A stretch of DNA of 48,961 nt, taken from the NCBI GenBank assembly GCA_947177635.1, contig CAMWVQ010000013.1, positions 1 to 48,961 on the forward strand, in the 5' to 3' direction. This DNA comes from an uncultured Porphyromonadaceae bacterium. Its GTDB lineage: Bacteria > Bacteroidota > Bacteroidia > Bacteroidales > Muribaculaceae. The notes under the pieces were generated by a model that saw only the letters and a list, made by a program, of their open reading frames with translations, ran no database searches and was not told the origin of the DNA. Shown piece by piece: positions 1 through 48,961 of this stretch. A program made the translations under genes and the position numbers. Position 1 is the first letter of the stretch. Each line of letters begins with the position of its first letter.

Positions 1-161
1 CCCCCCGCTCCGCCGGGAGGGACGCGGCGGCCTGATTTGCGACCCCGCCCCGCCCCTTATAAATCGGATTAAACATATCGGCTAAAAGCCGGAGAGATAG
101 CGGTTTTCAACGTTTTTAAGAAAAATATCGCGAAAACACGCCCTGATTAGAAATAAATCAG

Positions 162-169
162 TATATTTG
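162..169 (+). promoter_or_regulatory. Putative -7 box (TATATTTG) of ilvE promoter
   Basis: TATATTTG fits the Bacteroidota -7 consensus TANNTTTG and lies 40 nt before the ilvE start codon. No clear TTTG is seen at the -33 position. The rest of positions 1-209 shows no coding sequence I can support. Confidence 0.5.
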
Positions 170-209
170 CGAAAACAAAAATCCATAATACATCAAAACC
201 CGACTGACA

Positions 210-1238
210 ATGAAGCAATCCGACATTGACTGGACCTCCCTCGGCTTCGGCTACGTCCCGACCGACTACAACGTCCGCTGCTACTACCGCGACGGGAAAT
301 GGGGTGAAATCGAAGTATCCTCATCGGAGACAATCGAGATGCACATCGCCGCCACCGCCCTCCATTACGGCCAGGAAATCTTCGAAGGCCTCAAGGCCTT
401 CCGCGGAAAAGATGGCAAAGTCAGGGTTTTCCGCCCTCTGGAGAACGCCCACCGCATCCAGGAATCGGCGCGAGGCATCAAGATGGCCGAGATTCCCGAC
501 GAACTCTTCCTTGAGATGACCCGCAAGGTGATCGCCCTCAACGAACGCTTCATCCCCCCCTACGGCAGCGGCGCGTCGCTCTACATCCGCCCGCTGGAAA
601 TCGGCATGTCGGCCCAGGTAGGCGTCAAGCCCGCCAGCGAGTATTGCTTCATAATGCTCGTGACCCCCGTCGGCCCCTACTTCAAGGAGGGATTCAAGCC
701 CACCAACATATGCATAATGCGCGAGTATGACCGCGTGGCCCCCCGTGGCACAGGCCGCTGGAAAGTCGGCGGAAACTACGCCGCCTCCCTCGGAGCAGGC
801 GAACGCGCCCACGAGCTCGGCTACTCGGCCGTCCTCTACCTCGACCCCAAAGAGAAGAAATACCTCGACGAGTGTGGCCCCGCCAACTTCTACGCCATCA
901 AGGACGGCAAATACATCACCCCCGCCTCCGACTCGATTCTCCCCTCAATCACCAACGAGTCGCTCATGCAGCTGGCCAAAGACTTCGGAATGGAGGTTGA
1001 ACGCCGCCACATCACCGTAGACGAGATTCCCGACTTCGAGGAAGCCGCAGCCTGCGGAACCGCAGCCGTCACCTCACCCGTCGGTGAAATCCACGACCTC
1101 GACAACGACGTCAAGTATGTCATCGCCAAGGACGGCAAGCCCGGCCCCGTGACCACACGCTTCTACGAGACCCTCAGCGCGATACGCCTGGGAGAAATCG
1201 AAGACAAGCACGGCTGGAACATGGTGCTCGACCTCTGA
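210..1238 (+). CDS. ilvE: Branched-chain amino acid aminotransferase
   Basis: This 342-aa cytoplasmic PLP enzyme of fold type IV transfers amino groups between glutamate and the keto acids of leucine, isoleucine and valine. The pattern KVGGNYAASL places the PLP lysine near residue 185. It is followed by the GYSAVLYLD and ECGPANFYAI stretches typical of the family, and by the late GTAAVTSPVG phosphate-binding segment. The length matches family II BCATs (about 340 aa). The ATG at 210 lies 40 nt after a TATATTTG box. The HDIG gene follows after 29 nt and is probably co-transcribed. Confidence is high from the motifs; substrate preference within the BCAT group is inferred. Confidence 0.93.
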   Translation: MKQSDIDWTSLGFGYVPTDYNVRCYYRDGKWGEIEVSSSETIEMHIAATALHYGQEIFEGLKAFRGKDGKVRVFRPLENAHRIQESARGIKMAEIPDELFLEMTRKVIALNERFIPPYGSGASLYIRPLEIGMSAQVGVKPASEYCFIMLVTPVGPYFKEGFKPTNICIMREYDRVAPRGTGRWKVGGNYAASLGAGERAHELGYSAVLYLDPKEKKYLDECGPANFYAIKDGKYITPASDSILPSITNESLMQLAKDFGMEVERRHITVDEIPDFEEAAACGTAAVTSPVGEIHDLDNDVKYVIAKDGKPGPVTTRFYETLSAIRLGEIEDKHGWNMVLDL

Positions 1239-1267
1239 CACCCCGCGCCGACAACACCTAACCGACG

Positions 1268-1819
1268 ATGATGTCAGACTACAACAGAATCATCGACAAA
1301 TATTATCCCGAAGGGTCACCCCTCCGGGATATATATTTGCGCCATTGCCGACAGGTGGCCGACAAGGCCCTCGCCATCGCCGAGGCCCGCGGGCTGACCC
1401 TCCCCCCAGCCGAAATCGAAGCCGCCGCCATGCTCCACGACATCGGCATATTCCTCTGCGACGCCCCCTCCATCGGATGCCACGGCCAGGAGCACTACCT
1501 CCGCCACGGGATGCTCGGCGCCGACCTGCTGCGCCGCGAGGGCGCGCCCGAGGCGTTGGCCCGCGTGGCCGAACGTCATACAGGCTCGGGAATCACCCGC
1601 GAGGAAATCATCGCCGACATGCTCCCGCTCCCCACCGACCGCTGCCTCATGCCCGAGACCACCCTCGAACGCCTCATCTGCTACGCCGACAAGTTCTACT
1701 CCAAGTCAGGCGACATGGCCGAGAAGCCCCTCCCGAAAGTGATGGTCTCGATGGCCCGCTTCGGCCCCGAACCCTTCGCCCGGTTCAACGACCTGCACCG
1801 GGAATTCGGCCTTAAATAA
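1268..1819 (+). CDS. HDIG-domain phosphohydrolase-like protein
   Basis: This 183-aa soluble protein carries an HD metal-binding domain. A histidine sits in RHCRQVADKAL near residue 22, the diagnostic LHDIG lies near residues 56-60, and further histidines occur in the CHGQEHYLRHG and ERHTGSG segments. HD proteins hydrolyse phosphomonoesters or phosphodiesters, often nucleotides, but the substrate cannot be read from the sequence. Two adjacent ATGs (1268 and 1271) are both possible starts. The gene is 29 nt downstream of ilvE and is closed by a strong terminator, so the pair looks like one transcription unit. A second, unrelated HD protein lies at 12.2-12.9 kb. Confidence 0.8.
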   Translation: MMSDYNRIIDKYYPEGSPLRDIYLRHCRQVADKALAIAEARGLTLPPAEIEAAAMLHDIGIFLCDAPSIGCHGQEHYLRHGMLGADLLRREGAPEALARVAERHTGSGITREEIIADMLPLPTDRCLMPETTLERLICYADKFYSKSGDMAEKPLPKVMVSMARFGPEPFARFNDLHREFGLK

Positions 1820-1855
1820 AGTTAATAAACTTTAATATTCCATTTATGCCTCATT

Positions 1856-1892
1856 CCGCGCCCCAATGCCGTTTGGCGGGGCGCGGATTTTT
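1856..1892 (+). terminator. Rho-independent terminator after the HDIG gene
   Basis: CCGCGCCCC (1856-1864) pairs with GGGGCGCGG (1878-1886). An inner GCC/GGC pair closes a GTTT loop, and the stem is followed by ATTTTT. Confidence 0.85.
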
Positions 1893-1905
1893 CATTAATA
1901 TTGCG

Positions 1906-1913
1906 TAAATTTG
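1906..1913 (+). promoter_or_regulatory. Putative -7 box (TAAATTTG) for recJ
   Basis: This is an exact match to TANNTTTG, followed by GCAGTG, which puts a likely start of transcription near 1920. The -33 element is not a clear TTTG. Confidence 0.5.
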
Positions 1914-2161
1914 CAGTGTAGAGTATGGAGGCGTGAACGCCCTCATCGGATACCATCCCTCTCCTGTCAAATACCCGCGCCGACGCGTGGCCGCAACGGC
2001 CACATCCCCCCTTCCCCTCTCCCCCCCTTACGAATCCGGCCACTCTCTCCCCTGCGACTGTCCGCATTCATCCCCCAGGCGCCCCTCCGGGAAGACAGCT
2101 TCCGGCCCACGACGGCCGATAGCCCTTTCCTTTTAGCCCCGCTAATAAAAAAACAACATAA

Positions 2162-3889
2162 ATGACAGGTAAATGGAATTATTTACCCCTGACACAAGAA
2201 GAGCAGCGCATCGAGACGGAGCTTGCAAAACGCTACGCCTCGGTCCCCCCTGTGAGCCAGTTGCTGGTCGAGCGAGGGATTACTTCAGTGGAAGAAGCTG
2301 ACCGCTTTTTCCATCCCCAGCTGAAGAATCTCCACGACCCGTTCCTGATGCCCGACATGGACAAGGCTGTCGAAAGGCTCAACCGAGCCATGGGGTCAAA
2401 GGAGAAGATAATGGTCTACGGCGACTATGACGTCGACGGCACAACCGCCGTCGCCCTGGTCTACAAGTATCTCCAGAACTTCTACTCCAACATCGATTAC
2501 TTCATCCCGACCCGCTACGAAGAGGGCTACGGGATTTCATCAGAGACAATCGACGAGTTCGCCGCCTCAGGCGTGAAACTCGTCATAATCCTCGACTGCG
2601 GCATAAAGGCCAACGAGGAAATCGCCCACGCCAAGGAGCACGGCATAGACTTCATAATCTGTGACCACCATGTCCCCGACGACCAGCTCCCGGGCGCGGT
2701 GGCCATCCTCAACCCGAAGATGCCCGGCTCAACCTACCCCTGCCCCCACCTTTCAGGCTGCGGGGTCGGCTACAAGCTGATGCAGGCGTTCTCCATCAGC
2801 AACGGCATACCGCAGACCGACCTCGAAGGGATGCTCGACCTGGTGGCCGTGTCAATCGCCGCCGACATCGTCCCGATGGTCGACGAGAACCGCGTGATGA
2901 CCTACTGGGGCCTGCGGCGCCTCAACTCCAACCCCAACATGGGCATCAGGGCCATAATACGCATCTGCGGCCTCGCAGGCAAGGAAATCACCATCTCAGA
3001 CGTGATTTTCAAGATAGGCCCGCGCATCAACGCCTCGGGCCGCATGCAGAGCGGCCGCGAGGCGGTAGACCTGCTGGTAAGCCGCGACATCGCCGACGCA
3101 TCGCAACGCGCCCGCAACATCGACCAGTACAACAAAGACCGCAAGGAACTCGACAAGCGCATCACCGAGGAAGCCAACGCCATCCTCTCGCAGCGCATCG
3201 AGGCCGGCAGCAACAAGAAATCGATTGTCATCTTCAACAAAGACTGGCACAAGGGAATCATCGGCATAGTGGCCTCTCGCCTTACCGAGCTTTACTACAA
3301 GCCATCGGTGGTGCTGACCCTCTCCAACGGCCTGGCCACCGGCTCGTCGCGCTCCGTGCAGGGATTCGACATCTACTCCGCTGTCGACTCCACGCGCGAC
3401 CTGCTCGAGAACTTCGGCGGACACACCTACGCCGTCGGGCTGTCGCTCAAGGAGGAGAACATCCCCGAGTTCACCCGCCGCTTTGAGGAATATGTGGCGG
3501 CCAACATCCTCCCCTCACAGCTCAAGCCGACCTACGAAATCGACGCCCTGCTGACATTCTCTGAGATAACCCCCGAGTTCATCTCCACCCTGCGCCGCTT
3601 CAACCCATTCGGGCCCGGCAACCTGAAACCGGTATTCTGCTCGCGCAACGTGATGGACTTCGGCACATCCAAGCTGGTAGGCCGACAGCTCGAACACATA
3701 AAGCTCGAATTGGTCGACGACACCTCCGGAAAGGTCTTCAACGGCATCGCCTTCAACAAGGCCCACCTCTTCGAGGCCATCCACGCCGGCAAGCGGTTCA
3801 ACATCTGCTACACCATCGAGGACAACAAACACCAGGCCGCCCAGAACGCCATCCAGCTCCAGGTCAAGGAAATCTCGATTGTCGACTGA
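2162..3889 (+). CDS. recJ: Single-stranded-DNA-specific exonuclease RecJ
   Basis: RecJ degrades single-stranded DNA 5' to 3' in recombination and mismatch or base-excision repair. The DHH phosphoesterase motifs are clear: GDYDVDGTT near residues 87-95, the LDCGIK segment, and CDHH near residues 167-170. The DHHA1 part contains NASGRM and a GGHTYAVGL loop, and the C-terminal OB-fold region includes FNPFGPGN. At 575 aa the length is normal. The ATG at 2162 follows an A-rich stretch without a Shine-Dalgarno site. It stands alone, with its own putative promoter at 1906 and a strong terminator at 3933. Function is assigned with high confidence. Confidence 0.96.
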   Translation: MTGKWNYLPLTQEEQRIETELAKRYASVPPVSQLLVERGITSVEEADRFFHPQLKNLHDPFLMPDMDKAVERLNRAMGSKEKIMVYGDYDVDGTTAVALVYKYLQNFYSNIDYFIPTRYEEGYGISSETIDEFAASGVKLVIILDCGIKANEEIAHAKEHGIDFIICDHHVPDDQLPGAVAILNPKMPGSTYPCPHLSGCGVGYKLMQAFSISNGIPQTDLEGMLDLVAVSIAADIVPMVDENRVMTYWGLRRLNSNPNMGIRAIIRICGLAGKEITISDVIFKIGPRINASGRMQSGREAVDLLVSRDIADASQRARNIDQYNKDRKELDKRITEEANAILSQRIEAGSNKKSIVIFNKDWHKGIIGIVASRLTELYYKPSVVLTLSNGLATGSSRSVQGFDIYSAVDSTRDLLENFGGHTYAVGLSLKEENIPEFTRRFEEYVAANILPSQLKPTYEIDALLTFSEITPEFISTLRRFNPFGPGNLKPVFCSRNVMDFGTSKLVGRQLEHIKLELVDDTSGKVFNGIAFNKAHLFEAIHAGKRFNICYTIEDNKHQAAQNAIQLQVKEISIVD

Positions 3890-3932
3890 CCTCTCCCCCA
3901 CCGCGACCTGACAACGAAGCAACAACACAAAT

Positions 3933-3983
3933 AATCTTGTGCAATCCACACAACCATACGACGTGGATTGCACAAGATTTTTT
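3933..3983 (+). terminator. Rho-independent terminator of recJ
   Basis: A 17-bp perfect stem pairs AATCTTGTGCAATCCAC (3933-3949) with GTGGATTGCACAAGATT (3963-3979). The loop is 13 nt and the stem is followed by TTTT. Confidence 0.92.
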
Positions 3984-4275
3984 GTATATCACGAATAGGC
4001 AAGGGAATAATCCAAGTGAAGTGTTCCCTGAATAGTACCATATGCATGATTCGCCCACGAATCAGTAGGATTCGATGCCGGATATGTGTCAGATTTTGAA
4101 GTTATTCGTCTCAGGCAAATATGTTTAACCGGCTGTCTCAAGCGAGTTTATACATTTACAGCCAGCCCCCTGTCTCTGTGAATGTGTGGCTATCCGAGGG
4201 ACATACAAAGTCAAACAGAGAGAGCCTGAAAGTCTTTACCGGACGCCCGCCTATAATTTGTATATGACATAGCTG
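3984..4275. other. Convergent intergenic region
   Basis: This is the non-coding stretch between the recJ terminator and the 3' end of the minus-strand LRR gene. It is more A+T-rich than the recJ side. I found no credible gene, repeat or clear minus-strand terminator. Confidence 0.5.
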
Positions 4276-5568
4276 TCAGCGGACACACACTTTCACCACT
4301 GCCCCCGACGATGTCTTGACCACATATATGCCGGATGGCAGCCCACTCGCCGCGCAACGTTTCCCGGCGATGTCATACACTTCGAAATCGCAATCAGGCA
4401 CAACCTGGATTGCTCCGTCATTCACCGACACCCCGGTGTCAACATCCATCTTTATGCCGGCATCCGACGCAAAATCATACTCCACGATGTTCTTGAAGAC
4501 TCCCCACGACGGGTGCGCCCGGTATGCCTCAACACACCCCTGCGGAACATACACCACACATGTTTCTGCGTCAACCTTGTCTGTTCCAATGTTTGCATAT
4601 TCATATATAGCCTCGGGAGAATCATACTCATCCTCTTCCGAAGAAGATAAATATGAATCCCAGTCTGCCGATAGCCCATTGGACAAATCGGGAGCAACTG
4701 CTGCCGGCCATAAAAGTTCGTCCTTGTTTGTCAATACCTTTATATCCATCGGGACTGAGGATGGACAATAGATTACCTCCAGATTGCCACAATCAGTCAT
4801 ACAATCAGACATAAAACAACCCTCGGGAGTATATTCAGGCATTGTCAGGCTCTTCAATTCAGGAAGCCCGTTGAGAGATTCCAAGCCGACGCACATCCCG
4901 TAGGTTTCCTCAAAAATCGTCGGCATAACCAAAGTAGTGATTTTCGGAAAGTCATTCAACACAAATATTCCAATTCCATTCATTGCCGACAAATCAAGGT
5001 ATTCAAGGTCAGGCCAATGACTGAATGAAAACCTGTCAAGGACAAATCTTGGAGCCTTGAACTCCTTCATGCCGATAAAAGTCAGGTCAGACATTCCTAT
5101 ATTCAGGACAACATCAGATGACACTATCATCTCTTTCAAAACCGGCAAACCTCCAATATCACTTACATGTGACGTTTCTCCCAAATCAATCATTTCCAAT
5201 TTAGGGCAATCATATACTGCGGAAACCGACCTCACTGTATTTGGGATGATCACCGACACCACCTCCTGTTGATTGACTATCCCTCTGACCTTTACCACTG
5301 TATATGTGACACCCCCGTAATCCACCGTATGCGGAAATTCAAGGCATCCGTCTTCCAATGGGAACTGATATCCCACTTCTCCATAGTATGATTGTATGTC
5401 AGGGTTCTCTATCATAATTTCCCCCGAGGCAGGATCTGCATCCCAATCCGATGAGTAGTGAAAACCATTCACTTCAAACTTCAAGACTACTTCTGCTTCT
5501 GATTGATTCCCAATCAGCAATGCAAGTAACGTCAAGAAAAAAACTATCACTCTATTTTCCATAATCAC
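4276..5568 (-). CDS. Secreted leucine-rich-repeat protein with T9SS-like C-terminal tail
   Basis: This 430-aa protein has an N-terminal signal peptide (hydrophobic VIVFFLTLLALLIG, cleavage probably near residue 24-26). Its middle contains irregular leucine-rich repeats of the BspA-like kind, with recurring patterns such as CPKLEMIDL, WPDLEYLDLS and LPELKSLTMP at about residues 125-275. The last 50 or so residues resemble a short T9SS sorting tail: FEVYDIAGKRC, then LPSGIYVVKTSSG. It is likely exported by the T9SS and surface-attached; the ligand is unknown. Two start choices (MIM or MEN) differ by two residues. It lies 6 nt downstream of the C25 peptidase gene and shares its A+T-rich composition, so they form one unit. 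Confidence 0.75.
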   Translation of the reverse strand: MIMENRVIVFFLTLLALLIGNQSEAEVVLKFEVNGFHYSSDWDADPASGEIMIENPDIQSYYGEVGYQFPLEDGCLEFPHTVDYGGVTYTVVKVRGIVNQQEVVSVIIPNTVRSVSAVYDCPKLEMIDLGETSHVSDIGGLPVLKEMIVSSDVVLNIGMSDLTFIGMKEFKAPRFVLDRFSFSHWPDLEYLDLSAMNGIGIFVLNDFPKITTLVMPTIFEETYGMCVGLESLNGLPELKSLTMPEYTPEGCFMSDCMTDCGNLEVIYCPSSVPMDIKVLTNKDELLWPAAVAPDLSNGLSADWDSYLSSSEEDEYDSPEAIYEYANIGTDKVDAETCVVYVPQGCVEAYRAHPSWGVFKNIVEYDFASDAGIKMDVDTGVSVNDGAIQVVPDCDFEVYDIAGKRCAASGLPSGIYVVKTSSGAVVKVCVR

Positions 5569-5574
5569 ATTTAT

Positions 5575-8055
5575 TTACAAAACTACAAATCGCTTGGAAT
5601 CAAAAACCTGCCCATTGGCAGCGACAACCAATAGGTGAACTCCACTTTTTAAGTCATCACATGAGACTGATATGGTATTCTCCTTCTTAGGCAACATAAC
5701 GTACTTTTCAAAGTTCCCTTCTGCAGAGTAGACCAAAAGGAATATATCTTCAAAAAACGATAGCCCCTCCATTTCCCCATTGCCATCCCTTATTTCAACT
5801 ATGGTTTTATCCGCTGTCGGGTTAGGAGAAATACTCCAAATCTGTAATTCGGGGTGAACTTCCTCTCCAGCGATAAAATAGGTATATTCATACGGGATTT
5901 TGTTAGGAGCCGTTATTGTTATCGTTAATGGTGATAGAACATCGTTTAATTCTCCCTTTTTCCCACGAAAAGCCACAAGCCGTCCGTTAGCGTCAATGAT
6001 GGAAATCCTACAATCGGGGACATAATCAACCTCAACCTTCACATTCCTCAACGGAGCTTTATCTTTGGCATATAGTTGATTATCTGCCGACAAATCTCCA
6101 TTGAGACAGTCTCTGATGTCAAATTTGGGGACAACCGATATTTCCACTCCAGAAAATTTTGTGGGTAATTCCGTATTAACCCACATAGAAGGATCACCGA
6201 ACAAATGGTATATTCGCTCGTTATATTGCGCTTGTTTATTAGACATACCATAATGCGCTTTTTGAAAAGCACGTCCGGTGTCAAGTATTTTCCCTAAAGT
6301 AGGATAACTTTCTTCCACTTCGGGAGTCGTATAATAGGAATGGCTAGTATCCACCAGATAATTAAATCCCGGATTAGGCCATATCCCATTTATAAATCCT
6401 ACTGCCATCGCATCATTCATTCCCATACAAGAATATTCACTGGCGGCGAAAACGGCATATGCTCCCCCATCGGGATTTCTCATCAAGGCCTGCGCCAATC
6501 CCTCTTTAGGCAAGGCTCCATCACAATCCTTAGAATAATCATCCCCATAATATCCTGTTGAACATGACATATTGAAAAACAATGGGAAACCCACTGAAGA
6601 ATTAGATAATGACAATGCAGACGTATTGGTATATTTTTTACTATTTGGCATAGCAGAACATACCCAGTAATTTTTGGAACCATGCCCACAATTTAGCACA
6701 AACAATGCACCTTTTTGTATATTTTCATTAATCGCTTCTGATGTTCCATTCCATGCAAAATTTGGTCTTTGCAAATACAACGGGATTTGAGCCCCATTAC
6801 CATATTTAGATGCCCAATATTTAGGATTCGCATATGAAGGCGCCGAATAATTTCTTATTCCATTAACACCGCAATGCGACATATAATTGAGAATTTGTTC
6901 ACAAGTATACACAAACGGTTCATAAGTTTGTTGCATCTCATCATTTCGCACGGTGAATATACCTGTATAAATAGCTGTCTCATAATATTCTTGATTTGTT
7001 GTAGGAGTTTTTTGAGACATTACGATTTTGGATAACGTGTTCGCCGCCTCTATTGCGCTACGTGAGGGAATACGTCCAATATAAATGTCAGGAATACTGT
7101 CTGAATCCAAACATGAATATGGAAAGTCTGTCATATATTTTCGCACCCCATAACCCATATTTTTCCATCCATCGTAACTATTAGGGACACCTGGAACAAC
7201 ACTTCCATCTCCAACCATCAGAACATATTTAAGATTTGGATTCTTTTCATAAACATCAGCAATAGACCTTTTGACCTTATCATAAGTCCAACTATCATCA
7301 TAAATTTCAACCACATTGAACCCACATTGCTGTTTCCATTTCACAAACTCAGACATTGATGGTTGAAACTTTTTGGAAGATACAATCAGGTATGATTGAG
7401 AAAAATAAGGTGGTTTAACACCAAAGTTCGCCAATTCCGCAACGGGAGGCTCACTATATTCGAAAAACAGTTGATATTCAAAAGAAGTGTATATGATTAC
7501 GTTCTTTTTCGCAAAATCATATCTTACGGGTATTATCTCAACCCCTGCCATAAGTTCTTGCCCTCTCCAACCTATGCAATGTAATTTTGCGACTGAATCC
7601 GAAGATGCTATAATCCCTGTTAAAGCTTCTGTATCCGGGTCAGAGTCCTCCGTCGGTAATGCCGGCGATAAAATTTTACTTGACAACAACCTCATTGGCA
7701 ATGAGATACTATCATTACAAACCATTCTGACCTCCACATTGCTCACACCCTTCGGTAACGCGAAACAATCTACCCTGAACGGAAGATCCGGGGAATCACC
7801 ATCAATGAAATACCCAAAGTCCTGCAGCCTTACTGAGTAACATCCGTTCAGGTCTTTGGACTCATCAAAAAACAACGAACCCAAGGAATACGACACAGTG
7901 ATTCCTGTAGAATCCTGTTCTACGGATACTGCAGTCAGACTCGTCTCATTTGCTGAAATCCTCATATTGGAATGAGGGTCATAATGGAAACTTTCTGCGA
8001 CAACAGAGGTGACTGTAATCACTAATGCTGTCAGTAGCAACAATAGTTTTTTCAT
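5575..8055 (-). CDS. Gingipain-family (C25) cysteine peptidase, T9SS cargo
   Basis: This 826-aa protein starts with a clear signal peptide (MKKLLLLLTALVITVTSVVA). A propeptide-like region covers about residues 25-220. The C25 catalytic domain contains LMVGDGSVVPG, IYIGRIPSRS, the His motif LNCGHGSKNYW (His near residue 458) and the Cys motif NMSCSTGYYGDD (Cys near residue 498), followed by GDPSMW. The final 90 residues start with ISPNPTADK and end in a T9SS type A-like sorting domain. This predicts a secreted cysteine endopeptidase anchored by the T9SS. At 826 aa, with a cargo-type tail, it is unlike the longer sortase PorU. Its own promoter is at 8177-8208, and the LRR gene follows 6 nt downstream. 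Cleavage specificity is unknown. Confidence 0.88.
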   Translation of the reverse strand: MKKLLLLLTALVITVTSVVAESFHYDPHSNMRISANETSLTAVSVEQDSTGITVSYSLGSLFFDESKDLNGCYSVRLQDFGYFIDGDSPDLPFRVDCFALPKGVSNVEVRMVCNDSISLPMRLLSSKILSPALPTEDSDPDTEALTGIIASSDSVAKLHCIGWRGQELMAGVEIIPVRYDFAKKNVIIYTSFEYQLFFEYSEPPVAELANFGVKPPYFSQSYLIVSSKKFQPSMSEFVKWKQQCGFNVVEIYDDSWTYDKVKRSIADVYEKNPNLKYVLMVGDGSVVPGVPNSYDGWKNMGYGVRKYMTDFPYSCLDSDSIPDIYIGRIPSRSAIEAANTLSKIVMSQKTPTTNQEYYETAIYTGIFTVRNDEMQQTYEPFVYTCEQILNYMSHCGVNGIRNYSAPSYANPKYWASKYGNGAQIPLYLQRPNFAWNGTSEAINENIQKGALFVLNCGHGSKNYWVCSAMPNSKKYTNTSALSLSNSSVGFPLFFNMSCSTGYYGDDYSKDCDGALPKEGLAQALMRNPDGGAYAVFAASEYSCMGMNDAMAVGFINGIWPNPGFNYLVDTSHSYYTTPEVEESYPTLGKILDTGRAFQKAHYGMSNKQAQYNERIYHLFGDPSMWVNTELPTKFSGVEISVVPKFDIRDCLNGDLSADNQLYAKDKAPLRNVKVEVDYVPDCRISIIDANGRLVAFRGKKGELNDVLSPLTITITAPNKIPYEYTYFIAGEEVHPELQIWSISPNPTADKTIVEIRDGNGEMEGLSFFEDIFLLVYSAEGNFEKYVMLPKKENTISVSCDDLKSGVHLLVVAANGQVFDSKRFVVL

Positions 8056-8176
8056 AAGAAAGATGTGTTAAGGTAAATGATACTGATCGAGGTTTTGAAT
8101 ACCTGCTTTAATGCTTGCACACAAAAAACCCGTGATTGCAGCTCTTCTTTCTAAACAAGGGGAAAGAGAGTTTTCG

Positions 8177-8208
8177 CAAATATATGCAGAGTTTTTCGAT
8201 TTTCCAAA
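8177..8208 (-). promoter_or_regulatory. Promoter of the C25 peptidase / LRR unit
   Basis: Reading the minus strand, TTTG (8205-8208) is followed after exactly 20 bp by TATATTTG (8177-8184). Both elements match the Bacteroidota consensus. Transcription would begin near 8170, leaving a leader of about 115 nt. Confidence 0.8.
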
Positions 8209-8249
8209 TAAATTTTAATTTTTCCTAAAAAAACACACAAGACAGCCTG

Positions 8250-8275
8250 TTATGATATTTGATTATGATATTTGA
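8250..8275. repeat. 13-bp tandem direct repeat
   Basis: TTATGATATTTGA occurs twice with no spacer, 42 bp upstream of the C25 -33 element. It could be a regulator site, or chance in A+T-rich DNA. Confidence 0.6.
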
Positions 8276-8350
8276 CATCACGATGACAGGTTTTGTCTTT
8301 ACAACCACCTTGCCTTCTCTGATATCTCGTTCAACATCTCGTCAGACATC

Positions 8351-8396
8351 AAAACAAAAACGTATGACACCGTGCCTTCCGGCAAAGTGTCATACG
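8351..8396 (-). terminator. Rho-independent terminator of trpB2
   Basis: On the minus strand CGTATGACAC pairs with GTGTCATACG around an inner TGCC/GGCA hairpin, followed by TTTTTGTTTT. Confidence 0.9.
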
Positions 8397-8456
8397 TCAT
8401 ACGGGGGATTTGTGGCAGTTCAGCCTATGCCACTACGCTGTGTTTGTCCGCTCCTC

Positions 8457-9842
8457 TCAGGCTTCGGGCTGGAGAGGTTCGATTTCGGCAAGGTTGCGCG
8501 AAAGGTCGTCGGCGGAGAGGGAATAGTTCTGGAGGTCGCCGGCGAGGAATTTGTCGTAGGAGGCCATGTCGATGAGTCCGTGGCCAGAGAGGTTGAAGAG
8601 AATCACCTTCTCCTCGCCGGTCTCCTTGCAACGCTTGGCCTCGCGGATGGTGGCGGCGATGGCGTGGCACGACTCCGGTGCCGGGATTATCCCCTCGGCA
8701 CGGGCGAAAAGCACACCCGCCTCGAAACTCTCAATCTGGTCGATGTCGACCGCCTCCATAAGGCCGTCTTTAAGCAGCTGTGAAACAATCACTCCCGCGC
8801 CGTGGTAGCGCAGGCCTCCGGCGTGGATGTTGGCCGGGGAGAAGTTGTGGCCGAGGGTGTACATAGGCAGCAGGGGGGTGTATCCGGCCTCATCTCCGAA
8901 ATCATACTTGAATTCCCCACGGGTAAGCTTGGGACAGCTCGCCGGCTCGGCGGCCACGAAACGGGTATGCGCCTTCCCCTCCTCGCCCGCTATGCGGTGG
9001 CGCATGAATGGGAAAGCCAGTCCGCCGAAGTTGCTGCCGCCGCCGAAGCAGGCAATCACCACGTCGGGATACTCCCCGGCCATCTCCATCTGCCTCTCGG
9101 CCTCAAGTCCGATGACAGTCTGGTGAAGGGCTACATGGTTAAGCACAGACCCCAGGCAATACTTGCAGTTGGGGGTGGTGCGCGCCAGCTCCACCGCCTC
9201 CGAGATGGCCGTGCCGAGCGACCCCTGGTAATTGGGGCAAGCTGTCAGTATGTCTTTCCCGGCGCGGGTAGACATCGACGGCGACGGGGTCACCTGGGCC
9301 CCGAAGGTCTGCATTATGCTGCGGCGGTAAGGCTTCTGCTCGTAAGATATCTTAACCTGGTAGACGGCCGAGTCGATGCCATACATGCTGGCCGCATAGG
9401 CCAAAGACGCGCCCCACTGGCCTGCGCCGGTCTCGGTGGTGATATTCGTGATGCCCTCCTGCTTGCAATAATAGGCCTGGGGTATCGCGGAGTTGAGCTT
9501 GTGGGAGCCCATCGGCGAGACACTCTCGTTCTTGAAATAAATGTGAGCCGGAGTCGCGAGAGCTTCCTCAAGCCCGTAGGCCCTCACGAGGGGGGTCGAA
9601 CGGTAATACTTGTATTTCTCCCTCACATCTTCAGGAATCTCGATCCAGGCGTCTGTCTGGTTCAGCTCCTGGTCACAACACTCCCTGGCGAACACCGGAT
9701 AGAGGTCTTCAGCCTTTAGCGGCTGTCGCGTGGCGGGGTGGAGCGGAGGCAGGGGCTTGGTTTTCATATCCGCCTGGATATTATACCAATAGCGGGGAAT
9801 CTCCTCTTCATCGAGGAAGTAACGTTTGCGTTGTCTGTCCAT
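8457..9842 (-). CDS. trpB: Tryptophan synthase beta-like protein, TrpB2 type
   Basis: This is a PLP-dependent enzyme that condenses indole with serine to give tryptophan. The PLP lysine is in GSHKLNSA (about residue 115), and the phosphate-binding loop is CFGGGSNFGG. At 461 aa, with the N-terminal IPRYWYNIQADM segment, it fits the longer TrpB2 (TrpEb_2) group rather than the roughly 400-aa TrpB1 that pairs with TrpA. No trpA or other trp gene is in the window, which suggests a stand-alone, indole-salvaging role as proposed for TrpB2; that role is inference. The gene is flanked by its own terminator and a putative promoter, so it is monocistronic. Confidence 0.9.
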   Translation of the reverse strand: MDRQRKRYFLDEEEIPRYWYNIQADMKTKPLPPLHPATRQPLKAEDLYPVFARECCDQELNQTDAWIEIPEDVREKYKYYRSTPLVRAYGLEEALATPAHIYFKNESVSPMGSHKLNSAIPQAYYCKQEGITNITTETGAGQWGASLAYAASMYGIDSAVYQVKISYEQKPYRRSIMQTFGAQVTPSPSMSTRAGKDILTACPNYQGSLGTAISEAVELARTTPNCKYCLGSVLNHVALHQTVIGLEAERQMEMAGEYPDVVIACFGGGSNFGGLAFPFMRHRIAGEEGKAHTRFVAAEPASCPKLTRGEFKYDFGDEAGYTPLLPMYTLGHNFSPANIHAGGLRYHGAGVIVSQLLKDGLMEAVDIDQIESFEAGVLFARAEGIIPAPESCHAIAATIREAKRCKETGEEKVILFNLSGHGLIDMASYDKFLAGDLQNYSLSADDLSRNLAEIEPLQPEA

Positions 9843-9929
9843 ATATGATTATCTCTTATACCTCAGGAGAAGAGGCCGTGGTTGAACAATGTGATTTATG
9901 GCATTATGTTCTGTCAACATACGCCTGCA

Positions 9930-9937
9930 CAAAGTTA
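9930..9937 (-). promoter_or_regulatory. Putative -7 box (TAACTTTG) for trpB2
   Basis: The minus strand reads TAACTTTG 88 nt before the trpB2 ATG. The nearest TTTG upstream (9961-9964) is 23 bp away, longer than the usual 19-21, so confidence is moderate. Confidence 0.45.
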
Positions 9938-10139
9938 CGACTTTTTCTGAAACACCGATGCAAAACATCCATCTTTAAGAGGCCATTATCGCAACAACTT
10001 CACGGGGCCACGGGCAGGTGTCGGCAATTCAATCAAAAACACACCGAAAACAAACATAATCCATCCGACACCGCCCAACTTACGAAAGATAACCTACCCC
10101 CCCCCAATTTTAAAACTCATTAAAATCTTTTTATTTTTT

Positions 10140-10171
10140 GTTGTATTTTTGAAACCTATTTTCTAAATTTG
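10140..10171 (+). promoter_or_regulatory. Promoter of the 581-aa secreted protein
   Basis: TAAATTTG (10164-10171) is an exact -7 match. GTTG (10140-10143), 20 bp upstream, is a one-mismatch -33 element. A transcript start near 10178 gives a leader of about 120 nt. Confidence 0.6.
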
Positions 10172-10247
10172 GCAAGTCGATTAGTCAGACAGTCGCCCGG
10201 TTCAGCCGCCGCCGACATCCTTTTTTGACAAAAATGAACCATTACAA

Positions 10248-10270
10248 ATTGGCAAGCCGATATTGCCAAT
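10248..10270 (+). promoter_or_regulatory. Perfect hairpin just upstream of the 581-aa gene
   Basis: ATTGGCAA (10248-10255) pairs with TTGCCAAT (10263-10270) across a 7-nt loop, ending 26 nt before the ATG. It may be an operator or a translation-controlling leader stem. Its left half repeats a motif found at the transcription start 80 bp upstream. Confidence 0.5.
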
Positions 10271-10296
10271 CATTATCAATTTAATATAATAGTCAT

Positions 10297-12042
10297 ATGA
10301 AGAGTCATTTCACATTAGCTCTCGCGGCAGCTGTCGCGCTGTGTGCAAACGCCGAAAGCCGTCAGCAGGCGGTGGGCCGGATCTCGATGGAAGCTCCCGG
10401 GTTCCAGCAGAAGACCACAGCACTCACAATCTCCAAGAAGACTCCTTCCCGCGCCAAGGCAATCCAGAAATTCGCCGGCGAGTATGAATGGTCGCGCTAC
10501 GACATGCTCGACTACAACAAGACTCTGACCAGCACCCTCGAATTCACCCTTATTGACGCCACCACAGGTGAGTTCCAGATTTCAGGCTGGCCCTGCGGCG
10601 GCTCGATGACAGCCTTCATCGATCCCGAAGCGGCCACGATGAAAATCAAGACCTTCCAGAAGACACGCGACATGTTAGGTGAAGACACCTACTTCTACAT
10701 CAAGGATTGGGACGGCGCCTCTTACGCCTACGGCACCAAAGAGCAGGAGTGGACTGTAGGCACCATCAGCGGCAAAAACATCATCTTCCCCCAGGATGAA
10801 ATCTGGACTCTCGGCAACTATCCCGACAACTGGATGTACTGGACTGTCACCAGCGAGAACAGATTCACCTTCATGGGTGAGGATGAAGAGGAGGAACTCC
10901 CCTCAGAGCCCATCGAAGGTGTGGACGCAATCGCCGGAGAGTATGAATACAACTTCAACGGCCTGCTCAACAACATGTCAGGCCCGCAGGTCGGCTCACT
11001 GACCATCGCCGTGACAAACGCCGCCACCGGAGAAGTATCCATAACCGGATGGCCTCAGAACTTCGTGGTTACCGGCACTTTCAATCCCACCGCTGGCACC
11101 CTCACCATCCCCAACAAGCAGTATCTCGGACGCGATGCTTCCGGAGATGACAACTACTTCTACCTCAAGGGAGTCAACAACGAAGGAAACATCCTCAGCG
11201 GAGCCAACTCCGAAGCCGCGACTGTCGGCACCGTCAACGGCCTCACCGTAACCTTCCCCGAACTTGACATCTGGGCAATCGGCGACTTCAACAATGAGGC
11301 TTTGGGCTACTGGTGGCTTTCATACCGCAACGTCTTAAACGGCGTCGACCCCAACTTCGACCCCAATGAGGGATGGGAAGACTTCTGCACCGCCGTCTTC
11401 GAGGACGGATGGGTACTTCCCAGCTACAACATCGACGGTGTGCCCGTTCTCCCCGCCGACATGCCCTGGACCGTCAACGTGCAGAAGAGCCTGACCGAGG
11501 AAGGCACCTACCGCCTCGACAACCCCTACACTGCCGAGGACTGCCCCATCCCCGCTTCAGCTGTCAAGGATGGCGGCTACATCGTCTTCTCCATCGCTGA
11601 TCCCGAATTCGTGACTGTGCTCCCCGGCGTCTTCTCAGGAGCCATGAACAGCACCAACAAGATCTGCTGTCTCAACTACGGAGGCTTCTATATGGCCAAG
11701 GGCTTCACCAAAGAGGAGATTATCGCGGGCATCGAAGGCTTCGAACCCTCGACCTACGATGAGGCCACCCACATCGTCACCATACCCCAGTGTGGTTTCA
11801 ACTTCCCCGGAGCAGATGACAAGTATTACACCTGGCAGGACCAGAGCGGCACAAGCCTCGCCGACAACATGAACACCAAGCTCACCCTCTCACGCGGCAC
11901 CTCAGCCATCTCCAACGTTGAGGTTGACGACGCCAACGCCCCCGTTGTATATTACAACCTCCAGGGCATGCGCGTGGAGAATCCCGCCAACGGCGTGTTC
12001 ATCCGCGTTCAGGGCTCACAGGTAACCAAGGTTGCCAAGTAA
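10297..12042 (+). CDS. Secreted protein with internal duplication and C-terminal sorting-like tail
   Basis: I do not recognise a named family. The 581-aa protein has a signal peptide (MKSHFTLALAAAVALCANA). Two homologous modules of about 140 aa start at FAGEYEW (about residue 59) and IAGEYEYN (about residue 211). Each contains a TTGEFQISGWP or ATGEVSITGWP strand, a DxYFYxK strand and a PxxEIW/PELDIW strand, suggesting repeated beta-sandwich folds. A different domain follows (about residues 365-540). The tail VVYYNLQGMRVENPANGVFI resembles the short T9SS or Por-type tails common in Bacteroidales. It is probably a surface or secreted acidic protein. It is monocistronic, with its own promoter and terminator. 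Confidence 0.75.
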   Translation: MKSHFTLALAAAVALCANAESRQQAVGRISMEAPGFQQKTTALTISKKTPSRAKAIQKFAGEYEWSRYDMLDYNKTLTSTLEFTLIDATTGEFQISGWPCGGSMTAFIDPEAATMKIKTFQKTRDMLGEDTYFYIKDWDGASYAYGTKEQEWTVGTISGKNIIFPQDEIWTLGNYPDNWMYWTVTSENRFTFMGEDEEEELPSEPIEGVDAIAGEYEYNFNGLLNNMSGPQVGSLTIAVTNAATGEVSITGWPQNFVVTGTFNPTAGTLTIPNKQYLGRDASGDDNYFYLKGVNNEGNILSGANSEAATVGTVNGLTVTFPELDIWAIGDFNNEALGYWWLSYRNVLNGVDPNFDPNEGWEDFCTAVFEDGWVLPSYNIDGVPVLPADMPWTVNVQKSLTEEGTYRLDNPYTAEDCPIPASAVKDGGYIVFSIADPEFVTVLPGVFSGAMNSTNKICCLNYGGFYMAKGFTKEEIIAGIEGFEPSTYDEATHIVTIPQCGFNFPGADDKYYTWQDQSGTSLADNMNTKLTLSRGTSAISNVEVDDANAPVVYYNLQGMRVENPANGVFIRVQGSQVTKVAK

Positions 12043-12072
12043 GTGACCATCTGAACTGAACAATCCCACACG

Positions 12073-12108
12073 AGGCTGCGACGTGAATCTCCACGCCGCA
12101 GCCTTTTT
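12073..12108 (+). terminator. Rho-independent terminator of the 581-aa gene
   Basis: AGGCTGCGACGTG pairs with CACGCCGCAGCCT (one mismatch) around AATCTC, followed by TTTT. Confidence 0.88.
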
Positions 12109-12138
12109 CATCCCCCGCCACTCCGGCAGGCGAGAAAA

Positions 12139-12206
12139 CGGTTCCGGAGGAATCTTTCCCGTCAGCCCGGATGTCGGGCGGTTTCAGAAAAGATTCCTCC
12201 GGAACC
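12139..12206 (-). terminator. 19-bp inverted repeat between convergent genes, probable terminator
   Basis: CGGTTCCGGAGGAATCTTT (12139-12157) is perfectly complementary to 12188-12206. The 30-nt loop holds its own GCCCG/CGGGC hairpin. On the minus strand the stem is followed by TTTTC, so it can end the HD gene transcript. Confidence 0.65.
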
Positions 12207-12232
12207 GAAGTCTCAGCCTGTGGCCGTCGGGG

Positions 12233-12865
12233 TCAGGCCTCGTCGAGGTCTGAGGCGTCGCGCTCGAGTATTGATGCGGCCAGGGAGTCGCCGGTCTGCA
12301 CGATTGACACCAGGGGGTAGAGTTTCCGGGCCACATCGTAGCTCTTGCAGTCCTCCAGGCTGTGCTGGTTCACGCCCCACGCGCCCATATGCCACCTGAT
12401 GGCGAGCATCTCGGCATCGCTCATCTCCAGGCCGCTGCAGAGCACCACCACGAGCGACTTCTCGCCGTGGCCCATCGGGAAGTTCTTGTAAGTCAGCTTG
12501 TATCCTTCAGAGTCCTCCCACTGCCCCAGGGCATTCTTGCGTTTCTTCACCGAGCGGCGGTAGATGTCGGCCTTGCAGACATCGTGGAGCAGCGCCGAGA
12601 TGATGATGCTGTCGCGGGTGACCTCCTTCTCCAAGGTGGGGTCGAGGGGCTTCATCGCCTCCCATACGGCCAGGGCCGATTTCGCCACATTAAGGGAGTG
12701 GAGCGTCAGGCCCCCCTCCACATTCAGGTGGTGGTTGGCCGAGGCCGGGGCCTCGAAGAATCCGAGCCTCTCTATCTCCTCTATGACATAATCCACCCCC
12801 TCGCGGCCGGTGGATTTCAGCATCTCTATGAATTCAGCCTTTACGGCATCCTTGTCTATTTTCAT
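12233..12865 (-). CDS. HD-domain hydrolase
   Basis: This 210-aa protein (ATG at 12865; an upstream in-frame TTG would add six residues) has HD-superfamily features: a histidine in ANHHLNVEGGLTLHSLNVAK (about residues 43-62), LLHDVCKAD (about residues 93-101) as the HD pair, and GHGEKS further on. It resembles the HD hydrolases with a split metal site seen in Bacteroidota and Firmicutes, which act on nucleotides or nucleic acid ends; the substrate is unknown. Its 5' leader contains one arm of a 25-bp imperfect inverted repeat. It lies alone between folB (same strand, 188 nt upstream) and a convergent neighbour. Confidence 0.75.
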   Translation of the reverse strand: MKIDKDAVKAEFIEMLKSTGREGVDYVIEEIERLGFFEAPASANHHLNVEGGLTLHSLNVAKSALAVWEAMKPLDPTLEKEVTRDSIIISALLHDVCKADIYRRSVKKRKNALGQWEDSEGYKLTYKNFPMGHGEKSLVVVLCSGLEMSDAEMLAIRWHMGAWGVNQHSLEDCKSYDVARKLYPLVSIVQTGDSLAASILERDASDLDEA

Positions 12866-12868
12866 AAG

Positions 12869-12989
12869 TAAGTAACTGTTCAAAATTATTTTATATTAAC
12901 CGGTCATCTTATTTCAATGTTTCTTCGAGGAAAATCTTCTGAAAATTTTACTCGCAACAAACATTAAAATAATTTCGACCAGTTACTTA
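12869..12989. repeat. Imperfect 25-bp inverted repeat upstream of the HD gene
   Basis: Positions 12869-12893 are complementary to 12965-12989 with two mismatches, including a perfect 10-bp outer TAAGTAACTG/CAGTTACTTA. The A+T-rich loop is 71 nt. It covers the region expected to hold the HD gene's promoter and leader. Confidence 0.7.
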
Positions 12990-13053
12990 ACTAAATTGTT
13001 TTCATTCACTCAAACAATTGCCGGGAAGGGCGTATCAGCTCCCCCGCGCGGCG

Positions 13054-13410
13054 TCACCACCCGATGGTGACAGCCACCGACTCCATCCTGGCGGGAATCG
13101 GGGGGGTCACCTTGGCCAGCTTGATTTTCCCGCCAAGAACGGCGGGGAACTCCCGCTTTATGCGGTCGCGCATCCTAAGCAGCACATTCTCGAGGAGCGC
13201 CGACGGCTCGGCCATCACCTCCCTGACCACACCGGCCACTTTGGAGTAGTCGAGGGCGAAAGCCACGTCATCAGTCACGGCGGCCCTCTCCATATCATAC
13301 TCAAGCGTCAGCGAGACCTCGAACCGGTTGCCCACCAGACGCTCCTGGGGCAGCACGCCGTGGTTGGCCTGCAGCGACAGCCTCTCTATCTCGACATATC
13401 CTTTCAACAT
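13054..13410 (-). CDS. folB: Dihydroneopterin aldolase
   Basis: FolB converts 7,8-dihydroneopterin to 6-hydroxymethyl-dihydropterin in folate synthesis. The 118-aa length is typical. The N-terminal IERLSLQANHGVLPQER matches the family's GxxGVxxxER region, and the C-terminal IPARMESVAVTI matches the KPxAxxxA-type last strand. No other folate gene is nearby. It diverges from the GT2 gene, with mirrored TAACTTTG boxes between them. Confidence 0.9.
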   Translation of the reverse strand: MLKGYVEIERLSLQANHGVLPQERLVGNRFEVSLTLEYDMERAAVTDDVAFALDYSKVAGVVREVMAEPSALLENVLLRMRDRIKREFPAVLGGKIKLAKVTPPIPARMESVAVTIGW

Positions 13411-13435
13411 ATGGCGGTATGCTTTTTTTCAGACG

Positions 13436-13443
13436 CAAAGTTA
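13436..13443 (-). promoter_or_regulatory. Putative -7 box (TAACTTTG) for folB
   Basis: TAACTTTG on the minus strand, 26 nt before the folB ATG. There is no clear -33 TTTG. Confidence 0.5.
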
Positions 13444-13487
13444 GTCAATTTAGGCGGAATGATGCCCCGAAATAGAGCGGAATTTCG

Positions 13488-13495
13488 TAACTTTG
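13488..13495 (+). promoter_or_regulatory. Putative -7 box (TAACTTTG) for the GT2-MurK gene run
   Basis: TAACTTTG, 26 nt before the ATG at 13521. It is the only -7-like box I see in front of the long plus-strand run ending at 24837. No clear -33 element. Confidence 0.5.
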
Positions 13496-13520
13496 TTGCT
13501 AAGTTTCCAATCAGACCGTA

Positions 13521-14684
13521 ATGTATTTCGCATTCAACAACATATTGCCTTTAGTGTGGATATGCCTCGGGACAGCCGTGGGCGCGATGATTTATCTGCT
13601 GACCGTCTACCGGCGGTTCACCCGCCTGCGCCCTCCCGCCGAGGAGGATGCCGTCCCTGACGCCGACCTGCCGGGAGTCTCGGTTATCATATACGCCCGC
13701 GACAACGCCTCGGAGCTGCGCGAGAACCTCCCCGAAATCCTCGCCCAGGAGTATCCTGAGGGGAAGATGGAGGTGATAGTGGTCAATGACGGTTCGGTCG
13801 ACGATGTAACCGACGTGGTCAACCATCTCGGGCAGCAGCACCCCAACCTCTATATCACTTTCGTACCCGACGAGGCCCACAACCTCAGCCGCAAGAAACT
13901 CGCCGTATCGCTGGGAATCAAGGCGGCAAAGAAGGAGACGGTGGTGCTGACCACCGCCGAATGCCGTCCGGCGTCGAGGTTCTGGCTCAGACGGATGGCC
14001 GCGCCGTTCCGGAAGTCAGACGTTGTGCTCGGGTGGGCCGCCATCGACAACCTTTCGGGGCATTCACTCCGCTTCGACGAGGCCGCCCGCGGCACAACCT
14101 GGATTTCCGCCGCCCTGAACAGACGTCCTTACCGTGGCACCGCCTTCAATCTCGCCTACAGGCGCGACCTCTTCTTCGAGGCCAAGGGATTCTCGCGTTC
14201 GCTCAACCTCCACAACGGCGATGACGACATTTTTATCCACCAGATCGCAAACCGCGGCAACACTTCGGTTGTTCTATCACCTGACGCGCTGATGACAGTC
14301 AGCTTCCAGCGGCCCAAAGCGGCCTACCGCGACCTGCGCCTGCGCCATTGCTTCACCCAGAGGCGCCTCCCCAAGGGGGCCAGACGGCTGCTGGGAAGCG
14401 GCACCCTGGCGATGTGGGTCTGGGTGGCGGCCGTCGCCACCGGGGTGGTATTCTCCCTCCCCAACTGGTTCCCCTCCTGCCTGTTCGCCGCCACTGTCCC
14501 CGCTCTGTGGATTCCATTGACGGTCAACTGGCTGCGCACCGGCCGCACACTTGGAATCAAGCTATCCCCCGCCCTGCTGTGGTGGGAGATGCTATGGCGA
14601 TGGCTTCCCGGCCTGCGGTGCAGACTCGCATGCGGGTCAAGCGACCGCAGAAACTTCACATGGCACACCAAAAAGATAAAATGA
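13521..14684 (+). CDS. Membrane-anchored family 2 glycosyltransferase
   Basis: This 387-aa protein has one N-terminal membrane segment (about residues 7-27). A GT-A domain starts with GVSVIIYARDNASELREN and VIVVNDGSVDD, and two further membrane segments lie near residues 295-340. The usual metal-binding DxD position (normally TDADC) reads TTAEC, so the second carboxylate is a glutamate and the first is missing. It may still be active, as related inverting enzymes vary here. Donor and acceptor are unknown. Its stop overlaps the start of the amidase gene by 4 nt (ATGA), tying it to the peptidoglycan genes downstream. Confidence 0.82.
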   Translation: MYFAFNNILPLVWICLGTAVGAMIYLLTVYRRFTRLRPPAEEDAVPDADLPGVSVIIYARDNASELRENLPEILAQEYPEGKMEVIVVNDGSVDDVTDVVNHLGQQHPNLYITFVPDEAHNLSRKKLAVSLGIKAAKKETVVLTTAECRPASRFWLRRMAAPFRKSDVVLGWAAIDNLSGHSLRFDEAARGTTWISAALNRRPYRGTAFNLAYRRDLFFEAKGFSRSLNLHNGDDDIFIHQIANRGNTSVVLSPDALMTVSFQRPKAAYRDLRLRHCFTQRRLPKGARRLLGSGTLAMWVWVAAVATGVVFSLPNWFPSCLFAATVPALWIPLTVNWLRTGRTLGIKLSPALLWWEMLWRWLPGLRCRLACGSSDRRNFTWHTKKIK

Positions 14685-17600
14685 CGCCGACATTGACCCG
14701 ATACCTCAGACTTATCACATGCCTCCTGCTGACCGGCCTCCTGCTGGCGTCAGGAGGCGATGACCTTTACGCCAAAAAGAAAAAGTCTTCACGCAGAACG
14801 CGCACGACAAAGACCCGGAAATCACGGAAATCCAAAAGGAAGAAGAAATCGGCGCCCCCATTGCCGGTCGTGGTTCTCGGCTCGACCGGCCCGATTGACG
14901 CGCCTGAGCCGTTCGTGACCCTGCCGCAGGTCAATGATGCCCCCGACGGACTCGACGGCCGCACCATCGCCCTCTGGCCCAGCCACGGAAAGTATTACTC
15001 AGGCGCGTGGGTATGGCAGCGGCCTCGCCTGTTCGGCACCGTCGAAGACCTGCTCTCACGCGCGTTCGTCGACCCGTATGTCACCCCGATGCTTGAAAAC
15101 GCCGGGGCCTACGTCATGATGCCGCGCGAACGTGATTTCTCCCACCGTTCGCTCATCGTCGACCACGACTGGAGCAGCGGCGACGGCCGCTTCGCCACCA
15201 CTTCGGGACGCCACAAATGGGAGGCGTTGCCCGACAGCACCGGCTTCGGCCACCGTGGCAGCTACCTGCTGCAAGGCGACAACCCCTTCCTGATGGGTTC
15301 TTCCGGGATGGCAAAGACCGTGGAACCGGAGGATTCGGCGGAGATGTCTGTCGCCGAATGGTATGGAACCGCGCCCGAAGAGGGTGACCGCGCCGTCTAT
15401 GTCTCCTACAAATCATTCCCCAACAGCGCGACCGACGCGGTCTACACCGTCAACCATCTCGGGGGTTCCTCGAAGGTGACAGTCAACCAGCGAATGGGGG
15501 GAGGCACATGGGTCTATATCGGCACATATCCTTTCTCCGCCAAGGCCGGCACACTGCCGCTCGTGACCCTCTCCAACATCTCGGCCGACGAGGATGCCGT
15601 GGTGTCGGCTGACGCCGTGAAAATCGGCGGCGGCATGGGGCAGGTGGCCCGCTCGAAAGGGGCCGGCTCACCGCAGGTGTCGGGATACCCGGCCTTCCTC
15701 GAAGGAGCCAGGTATTACCTCCAGGGAGCAGGATTCCCCGAGGAGGTCTACAGCCCCAACAAGGGGGAGAACGACTATATGGACGACTACATGTCGCGCG
15801 CACTCTGGGTCAACTGGCTGACCGGCGGCTCCGAGATGCTTCCCGACTCCATCGGCCTGAACGTCCCGGTCGACATGGTGCTGGCCTTCCACACCGATGC
15901 CGGAATCAAGACCGACTCCACAACCGTCGGCACCCTCGGCCTATACTCGACCGACGGCGGAAACCCGCTCGGCAACGGCACATCACGTTACGCCAACCGC
16001 GACCTGACCTCGGCCGTCACAACCCAGGTGATAAATGACATACGCCGTCTCTACGACCCCTTCTGGAGCTCGCGCGGCAACCGCGACAGGCGTTATTACG
16101 AGGTGCGCGAGACAAAGGTGCCGGCGATGATCATCGAACTTCTCTCCCACCAGAACTTCGAGGACATGAAACACGCCCTCGACCCGGAGTTCCGATTCAT
16201 CGTCGGGCGCGCCGTCTACAAGGGAATCCTGAAATTCCTCGCCGAGCGATACAACCAGCCATATACCGTGCAGCCGCTTCCTGTGGAGGCATTCGCCATC
16301 CACGCCGACGGCGACGGATACTACACCCTCACCTGGCGTCCGGTATCAGACCCTCTGGAACCGACAGCCTCCCCCACCGGCTACATCATCTATGAGGCCA
16401 CCCCCGACCGCCATTACCATCCGGTGGCGAAGACCGACATCCCCTCCTGGACAACCCGGGTGGATGATGACAAAATCCACGCCTACTATGTTGTGGCGGC
16501 CAACGACGGCGGAGTCTCATTCCCCTCCGAGGTGCTCGCCCTATACGACAACAACCACCGTATGCCGTCGGTCGAGATTGTCAACGGATACACCCGCGTG
16601 TCGGCCCCCCGATGGACCGACGGGGCAGAGTATGCCGGATTCGATTTCGAGGAGAACTACGGGGTGCCTGACGGCCGCGACATCCATTTCATCGGCGCGC
16701 AGTATGACTTCGACCCCGAATCGCGCCTGTCAGGCTCAAACCTCGGATTCGGGGCATCGGCCGACACCGAGGCCACAAGCCAGAGGTTCGGCAACTCCCA
16801 CGACTACACCATCATCCACGGCGAGGCGATGAAGAAGGCCGGACGCGGGTTCGTCTCCTCATCCCTGAAAGCGTTCGAGGAGGGGAAATCGACCTACAGG
16901 ATGGTTGACCTGATTCTCGGCCTGCAGAAGACCACCCGCAAGGCCGGGTCGCGCGGACGTTACTTCCAGACATTCCCCACGGCCTTGCGCGACAGGCTCG
17001 AACGGTATCGCCGCGACGGTGGCACACTGCTGGTTTCCGGCTCCTACCTGGCGTCGGAAATCATCGAGGCCGACTCCCTGACCCGTGACTCGATGGCGAC
17101 TTTCGCCGCCGGCATCCTCGGCTACCTGCCGTTCACCGAGGGGGTCAACGACTCTCTGCCAAAGGCCCCTGTGGCCACCCGCTCGATGGAGCTGAAAGGC
17201 TCGGAGGTGATTCCGGGAATGCCTGTGCTGCGCCAGTCGTCGCTTGCCTCTTTCCGCAATGGCCCATGGGTCGGAGCGGGGAACCCGCAGGCAATCATCC
17301 CTGCGTCGCCCGAGGGACTGGTGATAGCCCGCTATGCCGACACCGGCTATCCGGCGGCAATCGCCGTGGAGGGCGACAAGACATCATCAGCCGGGCGCAC
17401 CGTCATCGCCGCCTTCCCCATTGAGGCGATGGAGAATGACGCGGCGAGGGAGGGCTTCATCGGCAGCTCCGTGAGCTATCTCATCGGGCCGGAAGCCCCC
17501 GCGCCTGAGGTTGCCAGACCCGCTCCCGTTCCTGTGGCCGACCCCAAGGATAAAAAGAAAAAGAAAAACAAGAAAAAAGACAACGCCAAGGCCCAGAAGA

Positions 17601-17722
17601 AGTCGGCCTCCAAAGGGAAATCCGCAAAAGACTCCCCAGTAAAGGATGGGAAGTCTCCGGTTCCCAAGCCTGTCAAACGCGACCCTGACGCGCCGCGCGC
17701 GGTTCCCCACAACCGCAAATAA
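14681..17722 (+). CDS. Exported N-acetylmuramoyl-L-alanine amidase, split by a golvesin-like domain, with FN3 and Lys-rich tail
   Basis: This 1013-aa protein probably strips stem peptides from peptidoglycan glycan chains outside the cytoplasm. The start ATG at 14681 overlaps the previous stop and gives a signal peptide (RLITCLLLTGLLLASG) followed by a basic KKKKSSRR stretch. The Amidase_3 zinc site is split: His102 in WPSHGKY and Glu122 in GTVEDL come first, then a golvesin-like beta domain (about residues 225-320, SYKSFPNSATDAVYTVNH), then His404 in AFHTDAG and the catalytic-type Glu486 in IIELLSHQN. A fibronectin III-like domain (about residues 540-630) and a Rossmann-like C-terminal region follow. 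The last 75 residues are rich in Lys, Ser and Pro. Relatives are often labelled xanthan lyase. Enzyme type is inferred from the four zinc and catalytic residues. Confidence 0.8.
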   Translation: MTPTLTRYLRLITCLLLTGLLLASGGDDLYAKKKKSSRRTRTTKTRKSRKSKRKKKSAPPLPVVVLGSTGPIDAPEPFVTLPQVNDAPDGLDGRTIALWPSHGKYYSGAWVWQRPRLFGTVEDLLSRAFVDPYVTPMLENAGAYVMMPRERDFSHRSLIVDHDWSSGDGRFATTSGRHKWEALPDSTGFGHRGSYLLQGDNPFLMGSSGMAKTVEPEDSAEMSVAEWYGTAPEEGDRAVYVSYKSFPNSATDAVYTVNHLGGSSKVTVNQRMGGGTWVYIGTYPFSAKAGTLPLVTLSNISADEDAVVSADAVKIGGGMGQVARSKGAGSPQVSGYPAFLEGARYYLQGAGFPEEVYSPNKGENDYMDDYMSRALWVNWLTGGSEMLPDSIGLNVPVDMVLAFHTDAGIKTDSTTVGTLGLYSTDGGNPLGNGTSRYANRDLTSAVTTQVINDIRRLYDPFWSSRGNRDRRYYEVRETKVPAMIIELLSHQNFEDMKHALDPEFRFIVGRAVYKGILKFLAERYNQPYTVQPLPVEAFAIHADGDGYYTLTWRPVSDPLEPTASPTGYIIYEATPDRHYHPVAKTDIPSWTTRVDDDKIHAYYVVAANDGGVSFPSEVLALYDNNHRMPSVEIVNGYTRVSAPRWTDGAEYAGFDFEENYGVPDGRDIHFIGAQYDFDPESRLSGSNLGFGASADTEATSQRFGNSHDYTIIHGEAMKKAGRGFVSSSLKAFEEGKSTYRMVDLILGLQKTTRKAGSRGRYFQTFPTALRDRLERYRRDGGTLLVSGSYLASEIIEADSLTRDSMATFAAGILGYLPFTEGVNDSLPKAPVATRSMELKGSEVIPGMPVLRQSSLASFRNGPWVGAGNPQAIIPASPEGLVIARYADTGYPAAIAVEGDKTSSAGRTVIAAFPIEAMENDAAREGFIGSSVSYLIGPEAPAPEVARPAPVPVADPKDKKKKKNKKKDNAKAQKKSASKGKSAKDSPVKDGKSPVPKPVKRDPDAPRAVPHNRK

Positions 17723-17738
17723 AGCCGCCATGTGGCGC

Positions 17739-17773
17739 CTGACTATTCCTCTGACTATTCCTCTGACTATTCC
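17739..17773 (+). repeat. 12-bp direct repeat, three copies
   Basis: CTGACTATTCCT occurs at 17739-17750 and 17751-17762, with an 11-base third copy at 17763-17773, in the 94-nt gap between the amidase and the GT2-GalT-like gene. It has no obvious hairpin potential. Confidence 0.8.
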
Positions 17774-17816
17774 ATAATTCCGCACGCCTCTCCAACAGTC
17801 ACATCCCCCTTTTGCC

Positions 17817-20123
17817 ATGGAAAAAATCTCTTGCAAGACAATCACCGTCTCCCCCACCATCGCCACCTCCCCCCTGATGAAACAACTCCGGGAGGCCGAC
17901 CGGGAGGGGACACAGTATATCCTCATCCGCCTCGACGGCTATGACATCGACCTGCCGGAGGAGGGTCTCCGCAGAATGTTGCAGGTGGCCCGCGACACCG
18001 GCGCGTCGATGCTTTACGCCGATTACAGGGTGGCCAATCCCGACGGCTCCCTGACTCCCCATCCGCTCCCCCCCTACCAGAAAGGTTCGGTCAGGGATGA
18101 CTTCGACTTCGGGCCTTTGATCATGGTGGATGTCGAGGATGCCGCCGGGGAAGCAACGGATGATTTCACACGTCCCGCCGACTCAGACCACAGCGGCCTA
18201 TACGCCCTGCGGCTTTTCCTGGCCTGCAGGAAGGGAGCGGAGAGCATCAGCCATCTCCCCGAATACCTCTACACCGCCACGGAGAGCGACCGCCGCGCCT
18301 CGGGGGAGCGACAGTTTGACTATGTGAATCCCCGCAACGCCGCCGTGCAGCGTGAACGCGAACGGGTGTTCACCTCCTACCTCACGCAGATAATGGCGGT
18401 GCTCCCGCCGGTGGAAAAAAAGATTGACCTCACAGGAGGTGATTTCCCGGTGGAGGCGTCGGTAATCATCCCCGTCCGCGACCGCGCAAGGACAATCGGC
18501 GAGGCTGTCGCGTCAGCCCTCTCGCAGAAGTGCGGGTTCAGCTTCAACGTGATTGTCGTCGACAACCATTCGACCGACGGCACGACGGAAATCCTCTCGT
18601 CTCTCGCGTCTCAAGACCCGAGGGTGGTGCATATAATACCCGATCGCCGTGACCTCGGCATCGGCGGATGCTGGGACCTGGCAGTTCGCGACCGGAGGTG
18701 CGGACGTTTCGCCATACAGCTCGACAGCGATGACAAATACAAGGATGAGACCACCCTTGAGCGCATCGTGGACTGTTTCCGCAGCGAAGGGTGCGCGATG
18801 GTCATCGGTTCATACGAGCTGACCGATTTCGACGGCAACCCCATACCTCCCGGACTGATAGACCACAAGGAATGGACTCCGGTCAACGGCCACAACAACG
18901 CCCTGCGAATCAACGGACTTGGCGCGCCAAGGGCTTTCTTCACCCCACTGTTGCGTGAAATCGGTGTGCCGAATGTCAGCTACGGTGAGGATTACGCCTT
19001 GGGGCTGCGCATATCACGCGAATACAAAATCGGCCGCATATATGATTCCCTCTACCTCTGCCGCCGCTGGCAGGGCAACTCCGACGCCAACCTGAGCCAG
19101 GAGAGGGTCAACGCCAACAACATCTACAAGGACTGGCTGCGCACCATCGAGCTTGACGCCCGGCGCGAAGCCTACCTGGAGGCGTCGGCTTCCTACCGTG
19201 AGGGAATCATCGGCATGACAGACCGCCTGATGGATTTCCACGACGCCCAGCTGGCCTGCTGGCCTCTTGCAGCCGAGAACTACAAGGGGCTTGATTCGGT
19301 CGAGACACGGGAATTCCAGGTGGCCGACAAGATGGTAAGGGCCACATTCAACCCCTGCCGAGCCATATCATCCGGCGCGAAGACCGACGCCGCATCTGTG
19401 GCCTCACGTCCCTGTTTCCTCTGCGCCGGCAACCGCCCCGGATGCCAGACAGCGTTTCCCATACTCCCGGGGTATTCCCTGCTTGTCAACCCTTACCCCA
19501 TATTCCGCCACCATTTCACCATCGCGGCCGACAACCATACCCCCCAGTGCCTGACAGCCAAGGAGCCTGACGGACGGAGCCGGTACTCCACGATGTTTGA
19601 CCTCTGCATGGCGATGCCCGACTGGATAGTCTTCTACAACGGCCCGAGATGCGGGGCGTCCGCTCCCGACCATCTCCATTTCCAGGCGACATATTTCAGC
19701 GATGCCCCCTGGCTTTATGACACTCTGGAGTGGTATGACCTACCTTATGAGAAGCATATCTTCTTCGCCGCCGACCGTGAGGAGCTCGACCGGAAGATGG
19801 GTGAAATCATGGAAGAGCTGTCACACCTCCCTGAGAACCAGGGTGAGGATGAACCGCGCGTGAATGTTTTCATGAAAAACCGGGTGAATGAGGATGGATA
19901 CTACACCCCTGACACACTCGGGGTTGATGTGCTGGTGGTGCCGCGCCGCGCCCACCGTCCTTCCTGCTACGGCACCGCCGGGGATGAGTTTATGATTTCC
20001 CCCGGGGCGATAGATGTAGCCGGGTCGCTCGTGGTGGCCCGCAAGGCTGACTTCGACCGCCTTGACGGGGAGACTGTAGGGAGAATCCTGCGTGAAACCA
20101 CCTATTTCCTTGACTGCGAATAA
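17817..20123 (+). CDS. Two-part GT2 glycosyltransferase fused to a GalT-like (DUF4922) nucleotidyltransferase domain
   Basis: This 768-aa protein without signal peptide has three parts. Residues 1-190 look like part of a degenerate GT2 domain (SMLYADYRV). Residues 207-450 form a full GT-A domain ([21 protein letters not shown], metal motif LDSDDKY at about 302-308, then [11 protein letters not shown]). Residues about 510-768 correspond to DUF4922. That last part shows a GalT/HIT-superfamily signature: CFLCAGN (Cys533, Cys536, same spacing and residues as the zinc site of E. coli GalT), [12 protein letters not shown], and [16 protein letters not shown] with HxHxQ at 619-623, where the second His is the expected nucleophile. 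It is cytoplasmic. Substrates are unknown; a nucleotide-sugar or sugar-phosphate exchange is inferred. The next gene starts directly after its stop codon. Confidence 0.8.
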
Positions 20124-21380
20124 GTGGCAACCTCCGTATTATCACCCTACACCTCCCGCGAGCCTGTGATACACGCGGGGATACTCGGCGCCACCGGCTC
20201 CGGGTATCTCCTTGACGGCCCATTTGAACGCGTCGAGGCGGATGGATGCCTGCTGCTCAGGCCCCTCTCACCCGAGGCGTCGTTCCTTCTTCCTGAGGTC
20301 AGAATCGGCATAGGCTTCCACTGGGAACGGGTCGAGCCGCAGCGTTTCCACGGGGCGTTGCGCGTCCATCCCGACGGGCTGATGGTCAATGAGGTGGCGC
20401 TGGAGGAATATCTCCGCAGTGTCATATCCTCCGAGATGAAAGCCACCGCGCCCCCCGAGTTCCTCAAGGCCCACGCGATTGTCTCCCGCTCCTGGCTCAT
20501 CGCCATGCTCGAGAGGGGGAGAAACGGGATGGATGCCGCCGGGGAATCGCACGGGGCACACACCCATATATCATTCGACAATGCGCCGGGCTGCCGGGAA
20601 ATCATCCGCTGGTATGACCGGGAGGCCCATACCCGTTTCGATGTCTGCACCGATGACCATTGCCAGCGTTACCAGGGGATTTCCCGGGGAATCTCGGCGG
20701 AGGTCGACCGGGCGGTCAGCGAGACCCGGGGGATGGTGCTTGCCTATGGCGGGGAGGTCTGCGACGCCCGTTTCTCGAAATGCTGCGGGGGGATGACCGA
20801 GGAGTACTCCTCGGCGTGGGAAGACCGCGACATGCCCTACCTGCGCAGCGTCGCCGACACAGACGCTGACGGCGGATGCCACTGCGCCACGGAAGACCCC
20901 GTGCTGCTCGGAAGCGTGCTTAACGGCTATGACCTCGACAACCCGGGATTCCATCACTGGGAGGAGGTCATTACACAGGCTGAGTTATCACGGACGGCGA
21001 TGGAGAAGACCGGCACCGATTTCGGCAGCATTGTCGGCCTGCAGCCGCTGTCACGCGGCAAGTCGGGACGAATCACCCGCCTGCTCATCCGTGGCACCAA
21101 GGAGTCGCTGATTGTCGGGAAGGAGCTGGAGATACGCCGAGAGCTATCCCCCTCCCACCTCAAGTCATCGGATTTCGAAGCAACTCCTCTTGACAAGGAT
21201 GGACTGCCGGCGGCTCCCGGAGAGATTCCCGCCGCATTCAGGCTCTCGGGCCGCGGCTGGGGCCACGGTGTCGGGATGTGTCAGATAGGTGCGGCGGCGA
21301 TGGCCTCGCGCGGTGCCTCATACCAATCAATTCTTAACCATTATTTCACAGATGCAGAACTCATCACTCTTTACCGCTGA
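20124..21380 (+). CDS. SpoIID/LytB-domain protein, probable lytic transglycosylase, no signal peptide
   Basis: SpoIID-type enzymes cleave peptidoglycan glycan strands that lack stem peptides. The 418-aa protein has VALEEYLRSVISSEM with the expected catalytic Glu near residue 104, a CTDDHCQRYQGI cysteine motif (possible metal site), FSKCCGGMTEE, and the family's closing GRGWGHGVGMCQIGA. The GTG start at 20124 directly follows the in-frame TAA of the preceding gene, so the frame cannot extend upstream. The N-terminus (REPVIHAGIL onward) is already conserved-looking and has no signal peptide, which is odd for a wall enzyme. The 3' end overlaps the permease gene by 29 nt. It fits downstream of the amidase, which would produce denuded glycan. 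Confidence 0.85.
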   Translation: MATSVLSPYTSREPVIHAGILGATGSGYLLDGPFERVEADGCLLLRPLSPEASFLLPEVRIGIGFHWERVEPQRFHGALRVHPDGLMVNEVALEEYLRSVISSEMKATAPPEFLKAHAIVSRSWLIAMLERGRNGMDAAGESHGAHTHISFDNAPGCREIIRWYDREAHTRFDVCTDDHCQRYQGISRGISAEVDRAVSETRGMVLAYGGEVCDARFSKCCGGMTEEYSSAWEDRDMPYLRSVADTDADGGCHCATEDPVLLGSVLNGYDLDNPGFHHWEEVITQAELSRTAMEKTGTDFGSIVGLQPLSRGKSGRITRLLIRGTKESLIVGKELEIRRELSPSHLKSSDFEATPLDKDGLPAAPGEIPAAFRLSGRGWGHGVGMCQIGAAAMASRGASYQSILNHYFTDAELITLYR

Positions 21381-22653
21381 GCGTGCGGTGCGCCGTAAAT
21401 CCCCCTGGTGGTGGGTGCCTACCCTCTATTTCGCCGAGGGGTTGCCTTACATGGCTGTAATGACCATCTCGGCAATAATGTATAAATGTCTCGGCATTGA
21501 CAACACGGCTCTCGCCTTCTACACCTCCTGGCTTTACCTCCCCTGGGTGATAAAGCCTTTCTGGAGCCCGTTTGTCGACATCATCCGCACCAAACGCTGG
21601 TGGGTGGTGACTATGCAGGCGGCGATTGCCGTGGGGCTTGCCCTTATCGCCTTCACCATACCGACGGCAGGGTTCTTCCAGGCAACGTTGGCGGTGTTCT
21701 GGCTGGTGGCGTTCTCTTCGGCCACCCACGACATCGCGGCCGACGGTTTCTATATGCTCGGGTTGTCTGAACACCAGCAATCACTCTTTGTAGGAATCCG
21801 CAGCCTCTTCTACCGCGTGTCGATGGTCGTCGGGCAAGGCGGACTGGTTGTGCTTGCCGCCTGGGTGAATGAGCGTTACCAGACTTTGACCGGCGGATGG
21901 ATGGCCATTTTCGCCATCATGTCGGCGTTCTTCTTCGCCGTGGCCCTCTACCACTGGTTCATACTTCCCCGCCCGAAGGCCGACTCCGACCGCGCCCCGA
22001 GGAACGGCGGGGAGGTGCTGAAGGATTTCTGCGACACTTTCATCGACTTTTTCCGCAAACCGGGAGTCGTTGTGGCTCTGGTCTTCATGCTCCTCTACCG
22101 TCTGCCGGAGGCGTTGATGGTGAAGATGATTCCCCCATTCCTTCTCGACGCCACTGCGGCCGGAGGGCTGGGCCTTGACCCCGACCAGGTGGGAATCGTT
22201 TATGGCACGGTGGGTGTGATAGGCCTGATGCTGGGAGGTATCATCGGAGGATTGGCCGCCGCGCGCGGAGGCCTGCGGAAATGGCTCCACCCGATGGCCT
22301 GGAGCATGTCGCTGACCTGCCTGACTTTTGTCTACCTTGCCTGGGGGCAGCCTTCGGCATTATGGCAGGTCTATGCCTGCGTGTTCGTCGAGCAGTTCGG
22401 CTACGGGTTCGGATTCACCGCCTATATGCTCTACCTGATATATTTCTCAATCGGACGGTACAAGACCGCCCATTACTCCATCTGCACCGGTTTCATGGCG
22501 CTCGGGATGATGCTTCCCGGACTCGCCGCGGGATGGCTGGCCGACACCTTGGGCTATCTCAACTTCTTCCTGCTGACCATCATCTGCTGCGTCACCACCA
22601 TCGGTGTGTGCTACCTGATAAAGGTGTCGCCTGAATTCGGAAAAAAGAAATAG
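21352..22653 (+). CDS. ampG: AmpG-like major facilitator permease
   Basis: AmpG-type permeases import peptidoglycan fragments across the inner membrane. The start is set at the ATG at 21352 (MQNSSLFTAERAV), overlapping the SpoIID gene by 29 nt, giving 433 aa with about twelve membrane segments. The family signatures are visible: LYFAEGLPYMAV near the N-terminus, YTSWLYLPWVIKPFWSP and SATHDIAADGFY. It sits between a glycan-cleaving enzyme and NamZ/MurK, matching its use in peptidoglycan salvage in Tannerella forsythia and relatives. Whether it takes anhydro-muropeptides, disaccharides or free MurNAc cannot be told from sequence. Confidence 0.85.
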   Translation: MQNSSLFTAERAVRRKSPWWWVPTLYFAEGLPYMAVMTISAIMYKCLGIDNTALAFYTSWLYLPWVIKPFWSPFVDIIRTKRWWVVTMQAAIAVGLALIAFTIPTAGFFQATLAVFWLVAFSSATHDIAADGFYMLGLSEHQQSLFVGIRSLFYRVSMVVGQGGLVVLAAWVNERYQTLTGGWMAIFAIMSAFFFAVALYHWFILPRPKADSDRAPRNGGEVLKDFCDTFIDFFRKPGVVVALVFMLLYRLPEALMVKMIPPFLLDATAAGGLGLDPDQVGIVYGTVGVIGLMLGGIIGGLAAARGGLRKWLHPMAWSMSLTCLTFVYLAWGQPSALWQVYACVFVEQFGYGFGFTAYMLYLIYFSIGRYKTAHYSICTGFMALGMMLPGLAAGWLADTLGYLNFFLLTIICCVTTIGVCYLIKVSPEFGKKK

Positions 22654-22661
22654 ACTGCCGT

Positions 22662-23912
22662 ATGACTGTCAGATATACCCTCTTCATATTTATCATTGCA
22701 TTGGTTGCAGGAATCGGGCGCTCCCAGGAGACCGCCGACTACCGGGTGAGACCTGGAGTGGAGGTGCTTCGCGATTCTGGGTTCGAGGCCCTGAAAGGGA
22801 AACGGGTCGGACTTATAACCAATCCCACCGGTGTCGACAACAACCTGAAAGCCACCATCGACATCCTCAATGAGGCTCCCGACGTGAAGCTTGTGGCTCT
22901 CTTCGCCCCGGAGCATGGGGTGAGGGGAGACATCACTGCCGGGGCCACTGTCGGCAACACCACCGACCCGGCTACCGGCGTGAAGGTCTACTCCCTCTAC
23001 GGCGCCACCAAGAAACCAACCCCTGAGATGCTTGCCGGAATCGACGCTCTGGTCTACGACATTCAGGACAACGGATGCCGCTCCTACACCTTCATCTCGA
23101 CCATGGCGATGGCTATGGAGCAATGCGCCAGGCTCGGGAAGGAATTCGTGGTGCTTGACCGACCCAATCCTCTCGGCGGCAACAAAATCGAGGGACTGTG
23201 TACCGACCCCGACGACATATCTTTCGTAGGGTATCTCCCCATACCATACATATACGGGCTTACCCCGGGTGAACTCGCCGGGATGATTGTCGGGGAGAAG
23301 ATGCTCAAGACCGACAAGCCGCTGAAGCTGACCGTGGTGCCGATGGATGGATGGGAGCGTGACATGCTTTTCGAGGACACGGCGATGCCGTGGGTTCTCC
23401 CCTCCCCCCATCTTCCGACACCGCAGACGGCGATTTTCTATCCGGCCACCGGTATTGCCGGGGAACTCGACTATCTCTCCATCGGCGTTGGCTACACGAT
23501 GCCGTTCCGCACATTCGCCGCTCCCTGGATTGACGCAGCCCGGCTGACCCGGCGGCTCAACTCGATGGAGATTCCGGGAGTGGCGTTCCGGCCTGTCCAT
23601 TACAAGCCTTATTACGGCTTTAAACGTGGAGAAAACCTTCAGGGGGTTGAACTCTACATCACCGACTATGACGCGGCGCCACTGACCCTGATTCAGTTCT
23701 ATGTGATGGAGGCGCTGGCCGAACTGTATCCTGCCCACAAGGCCCTCGCTGTCGCCCCGGTGAAACGCCTGTCAATGTTCGACAAGGTGACCGGCTCAAA
23801 GAAGGTGCGCCCTCTCTTCTTCAAGAACTACAAGGTTGCCGACCTACTCCCCCTATGGAACCGCGACCTCCCCTCTTTCAAGGCAACAAAAGAGAAATAT
23901 CACCTCTATTGA
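22662..23912 (+). CDS. namZ: Exo-beta-N-acetylmuramidase (DUF1343 / NamZ family)
   Basis: NamZ releases terminal MurNAc from the non-reducing end of peptide-free peptidoglycan fragments, as known for the Bacillus subtilis and Tannerella forsythia proteins. This 416-aa protein has a signal peptide (TLFIFIIALVAGIG), so it is extracytoplasmic. The family motifs are LFAPEHGVRG (Glu84, His85), YDIQDNGCRSYTF, LDRPNPLGG and LPSPHLPT, and the C-terminal helical part contains KPYYGFKRGENLQGV. It starts 8 nt after the permease gene and is followed by the sugar kinase, the same grouping as in T. forsythia MurNAc use. Confidence in family is high; exact substrate is inferred. Confidence 0.9.
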   Translation: MTVRYTLFIFIIALVAGIGRSQETADYRVRPGVEVLRDSGFEALKGKRVGLITNPTGVDNNLKATIDILNEAPDVKLVALFAPEHGVRGDITAGATVGNTTDPATGVKVYSLYGATKKPTPEMLAGIDALVYDIQDNGCRSYTFISTMAMAMEQCARLGKEFVVLDRPNPLGGNKIEGLCTDPDDISFVGYLPIPYIYGLTPGELAGMIVGEKMLKTDKPLKLTVVPMDGWERDMLFEDTAMPWVLPSPHLPTPQTAIFYPATGIAGELDYLSIGVGYTMPFRTFAAPWIDAARLTRRLNSMEIPGVAFRPVHYKPYYGFKRGENLQGVELYITDYDAAPLTLIQFYVMEALAELYPAHKALAVAPVKRLSMFDKVTGSKKVRPLFFKNYKVADLLPLWNRDLPSFKATKEKYHLY

Positions 23913-23961
23913 ATCGGGGCCATCCCGTAAAGACGCAACCTTCAATACCAGACCTACCCCT

Positions 23962-24837
23962 ATGTCAACACTTATCGCCGACTGCGGCTCCACAAAGACC
24001 GAATGGGCCATCATTAGCGACAAGGCTCCGGACGATGCCGTCATCACCTTCCGCACCTCCGGTTTCAATGCCGCCGTGACTCCCCCTGGGAACATCAGCC
24101 ACATATTGGAATCGGAGGTCATCCCCCGGCTTGCCGGTACAGCCGTGTCGCGGATATGTTTCTACGGCGCGGGGTGCATCGGTGGCGAGGTTGACGAGCG
24201 TCTGCGCGGATTGCTGGCACAGGCCGTCCCGGATGCGGCAATCGAAATTGCAGGAGACCTCCTGGGGGCCGCGCGGGCTCTTTTCGGAGGGCGTCCCGGG
24301 ATTGCGTGCATACTCGGCACCGGCTCTAACTGCGGCGTCTATGACGGGCGCGAAATCACCCTGAACACCCCTCCTATGGGCTACATCCTCGGCGACGAGG
24401 GTTCGGGAGCTGTATTGGGCCGCAAACTGATCAACATCATCTTCAAACACCCGGGGCTGTTGCCTGCCGACATCGTCGAGGATTTCAACCTTACCTATAA
24501 CCTGTCAAAGGCCGACATCATCGAACGCGTCTACCGCCAACCTGCCGCCAACCGTTTCCTCGCGTCATTCTGTCCGTTCATCCGGAAACATCTCTCCCAC
24601 CCCGTCATCAACGACCTTGTCGCCACCTCTTTCGAGGAATTCCTCTCGGCCAACCTTCCTGCAGATATGCTCACCCCTGCGGCCTCCAGAGCCTCTCTAC
24701 CCATCGGTTTCGTCGGCTCCATCGCATTCCATTTCTCAGACATCCTGACGGAAGTCTGCACCCGTCACGGGCTTTACTGCCCCACAATCCTCGCTGCCCC
24801 CCTCCCCTCCCTAATAACAGGTTTCCTGCAAAAATAA
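23962..24837 (+). CDS. murK: BadF/BadG-family sugar kinase, probable N-acetylmuramic acid kinase
   Basis: MurK-type kinases phosphorylate MurNAc (and often GlcNAc) at C6 with ATP. The ATG at 23962 gives MSTLIADCGSTKTEW, the ASKHA phosphate-1 motif, and 291 aa. An in-frame extension upstream would overlap namZ and lacks family similarity. Other motifs are CILGTGSNCGVYDG (phosphate-2) and ILGDEGSGAVLGRKL. It is cytoplasmic and lies 49 nt after namZ, as in the T. forsythia pathway where the product goes to the etherase MurQ; no murQ is visible here. Its last codons lie in a 46-bp sequence that is imperfectly duplicated just after the stop. The GlcNAc-versus-MurNAc preference is inferred from context. 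Confidence 0.82.
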   Translation: MSTLIADCGSTKTEWAIISDKAPDDAVITFRTSGFNAAVTPPGNISHILESEVIPRLAGTAVSRICFYGAGCIGGEVDERLRGLLAQAVPDAAIEIAGDLLGAARALFGGRPGIACILGTGSNCGVYDGREITLNTPPMGYILGDEGSGAVLGRKLINIIFKHPGLLPADIVEDFNLTYNLSKADIIERVYRQPAANRFLASFCPFIRKHLSHPVINDLVATSFEEFLSANLPADMLTPAASRASLPIGFVGSIAFHFSDILTEVCTRHGLYCPTILAAPLPSLITGFLQK

Positions 24838-24900
24838 GTCCTCCTCTGTCCCGGCCCTAATAAGCAATTTCCTGCACAATTAAGCCCTCGTCTTTCCCGG
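24809..24900 (+). repeat. 46-bp imperfect tandem duplication of the murK 3' end
   Basis: 24809-24854 and 24855-24900 align over 46 bp with nine differences. The murK stop codon lies in the first copy. The second copy still reads like a variant of the last codons (LISNFLHN then TAA) but is out of frame and non-coding. Confidence 0.75.
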
Positions 24901-24989
24901 CCATCAACTCATCCATACCGACATTGGTTCCGCATTTCATTCTGCCCTAATGTCAAACCTGCCACATTCTACGCTCTCCGTAGCCATAC

Positions 24990-25040
24990 AAAAACTCAAG
25001 GTCGCCGATTCGGAAATCGAATCGGCGACCTTGAGTTTTT
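24990..25040. terminator. Bidirectional terminator between murK and the OmpA-family gene
   Basis: A 22-bp perfect stem (24990-25011 with 25019-25040) encloses a 7-nt loop. It has an A-run on the left and a T-run on the right, so it can end both the plus-strand murK run and the minus-strand OmpA-family gene. Confidence 0.92.
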
Positions 25041-25088
25041 ATTGGGGTCACAGGCTTATGCGCCTGTGATGCCTTGTGTCTGTCAGAA

Positions 25089-26267
25089 TTACTTCAGGTT
25101 GACGGTCATCTTGGCCATACGGTTCCAGTCGAGCTTGTTGAAGACTTCGGTTACACCGAGACCTTCGGCTGTGATGCTGGATTCGGGCACACCTTCCTGG
25201 ATGAGGGCTTTCTTGACAGCCTGTGCGCGACGCTCTGAGAGCTTCTGGTTGAAGGCCTTGGAGCCGTCCTTGGAAGCGTAACCCTGAACGAGAACGGTAG
25301 CACCGGCGTTGTCCTTAACCTGAGCAGCGGTCATAGCGATTTCGGGCTGCTGGTTGGCCTGGATGTAGGAGGAGTTCACGTTGAAGAAGACGTAGCGGAT
25401 GTTGTCAAGGCTCTTGATAACCTGCTGTACTTCTTTGGGACGACGGTTGCAAGCGTCGAGCTGAGCCTGGAGGTCGGCGAGCTGAGCGAGCAGGGCTGCG
25501 TTGCTTGCGCCGCAAGCCTCGAGGTCGCCGCGGAGGGCGTTGATCTGGGCGTTGAGGGCGTCGATTTCAGCCTGGTCGAAGGGACGCACGAGGGCGAAGT
25601 GGTGTGTACCGTTGGAGTTCTTGAAGTGGTAGGTGATACCGGCCTGGAGCTCGAAGTACATGTTGTTCACGTTGTAGTGAGAGTCGTAGCCGAGGTTGCT
25701 GAACTTGTCGGGAGCCACGTCGCCGTTCATGTTCCAGAGGAGGGCGGGCTTCAGAGAGATGGTCCAGGCCTTGGCTTCGCCGAGGTTGAAGTTGAGGTTA
25801 AGACCTACCTTGGTAGCGAAGGAGTTGCCGTCATCGATACCGGTCGAGTGGGGGTAGTAGGAGTGGAGCCATCCGGCACCGGCTACTGCCTCGATTTCAA
25901 ACACACGGGGAGCACCGGTGTAGCTTGCGAAGAGGTTCATCAGGTTGATGGCACCGAAAGTACCTACATACTGATGGTCGAAAACGTTGGCTGACTTGAC
26001 GCCGGTCCAGGAGGAGGTGTTGACGCTCCATTCCCCTTCAACGCCGATACCGAAAGTGGGGGTTACCTGCTTGCGGATTTCAGCACCGACGATGCCACGA
26101 CCTGTCTTGAGGAAGTCTTCACCGGTTGCAGTTTTGGTAGCAAACACGCCGCCACCCTTGAGGGTGAACGACCAATTGTCTGAGAACTTGTTGCCTGCGT
26201 CTGTAACCTGAGCCTGCGAGGTGCAAACTCCCAGAGCGAGGGCAGCTAAAAGAATTGCCTTTTTCAT
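25089..26267 (-). CDS. OmpA-family outer membrane protein
   Basis: This 392-aa protein has a signal peptide (AILLAALALGVCTSQA) and an N-terminal eight-stranded beta-barrel-like region (to about residue 220). A short coiled coil is rich in Asn, Ala and Leu (INALRGDLEACGASN, about 228-275). A C-terminal OmpA/MotB peptidoglycan-binding domain (about 285-392) contains VLVQGYASKDGS and LSERRAQAVKKAL. It most likely links the outer membrane to peptidoglycan and is probably abundant, given its strong consensus promoter and isolated transcription unit. It lies next to the T9SS operon but is separated from it by a terminator and its own promoter, so a role in secretion is not implied. Confidence 0.9.
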   Translation of the reverse strand: MKKAILLAALALGVCTSQAQVTDAGNKFSDNWSFTLKGGGVFATKTATGEDFLKTGRGIVGAEIRKQVTPTFGIGVEGEWSVNTSSWTGVKSANVFDHQYVGTFGAINLMNLFASYTGAPRVFEIEAVAGAGWLHSYYPHSTGIDDGNSFATKVGLNLNFNLGEAKAWTISLKPALLWNMNGDVAPDKFSNLGYDSHYNVNNMYFELQAGITYHFKNSNGTHHFALVRPFDQAEIDALNAQINALRGDLEACGASNAALLAQLADLQAQLDACNRRPKEVQQVIKSLDNIRYVFFNVNSSYIQANQQPEIAMTAAQVKDNAGATVLVQGYASKDGSKAFNQKLSERRAQAVKKALIQEGVPESSITAEGLGVTEVFNKLDWNRMAKMTVNLK

Positions 26268-26296
26268 AAGAGATGTTTCTTGTTGTATGCTGGCCG

Positions 26297-26327
26297 CAAA
26301 GTTAAAAAAAATTTAACACTTTACAAA
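26297..26327 (-). promoter_or_regulatory. Promoter of the OmpA-family gene
   Basis: On the minus strand TTTG (26324-26327), 19 bp, TAACTTTG (26297-26304): a full consensus match. The transcript start near 26290 gives a short leader of about 22 nt. Confidence 0.82.
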
Positions 26328-26628
26328 ATTTTTCTAAGCTTTTTTTTTGATTATCAGCGATTATCGGGTCTGGGTTCTGCAAAAAAATCTGTCGTCAAAT
26401 CGTCATAACCATTATTCAAGCTTATCAACACTTTTTAAACAATCGACAGGATAACAAAGTTTATGATTCGGTCATAATTTTTAAGCGCGCATATCATTTA
26501 TCCGCAAAACTCCCTGAACCATAACCACATCCGACAAACGCCCCTTTTCTTTTCGGAAAAATACCGCGGCAAACCGCGGCAAGGATGCCGAAGAGGGCGA
26601 AATAGAGCAGAACAATCCTCATAAACAG

Positions 26629-26654
26629 CGATGACGCGCCGGAGCGCGTCATCG
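26629..26654 (-). terminator. Terminator hairpin after gldN
   Basis: CGATGACGCGC (26629-26639) pairs perfectly with GCGCGTCATCG (26644-26654) around a 4-nt loop, 52 nt past the gldN stop. The following T-run is short (GTTT). Confidence 0.7.
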
Positions 26655-26706
26655 TAAAAGTCTGCGGCATCTTGTGAAAGACGCCAAAAATCCGGGGTTG
26701 CATCCG

Positions 26707-27894
26707 TTATTTGCGGCGGCGGACAGATTTTGTCGCCGACGAGGAGGATTTGGGGGCGGATTTTGGCTTGGAAGCCTTTTTCTTGGGCTTTGTCTTTGTG
26801 GCGGTTGATTTCCCGCGTGCGCGGCTGGAACGCGTCGAGCGCACCTCTTTCCTGGGGGATTCCTCAGCCTCTTCAACCTCGCCGTCGCGGGAAGCGATGG
26901 CGGCGTCAGCGTCTTTGGCGGCCTCGGCTGCCTCCTCCGCGGCTTCACGGGCCTCACGGGCGGCAATCACCTCTTCACGAGATGGAACCCAGAGTTTCTT
27001 GTCGAACTGCTCCAGACGGTTCTGGATGCTGTCCTGGGCGCGCTGGCGGTCGTCAGGGTCGGGATAAAGCTGCATCATCGACTTGTTGGCCAGGTTGCGG
27101 GTCTTGTAGATGTCGCCGTCATACATGTTGCGCGAGAAATAGTCGGCATAGGTGTATTTTGGGAGGTTGTTGTCGTCATCCACGAAGATGTATTGCTGTG
27201 TCAGGTATGGACGCAGGTTGTCCATCTTCACCCAGAACATCGGATAACGCACCGCCTCTCCGCCGAAGTCGTCGGAACGGTGGAGCACGGGGCAGATGGC
27301 CTCGACGATGCGGCGCGTCTTGTTGGTGCGGGAGTCAAACTCCCATTTCTCCAGCACGAAATATGACAGCACTTCATTGGCGGGAACGTCGGCCTCCTCG
27401 ATGAGGAACTTCGGGTTCTTCTCGCTTGAGCCTTTGGCGGGGGAGTAAAGCACGTGGAAGCGATCAAGCATGTCTGACACCTTCACCTTGTACTGGTCGG
27501 TGAAGATTTCCTTGCCGTCGAGATACTCATAGACAGGAATCCGGTTGTCAGCCACCAGACGCATTATTATGCGGAAAAGATTCTCCTGGCCGTCGACAAC
27601 CTCCTCGGGATAGTAGAGGGGGGTGTTCTTGGGGTTGTCAAGCTTGAGGTCACGGTATATGACACGCATCCACATCTTGTCGGCGTCGGAGGTCTCCTGG
27701 GTGGTGAACCGCTGCTGCATGCGCTCGGTCACGCCGGGGCCTGCCTCCCGCTGCTTGCCGCGCGAACGGTCGCCGCCTCCGCGACGAACTATCGAGGAGC
27801 TTGACGAGCCTCCGTCGTTGGTCTGGGCGGCGACGGGAGAAATCGCCGCGAAGAGGGCGACGGCGGCCAAGGTGTATCTTGCAAATGCTTTCAT
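26707..27894 (-). CDS. gldN: Type IX secretion system ring protein GldN/PorN
   Basis: GldN/PorN is a periplasmic protein that forms the large outer-membrane-associated ring with GldK/PorK. This 395-aa protein has a signal peptide (AAVALFAAISPVAA). The family core includes MWMRVIYRDLKLDNPKN, FRIIMRLVADN and VLEKWEFDSRTNKTRR, at about residues 60-310. The C-terminus is an alanine/glutamate-rich stretch followed by about 60 residues very rich in Lys, Ser and Arg, ending VRRRK, which makes it longer than the P. gingivalis protein. It is the last gene of the operon, 29 nt after gldM. Confidence 0.92.
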   Translation of the reverse strand: MKAFARYTLAAVALFAAISPVAAQTNDGGSSSSSIVRRGGGDRSRGKQREAGPGVTERMQQRFTTQETSDADKMWMRVIYRDLKLDNPKNTPLYYPEEVVDGQENLFRIIMRLVADNRIPVYEYLDGKEIFTDQYKVKVSDMLDRFHVLYSPAKGSSEKNPKFLIEEADVPANEVLSYFVLEKWEFDSRTNKTRRIVEAICPVLHRSDDFGGEAVRYPMFWVKMDNLRPYLTQQYIFVDDDNNLPKYTYADYFSRNMYDGDIYKTRNLANKSMMQLYPDPDDRQRAQDSIQNRLEQFDKKLWVPSREEVIAAREAREAAEEAAEAAKDADAAIASRDGEVEEAEESPRKEVRSTRSSRARGKSTATKTKPKKKASKPKSAPKSSSSATKSVRRRK

Positions 27895-27923
27895 GTTCTG
27901 GGTATGTCTTTTTCTTTACCTTT

Positions 27924-29492
27924 TCAGTTTACGATTACCTCTATCGGGGCGAGGTCACGGGTGATGCCGTCGGGGCCGACCGCCTTCACACGGGAGATGT
28001 AAAAGCGCTTGCCTCGGCTCAGACGCCGGAATGAGTCTTTCTGACGCTGCGAGAACTGGTCGCCCTGCGACACTTCGGGGATGGCGTTGCCCATCGAGTC
28101 GAAGAAGACGGTCTCGAAGCTCAGCACCTTGAACCGGATGTTGAGCAGGTCGTCGTCGATGGCGGCCTCTATGCCGGGAGCATTGAGGAGGAACGCCTTG
28201 GAGAGTCCGCGCCCGCCACCCTTGTAATGGCTTGTGTTGCCGTTGGCGTCTTTGTAAGCGATATAGGGGGAGGGATCAGGCAGCTTGCGCACACGGAACT
28301 TGGTGGAGGCGACCGTCATCTGGCGGCCGTCCATCTCGGCGTTCACCGTCACCGTGGCCTCCTCCCCTACTTTCGAGGGGCGGGCAACCCAATGGTCTCC
28401 GCTCTTGGTGAGGGAGCCGTTGGTCATCGAGGCGGAGACTCCGCTCTGGGCCACTCCGGGCACTGATATCGAAATCGGGTTGTCGATACCGGCATACAGC
28501 ACATTCATCATCGTCGCCGACACTGTTGCCGTAGGCTCGATAACGGTGTAGCTTGACTGGAACGGGTGGCGGCTCACTGTCCCGTCGCCGTGAGGCACCT
28601 CAAGGTAGCCCTTGTAATCGAAGGTGCCGGTGGCCCCGGGTGAAATCTCATACAGGCCCTTGTCGTTGCCCAGCTGGTTGCCATTGACATAGACCACCGG
28701 ACGCGCCGTGGTGTCGACCGCAGCCAGGACTATGTTGGCCGAGTATTTCCCGCCACGCATGACGAAGCGGCTCTGGGGTATTACAAAGGCATTCAGCTCG
28801 TTGACGCGGACATCACCGGCGTCCACATTCGCCAGAAGCGCCTGGAGGGCTTCACCCTCGGCATACTTGACGTCGTTCTGGAGCTTGGTGAGCAGGGTTA
28901 CGGCCGCCACCACGGGCTGGTTGTTGAACTTCGACTCCTCCCAGGTCTGGCGTCCGAGAGTGCCTTTGCTCAGCACATCGTCGGTCGAGAGGGCCAGGAG
29001 TATGTTGTCTCGCTTCACAGAGTCGGTCATCAGAGAGGCGATGTAGGTTCGGTATCCCTCGATGGTGTTGCGCAGGTGGAGGCCCTGGGGCTTCGAGCCT
29101 GAGAGCATCACGATTGAGGCGGCCTCGAGGTTGTCGCGGTTCTGTATGTTGTCGACAGAGCCGTCTTTGCCGTCAGCCTCCATGACAATCATCTCCTTGA
29201 GGGAGTCGATTTTGAGATAGACACCGTCGGTGACGCGGCGCACCTCCTTGGCCTTGTCATACCAGACCTGCCCCTTGTCGGGGTTCTGCTCGGCGAATGC
29301 CTGCAGGGTGTGGAGGATGGCGGCGTTGCGCTGCTCGACGTTGCTGTTTGTTCTCTTCAAGCCCTCCTCGACCTGGGTGAAACCGTTGAGCACATCGCTC
29401 GACACGTTCAGAGCCAGCATGGCGGTCAGGACGATGTACATCAGGTTGATCATCTTCTGACGCGGAGTGAGCCTGTTGTTACTGGTACCCAA
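27924..29492 (-). CDS. gldM: Type IX secretion system motor protein GldM/PorM
   Basis: GldM/PorM spans the inner membrane once and extends through the periplasm. With GldL it forms the proton-driven motor of the T9SS. The 522-aa protein begins with the typical RLTPRQKMINLMYIVLTAML membrane segment (about residues 6-35, with a helix-embedded LTAMLALNVSSDVLNGF). Four periplasmic domains follow (ALSTDDVLSK, RGGKYSANIVLAA, SATMMNVLYAGIDNPI and VRKLPDPSPYI are recognisable). Length is normal. It lies 59 nt after gldL and 29 nt before gldN. Confidence 0.95.
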   Translation of the reverse strand: MGTSNNRLTPRQKMINLMYIVLTAMLALNVSSDVLNGFTQVEEGLKRTNSNVEQRNAAILHTLQAFAEQNPDKGQVWYDKAKEVRRVTDGVYLKIDSLKEMIVMEADGKDGSVDNIQNRDNLEAASIVMLSGSKPQGLHLRNTIEGYRTYIASLMTDSVKRDNILLALSTDDVLSKGTLGRQTWEESKFNNQPVVAAVTLLTKLQNDVKYAEGEALQALLANVDAGDVRVNELNAFVIPQSRFVMRGGKYSANIVLAAVDTTARPVVYVNGNQLGNDKGLYEISPGATGTFDYKGYLEVPHGDGTVSRHPFQSSYTVIEPTATVSATMMNVLYAGIDNPISISVPGVAQSGVSASMTNGSLTKSGDHWVARPSKVGEEATVTVNAEMDGRQMTVASTKFRVRKLPDPSPYIAYKDANGNTSHYKGGGRGLSKAFLLNAPGIEAAIDDDLLNIRFKVLSFETVFFDSMGNAIPEVSQGDQFSQRQKDSFRRLSRGKRFYISRVKAVGPDGITRDLAPIEVIVN

Positions 29493-29551
29493 TGGCTAAG
29501 AGTTTATATGGTTAAAGATATGTCTTTGTTTCGGTAATCCCCGGCCGGGGC

Positions 29552-30571
29552 TCAGGCCTGCGGCGAGGAGGGACGGCGCGGGGCGCCCTGATACTGGGGA
29601 GGCACAGCCTGGGCAGGAGCGGCCTGGGGCTGCGAGGGGGCCTCAGGGGCCTGAGCAGGTTCGGGGGTGACAGGCACGGCCTGAGCAGCTCCCTGTGCGG
29701 CGGCCGCAGCGGCGAGAGGATTGGCGGCGTACATGTTGATGGTCATCGCGTTGATCATCTTCTCATACACGGAGTTGAGCTGGTGCATGTAGAGGGCCAT
29801 CTTCTCGGTCTCCTCGCAATAGCGCGCGCTCTGCGACGAGCTGCGCTCATACATGTCGCGGATTTCCTTGATGCCTGCGTTCACTCGGTCGATGGCGTCG
29901 AGCTGCGAGCTTACGCTCTTGAGCTGAATCTCGTAGATGGTGTTGAGGCCCTGTATGTTGCGGTTGAGGCCCTGCATCTGCTCCACATATCCGGTCGAGG
30001 AGCGGGTGATGTTCTCCGAGTTCTCGGTGATTGCGCGGTATGATTCAAGGAGCACGTCGCTGACATTGTTGAGCGAGCGTGTGGTCTCCTGGAGATGGCG
30101 CAGCTCCTCTGCCATCGCCGACACCTGGTCGAGATAGGTCTGCGTGGCCGAGACCATCGAGCTGACCACTTCGGCGGGGGTGGAGTCTGAGGAGAGAACG
30201 GGAGCCTGCACGGGGCCGGCCTGGGGAGCGACGCCTCCGGCGGCATTGACACCTCCGTTTATGACCACTCCTGTGCCGGCCTTGAAGTCGGGACGGTCAT
30301 CGGGGTCGCCGGTCTCGAACACCGGGAAGACATTCTCCCACTTGTAGTCGCGGGGAGGACGGTCGAAGGCGGTGAGGGTGAACATCAAGACCTCTGTGCC
30401 CATACCGAGCGACAGCAGGAAGTTTCCGCCCGGAAGGTGGAGAATCTTGAAGAGGGCACCCCATATCACGATGGCGGCACCGATAGAGTACGCGAAGTTG
30501 AAGAAACGCTGCCCCTTCTCCGAGGATATCCAGGCCGAGAGGCCGCGCTTGTATTGCTTGTATTTTCCCAT
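29552..30571 (-). CDS. gldL: Type IX secretion system motor protein GldL/PorL
   Basis: GldL/PorL is the inner-membrane stator partner of GldM, with two membrane segments at about residues 23-42 and 48-67 (AYSIGAAIVIWGALFKI and GNFLLSLGMGTEVLMFTLTAF). The segment IWGALFKILHLPGG holds the region where proton-coupling residues are described in the family; Glu61 in MGTEVLMF is the likely key charge. A long cytoplasmic coiled-coil-like part follows. The last 55 residues are an Ala/Pro/Gln-rich low-complexity tail, so at 339 aa the protein is somewhat long for the family. It lies between gldK and gldM. Confidence 0.93.
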   Translation of the reverse strand: MGKYKQYKRGLSAWISSEKGQRFFNFAYSIGAAIVIWGALFKILHLPGGNFLLSLGMGTEVLMFTLTAFDRPPRDYKWENVFPVFETGDPDDRPDFKAGTGVVINGGVNAAGGVAPQAGPVQAPVLSSDSTPAEVVSSMVSATQTYLDQVSAMAEELRHLQETTRSLNNVSDVLLESYRAITENSENITRSSTGYVEQMQGLNRNIQGLNTIYEIQLKSVSSQLDAIDRVNAGIKEIRDMYERSSSQSARYCEETEKMALYMHQLNSVYEKMINAMTINMYAANPLAAAAAAQGAAQAVPVTPEPAQAPEAPSQPQAAPAQAVPPQYQGAPRRPSSPQA

Positions 30572-30639
30572 TGAATCAAGTCTGAGAAAGATGGATTTTG
30601 CTTATGCCGTGAATTTTGAGTCTCGATTGACGCGGGTCA

Positions 30640-32085
30640 TCATTTGGAAGACTTCTGCCCTTTTGCGAACCCGATCTGGGAACGTACGCAACGGAACCCG
30701 ATGTAGGAGCGCTGCTCGTTCTGGAACTCCCACATGCGGATGTCGCTGCGGATGTTGTGGGCGACATCCTTCCAGGAACCGCCGCGGACAATCTTGCGCT
30801 TCATCCGGTAGGGGTCTTCAACAGCCGCGTCATAGCGGTATTCGGGGTTGAGGTCTGAGGTGAGGTCCTGGACGGTCTCGACAAACGCGGTGGAGGTCCA
30901 CTCGCTGACATTTCCGGCCATGTCGTAAAGGCCGAAGTCATTGGGGGAGTAGGTGCCCACGCGTGAGGTTATAAGGTGTCCGTCCTTGACGTAGTTGCCG
31001 TCGTTGGGCTTGAAGTTGGCATAGAAACAGCCTTTGTCCTCGCTCATGGTCAGGTCTCCCTCCCAGGGATACATGTTGTCGTTCTCCCCGGCACGGGCGG
31101 CGAACTCCCATTCGGCCTCGGTCGGGAGGCGGTAAGGCTCGATGTAGACCCCTTCCTTCCCGAGCGAACGCTTGAGGAAGTCGGTGCGCCAGTTGCAGAA
31201 GGCGTTGGCCTGCTCCCAGCTCACTCCGACTACGGGATACTCGCTGTAGCCGCCGTGGCTGAAATACATGCGGACGTAAGGCTCGTTGTAGGCGTTCTCG
31301 AAATCATTTACCCAGCATGTGGTGTCGGGATAGACATTCACGATGTAGGTGTTGAGGAAATCGTAGTCGCCGGTGAGGCCGCGGGATATTGTCTGGCGGA
31401 CGATTTCACCCTCGTCGTTGATATACGCGGTGTCCTTCGAAATCTGCGGGATGTCGGTCGGGGCGGCCAGGTCGGTGTTGTAGACCCTCTTGCGGGGGTC
31501 GAGACGGTTGCGGCGCTTGGCGGCCTCGGTATGGTTGAAAATCTCGTAGCGGTAGTTGAGCTGCTCGGGGTCAAGCTCACGCGCCCCGGTGATGGGGTTG
31601 GTGCGGTAGACGCTCTCGATGGCCCTCTGGGCATCCTCGTCGGGATTTCGCCAGGGGATGGGCTTTGTCCAGTTGAGGTGGGGAGTGATGGGGTTTCCCT
31701 GCTTGTCCTCCTCGATCTTGTAAGCCTCGTTGCCGCCATAGGCGGGGTCGGCGAGACGCTCGCGGATGATGGAGTCGCGCACCCAGAAGACAAACTGCTT
31801 GTATTTCGAGTTCGTCACCTCGGTCTCATCCATCCAGAAGGCGTCGACCGACATACCTTTGGTGTCGGCAGCGAGGTTCCAGGCGCTGTCGGCCTTTGCA
31901 GGCCCCATGTCCATGGAGCCGCGGCTCACCAGCACCATACCGTACGGGGTCGGTTCACCCCAGGATGTTCCTCCCACTCCGGTCACTTCGCCGCCGGCGG
32001 AGCCACCGCGGCGCCCGGAGGCACAGCTCGCGGCTGTCATCAGCAGCAATACGGCGGGAAGGAGGTATAACGAAAGCTTCTTCAT
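30640..32085 (-). CDS. gldK: Type IX secretion system lipoprotein GldK/PorK
   Basis: GldK/PorK is an outer-membrane lipoprotein forming the T9SS ring with GldN. The 481-aa protein carries a lipobox (MTAASC, Cys21). Its formylglycine-generating-enzyme (sulfatase-modifying factor)-like fold includes MDETEVTNSKYKQF, RLPTEAEWEFAARAG, DMAGNVSEW and IRGG-type VRGGSWKDVAHNIRS near the C-terminus, ending RSYIGFRCVRSQIGF. The fold is used structurally in this family; no formylglycine activity is expected. It is 58 nt after the porP/sprF gene and 68 nt before gldL. Confidence 0.94.
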   Translation of the reverse strand: MKKLSLYLLPAVLLLMTAASCASGRRGGSAGGEVTGVGGTSWGEPTPYGMVLVSRGSMDMGPAKADSAWNLAADTKGMSVDAFWMDETEVTNSKYKQFVFWVRDSIIRERLADPAYGGNEAYKIEEDKQGNPITPHLNWTKPIPWRNPDEDAQRAIESVYRTNPITGARELDPEQLNYRYEIFNHTEAAKRRNRLDPRKRVYNTDLAAPTDIPQISKDTAYINDEGEIVRQTISRGLTGDYDFLNTYIVNVYPDTTCWVNDFENAYNEPYVRMYFSHGGYSEYPVVGVSWEQANAFCNWRTDFLKRSLGKEGVYIEPYRLPTEAEWEFAARAGENDNMYPWEGDLTMSEDKGCFYANFKPNDGNYVKDGHLITSRVGTYSPNDFGLYDMAGNVSEWTSTAFVETVQDLTSDLNPEYRYDAAVEDPYRMKRKIVRGGSWKDVAHNIRSDIRMWEFQNEQRSYIGFRCVRSQIGFAKGQKSSK

Positions 32086-32143
32086 ATTTCTGAGTAGTTG
32101 TGATCTTTGTTATGGCGTCATCACCGGGGTTGTCCCGGGGGTC

Positions 32144-33154
32144 TCACATGATGCGGACACTGCGGTGGCGGTTGCGGTTCTTCTCCGAGAAATCGAGTTT
32201 CAGGCTGTAGCCGGCGAATATCTCGAAGCTGCCCGACGAGGCGCGGGCGATGGCCGAGGTCGGGTAATCATAGCTGAAGCCGATGTAGAACCCTTTCAGC
32301 TCGGCGGACAGGACGGCGTAGACGGCGTCTTTCCAACGGTATCCCACACCGAAAGTGAGGAATTTGTTGTAACGGCCGCGCAGGGTCGCCTCCCATGTCG
32401 TGAAGGTGAAATCGGTCTTCACCAACGCAGACGGCATCACTTCAAATAACGTATTTTTCACCTTAATATTGCTCCCGGCCATAAAATATAAGGTGCGTCC
32501 TATCTGGAACTCGTAGTTCTTCTCTTCGGAATTCTCCCCCGAGTCGGCGTTGAGGCTTACGGAGGGGGCGTTGAGGTGGGTGCCGGAGACCCCGAGCCAG
32601 AACTTCGGATGGGAGTAGAAGAGGCCCGCGCTGACATCGAAGGCGTTGCCCCTGATGTCCTGCTTGGGAATCGCGTCATCGTTGGGCTGGTGGTAGTCAT
32701 CCTGGTCGGGAATGTAGACCTCCGTGCCTTTGAATGACTGGTCGACGAAGCCCAGCTGCGCCCCTATCGAGAGGGTGCCCTTGAAAAGCTTCTGCTTGTA
32801 GGCCACCTGCGCCCCGAGGTTGAGGTTCTTGTAGAGGCCCATCGACTCCTGCTGCATCACCAGCCCGACTCCGAAACGCTTCTTCAGCAGCACGAAGGGC
32901 ATGTCGGCCGCCACGACGAATGTCTTGGGCGCGCCCTGTATGCCTACCCACTGCAGCCTGGCGCCTCCACGGATTTTCAGCAGGTCGGTGGTGCCGATGG
33001 CCGCGGCGTTGTAGTAGTTGGGAACCTCGAAATATTGCGAGAACTGGGCGTCAGACTGGGCGCGGGCCGTCAGGCCTCCCACCAGGAAACACCCGGCGAG
33101 CAGGATGGCGGCCAATATGTTTTCAACGCGGAGCCGTGTTTTCATATTCGTCAT
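32144..33154 (-). CDS. porP: PorP/SprF-family T9SS outer-membrane protein
   Basis: This 336-aa protein has a signal peptide ending near TARAQSDAQFSQYFEVPNYYN, the typical mature N-terminus of the PorP/SprF family, which form outer-membrane beta-barrels associated with T9SS cargo binding and the motor. The barrel strands include GGARLQWVGIQGAPKTFVV, DVSAGLFYSHPKFWLGVSG and a final YDYPTSAIARASSGSFEIFAG. In P. gingivalis porP leads the porPKLMN operon; here it directly precedes gldK and overlaps the porT-like gene by 4 nt. A second in-frame ATG nine bases downstream is an alternative start. Confidence 0.92.
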   Translation of the reverse strand: MTNMKTRLRVENILAAILLAGCFLVGGLTARAQSDAQFSQYFEVPNYYNAAAIGTTDLLKIRGGARLQWVGIQGAPKTFVVAADMPFVLLKKRFGVGLVMQQESMGLYKNLNLGAQVAYKQKLFKGTLSIGAQLGFVDQSFKGTEVYIPDQDDYHQPNDDAIPKQDIRGNAFDVSAGLFYSHPKFWLGVSGTHLNAPSVSLNADSGENSEEKNYEFQIGRTLYFMAGSNIKVKNTLFEVMPSALVKTDFTFTTWEATLRGRYNKFLTFGVGYRWKDAVYAVLSAELKGFYIGFSYDYPTSAIARASSGSFEIFAGYSLKLDFSEKNRNRHRSVRIM

Positions 33155-33900
33155 TCAAAATAGAAGGAGAGGACGACCATCTGGGTGGTGGCGCGCTTCA
33201 CCGAAAGGTTGACATTGGTGCGCAACGGGTCGTCAACGAGGTCGGGGCGGTCGTGGTTTATGCAGTCGGTCAGGCCGAAGCAGAATTTCAATTCAGGGAT
33301 AAGCTTGAAATACGGGAGGTAGATGTCACATCCGAAGCCCACGGAGAGCATGAACTCCGATGACTTCGTCTTTATGAAGTCGATGTTTTTCTTGGCCACG
33401 TCGATGGATGGAATCACGCCGCCGATGACGTAAGGCCGGAGGTTGCGCATCCTCTGGGCGGCGAACTTCAGCTCGACGGGCAACACGAGGTAGGCCGACT
33501 TCAGGTCCTGGCGCTCGCGCACGTCGTGGGCCGCATCGTAGAAGTCAATCACGCGGTTGCCGAACCAGAGGCCCGGACTCACCCTCAATGAAAAATAGTT
33601 GTTGAGACGGAGCTCGGCCAGGCCGTTGACACAGAAGCCCGGGTTATAGGCAGGCTGCGACATGAACCAGGTCTCACCCTGCTCGGTGACGAACCCGTTG
33701 TGGTGGAAGCTCATGCCGAAGGTGTTCATCCCGACAGAGAAGCCGAGATGGAAACGCCGCATGTCGGCATAAGGGCGGTTCTGGACCTTGTCGTTGAGCT
33801 TTTTGGCCGAGGCCGGCACGGCGCAAAGCAACGCCGCGACCACCGCCGCGACCACCGCCAGCCTGGCGGCAAGACCCGATGTCTTCGTTGTCTGACTCAT
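33151..33900 (-). CDS. porT: PorT/SprT-like outer-membrane beta-barrel protein
   Basis: This 249-aa protein has a signal peptide (RLAVVAAVVAALLCAVPASA). Its mature barrel begins ADMRRFHLGFSVGMNTFGM and ends with the aromatic strand MVVLSFYFE. The internal pattern (NPGFCVNGLAELRLNNYFSLRVSP, split here as NPGFCVNGLAELR and NNYFSLRVSPG; LVLPVELKFAAQR; RPYVIGGV; YLPYFKLIPELKF) matches PorT/SprT, an outer-membrane protein needed for T9SS secretion. The wider PorT-like barrel superfamily is the alternative. Its position as first gene of a porT-porP-gldKLMN unit supports a T9SS role. No clear consensus promoter is seen in the 138-nt gap upstream. Confidence 0.82.
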   Translation of the reverse strand: MSQTTKTSGLAARLAVVAAVVAALLCAVPASAKKLNDKVQNRPYADMRRFHLGFSVGMNTFGMSFHHNGFVTEQGETWFMSQPAYNPGFCVNGLAELRLNNYFSLRVSPGLWFGNRVIDFYDAAHDVRERQDLKSAYLVLPVELKFAAQRMRNLRPYVIGGVIPSIDVAKKNIDFIKTKSSEFMLSVGFGCDIYLPYFKLIPELKFCFGLTDCINHDRPDLVDDPLRTNVNLSVKRATTQMVVLSFYFE

Positions 33901-34014
33901 TGATTTATTAACGCCGCCCCGACGGCTTTATTGCCGCCTGCCGGAAAAAATCGCCCCGGCCGTTAAGGAATGTTAAGACCCGAACCACACACTCGCGCTT
34001 TGGCGTTAATCTAT

Positions 34015-34022
34015 TAACTTTG
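34015..34022 (+). promoter_or_regulatory. Putative -7 box (TAACTTTG) for the small lipoprotein
   Basis: TAACTTTG, 16 nt before the ATG at 34039. A TTTG at 33999-34002 is only 12 bp upstream, so the -33 part does not fit. Confidence 0.45.
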
Positions 34023-34038
34023 CCTAAAATTGTGAAAA

Positions 34039-34419
34039 ATGAAGAAATTAAGGATACAGATACTGCTGATTGCAGCCGTTATTGTCACAGGTCTATCACT
34101 GACCTCCTGCGAATATGACAGCCCCGACGAACGCTGGTACCTCAACGGCACATGGCAGTGTATGCAGTATCCCGACGAGACCCTCACCTTCTATATGGAT
34201 GGCACCGGCTACTGGCAGAACAACTACACCGGCGACTATGAGGACTTCGACTATTATTGCGACGGCGACTACCTCTCGTTCAGATGGTATCCCGCATATG
34301 GCCCGTCATACCGCGAGGACTGCTACATCTACGCGACCAACTCCAACGCCATCCAGATCACCTACCCACCGAGCAGCGGATACGGCCCATCCACATTATA
34401 TTACTCACGGATTTACTGA
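34039..34419 (+). CDS. Small predicted lipoprotein, lipocalin-like
   Basis: This 126-aa protein has a lipoprotein signal (LLIAAVIVTGLSLTSC, lipidated Cys24) followed by CEYDSPDERW. The mature part is tyrosine- and tryptophan-rich (GTWQCMQYPDETLTF, YEDFDYYCDGDYLSF) and resembles the small lipocalin-like or DUF-type lipoproteins frequent in Bacteroidales, with an NGTW strand opening. Function is unknown. It diverges from the T9SS operon and precedes the queuosine-precursor transporter by 67 nt; no functional link is evident. Confidence 0.72.
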   Translation: MKKLRIQILLIAAVIVTGLSLTSCEYDSPDERWYLNGTWQCMQYPDETLTFYMDGTGYWQNNYTGDYEDFDYYCDGDYLSFRWYPAYGPSYREDCYIYATNSNAIQITYPPSSGYGPSTLYYSRIY

Positions 34420-34486
34420 GCGCCCGCGCCGCAGACGGCGCGCCGCCCCCCACCGAGTGCTTGAAACCTCGTAAAAAACAAGAACA

Positions 34487-35206
34487 ATGGATAAAACACA
34501 ACCGTCAAAGCCCCTCTTCACCCTCCCCTTCCTGACGCTGACCGTGCTGTTTGTCGTCTGCCTGATCATCGCCAACCTCGTCGAAATCAAGACCGTCAGC
34601 CTCGGCGCCGTCACCGTCACCGCCGGCCTGGCCGTCTTTCCCCTCTCATATATAATAAATGACTGCATCGTGGAGGTCTACGGCTTCCGCCGCGCCCGCC
34701 TGGCCATATGGCTCGGATTCGCCATGAGCCTCCTTACGGCCGTGATGCTCAACATCGCCATCTGGCTCCCCGGCGGGGATGAATGGCAGTCGCAGGAGGC
34801 GATGGAAGCCATCTACGGCTCTGTGCCGCGCATCATGCTGGCCAGCTTCGCCGCCTTCATCTGCGGCTCGATGGTCAACGCCTACGTGATGAGCCGCATG
34901 AAACGCACTGCCGCCACCGCCACATCCGGAGCGACCTGGAGGTTCTCACTGCGGGCCATCGTCTCCACGCTATGGGGCGAGGGGGTCGACTCCCTGATAT
35001 TCTTCCCGGTAGCCTTCGGCGGCATCCTGCCCACCTCCACCATCATCTCGCTAATCATCTCGCAGGCACTGCTCAAGACCCTTTACGAGATACTGGTGCT
35101 GCCGGTGACCGTGGCCGTGGTCAAACGCCTCAAACGCATCGAGGGGGAGGACACCACCGACTCCGCCTCGACCGACTACTCATGGTGGCGGCTGACCGAC
35201 ATCTGA
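34487..35206 (+). CDS. yhhQ: Queuosine precursor transporter (YhhQ/VUT family)
   Basis: This 239-aa inner-membrane protein has about six membrane segments. The family signature is clear: FVVCLIIANLVEIKTVSLG near the N-terminus, IINDCIVEVYGFRRARLAIW, and LWGEGVDSLIFFPVAFGG. YhhQ proteins import queuosine precursors (preQ0/preQ1 or queuine) used for tRNA modification. The 67-nt gap upstream was checked for a preQ1-I riboswitch and none was convincing. No other queuosine gene is in the window. Confidence 0.9.
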   Translation: MDKTQPSKPLFTLPFLTLTVLFVVCLIIANLVEIKTVSLGAVTVTAGLAVFPLSYIINDCIVEVYGFRRARLAIWLGFAMSLLTAVMLNIAIWLPGGDEWQSQEAMEAIYGSVPRIMLASFAAFICGSMVNAYVMSRMKRTAATATSGATWRFSLRAIVSTLWGEGVDSLIFFPVAFGGILPTSTIISLIISQALLKTLYEILVLPVTVAVVKRLKRIEGEDTTDSASTDYSWWRLTDI

Positions 35207-35436
35207 GCCGCAGCCACACGCGCGCGCCCCATTCACCACAATTATAGGGCTTTATTTAATTTTTTTCGCCCGAAATAGCTTCTGTTTCAGAAAAAATCAC
35301 GATATTTGCAGTTGCATTTTGGCCCGCAACCCGCAGGTTTCGGCCTAAACCTTTACGGTTCAACGGTTTGCCCCGCCAAAACGCAGTCCCTACATTGCCC
35401 CCGGCAACTATTCAATCAAAATCGATATACCCCGCT
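35207..35436 (+). other. Intergenic region upstream of the HU gene
   Basis: The only promoter-like element is GATATTTG (35301-35308), one mismatch from TANNTTTG, implying a leader of about 120 nt. No gene or strong hairpin is seen. Confidence 0.4.
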
Positions 35437-35718
35437 ATGACGAAAGCAGAAATCGTTAACGAGATTTCAAAGACAACCGGCATCGAACGTGCCGCAGTTC
35501 TCGAAACAATCGAAAAGTTCATGGAAGTGGTCAAGGATTCCCTCGCCCACGGCGAACCGGTTTTCCTGCGTGGATTCGGCAGCTTCATCATCAAGAAACG
35601 CTCGCAGAAGACCGCCCGCAACATCTCCAAGAACACCACCATCATCATCCCCGAACACAAAATCCCCGCTTTCAAGCCCGCGAAAGTGTTCATGGAAGAC
35701 CTCAAGGACCAGAAATAA
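35437..35718 (+). CDS. hup: HU-family nucleoid DNA-binding protein
   Basis: This is a 93-aa HU/IHF-type protein that bends DNA and organises the nucleoid. The start ATG at 35437 gives MTKAEIVNEISKTTGIERAAV, the standard N-terminus; a longer in-frame reading upstream does not fit the family. The DNA-binding arm includes LRGFGSFIIKKRSQKTARN and the C-terminus PAFKPAKVFMEDLK is typical. It is followed after 74 nt by the 29-codon COX24/mS38-like gene and then by the RNase G/E gene, probably as one transcription unit. Confidence 0.93.
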   Translation: MTKAEIVNEISKTTGIERAAVLETIEKFMEVVKDSLAHGEPVFLRGFGSFIIKKRSQKTARNISKNTTIIIPEHKIPAFKPAKVFMEDLKDQK

Positions 35719-35792
35719 TAACGGCCAGCCGGTCTTCTCCCCACATCCCCAGAGACAATTAACCGATAGCTAACCATTTAAAGTTTCTTACA

Positions 35793-35882
35793 ATGCCCAG
35801 CGGAAAAAAGAGAAAGGGCCACAAGATGGCCACCCACAAGCGTAAAAAACGCCTGAGAAAGAACCGTCACAAGAAGAAATAA
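35793..35882 (+). CDS. 29-aa highly basic AURKAIP1/COX24 (mS38-like) protein
   Basis: A short frame from ATG 35793 to TAA 35880-35882 encodes 29 residues starting MPSGKKRKGHKMATHKRK and ending RHKKK, more than half of them Lys, Arg or His. The HKMxTHKRKKRLRKxRHK pattern is that of the AURKAIP1/COX24 domain, whose mitochondrial member mS38 sits on the small ribosomal subunit. A ribosome-associated role is therefore likely. It is short enough to be missed by automatic gene calling. It lies between the HU gene and the RNase G/E gene. Confidence 0.8.
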   Translation: MPSGKKRKGHKMATHKRKKRLRKNRHKKK

Positions 35883-35906
35883 TCCTTGAACTGTTCAGGC
35901 TTATTG

Positions 35907-36000
35907 AAAACGCGATATCGAAAACAGAACAAACTTTTCCCGACGGCCGCCGACAATCCAACGGCTCATCGCCGCGAAAAAAGTTTGTTCTCGCGTTTTT
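35907..36000 (+). terminator. Large two-part hairpin before the RNase G/E gene
   Basis: AAAACGCG (35907-35914) pairs with CGCGTTTT (35992-35999). Inside, after an 11-nt one-sided bulge, AGAACAAACTTTT (35926-35938) pairs with AAAAGTTTGTTCT (35979-35991), around a 40-nt G+C-rich loop. It ends in TTTTT. It is either a terminator after the HU/COX24 genes or a leader element of the RNase gene that starts 56 nt later. Confidence 0.7.
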
Positions 36001-36055
36001 GAGAAACCGCCCCCGCCTCTCCCTCCACAACAACATCCAATCCCTTAATGAACGA

Positions 36056-37705
36056 ATGAAAAGCGAACTAATCGTCGACGTACAGCCTCAGGAGGTCTCA
36101 ATAGCCCTCACCGAGGACGGCCGGCTGGTCTCCCTGCAGAAAGAGAGCCGCAACCAGGCCTATGCCGTCGGTGACATATATGTGGCGAAAGTCAAGAAGC
36201 TCATGCCGGGCCTCAACGCCGCATTCGTCAACGTCGGCTACGAGAAAGACGCGTTCCTTCATTATCTGGACCTTGGACCACACTTTTCTTCCTATTCCGA
36301 ATTCCTACACCAGCTCCTCGACGACCCGAAGGCCCCCATGCCCCAGGTTCAGAAGATGAAGCTGCTGCCTGACATCGACAAACACGGCACCGTCACCGAC
36401 CAGCTCACATGCGGCCGCGAACTGATGGTGCAGATTGTCAAAGAGCCGATTTCATCGAAAGGCCCCCGCCTGACCACCGAAATCTCATTCACCGGCCGCT
36501 ACCTCGTCCTGATTCCATTCTCCACCAAGATTTCAATCTCGCAGAAAATCAAGACAACCGCCGAGAAGCTGCGCCTGCGCCACCTCGTGGAAAGCATCCG
36601 CCCGAAAAACTTCGGAGTCATCATACGCACATCGGCCGAAGGGAAATCCGTGGCCGAGCTGAACCACGAGATACAGACCCTGCGCAAATGCTGGGAAGAC
36701 ACCGTCGCCAAAGCACGCACCGCCCAGGTGCCGTCGCTCATCTTCGAAGAAGAAAGCCGCATCGTCGGCGTCCTCCGCGACGTGTTCTCACCCTCGTTCG
36801 AGAGCATCCACGTAAATGAGACCGAGGCCTTCGCCCAGATTCAGAAATATGTCAGCCTGATAGCCCCCGAGAAGAAAGAAATCGTGAAACTCTACTCCAA
36901 GGAGACTCCGATTTTCGACAGCTTCAACATCACAAAGCAGATAAAGTCATCTTTCGGCAAGACCGTCTCGTTCAAATCAGGCGCGTACATAATCATCGAG
37001 CACACCGAGGCCCTCCACGTGATAGACGTGAACTCCGGCAACCGGGCCAAGGCCGGCAACGACCAGGAGACCAACGCCCTCGAAGTCAACCTCAGGGCCG
37101 CCGACGAGATTGCCCGACAGCTGCGGCTGCGCGACATGGGAGGCATCATCGTCATCGACTTCATAGACATGAACAAGGCCGAACACCGCCAGACGCTCTA
37201 TGAACACATGCGCCAGATAATGGCCACCGACCGCGCGCGCCACAACATCCTGCCTCTCAGTAAATTCGGACTGATGCAAATCACACGCCAGCGCGTGCGC
37301 CCGGCTCTTGACATCGTGACAGCCGAGACCTGCCCCTCCTGCTTCGGCAAAGGGGAGGTGCAACCCTCGCTGCTGTTCACAGACACCCTCAGAGAAAAGC
37401 TCGCCTATCTGATCAACGACCTTAAAATCAAAGACTTCATCCTCTATGTGCATCCCTTCGTGGAAGCCTACCTCAAGAAGGGGCTGATCTCGCTCTACCG
37501 CCGCTGGCGCCTGGAGCTCGGAGGGAAGTTCAAGATCGTTGCCGACCAGTCGCTGGCCTACCTCCAGTACAGGGTGATAGACTCCGCACGCAACGAAATA
37601 GACCTAAAGGAAGAAAAAGACCTCGACAAGTCATCGACGGCAAAAACAAAGTCCAAGGCCAAAAACCGGGTAAACCAGGCCGCCTCGGCTGACGAAAAAG
37701 CCTGA
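36056..37705 (+). CDS. rng: Ribonuclease G/E family endoribonuclease
   Basis: This 549-aa enzyme cleaves single-stranded RNA in rRNA and mRNA processing. The start ATG at 36056 (MKSELIVDVQPQEV) is the family N-terminus. An S1 domain covers about residues 40-125 (GDIYVAKVKKLMPGLNAAFV), followed by the RNase H-like/5'-sensor region (RGPRLTTEIS-type SKGPRLTTE). The catalytic aspartates are Asp324 in HVIDVNSG and Asp368 in IVIDFIDM, and the Zn-link is CPSCFGKG (Cys426, Cys429). There is no long RNase E-like scaffold tail, only a short Lys-rich end. No -7 box lies between the upstream hairpin and the ATG. Confidence 0.94.
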   Translation: MKSELIVDVQPQEVSIALTEDGRLVSLQKESRNQAYAVGDIYVAKVKKLMPGLNAAFVNVGYEKDAFLHYLDLGPHFSSYSEFLHQLLDDPKAPMPQVQKMKLLPDIDKHGTVTDQLTCGRELMVQIVKEPISSKGPRLTTEISFTGRYLVLIPFSTKISISQKIKTTAEKLRLRHLVESIRPKNFGVIIRTSAEGKSVAELNHEIQTLRKCWEDTVAKARTAQVPSLIFEEESRIVGVLRDVFSPSFESIHVNETEAFAQIQKYVSLIAPEKKEIVKLYSKETPIFDSFNITKQIKSSFGKTVSFKSGAYIIIEHTEALHVIDVNSGNRAKAGNDQETNALEVNLRAADEIARQLRLRDMGGIIVIDFIDMNKAEHRQTLYEHMRQIMATDRARHNILPLSKFGLMQITRQRVRPALDIVTAETCPSCFGKGEVQPSLLFTDTLREKLAYLINDLKIKDFILYVHPFVEAYLKKGLISLYRRWRLELGGKFKIVADQSLAYLQYRVIDSARNEIDLKEEKDLDKSSTAKTKSKAKNRVNQAASADEKA

Positions 37706-37830
37706 CACCACAACGCTGCCACGCAGCCACGGCCACGGCGGCAACAGCGCCACGGGCCTCCACGGCGACATTACCCGGAGGAAACGCCGACTCGACACCT
37801 GCCCCCGCGGGCAGACACAAACCCCACCTG

Positions 37831-37863
37831 AGCGCCGCCGCCCACCCGGGCCGCGGCGCTTTT
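37831..37863 (+). terminator. Rho-independent terminator of the RNase G/E gene
   Basis: AGCGCCGC (37831-37838) pairs with GCGGCGCT (37853-37860) with further pairing in the loop, followed by a short T-run. Confidence 0.75.
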
Positions 37864-37907
37864 CCATTTCCCCCTCGCCGGCCCATGGAGAGCCCATCCT
37901 GCGGCAA

Positions 37908-37936
37908 ATCCCTCTTTTTAGGAGAATAAGAGGGAT
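37908..37936. promoter_or_regulatory. Inverted repeat over the expected guaA -33 region
   Basis: ATCCCTCTT (37908-37916) is perfectly complementary to AAGAGGGAT (37928-37936), spaced by 11 bp. The right arm covers the position where the -33 element should lie, suggesting a regulator binding site. Confidence 0.5.
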
Positions 37937-37953
37937 ATGTCGCGAATTTTTAG

Positions 37954-37961
37954 TACTTTTG
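37954..37961 (+). promoter_or_regulatory. Putative -7 box (TACTTTTG) for guaA
   Basis: TACTTTTG matches TANNTTTG and is followed by CAGAC. Transcription would start near 37968, about 20 nt before the guaA ATG. Confidence 0.6.
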
Positions 37962-37987
37962 CAGACATAATCCATACGAGTCAAAAG

Positions 37988-39511
37988 ATGCAGGAAAAGA
38001 TTGTCATACTCGACTTCGGGTCGCAGACCACCCAGCTCATAGGCCGAAGAGTCCGCGAGCTGAACACCTACTGTGAGATCATCCCCTACAACAAGTTCCC
38101 CCACGACGACCCCTCGGTCATAGGAGTAATCCTGTCAGGGTCGCCATTCTCGGTATATGACGAGAAATCGTTCAAGGCCGACCTGTCGAAAATCCGCAAG
38201 CGCCTGCCGGTGCTGGGCATATGCTACGGCGCCCAGTTCATGGCCTGGACCGACGGCGGCAAAGTGGAGCCGGCCGGCACCCGCGAATATGGCCGCGCCC
38301 ATCTGGAATACATCGACGCCTCCGAGCCCATCTTCAAAGACATAGAGCCCGGGACGCAAGTCTGGATGAGCCACGGCGACACCATCACCGAAATCCCCTC
38401 GGGATTCCGCCGCATCGCCTCCACCGACAAGGTTGAAATCGCCGCCTACCGCGTGGAAGGGGAGCAGACATGGGGAGTGCAGTTCCACCCCGAGGTCTAC
38501 CATTCGGTCAAAGGCACGCAGCTGCTGAAGAACTTCGTGGTCGACGTGTGCGGCTCGAAGCAAGACTGGAGCGCCGCCTCCTTCATCGAGACCACCGTCA
38601 ACGAACTGCGCCAGCAGCTTGGCGACGACAAGGTTGTGCTCGGCCTCAGCGGCGGTGTCGACTCTTCGGTAGTGGCCGTGCTGCTCAACAAAGCCATCGG
38701 CAAGAACCTGACCTGCATCTTCGTCGACCACGGAATGCTCCGCAAGGATGAGTTCCACGACGTGATGCGCGACTACCAGGGCCTCGGCCTCAACGTAATC
38801 GGCGTCGACGCCTCCGCCAAGTTCTTCAAGGAACTCGAAGGGGTCACCGAGCCAGAACGCAAACGCAAAATCATCGGCAAAGGCTTCATCGACGTCTTCG
38901 ACGAGGAGGCCCACAAGCTGAAGGATGTCAAATGGCTCGCCCAGGGCACCATCTATCCCGACTGCATAGAGTCGCTGTCAATCACCGGCACCGTAATCAA
39001 GAGCCACCACAACGTCGGCGGCCTCCCCGAGAAGATGAACCTCAAACTCTGCGAGCCCCTGCGACTGCTCTTCAAGGATGAAGTGAGGGCCGTGGGCCGC
39101 GAGCTCGGCATGCCCGAACACCTGATTTCACGTCACCCCTTCCCCGGCCCCGGACTGGCCGTGCGCATCCTCGGCGACATCACCCCCGAGAAAGTGCGCA
39201 TCCTCCAGGACGCCGACAAAATCTTCATCGACGGGCTGCGCCAGTGGGGGCTATACGACAAGGTATGGCAGGCTGGAGTAATCCTCCTTCCCGTGCAGAG
39301 CGTCGGCGTGATGGGCGACGAGCGCACCTACGAGAGGGCAGTGGCTCTCCGCGCCGTCACCTCGACAGACGCCATGACTGCCGACTGGGCCCACCTCCCC
39401 TATGAGTTCCTGGCCGAGGTCTCCAACAAAATCATCAACCACGTCAAGGGGGTCAACCGAGTAGCCTACGACATCTCCTCGAAACCGCCAGCCACAATCG
39501 AGTGGGAATAA
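37988..39511 (+). CDS. guaA: GMP synthase (glutamine-hydrolysing)
   Basis: GuaA makes GMP from XMP, ATP and glutamine. The ATG at 37988 gives [20 protein letters not shown] and 507 aa. The class I amidotransferase triad is visible: Cys79 in GICYGAQ, and His167 and Glu169 in FHPEVYHS. The ATP pyrophosphatase loop is SGGVDSS (221-227), and the C-terminal dimerisation domain ends PPATIEWE as usual. It has its own probable promoter at 37954 with an inverted repeat upstream. A weak AACCC/GGGTT hairpin follows the stop, so some read-through into the next gene is possible. Confidence 0.96.
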
Positions 39512-39581
39512 TCGTCCCTAAACCCATTTCCGGGTTGAATTGTTCTCTCTTACAGCAAATGTCACATTACAACCTCGACAA

Positions 39582-40799
39582 ATGGAGAATTCACCTTTAA
39601 GCACCAACAACCCATACAAGAAGACCCCAAAGTCGCAGTCAACGCTTCCGCTCGAACCCCGCCAGGGGAGCGGGCAGAATGATCCACACGCCCCTTACAA
39701 GCCCCAGCCTCCCAGACCGGAGGATTTCAATGAGGCAAAGGAGGGAGCGGGGGAGAGACCCGCGGCCCCACAGGGAGGGGCATCCGGCAACCAGCCAGGG
39801 GCTACACCGCGAGGCACGGTGAATTTCACCGAGCAACCGGCTCCGCGCCGGTATGAGGCCCCCGCCTCATACGGCAATGGCACACAACCGGAGCCTCCAC
39901 GCGAACGCCCCACGCAACCTCCGACAGGAGGGATGCGTCCGCGTCCGACCGTGCAATACCAGCCCGGGCAGATGCCGGGTAATCCTGCGGCCCAGCAGCC
40001 TCCGCGCCCCTACCCCACCCCGACAAGACCGGGACAGGCGACGCGTCCGGCCGCATATCCGGGCTACCGCCCCACTGTACCGGCCGACGGCGCCGGAGTC
40101 CCGGGAGGGAATGGCCCGCGCCATCCCGGCGGATGGTGTCCGCCTACCGTCCCCCCAGGGCAGAAGAAGCGCGCAGGAGGCAGCATCGGCCTGATAATCT
40201 GCATCGTTGTCGTGGCCTTGGTGATTGTCGGTGTCGGTTGCTGGTGGTATTTCGGCTACCGCGACTCCCATCCCATCCTGACTGACGACATAGATGTGGA
40301 GGAGGTAGCGACGATAAACTATCCTGACGCGACCACAACCGGTGACGTGTCAGCCCAGACGACATCCCCCGTGGACTCGACTGCGGCCGCTTCACAAATG
40401 GCAGCCACCTCACAGACCGCATCATCTCCGGCAGGAATCGGCGCAGCCACCGAATCAACTTCGCTGTTCAACCGCCCGCTGACCTATACCGGCACGGTGA
40501 CTCCCGGCGGTGTGGCCTCGCTTAACATCATCCTCTTCCAGAATGGTCGCCTTGAAGGCACTATAGACTACTCCGGAGGCAAGTCGATGCCCCTGTTCGG
40601 CAGCTACACCTGGACTGACAACGGGCATATGATGAACATCAATTTCACCGTCAGCTCTCCGAAAGACAAGACTTACTCTGAAAGCTGGATGGGACATTCG
40701 TCATACATCAAGGATGACCTTGCCCACACATTGACGTTCAAGCGCATAAACACCTCGGCCGGGCAATCGATGACCGCGTCATTCGCCCTCCGTCCCTGA
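39582..40799 (+). CDS. Proline-rich single-pass membrane protein
   Basis: I do not recognise the family. Starting at ATG 39582 (MENSPLSTNNPYKK), this 405-aa protein has an N-terminal low-complexity cytoplasmic part of about 195 residues rich in Pro, Gly, Arg and Gln. One membrane helix follows (IGLIICIVVVALVIVGVG, about residues 202-219), then a Ser/Thr/Ala-rich linker. The compact C-terminal domain (about 300-405) contains TYTGTVTPGGVASLNIILF and GTIDYSGGKSMPLFGSYTW, which looks like a small beta-barrel. The next gene begins 6 nt later, so it is co-transcribed with the two GT-C-like proteins. Confidence 0.72.
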   Translation: MENSPLSTNNPYKKTPKSQSTLPLEPRQGSGQNDPHAPYKPQPPRPEDFNEAKEGAGERPAAPQGGASGNQPGATPRGTVNFTEQPAPRRYEAPASYGNGTQPEPPRERPTQPPTGGMRPRPTVQYQPGQMPGNPAAQQPPRPYPTPTRPGQATRPAAYPGYRPTVPADGAGVPGGNGPRHPGGWCPPTVPPGQKKRAGGSIGLIICIVVVALVIVGVGCWWYFGYRDSHPILTDDIDVEEVATINYPDATTTGDVSAQTTSPVDSTAAASQMAATSQTASSPAGIGAATESTSLFNRPLTYTGTVTPGGVASLNIILFQNGRLEGTIDYSGGKSMPLFGSYTWTDNGHMMNINFTVSSPKDKTYSESWMGHSSYIKDDLAHTLTFKRINTSAGQSMTASFALRP

Positions 40800-40805
40800 C
40801 GATGA

Positions 40806-42275
40806 ATGAAAACGGCCAACGATAAGCCTCTGCCAGAGAAGAAGAATTTCCCTCCCTTTGTAAACCGTTGTAAGACAACGAAGTGCATAGGGGGGGAGAA
40901 TTCTATGCCCCTCTGGCTCACAATCACATCTGTCATTTTTGCCCTGTTTTCCCTTTCGCTGCAGCTGTATCTGTTCTCGCATGGAAGCATCCTCTCCGAC
41001 GGATACTCCTACTTCGACGCCTGGGAGAGCATAAAGGGGGGCCATACCGACCCGCTTCGCACACCAGTCTACGCCATATTCGTCGGTCTGTTGCAGGAGG
41101 TGTTCGGCAAAGGGGCCACGCTCGTGATAATCCCGGTGATTCATTGGGTGTTGTATCTGATTGCCCTACGTGGCGTATGGCAGACAGGATGGATGCTCGG
41201 CATCGGTCGCAAAGTGAACTGCGGGGTAGTGCTCTCAATGCTGATTATCCCCGGGTTCTGGTGTTTCAACCACCTGACGATGGCCGAGACCTTCTCGCAA
41301 TGCGGGGTGGTTCTGCTCGTGTGGCTTTCCGGACGATACCTGCTGACACCGGAGAAAAAGTGGCTGTATCTCGCCGGGCTGACCATGGCGATGCTTCTCT
41401 TCACCAAGCCGATGTTCCTGTTCCTGATTCCCCTCATGGCACTGTTCTGGCTGACAGTCTGCCGGAAACGGAAGCCCCACCTGCTTGCAGGAGGGACGTC
41501 AATCGCGGCCACCCTCACCCTCGCGGGAGTGTATCTATTCTGTATGAACCACACCCACACGGTGACATCCTTCACAATCGCGTCAACCTACAACAGCTAC
41601 TACTGCCTGAGGGCGGAAGGGCTGATTCACCCTGACGAAGTCCGTGACGCAGAGCTGAGGGAGCGGTTCCGCCCAATGTATGACTCCATCCCCGGGGGAT
41701 GGCTCAAGACCCAGCCCTACTGGCAAGAGATGTGGTGTTTCAACTGGCCCGAACTCGACGCACTGGTGAAAACCGCCCGAGACAACCACCCTTCGGAGGT
41801 AGCCGCCTCAACCATCCGCCGCTTCGGCACGTCACTCTCCGGCAGCCAGTTCTACAGCCTTGTCGACGAACTCGGACTCTCCCCCGAATATGACCTCAGA
41901 TATGCCGAATGGAACGGCCTCACCAAAAACCAGGAAGGGGGCTTCATCTACCCTCTCCACCGCTGGCTGAACTTCCCGATATGGGCCGGGCATACGATAC
42001 TGCTGCTCTTCATCCTCCTGTGGTCATTCCGGTGGCATCGCTCGGGCCGTTTCCCCGCGCTGGCCGCGCTTGTCTCTGCCATATACCTGACCGCCTACAT
42101 CACCGCCGTGGTCGGCGCCCAGGATTCCTGGGGCCGCATAATGACGCCTGTCTCCCCGCTCCTGCCCCTCATGGCCGGAAGCATCGCCTCATCCATCATC
42201 CCCAGACTCTTAACAATCATACCGGATTCCAGAAATGCCCCAGACCAATATCCCGGCTCTTCTTGCAAGGCATAG
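40806..42275 (+). CDS. GT-C-like polytopic membrane protein (first of tandem pair)
   Basis: This 489-aa protein has about ten membrane segments. The first long outer loop carries SDGYSYFDAWESI and DPLRTPVYAIF, the acidic/RTP pattern found in GT-C glycosyltransferases that use lipid-linked sugars (families such as GT39/GT83). LFTKPMFLFLIPLMAL and a periplasmic segment with TIASTYNSYYCLRAEGLIHP follow, and the C-terminal helices begin after GAQDSWGRIMTPVSPLLPLM. It is related along its whole length to the next gene. The two frames overlap by 41 nt. The sugar donor and acceptor are unknown, and the enzyme assignment is inferred. Confidence 0.72.
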   Translation: MKTANDKPLPEKKNFPPFVNRCKTTKCIGGENSMPLWLTITSVIFALFSLSLQLYLFSHGSILSDGYSYFDAWESIKGGHTDPLRTPVYAIFVGLLQEVFGKGATLVIIPVIHWVLYLIALRGVWQTGWMLGIGRKVNCGVVLSMLIIPGFWCFNHLTMAETFSQCGVVLLVWLSGRYLLTPEKKWLYLAGLTMAMLLFTKPMFLFLIPLMALFWLTVCRKRKPHLLAGGTSIAATLTLAGVYLFCMNHTHTVTSFTIASTYNSYYCLRAEGLIHPDEVRDAELRERFRPMYDSIPGGWLKTQPYWQEMWCFNWPELDALVKTARDNHPSEVAASTIRRFGTSLSGSQFYSLVDELGLSPEYDLRYAEWNGLTKNQEGGFIYPLHRWLNFPIWAGHTILLLFILLWSFRWHRSGRFPALAALVSAIYLTAYITAVVGAQDSWGRIMTPVSPLLPLMAGSIASSIIPRLLTIIPDSRNAPDQYPGSSCKA

Positions 42276-43683
42276 CAGAAATATCTTCCTCCGCATATAC
42301 CGGAGACCTCCCTCCCGGATGCCATTCTGGCTTACGATGGTCACCATAATTCTCGGCCTGACTTTCCTGGGACTGCAGCTCGCCATATTCCGCCACGGAA
42401 GCATGGCGATGGACAGCTGGTCATATCCCGTAGGATGGAGGTCACTGATGGATGGGCATGTCGATCCCGCGCGGCCGCCGGTATATTCCGCCATAGTGGG
42501 AATTGTCTGGGAGATATTGACCATGGGCTACGGCAACATCTTGCTCCCCGCGATCCAATGGGCCCTCTACTTAGCCTCCCTACAACTGGTCTGGATAATA
42601 AACACGTGGCTAAAGGTATCCAGAGCCTTTAACGTCGTAGCCATATTATCCATGCTTCTCATACCGGGATTCTGGGTTTTCAACAATATCATAATGGCAG
42701 AGTCGGTGTCGCTCTCCGAAATCGTAATGTTGACCTGGCTTAGCGGGAAATACATAAACACTCTGAAGATGCGCTATCTATGGTGGTCAGGGTGCATGCT
42801 GGTGCTGCTCATATTCACCAAGCCGATGTTCATATTCCTGATTCCGGTTCTTGGTGTATTATGGGGCGTGGTCGCCTGGAGAAACACGCGCCGGACGCTG
42901 GCCTCTGCCGCGATACTGCTGGCCACCACTGGAGCGGTATGGGCATACGCCGCCGCCATGAAGAACACTTACGGCGTAACGGCCCTCACGATAGCTTCCA
43001 CCCACAACAGGTATTGTTGCCTGCGGGCCGACGGGGTGATAATTCCCGACGAGATTTCCGATCCGGTCACACGCGAGAAATACCGCCCACTGTACGAGGC
43101 CGACCCCGGAATCCAGAATCCCGAGAACAGGCATATGCTTGAGGTCTACAGATTCACCTGGCCGGAGATAGACCGCCTTGTCAAGGAAGTCTCCGCCCTC
43201 CATCCTTACGCTGAAACGGAGGGAATCCCCTACCGGATAAAGACCTCTATGAAATACAGTCAGTTCTTTTTCTATCTTTTAGGGTATGACGAACAGGCTG
43301 ACATTTTTTACAGAGACTGGAACGGCCTGAGCCGCAACCTGGAGGATGGATTCATATTCCCGTTCCACGACAAGTTGTGGTTCCCTATATGGGTTACCGC
43401 CGTGACATGGTCGCTCTTCTGCGCCATATGGCTTTGGTTTTGGTTCAGGAACCACCGATTCCCCGCGATGGCATATTTCGTCGTCGCCACCATTTTCACT
43501 TGCTATGTGTCGGCAATCATCGGCGCGCAGGATTTGTGGGGCCGTATCATGACTCCGGTGACCCCGCTCATACCCGTGATGGCAGCAAGCTCGGCCTCCA
43601 TATTGTGGAGTTGTGTTAAAAAATCATTATCGGGGAGACGGTTCAGGCGACGCGGATTTGCTTCGTTGGGCAAAGTTGCGTAA
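42235..43683 (+). CDS. GT-C-like polytopic membrane protein (second of tandem pair)
   Basis: This 482-aa protein is a paralogue of the preceding gene product. Shared blocks include SMLLIPGFWVFNN/SMLIIPGFWCFNH, FTKPMFIFLIPVLGV, TIASTHNRYCCLRADGVIIPDE, NGLSRNLEDGFIFPF and GAQDLWGRIMTPVTPLIPVM. The first outer loop holds MDSWSYPVGW and DPARPPVYSAI. The blocks point to an ancient duplication rather than a recent copy, since much of the rest differs. The ATG at 42235 overlaps the upstream gene by 41 nt. Its last codons contain the promoter of the next gene. Confidence 0.72.
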   Translation: MPQTNIPALLARHSRNIFLRIYRRPPSRMPFWLTMVTIILGLTFLGLQLAIFRHGSMAMDSWSYPVGWRSLMDGHVDPARPPVYSAIVGIVWEILTMGYGNILLPAIQWALYLASLQLVWIINTWLKVSRAFNVVAILSMLLIPGFWVFNNIIMAESVSLSEIVMLTWLSGKYINTLKMRYLWWSGCMLVLLIFTKPMFIFLIPVLGVLWGVVAWRNTRRTLASAAILLATTGAVWAYAAAMKNTYGVTALTIASTHNRYCCLRADGVIIPDEISDPVTREKYRPLYEADPGIQNPENRHMLEVYRFTWPEIDRLVKEVSALHPYAETEGIPYRIKTSMKYSQFFFYLLGYDEQADIFYRDWNGLSRNLEDGFIFPFHDKLWFPIWVTAVTWSLFCAIWLWFWFRNHRFPAMAYFVVATIFTCYVSAIIGAQDLWGRIMTPVTPLIPVMAASSASILWSCVKKSLSGRRFRRRGFASLGKVA

Positions 43684-43688
43684 ATTTG
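43657..43688 (+). promoter_or_regulatory. Consensus promoter inside the end of the second GT-C-like gene
   Basis: TTTG (43657-43660), 20 bp, TAAATTTG (43681-43688). The -7 box includes the stop codon TAA of the upstream gene. Transcription should start within a few bases of the GTG at 43693. Confidence 0.8.
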
Positions 43689-43692
43689 CATT

Positions 43693-44622
43693 GTGAACCG
43701 ACCGACTGACAGCCGTTATCCGTCCCGGCATTGGATAAAAGGATTCATCGCCATAGCCATGGTGATGGTTTTCACTGTCTTGTGTCCGGCCGATATTGTC
43801 GCGCAGTCGGCCGTAAGACGTCCACACCGGAACCATCCGCTCCCGGCTGCGCCCGACTCTGCTGCCGTAGGGTCAATGACGCCTGCAGCCGTGCTTCCCG
43901 ACTCCATCCCCATCGGCGAACCTATCGGCGACCGCCACGCGGTTGTGGTCGAGGACAGCTTCACGCTGTCGGGCGACTCGCTCCGCGTCACCCCCGTCGA
44001 CACCATCGCAGTGATGACAGCCGGGGAAAGCTACGAGGCCGACTCCCTGCGCCGGAGCTCCCGAAACCGGTCAATCATCAAGAAACTTAGCGACATACCT
44101 GAGGATGAGTGGGTGCCGAGGGCTGTGGAATTCAATCCCGACCCCACCCGCGCGGTGTGGCTGTCTGCCCTCTTCCCGGGGCTTGGACAGGTCTACAACC
44201 GCCGCTACTGGAAGCTGCCCATCATCGTCGGCGGATACCTCGGCCTCGGATACGCGACAAGCTGGAACAACCAGATGCTGACCGAGTACACCCGCGCCTA
44301 CGCCGACCTGCTCGACAACGACCCCTCCTCCAACAGCTATATGGATTTCTTCGCCCCCAACGTGAATGAATCCGACATCGACAAGTCCTGGCTCCAGAGC
44401 CTGCTGCGCTCACGCAAGAACTATTTCCGCAGAAACCGCGACCTCTGCATCATAAGCATGGTCGGGGTCTACCTGCTGGCGATGGTTGACGCCTATGTCG
44501 ACGCCTCCCTCTCACACTTCGACATCAACCCTCATCTCTCCATGGATGTCGTCCCCACCCTGATGCAGGACGGACGGCAAAGGTATCCCTCCGTCGGCCT
44601 GGCCTGGGCCCTGAACTTCTGA
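43693..44622 (+). CDS. DUF5683-domain envelope protein
   Basis: This 309-aa protein has an N-terminal hydrophobic signal (IKGFIAIAMVMVFTVLCP), a disordered Ser/Pro-rich linker, then the DUF5683 domain (about residues 145-309) with PTRAVWLSALFPGLGQVYN, KLPIIVGGYLGLGYAT and YLLAMVDAYVDASLSHFD. The domain is common in Bacteroidota and of unknown function; the helices suggest membrane association. The GTG at 43693 is the only start that keeps the full signal segment, and it lies almost at the predicted transcription start. The MltD-like gene follows after 49 nt and serB then overlaps that gene, so these are likely one operon. Confidence 0.8.
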   Translation: MNRPTDSRYPSRHWIKGFIAIAMVMVFTVLCPADIVAQSAVRRPHRNHPLPAAPDSAAVGSMTPAAVLPDSIPIGEPIGDRHAVVVEDSFTLSGDSLRVTPVDTIAVMTAGESYEADSLRRSSRNRSIIKKLSDIPEDEWVPRAVEFNPDPTRAVWLSALFPGLGQVYNRRYWKLPIIVGGYLGLGYATSWNNQMLTEYTRAYADLLDNDPSSNSYMDFFAPNVNESDIDKSWLQSLLRSRKNYFRRNRDLCIISMVGVYLLAMVDAYVDASLSHFDINPHLSMDVVPTLMQDGRQRYPSVGLAWALNF

Positions 44623-44671
44623 CAGACGACGGGACTCCCCTACACACCATGTCTAAACCCGACTATCCCCG

Positions 44672-46399
44672 ATGACGCTTCACAACAGACTGAAATCACT
44701 GATGTTAGCAGCCGCGGCAGCCGCCTCGGCATTCTTGTCGGCCGACGCCGCCCCGTCGGTGCTCACCCTGTCGCAATATTCCAACGACTCGACCATCATC
44801 CTCCCCGAGAGCTTCGAGACCGACACCCACAAGATGATGGAGAACTGGTATCTCCGGAACTACACCGCCCTCGACGCCGATGTCGACCGAAAACCCGACG
44901 AGGAGGTCTCAGACGAGGAAATCACCCGCCGTCTGGCAGCCATACCCACCACCATCGAGCTTCCCTTCAACTCAATCGTCAGGGCTTACATCGACGCATA
45001 CACCCGCAAGAACCGACGTCTGGTTGAAAACATGCTCGGCATGAGCCTCTACTACATGCCTATTTTCGAACAGGCACTCGAGAGGGAAAACCTCCCGATG
45101 GAGCTCAAATACCTACCGGTCATAGAGTCGGCAATGAACCCCGACGCCGTGTCACGCTCCGGGGCCACCGGCCTCTGGCAGCTCATGCTCCCCACCGCGC
45201 GCGGTTTCGGGATGGAGGTCACAACTCTTGTCGACGAGCGACGCGACCCGGTTGCCTCATCCGCCACAGCCGCCAAACTCCTCAGACAGCTCTACGACAT
45301 CTACCACGACTGGTCGCTGGCCATCGCCGCCTACAACTGCGGCCCGGGAAATGTCAACAAAGCCTTGCGCCGATGCACAGCCGAGAAGAAGGATTTCTGG
45401 GCAATCTACCCCTATCTGCCCAAGGAGACACGAGGCTACCTCCCCGGATTCATCGCCGCGACATATGTGATGACCTATTACAAGCACCACAACATATCCC
45501 CGGCCCTGGCCAAGAAGCCCATCCTTACCGACTCAGTCCACGTCAACCGCCGCGTCCACTTCCAGCAGATAGCCGACGTGCTGCAGATTCCGGTCGAGGA
45601 GCTGAAGGTGCTCAACCCCCAGTACCGCCAGGAATGCATCCCCGGCGACATCAAGCCCTATCCGCTGGTGCTGCCCGCCAACCAGACCTACTCCTACATC
45701 ATGAGCGAGGACGCCATCTGCGGCAACAACGCCGACCTCTACGCGCGACGGCTGACCGTCGAGCCTTCCAGCGGGGAGGCCGACCAGGCAGCTCCCGAGA
45801 GGCAGGAGGGGGAATGGGTCAACACCGAGAAGGTGCTATACCACAAAGTGAAGAAGGGTGAGACAATGTCATCCATCGCCAAGAAATACGGAGTCTCGCT
45901 CTGGAGCCTGAAACACGCCAACGGCAACATCCGCACCGCCCGCCGTGGACAGACCCTCAAGGTGGTGACCACCGAACGCACCTTCAAGCCGAAGGCCGCC
46001 GAGGCCACTCCCCCTGCCCAAGGTGACGACCTGCTGGTAAAGCAGGAGGCTCCCCGCGCAGCTTCCGACGCGGCAGATTCGACCGCGGTGACCGCCTCGC
46101 GACCCGACGCATCAGCAGACACCACCGCCACGACAGCCCCGGAAACCGGGAAGGAGACTCCTAAGCAGACCGCCGCACCGGCCCCAGCCAAACCGAAAGC
46201 CGCACCGGCCAAGAAGAGTACCCCCGCCAAAAACAAAAAGAAAAAACCCGCAACAAAGACCGTCACCGCAAAAAGCGGCGACTCCCTTGACCGCATCGCC
46301 AAAAGAAACGGCACCACCGTCAAGGAAATCAAACGCCTCAACGGACTCTCGGGCAACAACCCCGTCATACAGCCCGGCCAGAAAATCCGCGTAAAATGA
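44672..46399 (+). CDS. mltD: MltD-like membrane-bound lytic murein transglycosylase with LysM domains
   Basis: This family cleaves the MurNAc-GlcNAc bond of peptidoglycan to leave 1,6-anhydroMurNAc. The 575-aa protein has a signal peptide (SLMLAAAAAASAFLSADA). The SLT catalytic domain (about residues 140-290) contains IESAMNPDAVSRSGATGLWQ with catalytic Glu152, and AIAAYNCGPGNVNKAL. LysM modules lie near residues 390-436 (YHKVKKGETMSSIAKKYG) and 530-575 (VTAKSGDSLDRIAKRNG), separated by an Ala/Pro/Lys-rich linker. A region around residue 285-330 may be a third, degenerate LysM. It overlaps serB by 4 nt. Confidence 0.92.
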   Translation: MTLHNRLKSLMLAAAAAASAFLSADAAPSVLTLSQYSNDSTIILPESFETDTHKMMENWYLRNYTALDADVDRKPDEEVSDEEITRRLAAIPTTIELPFNSIVRAYIDAYTRKNRRLVENMLGMSLYYMPIFEQALERENLPMELKYLPVIESAMNPDAVSRSGATGLWQLMLPTARGFGMEVTTLVDERRDPVASSATAAKLLRQLYDIYHDWSLAIAAYNCGPGNVNKALRRCTAEKKDFWAIYPYLPKETRGYLPGFIAATYVMTYYKHHNISPALAKKPILTDSVHVNRRVHFQQIADVLQIPVEELKVLNPQYRQECIPGDIKPYPLVLPANQTYSYIMSEDAICGNNADLYARRLTVEPSSGEADQAAPERQEGEWVNTEKVLYHKVKKGETMSSIAKKYGVSLWSLKHANGNIRTARRGQTLKVVTTERTFKPKAAEATPPAQGDDLLVKQEAPRAASDAADSTAVTASRPDASADTTATTAPETGKETPKQTAAPAPAKPKAAPAKKSTPAKNKKKKPATKTVTAKSGDSLDRIAKRNGTTVKEIKRLNGLSGNNPVIQPGQKIRVK

Positions 46400-47628
46400 C
46401 CCACGACAACGAACTCATACTCATCAACATATCCGGCCAGGACAAACCTGGCGTAACCGCCGCCCTGACCTCGATTCTCGCCCGCTACAACGCGATGGTG
46501 CTTGACATCGGCCAGGCCGACATCCACCACACCCTGTCGCTCGGCATCCTCTTCAAGACCACCCCGGCCGACTCAGGCGACCTTATGAAAGACCTCCTCT
46601 TCAAGGCCTACGACATGGGGGTCAAAATCAGGTTCACCCCCATCTCCACGGAGGAATATGAGCAATGGGTCAGCCGACAAGGCAAGAACCGGTGGATCAT
46701 CACAATCCTCGGCCGCCAGCTGACCGCCAGCAACATCGCCCTGGTGTCGGAGGTAATCGTCGAGCAGGGGCTCAACATCGACGCCATCCAGCGTCTCACA
46801 GGTCGCCAGCCCCTTGTCGAAGGCTCCCTCCCCGCCGCCAAGGCCTGCATAGAATTCTCCGTCCGCGGCACCCCCGTCAACCGCTCCGAGATGCAAAGCC
46901 GCTTCATAGAGATTTCATCCCGCGAAGGCTTCGACATATCGATGCAGGAAGACACAATGTATCGCCGTTGCCGCCGCCTGATATGCTTCGACATGGACTC
47001 CACCCTGATACAGACCGAATGTATCGACCAGCTCGCCGAAAAGGCAGGCGTGGGCGACAAGGTGCGCGACATCACCGAGAGGGCCATGCGTGGCGAGATT
47101 GACTTCCGCGAGAGCTTCACCGAGCGGGTAGCGCTGCTCAAAGGCCTCGACGTCAGCGTGATGGAGGGCATCGCCGAATCGCTCCCCATCACCGAGGGGG
47201 TCGACCGCATGATGCAGGTGTTAAAGCGCGCCGGATTCAAGACCGCCATCCTCTCCGGCGGCTTCACTTTCTTCGGGGAATACCTCAAACGCCGCTTCGG
47301 CTTCGACTATGTATATGCCAACGAACTTGAGGTCGAGGACGGCAAACTCACAGGCCGATATGTCGGCGACATCGTCGACGGCAAACGCAAAGCCGAGCTG
47401 CTCAGGCTCATAGCCCAGGTGGAGAATGTCAACATCGCCCAGACAATAGCCGTAGGCGACGGCGCCAACGACCTCCCGATGCTCTCGGCCGCCGGCCTCG
47501 GCATCGCCTTCCACGCCAAACCCAAAGTGAAGGAGAGCGCCGAGCAGTCGATTTCCACCATCGGCATCGACGGCGTGCTTTATTTCCTCGGATTCAAGGA
47601 CTCCTTCATCGGCGAGCCGGGGAAATGA
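46396..47628 (+). CDS. serB: Phosphoserine phosphatase with two N-terminal ACT domains
   Basis: SerB hydrolyses phosphoserine in the last step of serine synthesis. The 410-aa protein has two ACT-like regulatory domains (about residues 5-85 and 95-180, starting ILINISGQDKPGVTAAL), which likely sense amino acids. The HAD phosphatase part has the nucleophile motif FDMDSTL (Asp199, Asp201), SGGFTFF, and VGDGANDLPML. This architecture is the usual one in Bacteroidales. The start ATG overlaps the stop of the transglycosylase gene (ATGA), so translation is probably coupled despite unrelated roles. Confidence 0.95.
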   Translation: MTHDNELILINISGQDKPGVTAALTSILARYNAMVLDIGQADIHHTLSLGILFKTTPADSGDLMKDLLFKAYDMGVKIRFTPISTEEYEQWVSRQGKNRWIITILGRQLTASNIALVSEVIVEQGLNIDAIQRLTGRQPLVEGSLPAAKACIEFSVRGTPVNRSEMQSRFIEISSREGFDISMQEDTMYRRCRRLICFDMDSTLIQTECIDQLAEKAGVGDKVRDITERAMRGEIDFRESFTERVALLKGLDVSVMEGIAESLPITEGVDRMMQVLKRAGFKTAILSGGFTFFGEYLKRRFGFDYVYANELEVEDGKLTGRYVGDIVDGKRKAELLRLIAQVENVNIAQTIAVGDGANDLPMLSAAGLGIAFHAKPKVKESAEQSISTIGIDGVLYFLGFKDSFIGEPGK

Positions 47629-47668
47629 CCATACCCCCCGACCGACAACCCCACATACCGCAACAAAG

Positions 47669-48961
47669 ATGCCGACCGCACTCTACCATACTTTCGGCTG
47701 CAAGCTGAACTTCGCCGAGACATCGGCCGTGGCGTCCAGGATGGAGAGCCGCGGCATCAGCCGCGTGGCCCCGGGCGAGACTCCCGACCTGATATTCGTC
47801 AACACCTGCTCCGTCACCGGTGAGGCCGACAAGAAATGCCGTCAGGCCATACGCTCCTTCAACCGCCGCTATCCCGACGCGGCCATAATCGTCACCGGAT
47901 GCTACGCCCAGCTCAAAAGCGAGGAAGCCGCCGCGCTCCCCGGCGTGGCCGTCGTGGCCGGCAACGACAAGAAAGGAATCGTCGATGAATTCGTCGACAA
48001 CTTCCTGACCTCCCGACGCAAACTCGTCGAAGTAATCCCCGCCAAAGACATCCGCTCATTCTCCCCCTCCTGCTCACGGGGAGACCGCACACGCTACTTC
48101 CTCAAGGTGCAGGACGGTTGCGACTGCTGGTGCACCTACTGCACCATCCCCGCCGCCCGTGGCCGCAGCCGCTCCGCCACCATCAGCCAGCTCGTGGCCC
48201 AGGCCCGGCAGGCCGCCGAGGAAGGGGGCCGAGAAATCGTCATCACCGGCGTCAACATCGGCGACTTCGGCAAACGCCAGCCCGACCTCCCCGCCGGGGC
48301 CACTGCCGAGACATTCCTCGACCTGGTAAAAGCCCTCGACCAGGTGGAAGGCATACAGAGATACCGCATCTCATCCATCGAGCCAGACCTCCTGACCGAC
48401 GAGATAATAGAATACTGCGCCACCTCCCGGGCCTTCATGCCCCATTTCCACATCCCCCTGCAATGCGGCTCCGACGCGGTTCTGAAACTCATGCGCCGCC
48501 GCTACGACACAGCCCTCTTCCGCGACAAGATACTGAAAATCAAGCAGCTCATACCCGACGCGTTCATCGGAGTCGACGTGATGGCCGGCACACGCGGCGA
48601 GACCCTCGACGAGTTCAACCGCTCACGCGACTTCCTCGCCTCCCTCCCCGTCACCCGCCTCCACGTCTTCCCCTACTCCGAACGCCCCGGCACACGCGCC
48701 CTCGAGATACCCCACACCGTCAGCCAGGAGGAGAAACACCGCCGCGTGGAGGAACTCACCACCCTCTCCAACCTGAAACTGCGCCAATTCGCCGAACAGT
48801 ACACCGGCACCACCCGTCCCGTCCTGCTCGAGCACACCCGTCCGGGACAGCCCATGTCTGGCTTCACCGACAACTACCTGAAAGTCCGCATCCCCGACGC
48901 CCCCCTCTCGGCCGACAACCACATCCCTCGTGTACACATCACCGAGCCCCCGAGCCCGCGG
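47669..48961 (+). CDS. mtaB: tRNA t6A37 methylthiotransferase MtaB (3' end beyond window)
   Basis: MtaB adds a methylthio group to t6A37 of tRNA. The open frame from ATG 47669 runs 431 codons to the last base of the window with no stop, so the gene is cut. The N-terminal cluster-binding cysteines are Cys11 (FGCKLN), Cys47 (NTCSVTG) and Cys78 (TGCYAQ). The radical-SAM motif is GCDCWCTYC (Cys151, Cys155, Cys158, with an extra Cys153). A typical VKVQDG-type FLKVQDG precedes it, and the TRAM-like C-terminal part (VLLEHTRPG, GFTDNYLKV) is nearly complete. It starts 40 nt after serB. MtaB rather than MiaB is chosen from the short N-terminus and the FGCKLN motif. Confidence 0.93.
   Translation, partial: MPTALYHTFGCKLNFAETSAVASRMESRGISRVAPGETPDLIFVNTCSVTGEADKKCRQAIRSFNRRYPDAAIIVTGCYAQLKSEEAAALPGVAVVAGNDKKGIVDEFVDNFLTSRRKLVEVIPAKDIRSFSPSCSRGDRTRYFLKVQDGCDCWCTYCTIPAARGRSRSATISQLVAQARQAAEEGGREIVITGVNIGDFGKRQPDLPAGATAETFLDLVKALDQVEGIQRYRISSIEPDLLTDEIIEYCATSRAFMPHFHIPLQCGSDAVLKLMRRRYDTALFRDKILKIKQLIPDAFIGVDVMAGTRGETLDEFNRSRDFLASLPVTRLHVFPYSERPGTRALEIPHTVSQEEKHRRVEELTTLSNLKLRQFAEQYTGTTRPVLLEHTRPGQPMSGFTDNYLKVRIPDAPLSADNHIPRVHITEPPSPR

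Follow-up and report, generated by a model that had tools for sequence, protein, structure and literature searches.

The window analysed here, a stretch of 48,961 nucleotides from the genome of an uncultured Porphyromonadaceae bacterium, carries a forward-strand run of genes centred on a GT2-DUF4922 fusion protein (Table 1). A sequence-only reading had described its neighbours as stripping, cutting, importing and phosphorylating peptidoglycan sugars; profile searches confirmed the amidase, SpoIID/LytB, AmpG-family MFS permease and NamZ, whereas the kinase gave only a weak NagK match. The SpoIID gene starts with a GTG that immediately follows the stop codon (TAA) of the fusion gene, and its product scores 177.1 bits with TIGR02669 (curated cut-off 83.3), keeps the Cys/His cluster of the family and has the conserved glutamate E104, which is invariant.

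Table 1. Features of the salvage gene run, in window coordinates
Feature	Position	Strand	Basis
Separate GT2 glycosyltransferase with hydrophobic stretches	13521..14684	+	Profile searches
Golvesin-C + Amidase_3 protein, secreted amidase candidate	14348..17722 (ORF limits; likely ATG near 14681)	+	Pfam
GT2-DUF4922 fusion protein, 768 aa	17817..20123	+	Open ORF, Pfam, AF2 model
N-terminal partial GT-like region, about residues 1-199	17817..18413	+	K4CP alignment; tentative
GT-A (GT2) catalytic domain, about residues 210-462	18444..19202	+	Pfam, structure comparison, alignment
DUF4922 / Ap4A-phosphorylase-like domain, residues 463-768	19203..20120	+	Alignment, profile, fold
SpoIID/LytB-domain protein without evident signal peptide	20124..21380	+	Profile searches
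AmpG-family (MFS) muropeptide permease	21289..22653 (ORF limits; likely ATG near 21352)	+	TIGR00901 3.5e-55, below cut-off
NamZ exo-N-acetylmuramidase, signal-peptide-like N-terminus	22662..23912	+	Pfam
NagK/MurK-like sugar kinase	23836..24837 (ORF limits; likely ATG near 23962)	+	NF046058 3e-7, below cut-off; no Pfam match

Directly beyond the salvage operon, a type IX secretion/gliding cluster occupies positions 25089-33900 of the reverse strand, with OmpA, GldN, GldM, GldL, an FGE-sulfatase-domain protein presumably in the place of GldK, PorP/SprF and a beta-barrel protein. The window also encodes a Peptidase C25 (gingipain-family) protein with a weak Por secretion tail (5575-8055, reverse strand) and a 581-aa protein with a signal-like N-terminus and no Pfam match (10297-12042, forward strand), whose C-terminus we take to resemble a type IX sorting tail.

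Profile searches of the window genome (completeness 99.6%) returned no AnmK, no GH20 and no NagZ-like GH3 at E 1e-20, the three other GH3 genes (open frames of 753, 844 and 757 aa) not reaching that value with the NagZ model. For MurQ they gave no convincing hit, only a weak partial match, which makes it unlikely that the window kinase supplies MurNAc-6-P to MurQ. MurNAc auxotrophy of the organism was ruled out by a MurA match above cut-off. Adjacent AmgK-like and MurU-like genes lie elsewhere in the genome, both under their curated cut-offs; the MurU model matched in 61 of 61 genomes and exceeded its cut-off in none of them. The AmgK-like APH kinase (L084:3447-5051), directly upstream of the MurU-like gene, is fused to a RapZ C-terminal domain.

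Domains of the GT2-DUF4922 fusion protein

The AF2 model of the fusion protein has a pLDDT of 90.1 and a pTM of 0.85. Pfam places GT2 (PF00535) at residues 215-348 (E 1.7e-19, above the gathering score) and DUF4922 (PF16269) at residues 475-625 (E 5.3e-52; 176.1 bits against a cut-off of 23.6). The DUF4922 region does lie in the C-terminal part, as first described; on the model the domain spans residues 463-767, to the C-terminus, and exceeds the 146-position Pfam model. The GT2 domain has a GT-A fold with DxD and ED motifs; its LDSDD (DSDD at 303-306), GEDY and CRRW motifs are invariant in all 40 rows of an alignment of the window protein with 39 of the 43 locus rows, in agreement with the full GT-A domain read from the sequence. 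The N-terminal 200 or so residues align jointly with the GT domain to the tandem-GT enzyme K4CP; the overall rmsd exceeds 22 A, and the alignment fits, without proving, the second, partial GT domain also proposed there.

The motifs reported for the C-terminal domain were all found in place, namely CFLC (C533, C536), FRHHF (H566), DNH (H574) and HLHFQ (H619, H621, Q623), and their Cys, His and Gln residues are invariant in 40 of 40 DUF4922 rows (the window and 39 of 42 locus rows), the GalT-type CxxC and HxHxQ among them. Invariance of the GT and DUF4922 motifs across rows argues against a chance observation, and by the same residues both halves look catalytically intact.

Structure comparison of the model bore out the proposed HIT/GalT-superfamily fold, nearer, however, to Ap4A phosphorylase than to GalT. 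The best match in both fold and sequence is yeast Ap4A phosphorylase Apa2 (4i5t), with 16% identity over aligned residues; Foldseek rows ranked under the Apa2 and GalT-type matches were taken as noise. H621, close to where an active-site histidine had been predicted, falls at the position of the Apa2 catalytic-motif histidine, and the domain has both the fold and the HxHxQ motif of the Ap4A phosphorylases Apa1/2, Pfam Ap4A_phos_N reaching 19.2 bits (gathering cut-off 23.1). No GalT Pfam model appeared among the matches to the fusion protein at E up to 1, a range in which few matches above about 0.1 survive the filters, and profile searches detected no NTP_transferase-fold or MurU-model match in it. 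DUF4922 is very probably a phosphorylase-type nucleotidyl-His domain.

Module architecture, location and distribution

Gene context was surveyed in two sets of loci: 43 found by similarity to the fused protein, hence biased, of which 42 had a DUF4922 match, and 40 from 126 DUF4922-positive genomes, chosen regardless of context. Around the module only eight gene families were looked for, annotation relying on profiles and window sequences. GT, DUF4922, SpoIID/LytB and AmpG recur together as a module in Bacteroidota, and the window's fusion among salvage genes is only one of several arrangements. The three enzymes occur as separate genes (for example L033, L034, L037, L039, L040 and L079), with either neighbouring pair fused, or in a single chain: a GT-DUF4922 fusion with SpoIID outside the chain is found in the window and 10 loci, a DUF4922-SpoIID fusion in L036, L038, L041 and L081, and a GT-DUF4922-SpoIID chain of 1192-1298 aa in 24 of 43 loci, some truncated by contig ends.

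In the first set (n = 42), 34 loci have a fused GT and 8 an adjacent one. For SpoIID, fusion to DUF4922, including chains with GT, was seen in 27 loci and a gene within 8 kb in 13, leaving 2 with none seen; AmpG lies within 8 kb in 35. In the second (n = 40), a GT on the same strand adjoins DUF4922 in 32 loci, and 33 have a GT within 8 kb and 7 none; SpoIID is fused or within 8 kb in 26 and AmpG within 8 kb in 28, with NamZ in 13, the kinase in 13 and the amidase in 9; links to AmpG and SpoIID are therefore commoner than those to NamZ and the kinase. The survey thus upheld a recurrent association of DUF4922 with peptidoglycan-salvage genes, and neither an unrelated fold, nor poor conservation of CxxC and HxHxQ, nor a lack of such association was encountered. 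At the AnmK loci L086-L095, no module genes were found nearby.

Several AmpG homologues near the module (L034:13582-15444, L045:7942-9816 and others) have an extra loop of about 200 residues in mid-permease; 17 of 67 AmpG-matching ORFs exceed 590 aa, at least one of them (L041) only through an over-long start. Genome G284 has two DUF4922 matches and G107 three, two of these partial and close together on one contig, so that second copies are possible.

A crude hydrophobicity scan of N-termini, used as a signal-peptide test, gave signal-like starts in 0 of 38 stand-alone SpoIID, 0 of 48 DUF4922 and 2 of 76 GT ORFs, and in 17 of 19 NamZ and 7 of 13 amidase ORFs. As GT, DUF4922 and SpoIID mostly lack signal peptides by this test, the SpoIID of the module looks cytoplasmic, though SpoIID is exported elsewhere; a SpoIID in the cytoplasm, next to the permease for muropeptides, is the most peculiar aspect of these results.

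DUF4922 was matched in 42 of 61 relatives, 55 of 218 genomes of the order (completeness 90% or more) and 44 of 296 in a phylum sample (43 over cut-off), and AnmK in 14, 149 and 207, respectively. Both were present together in 2, 9 (one with a weak DUF4922 match) and 20 genomes, with Fisher p values for exclusion of 2e-6, 5e-21 and 3e-4, which ignore kinship between genomes that are not independent. Among families of the order, 29 have DUF4922, 82 have AnmK and 9 have both, and much of the pattern may come from relatedness alone. AnmK accompanies a strong DUF4922 match in eight genomes of the order, seven of which have GT, SpoIID and AmpG near DUF4922. Outside the order, 16 of 38 genomes with strong DUF4922 carry AnmK (one by a weak match), and strong exclusion is therefore a feature of the order. 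Among 15 other-class loci (L064-L078), SpoIID nearness bore no relation to AnmK, which was found for 3 of the 6 loci with a nearby SpoIID and for 5 of the other 9. Of the named controls, Bacteroides ihuae and Synechococcus elongatus match both DUF4922 and AnmK, and Lactococcus lactis DUF4922 only, so that the domain also exists outside Bacteroidota.

With the NagZ model, none of the 218 genomes scored above the curated cut-off, and matches are for that reason named NagZ-like GH3 only. They are kept in 43 of 55 DUF4922-positive genomes of the order, being absent in 12 of 55 as against 9 of 163 others (p 0.001; one unlisted genome counted as lacking DUF4922). In 12 of the 17 relatives with both genes, a MurQ match of at least 290 bits shares the contig of DUF4922 at a distance of 6-11 kb, in line with the Tannerella forsythia operon.

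A proposed cytoplasmic route and its alternatives

AnmK and NagZ constitute the canonical E. coli route. The near-exclusion of AnmK within the order points to a role in the opening or splitting of imported GlcNAc-anhMurNAc, an upstream step, and not in nucleotide-sugar charging. On balance, we lean towards cytoplasmic, AmpG-linked processing that makes AnmK dispensable; that GT, DUF4922 and SpoIID are a cytoplasmic set dismantling AmpG-imported, peptide-free disaccharides, in replacement of both NagZ and AnmK, is a serious possibility short of being probable, and the exact chemistry set out below is tentative. The fold and gene association of the module are well supported; what we infer are the substrates, the direction, and the steps of SpoIID ring-opening, GT2 reversal and DUF4922 phosphorolysis.

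The secreted amidase would strip stem peptides, and AmpG would import GlcNAc-anhMurNAc and GlcNAc-MurNAc. In the cytoplasm, SpoIID, as a lytic-transglycosylase-type enzyme able to use water as acceptor, would open the 1,6-anhydro ring of the former to give the latter. The inverting GT2, acting in reverse, would then convert GlcNAc-beta-1,4-MurNAc and UDP into UDP-alpha-GlcNAc and MurNAc, and the DUF4922 phosphorylase, via a nucleotidyl-His621 intermediate, would turn UDP-GlcNAc and Pi into GlcNAc-1-P and UDP. The net reaction would be phosphorolysis of the disaccharide with UDP as cofactor, the released MurNAc passing to AmgK/MurU or MurK/MurQ. GT2 enzymes invert, and reversal on a beta-1,4 link yields UDP-alpha-GlcNAc, a step that is uphill on its own; a fused phosphorylase removing UDP-GlcNAc with phosphate would pull it, which would give a reason for the repeated GT-DUF4922 fusions. 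No GT2 enzyme is known to us that runs backwards for such a purpose. It is doubtful whether Bacteroidota have an AnmK- and NagZ-independent cytoplasmic route of this kind, with SpoIID reopening anhydroMurNAc while it is part of the disaccharide, a GT2-phosphorylase using UDP to phosphorolyse GlcNAc-MurNAc to GlcNAc-1-P and MurNAc, and one three-enzyme chain in Prevotella-type genomes. Several observations count against the route: the eight genomes of the order that keep AnmK and the weak exclusion outside it; the retention of NagZ-like GH3 in most DUF4922-positive genomes, where the GT/DUF4922 pair would be redundant for that step; the three other GH3 genes of the window genome; and, in the second set, 14 of 40 loci without SpoIID and 12 of 40 without AmpG within reach, some at contig ends.

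Four other explanations were weighed. The module could be a lineage-specific operon that aids general envelope turnover, with AnmK exclusion due to shared ancestry and SpoIID reaching the periplasm by an unrecognised route. Weak exclusion outside the order, the eight genomes with both genes and the crudeness of the signal-peptide scan lend this account some weight, but both states occur inside families (in f118, G398 has DUF4922 only and G487 AnmK only), and 24 of 43 loci join SpoIID in one chain with two nucleotide-using domains; we regard this account as improbable. Unlikelier still is the MurU-like step of the sequence-only reading, or its GalT-like variant, whereby DUF4922 would turn a salvaged sugar-1-phosphate into a nucleotide sugar, or swap UDP between UDP-GlcNAc and MurNAc-1-P, for use by the fused GT. 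Despite the HxHxQ and CxxC motifs, as in GalT, the superfamily fold and the salvage neighbours, such charging is disfavoured by the AmgK/MurU-like pair already in the genome and by a fold and sequence nearer phosphorylase than GalT, and it leaves SpoIID and the AnmK pattern, which points upstream, unexplained.

Comparably unlikely is a biosynthetic role: GT-DUF4922 would work forwards, either assembling an oligosaccharide or altering imported muropeptides, and SpoIID would trim or transfer the product, yielding an envelope or signal glycan from salvaged sugars. The GT2 motifs are intact, structure matches of this domain include the polymer-building or -decorating enzymes K4CP, WrtF, TarP and heparosan synthase, and a second GT2 gene lies upstream in the window (seen beside the module in just 3 of 42 and 1 of 40 loci); a phosphorylase beside a forward GT would, however, waste donor, and the AnmK pattern is again left aside. 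The match to Apa2 could finally indicate nucleotide housekeeping or sensing, DUF4922 degrading Ap4A or another nucleotide signal and so tuning GT or SpoIID, but the recurrent link to GT2 and SpoIID and the want of a reason to adjoin AmpG make this very unlikely.

If the disaccharide route holds, an enzyme set beside the importer of many gut and mouth bacteria may split wall-sugar fragments by a non-textbook way, possibly a new kind of glycosidic-bond splitting with phosphate through a nucleotide cofactor. The module would give a widespread DUF a proposed function and the SpoIID family an unusual cytoplasmic member, and it is relevant to the question of which cell-wall fragments Bacteroidota of the gut and mouth consume and which they release.

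Comparison with known systems

Searches, mostly outside subscription journals, found no paper describing the module by title or abstract, and for SpoIID with AmpG returned Chlamydia work and none on Bacteroides. AnmK and NagZ would handle the imported disaccharide too, but are unrelated to the module enzymes, and within the order genomes with DUF4922 mostly lack AnmK. The SpoIID of the module shares the sequence family, conserved Glu and Cys/His cluster with known SpoIID/LytB proteins, differing in the lack of a signal peptide in the crude test and in its fusion to DUF4922 in 27 of 42 loci. DUF4922 has the superfamily and the CxxC and HxHxQ motifs in common with GalT; unlike Apa2, it is bacterial and fused or adjacent to GT2 and SpoIID. 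An NDP-sugar phosphorylase precedent is offered by plants, some GDP-L-galactose phosphorylase (VTC2/GGP) proteins being placed in the DUF4922 superfamily in passages of two papers (PMC9871823, PMC11047344), a link made by literature assignment.

In T. forsythia, according to passages of one report, AmpG imports GlcNAc-anhMurNAc and GlcNAc-MurNAc, growth is fed by digests rich in either disaccharide, less by the anhydro one, and free anhMurNAc feeds the organism poorly (PMC7670621). Opening of the ring with GlcNAc still attached would account for the better use of the disaccharide; the poor growth on anhMurNAc may, as the authors note, reflect poor import instead (PMC7670621), which would count against the route. 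No AnmK ortholog was predicted there and the onward route of GlcNAc-anhMurNAc "remains to be explored" (PMC7670621), a gap left in print for which the module is a testable candidate.

The T. forsythia operon Tanf_08345-08385, transcribed as one transcript, comprises xanthan lyase, gtf, gtf, lytB, ampG and ybbC, then murT, murK and murQ (PMC5388701); the passages describing it mention no DUF4922 domain and assign no function to the gtf genes, of which Tanf_08355 may be the DUF4922 gene. The window differs in having GT and DUF4922 in a single chain and no convincing MurQ in its genome, and the split form can be seen in locus L079. Judged from gene order and gene names, the same type of operon is present here, its order fitting the amidase/Golvesin, GT, DUF4922, SpoIID, AmpG and NamZ of the window.
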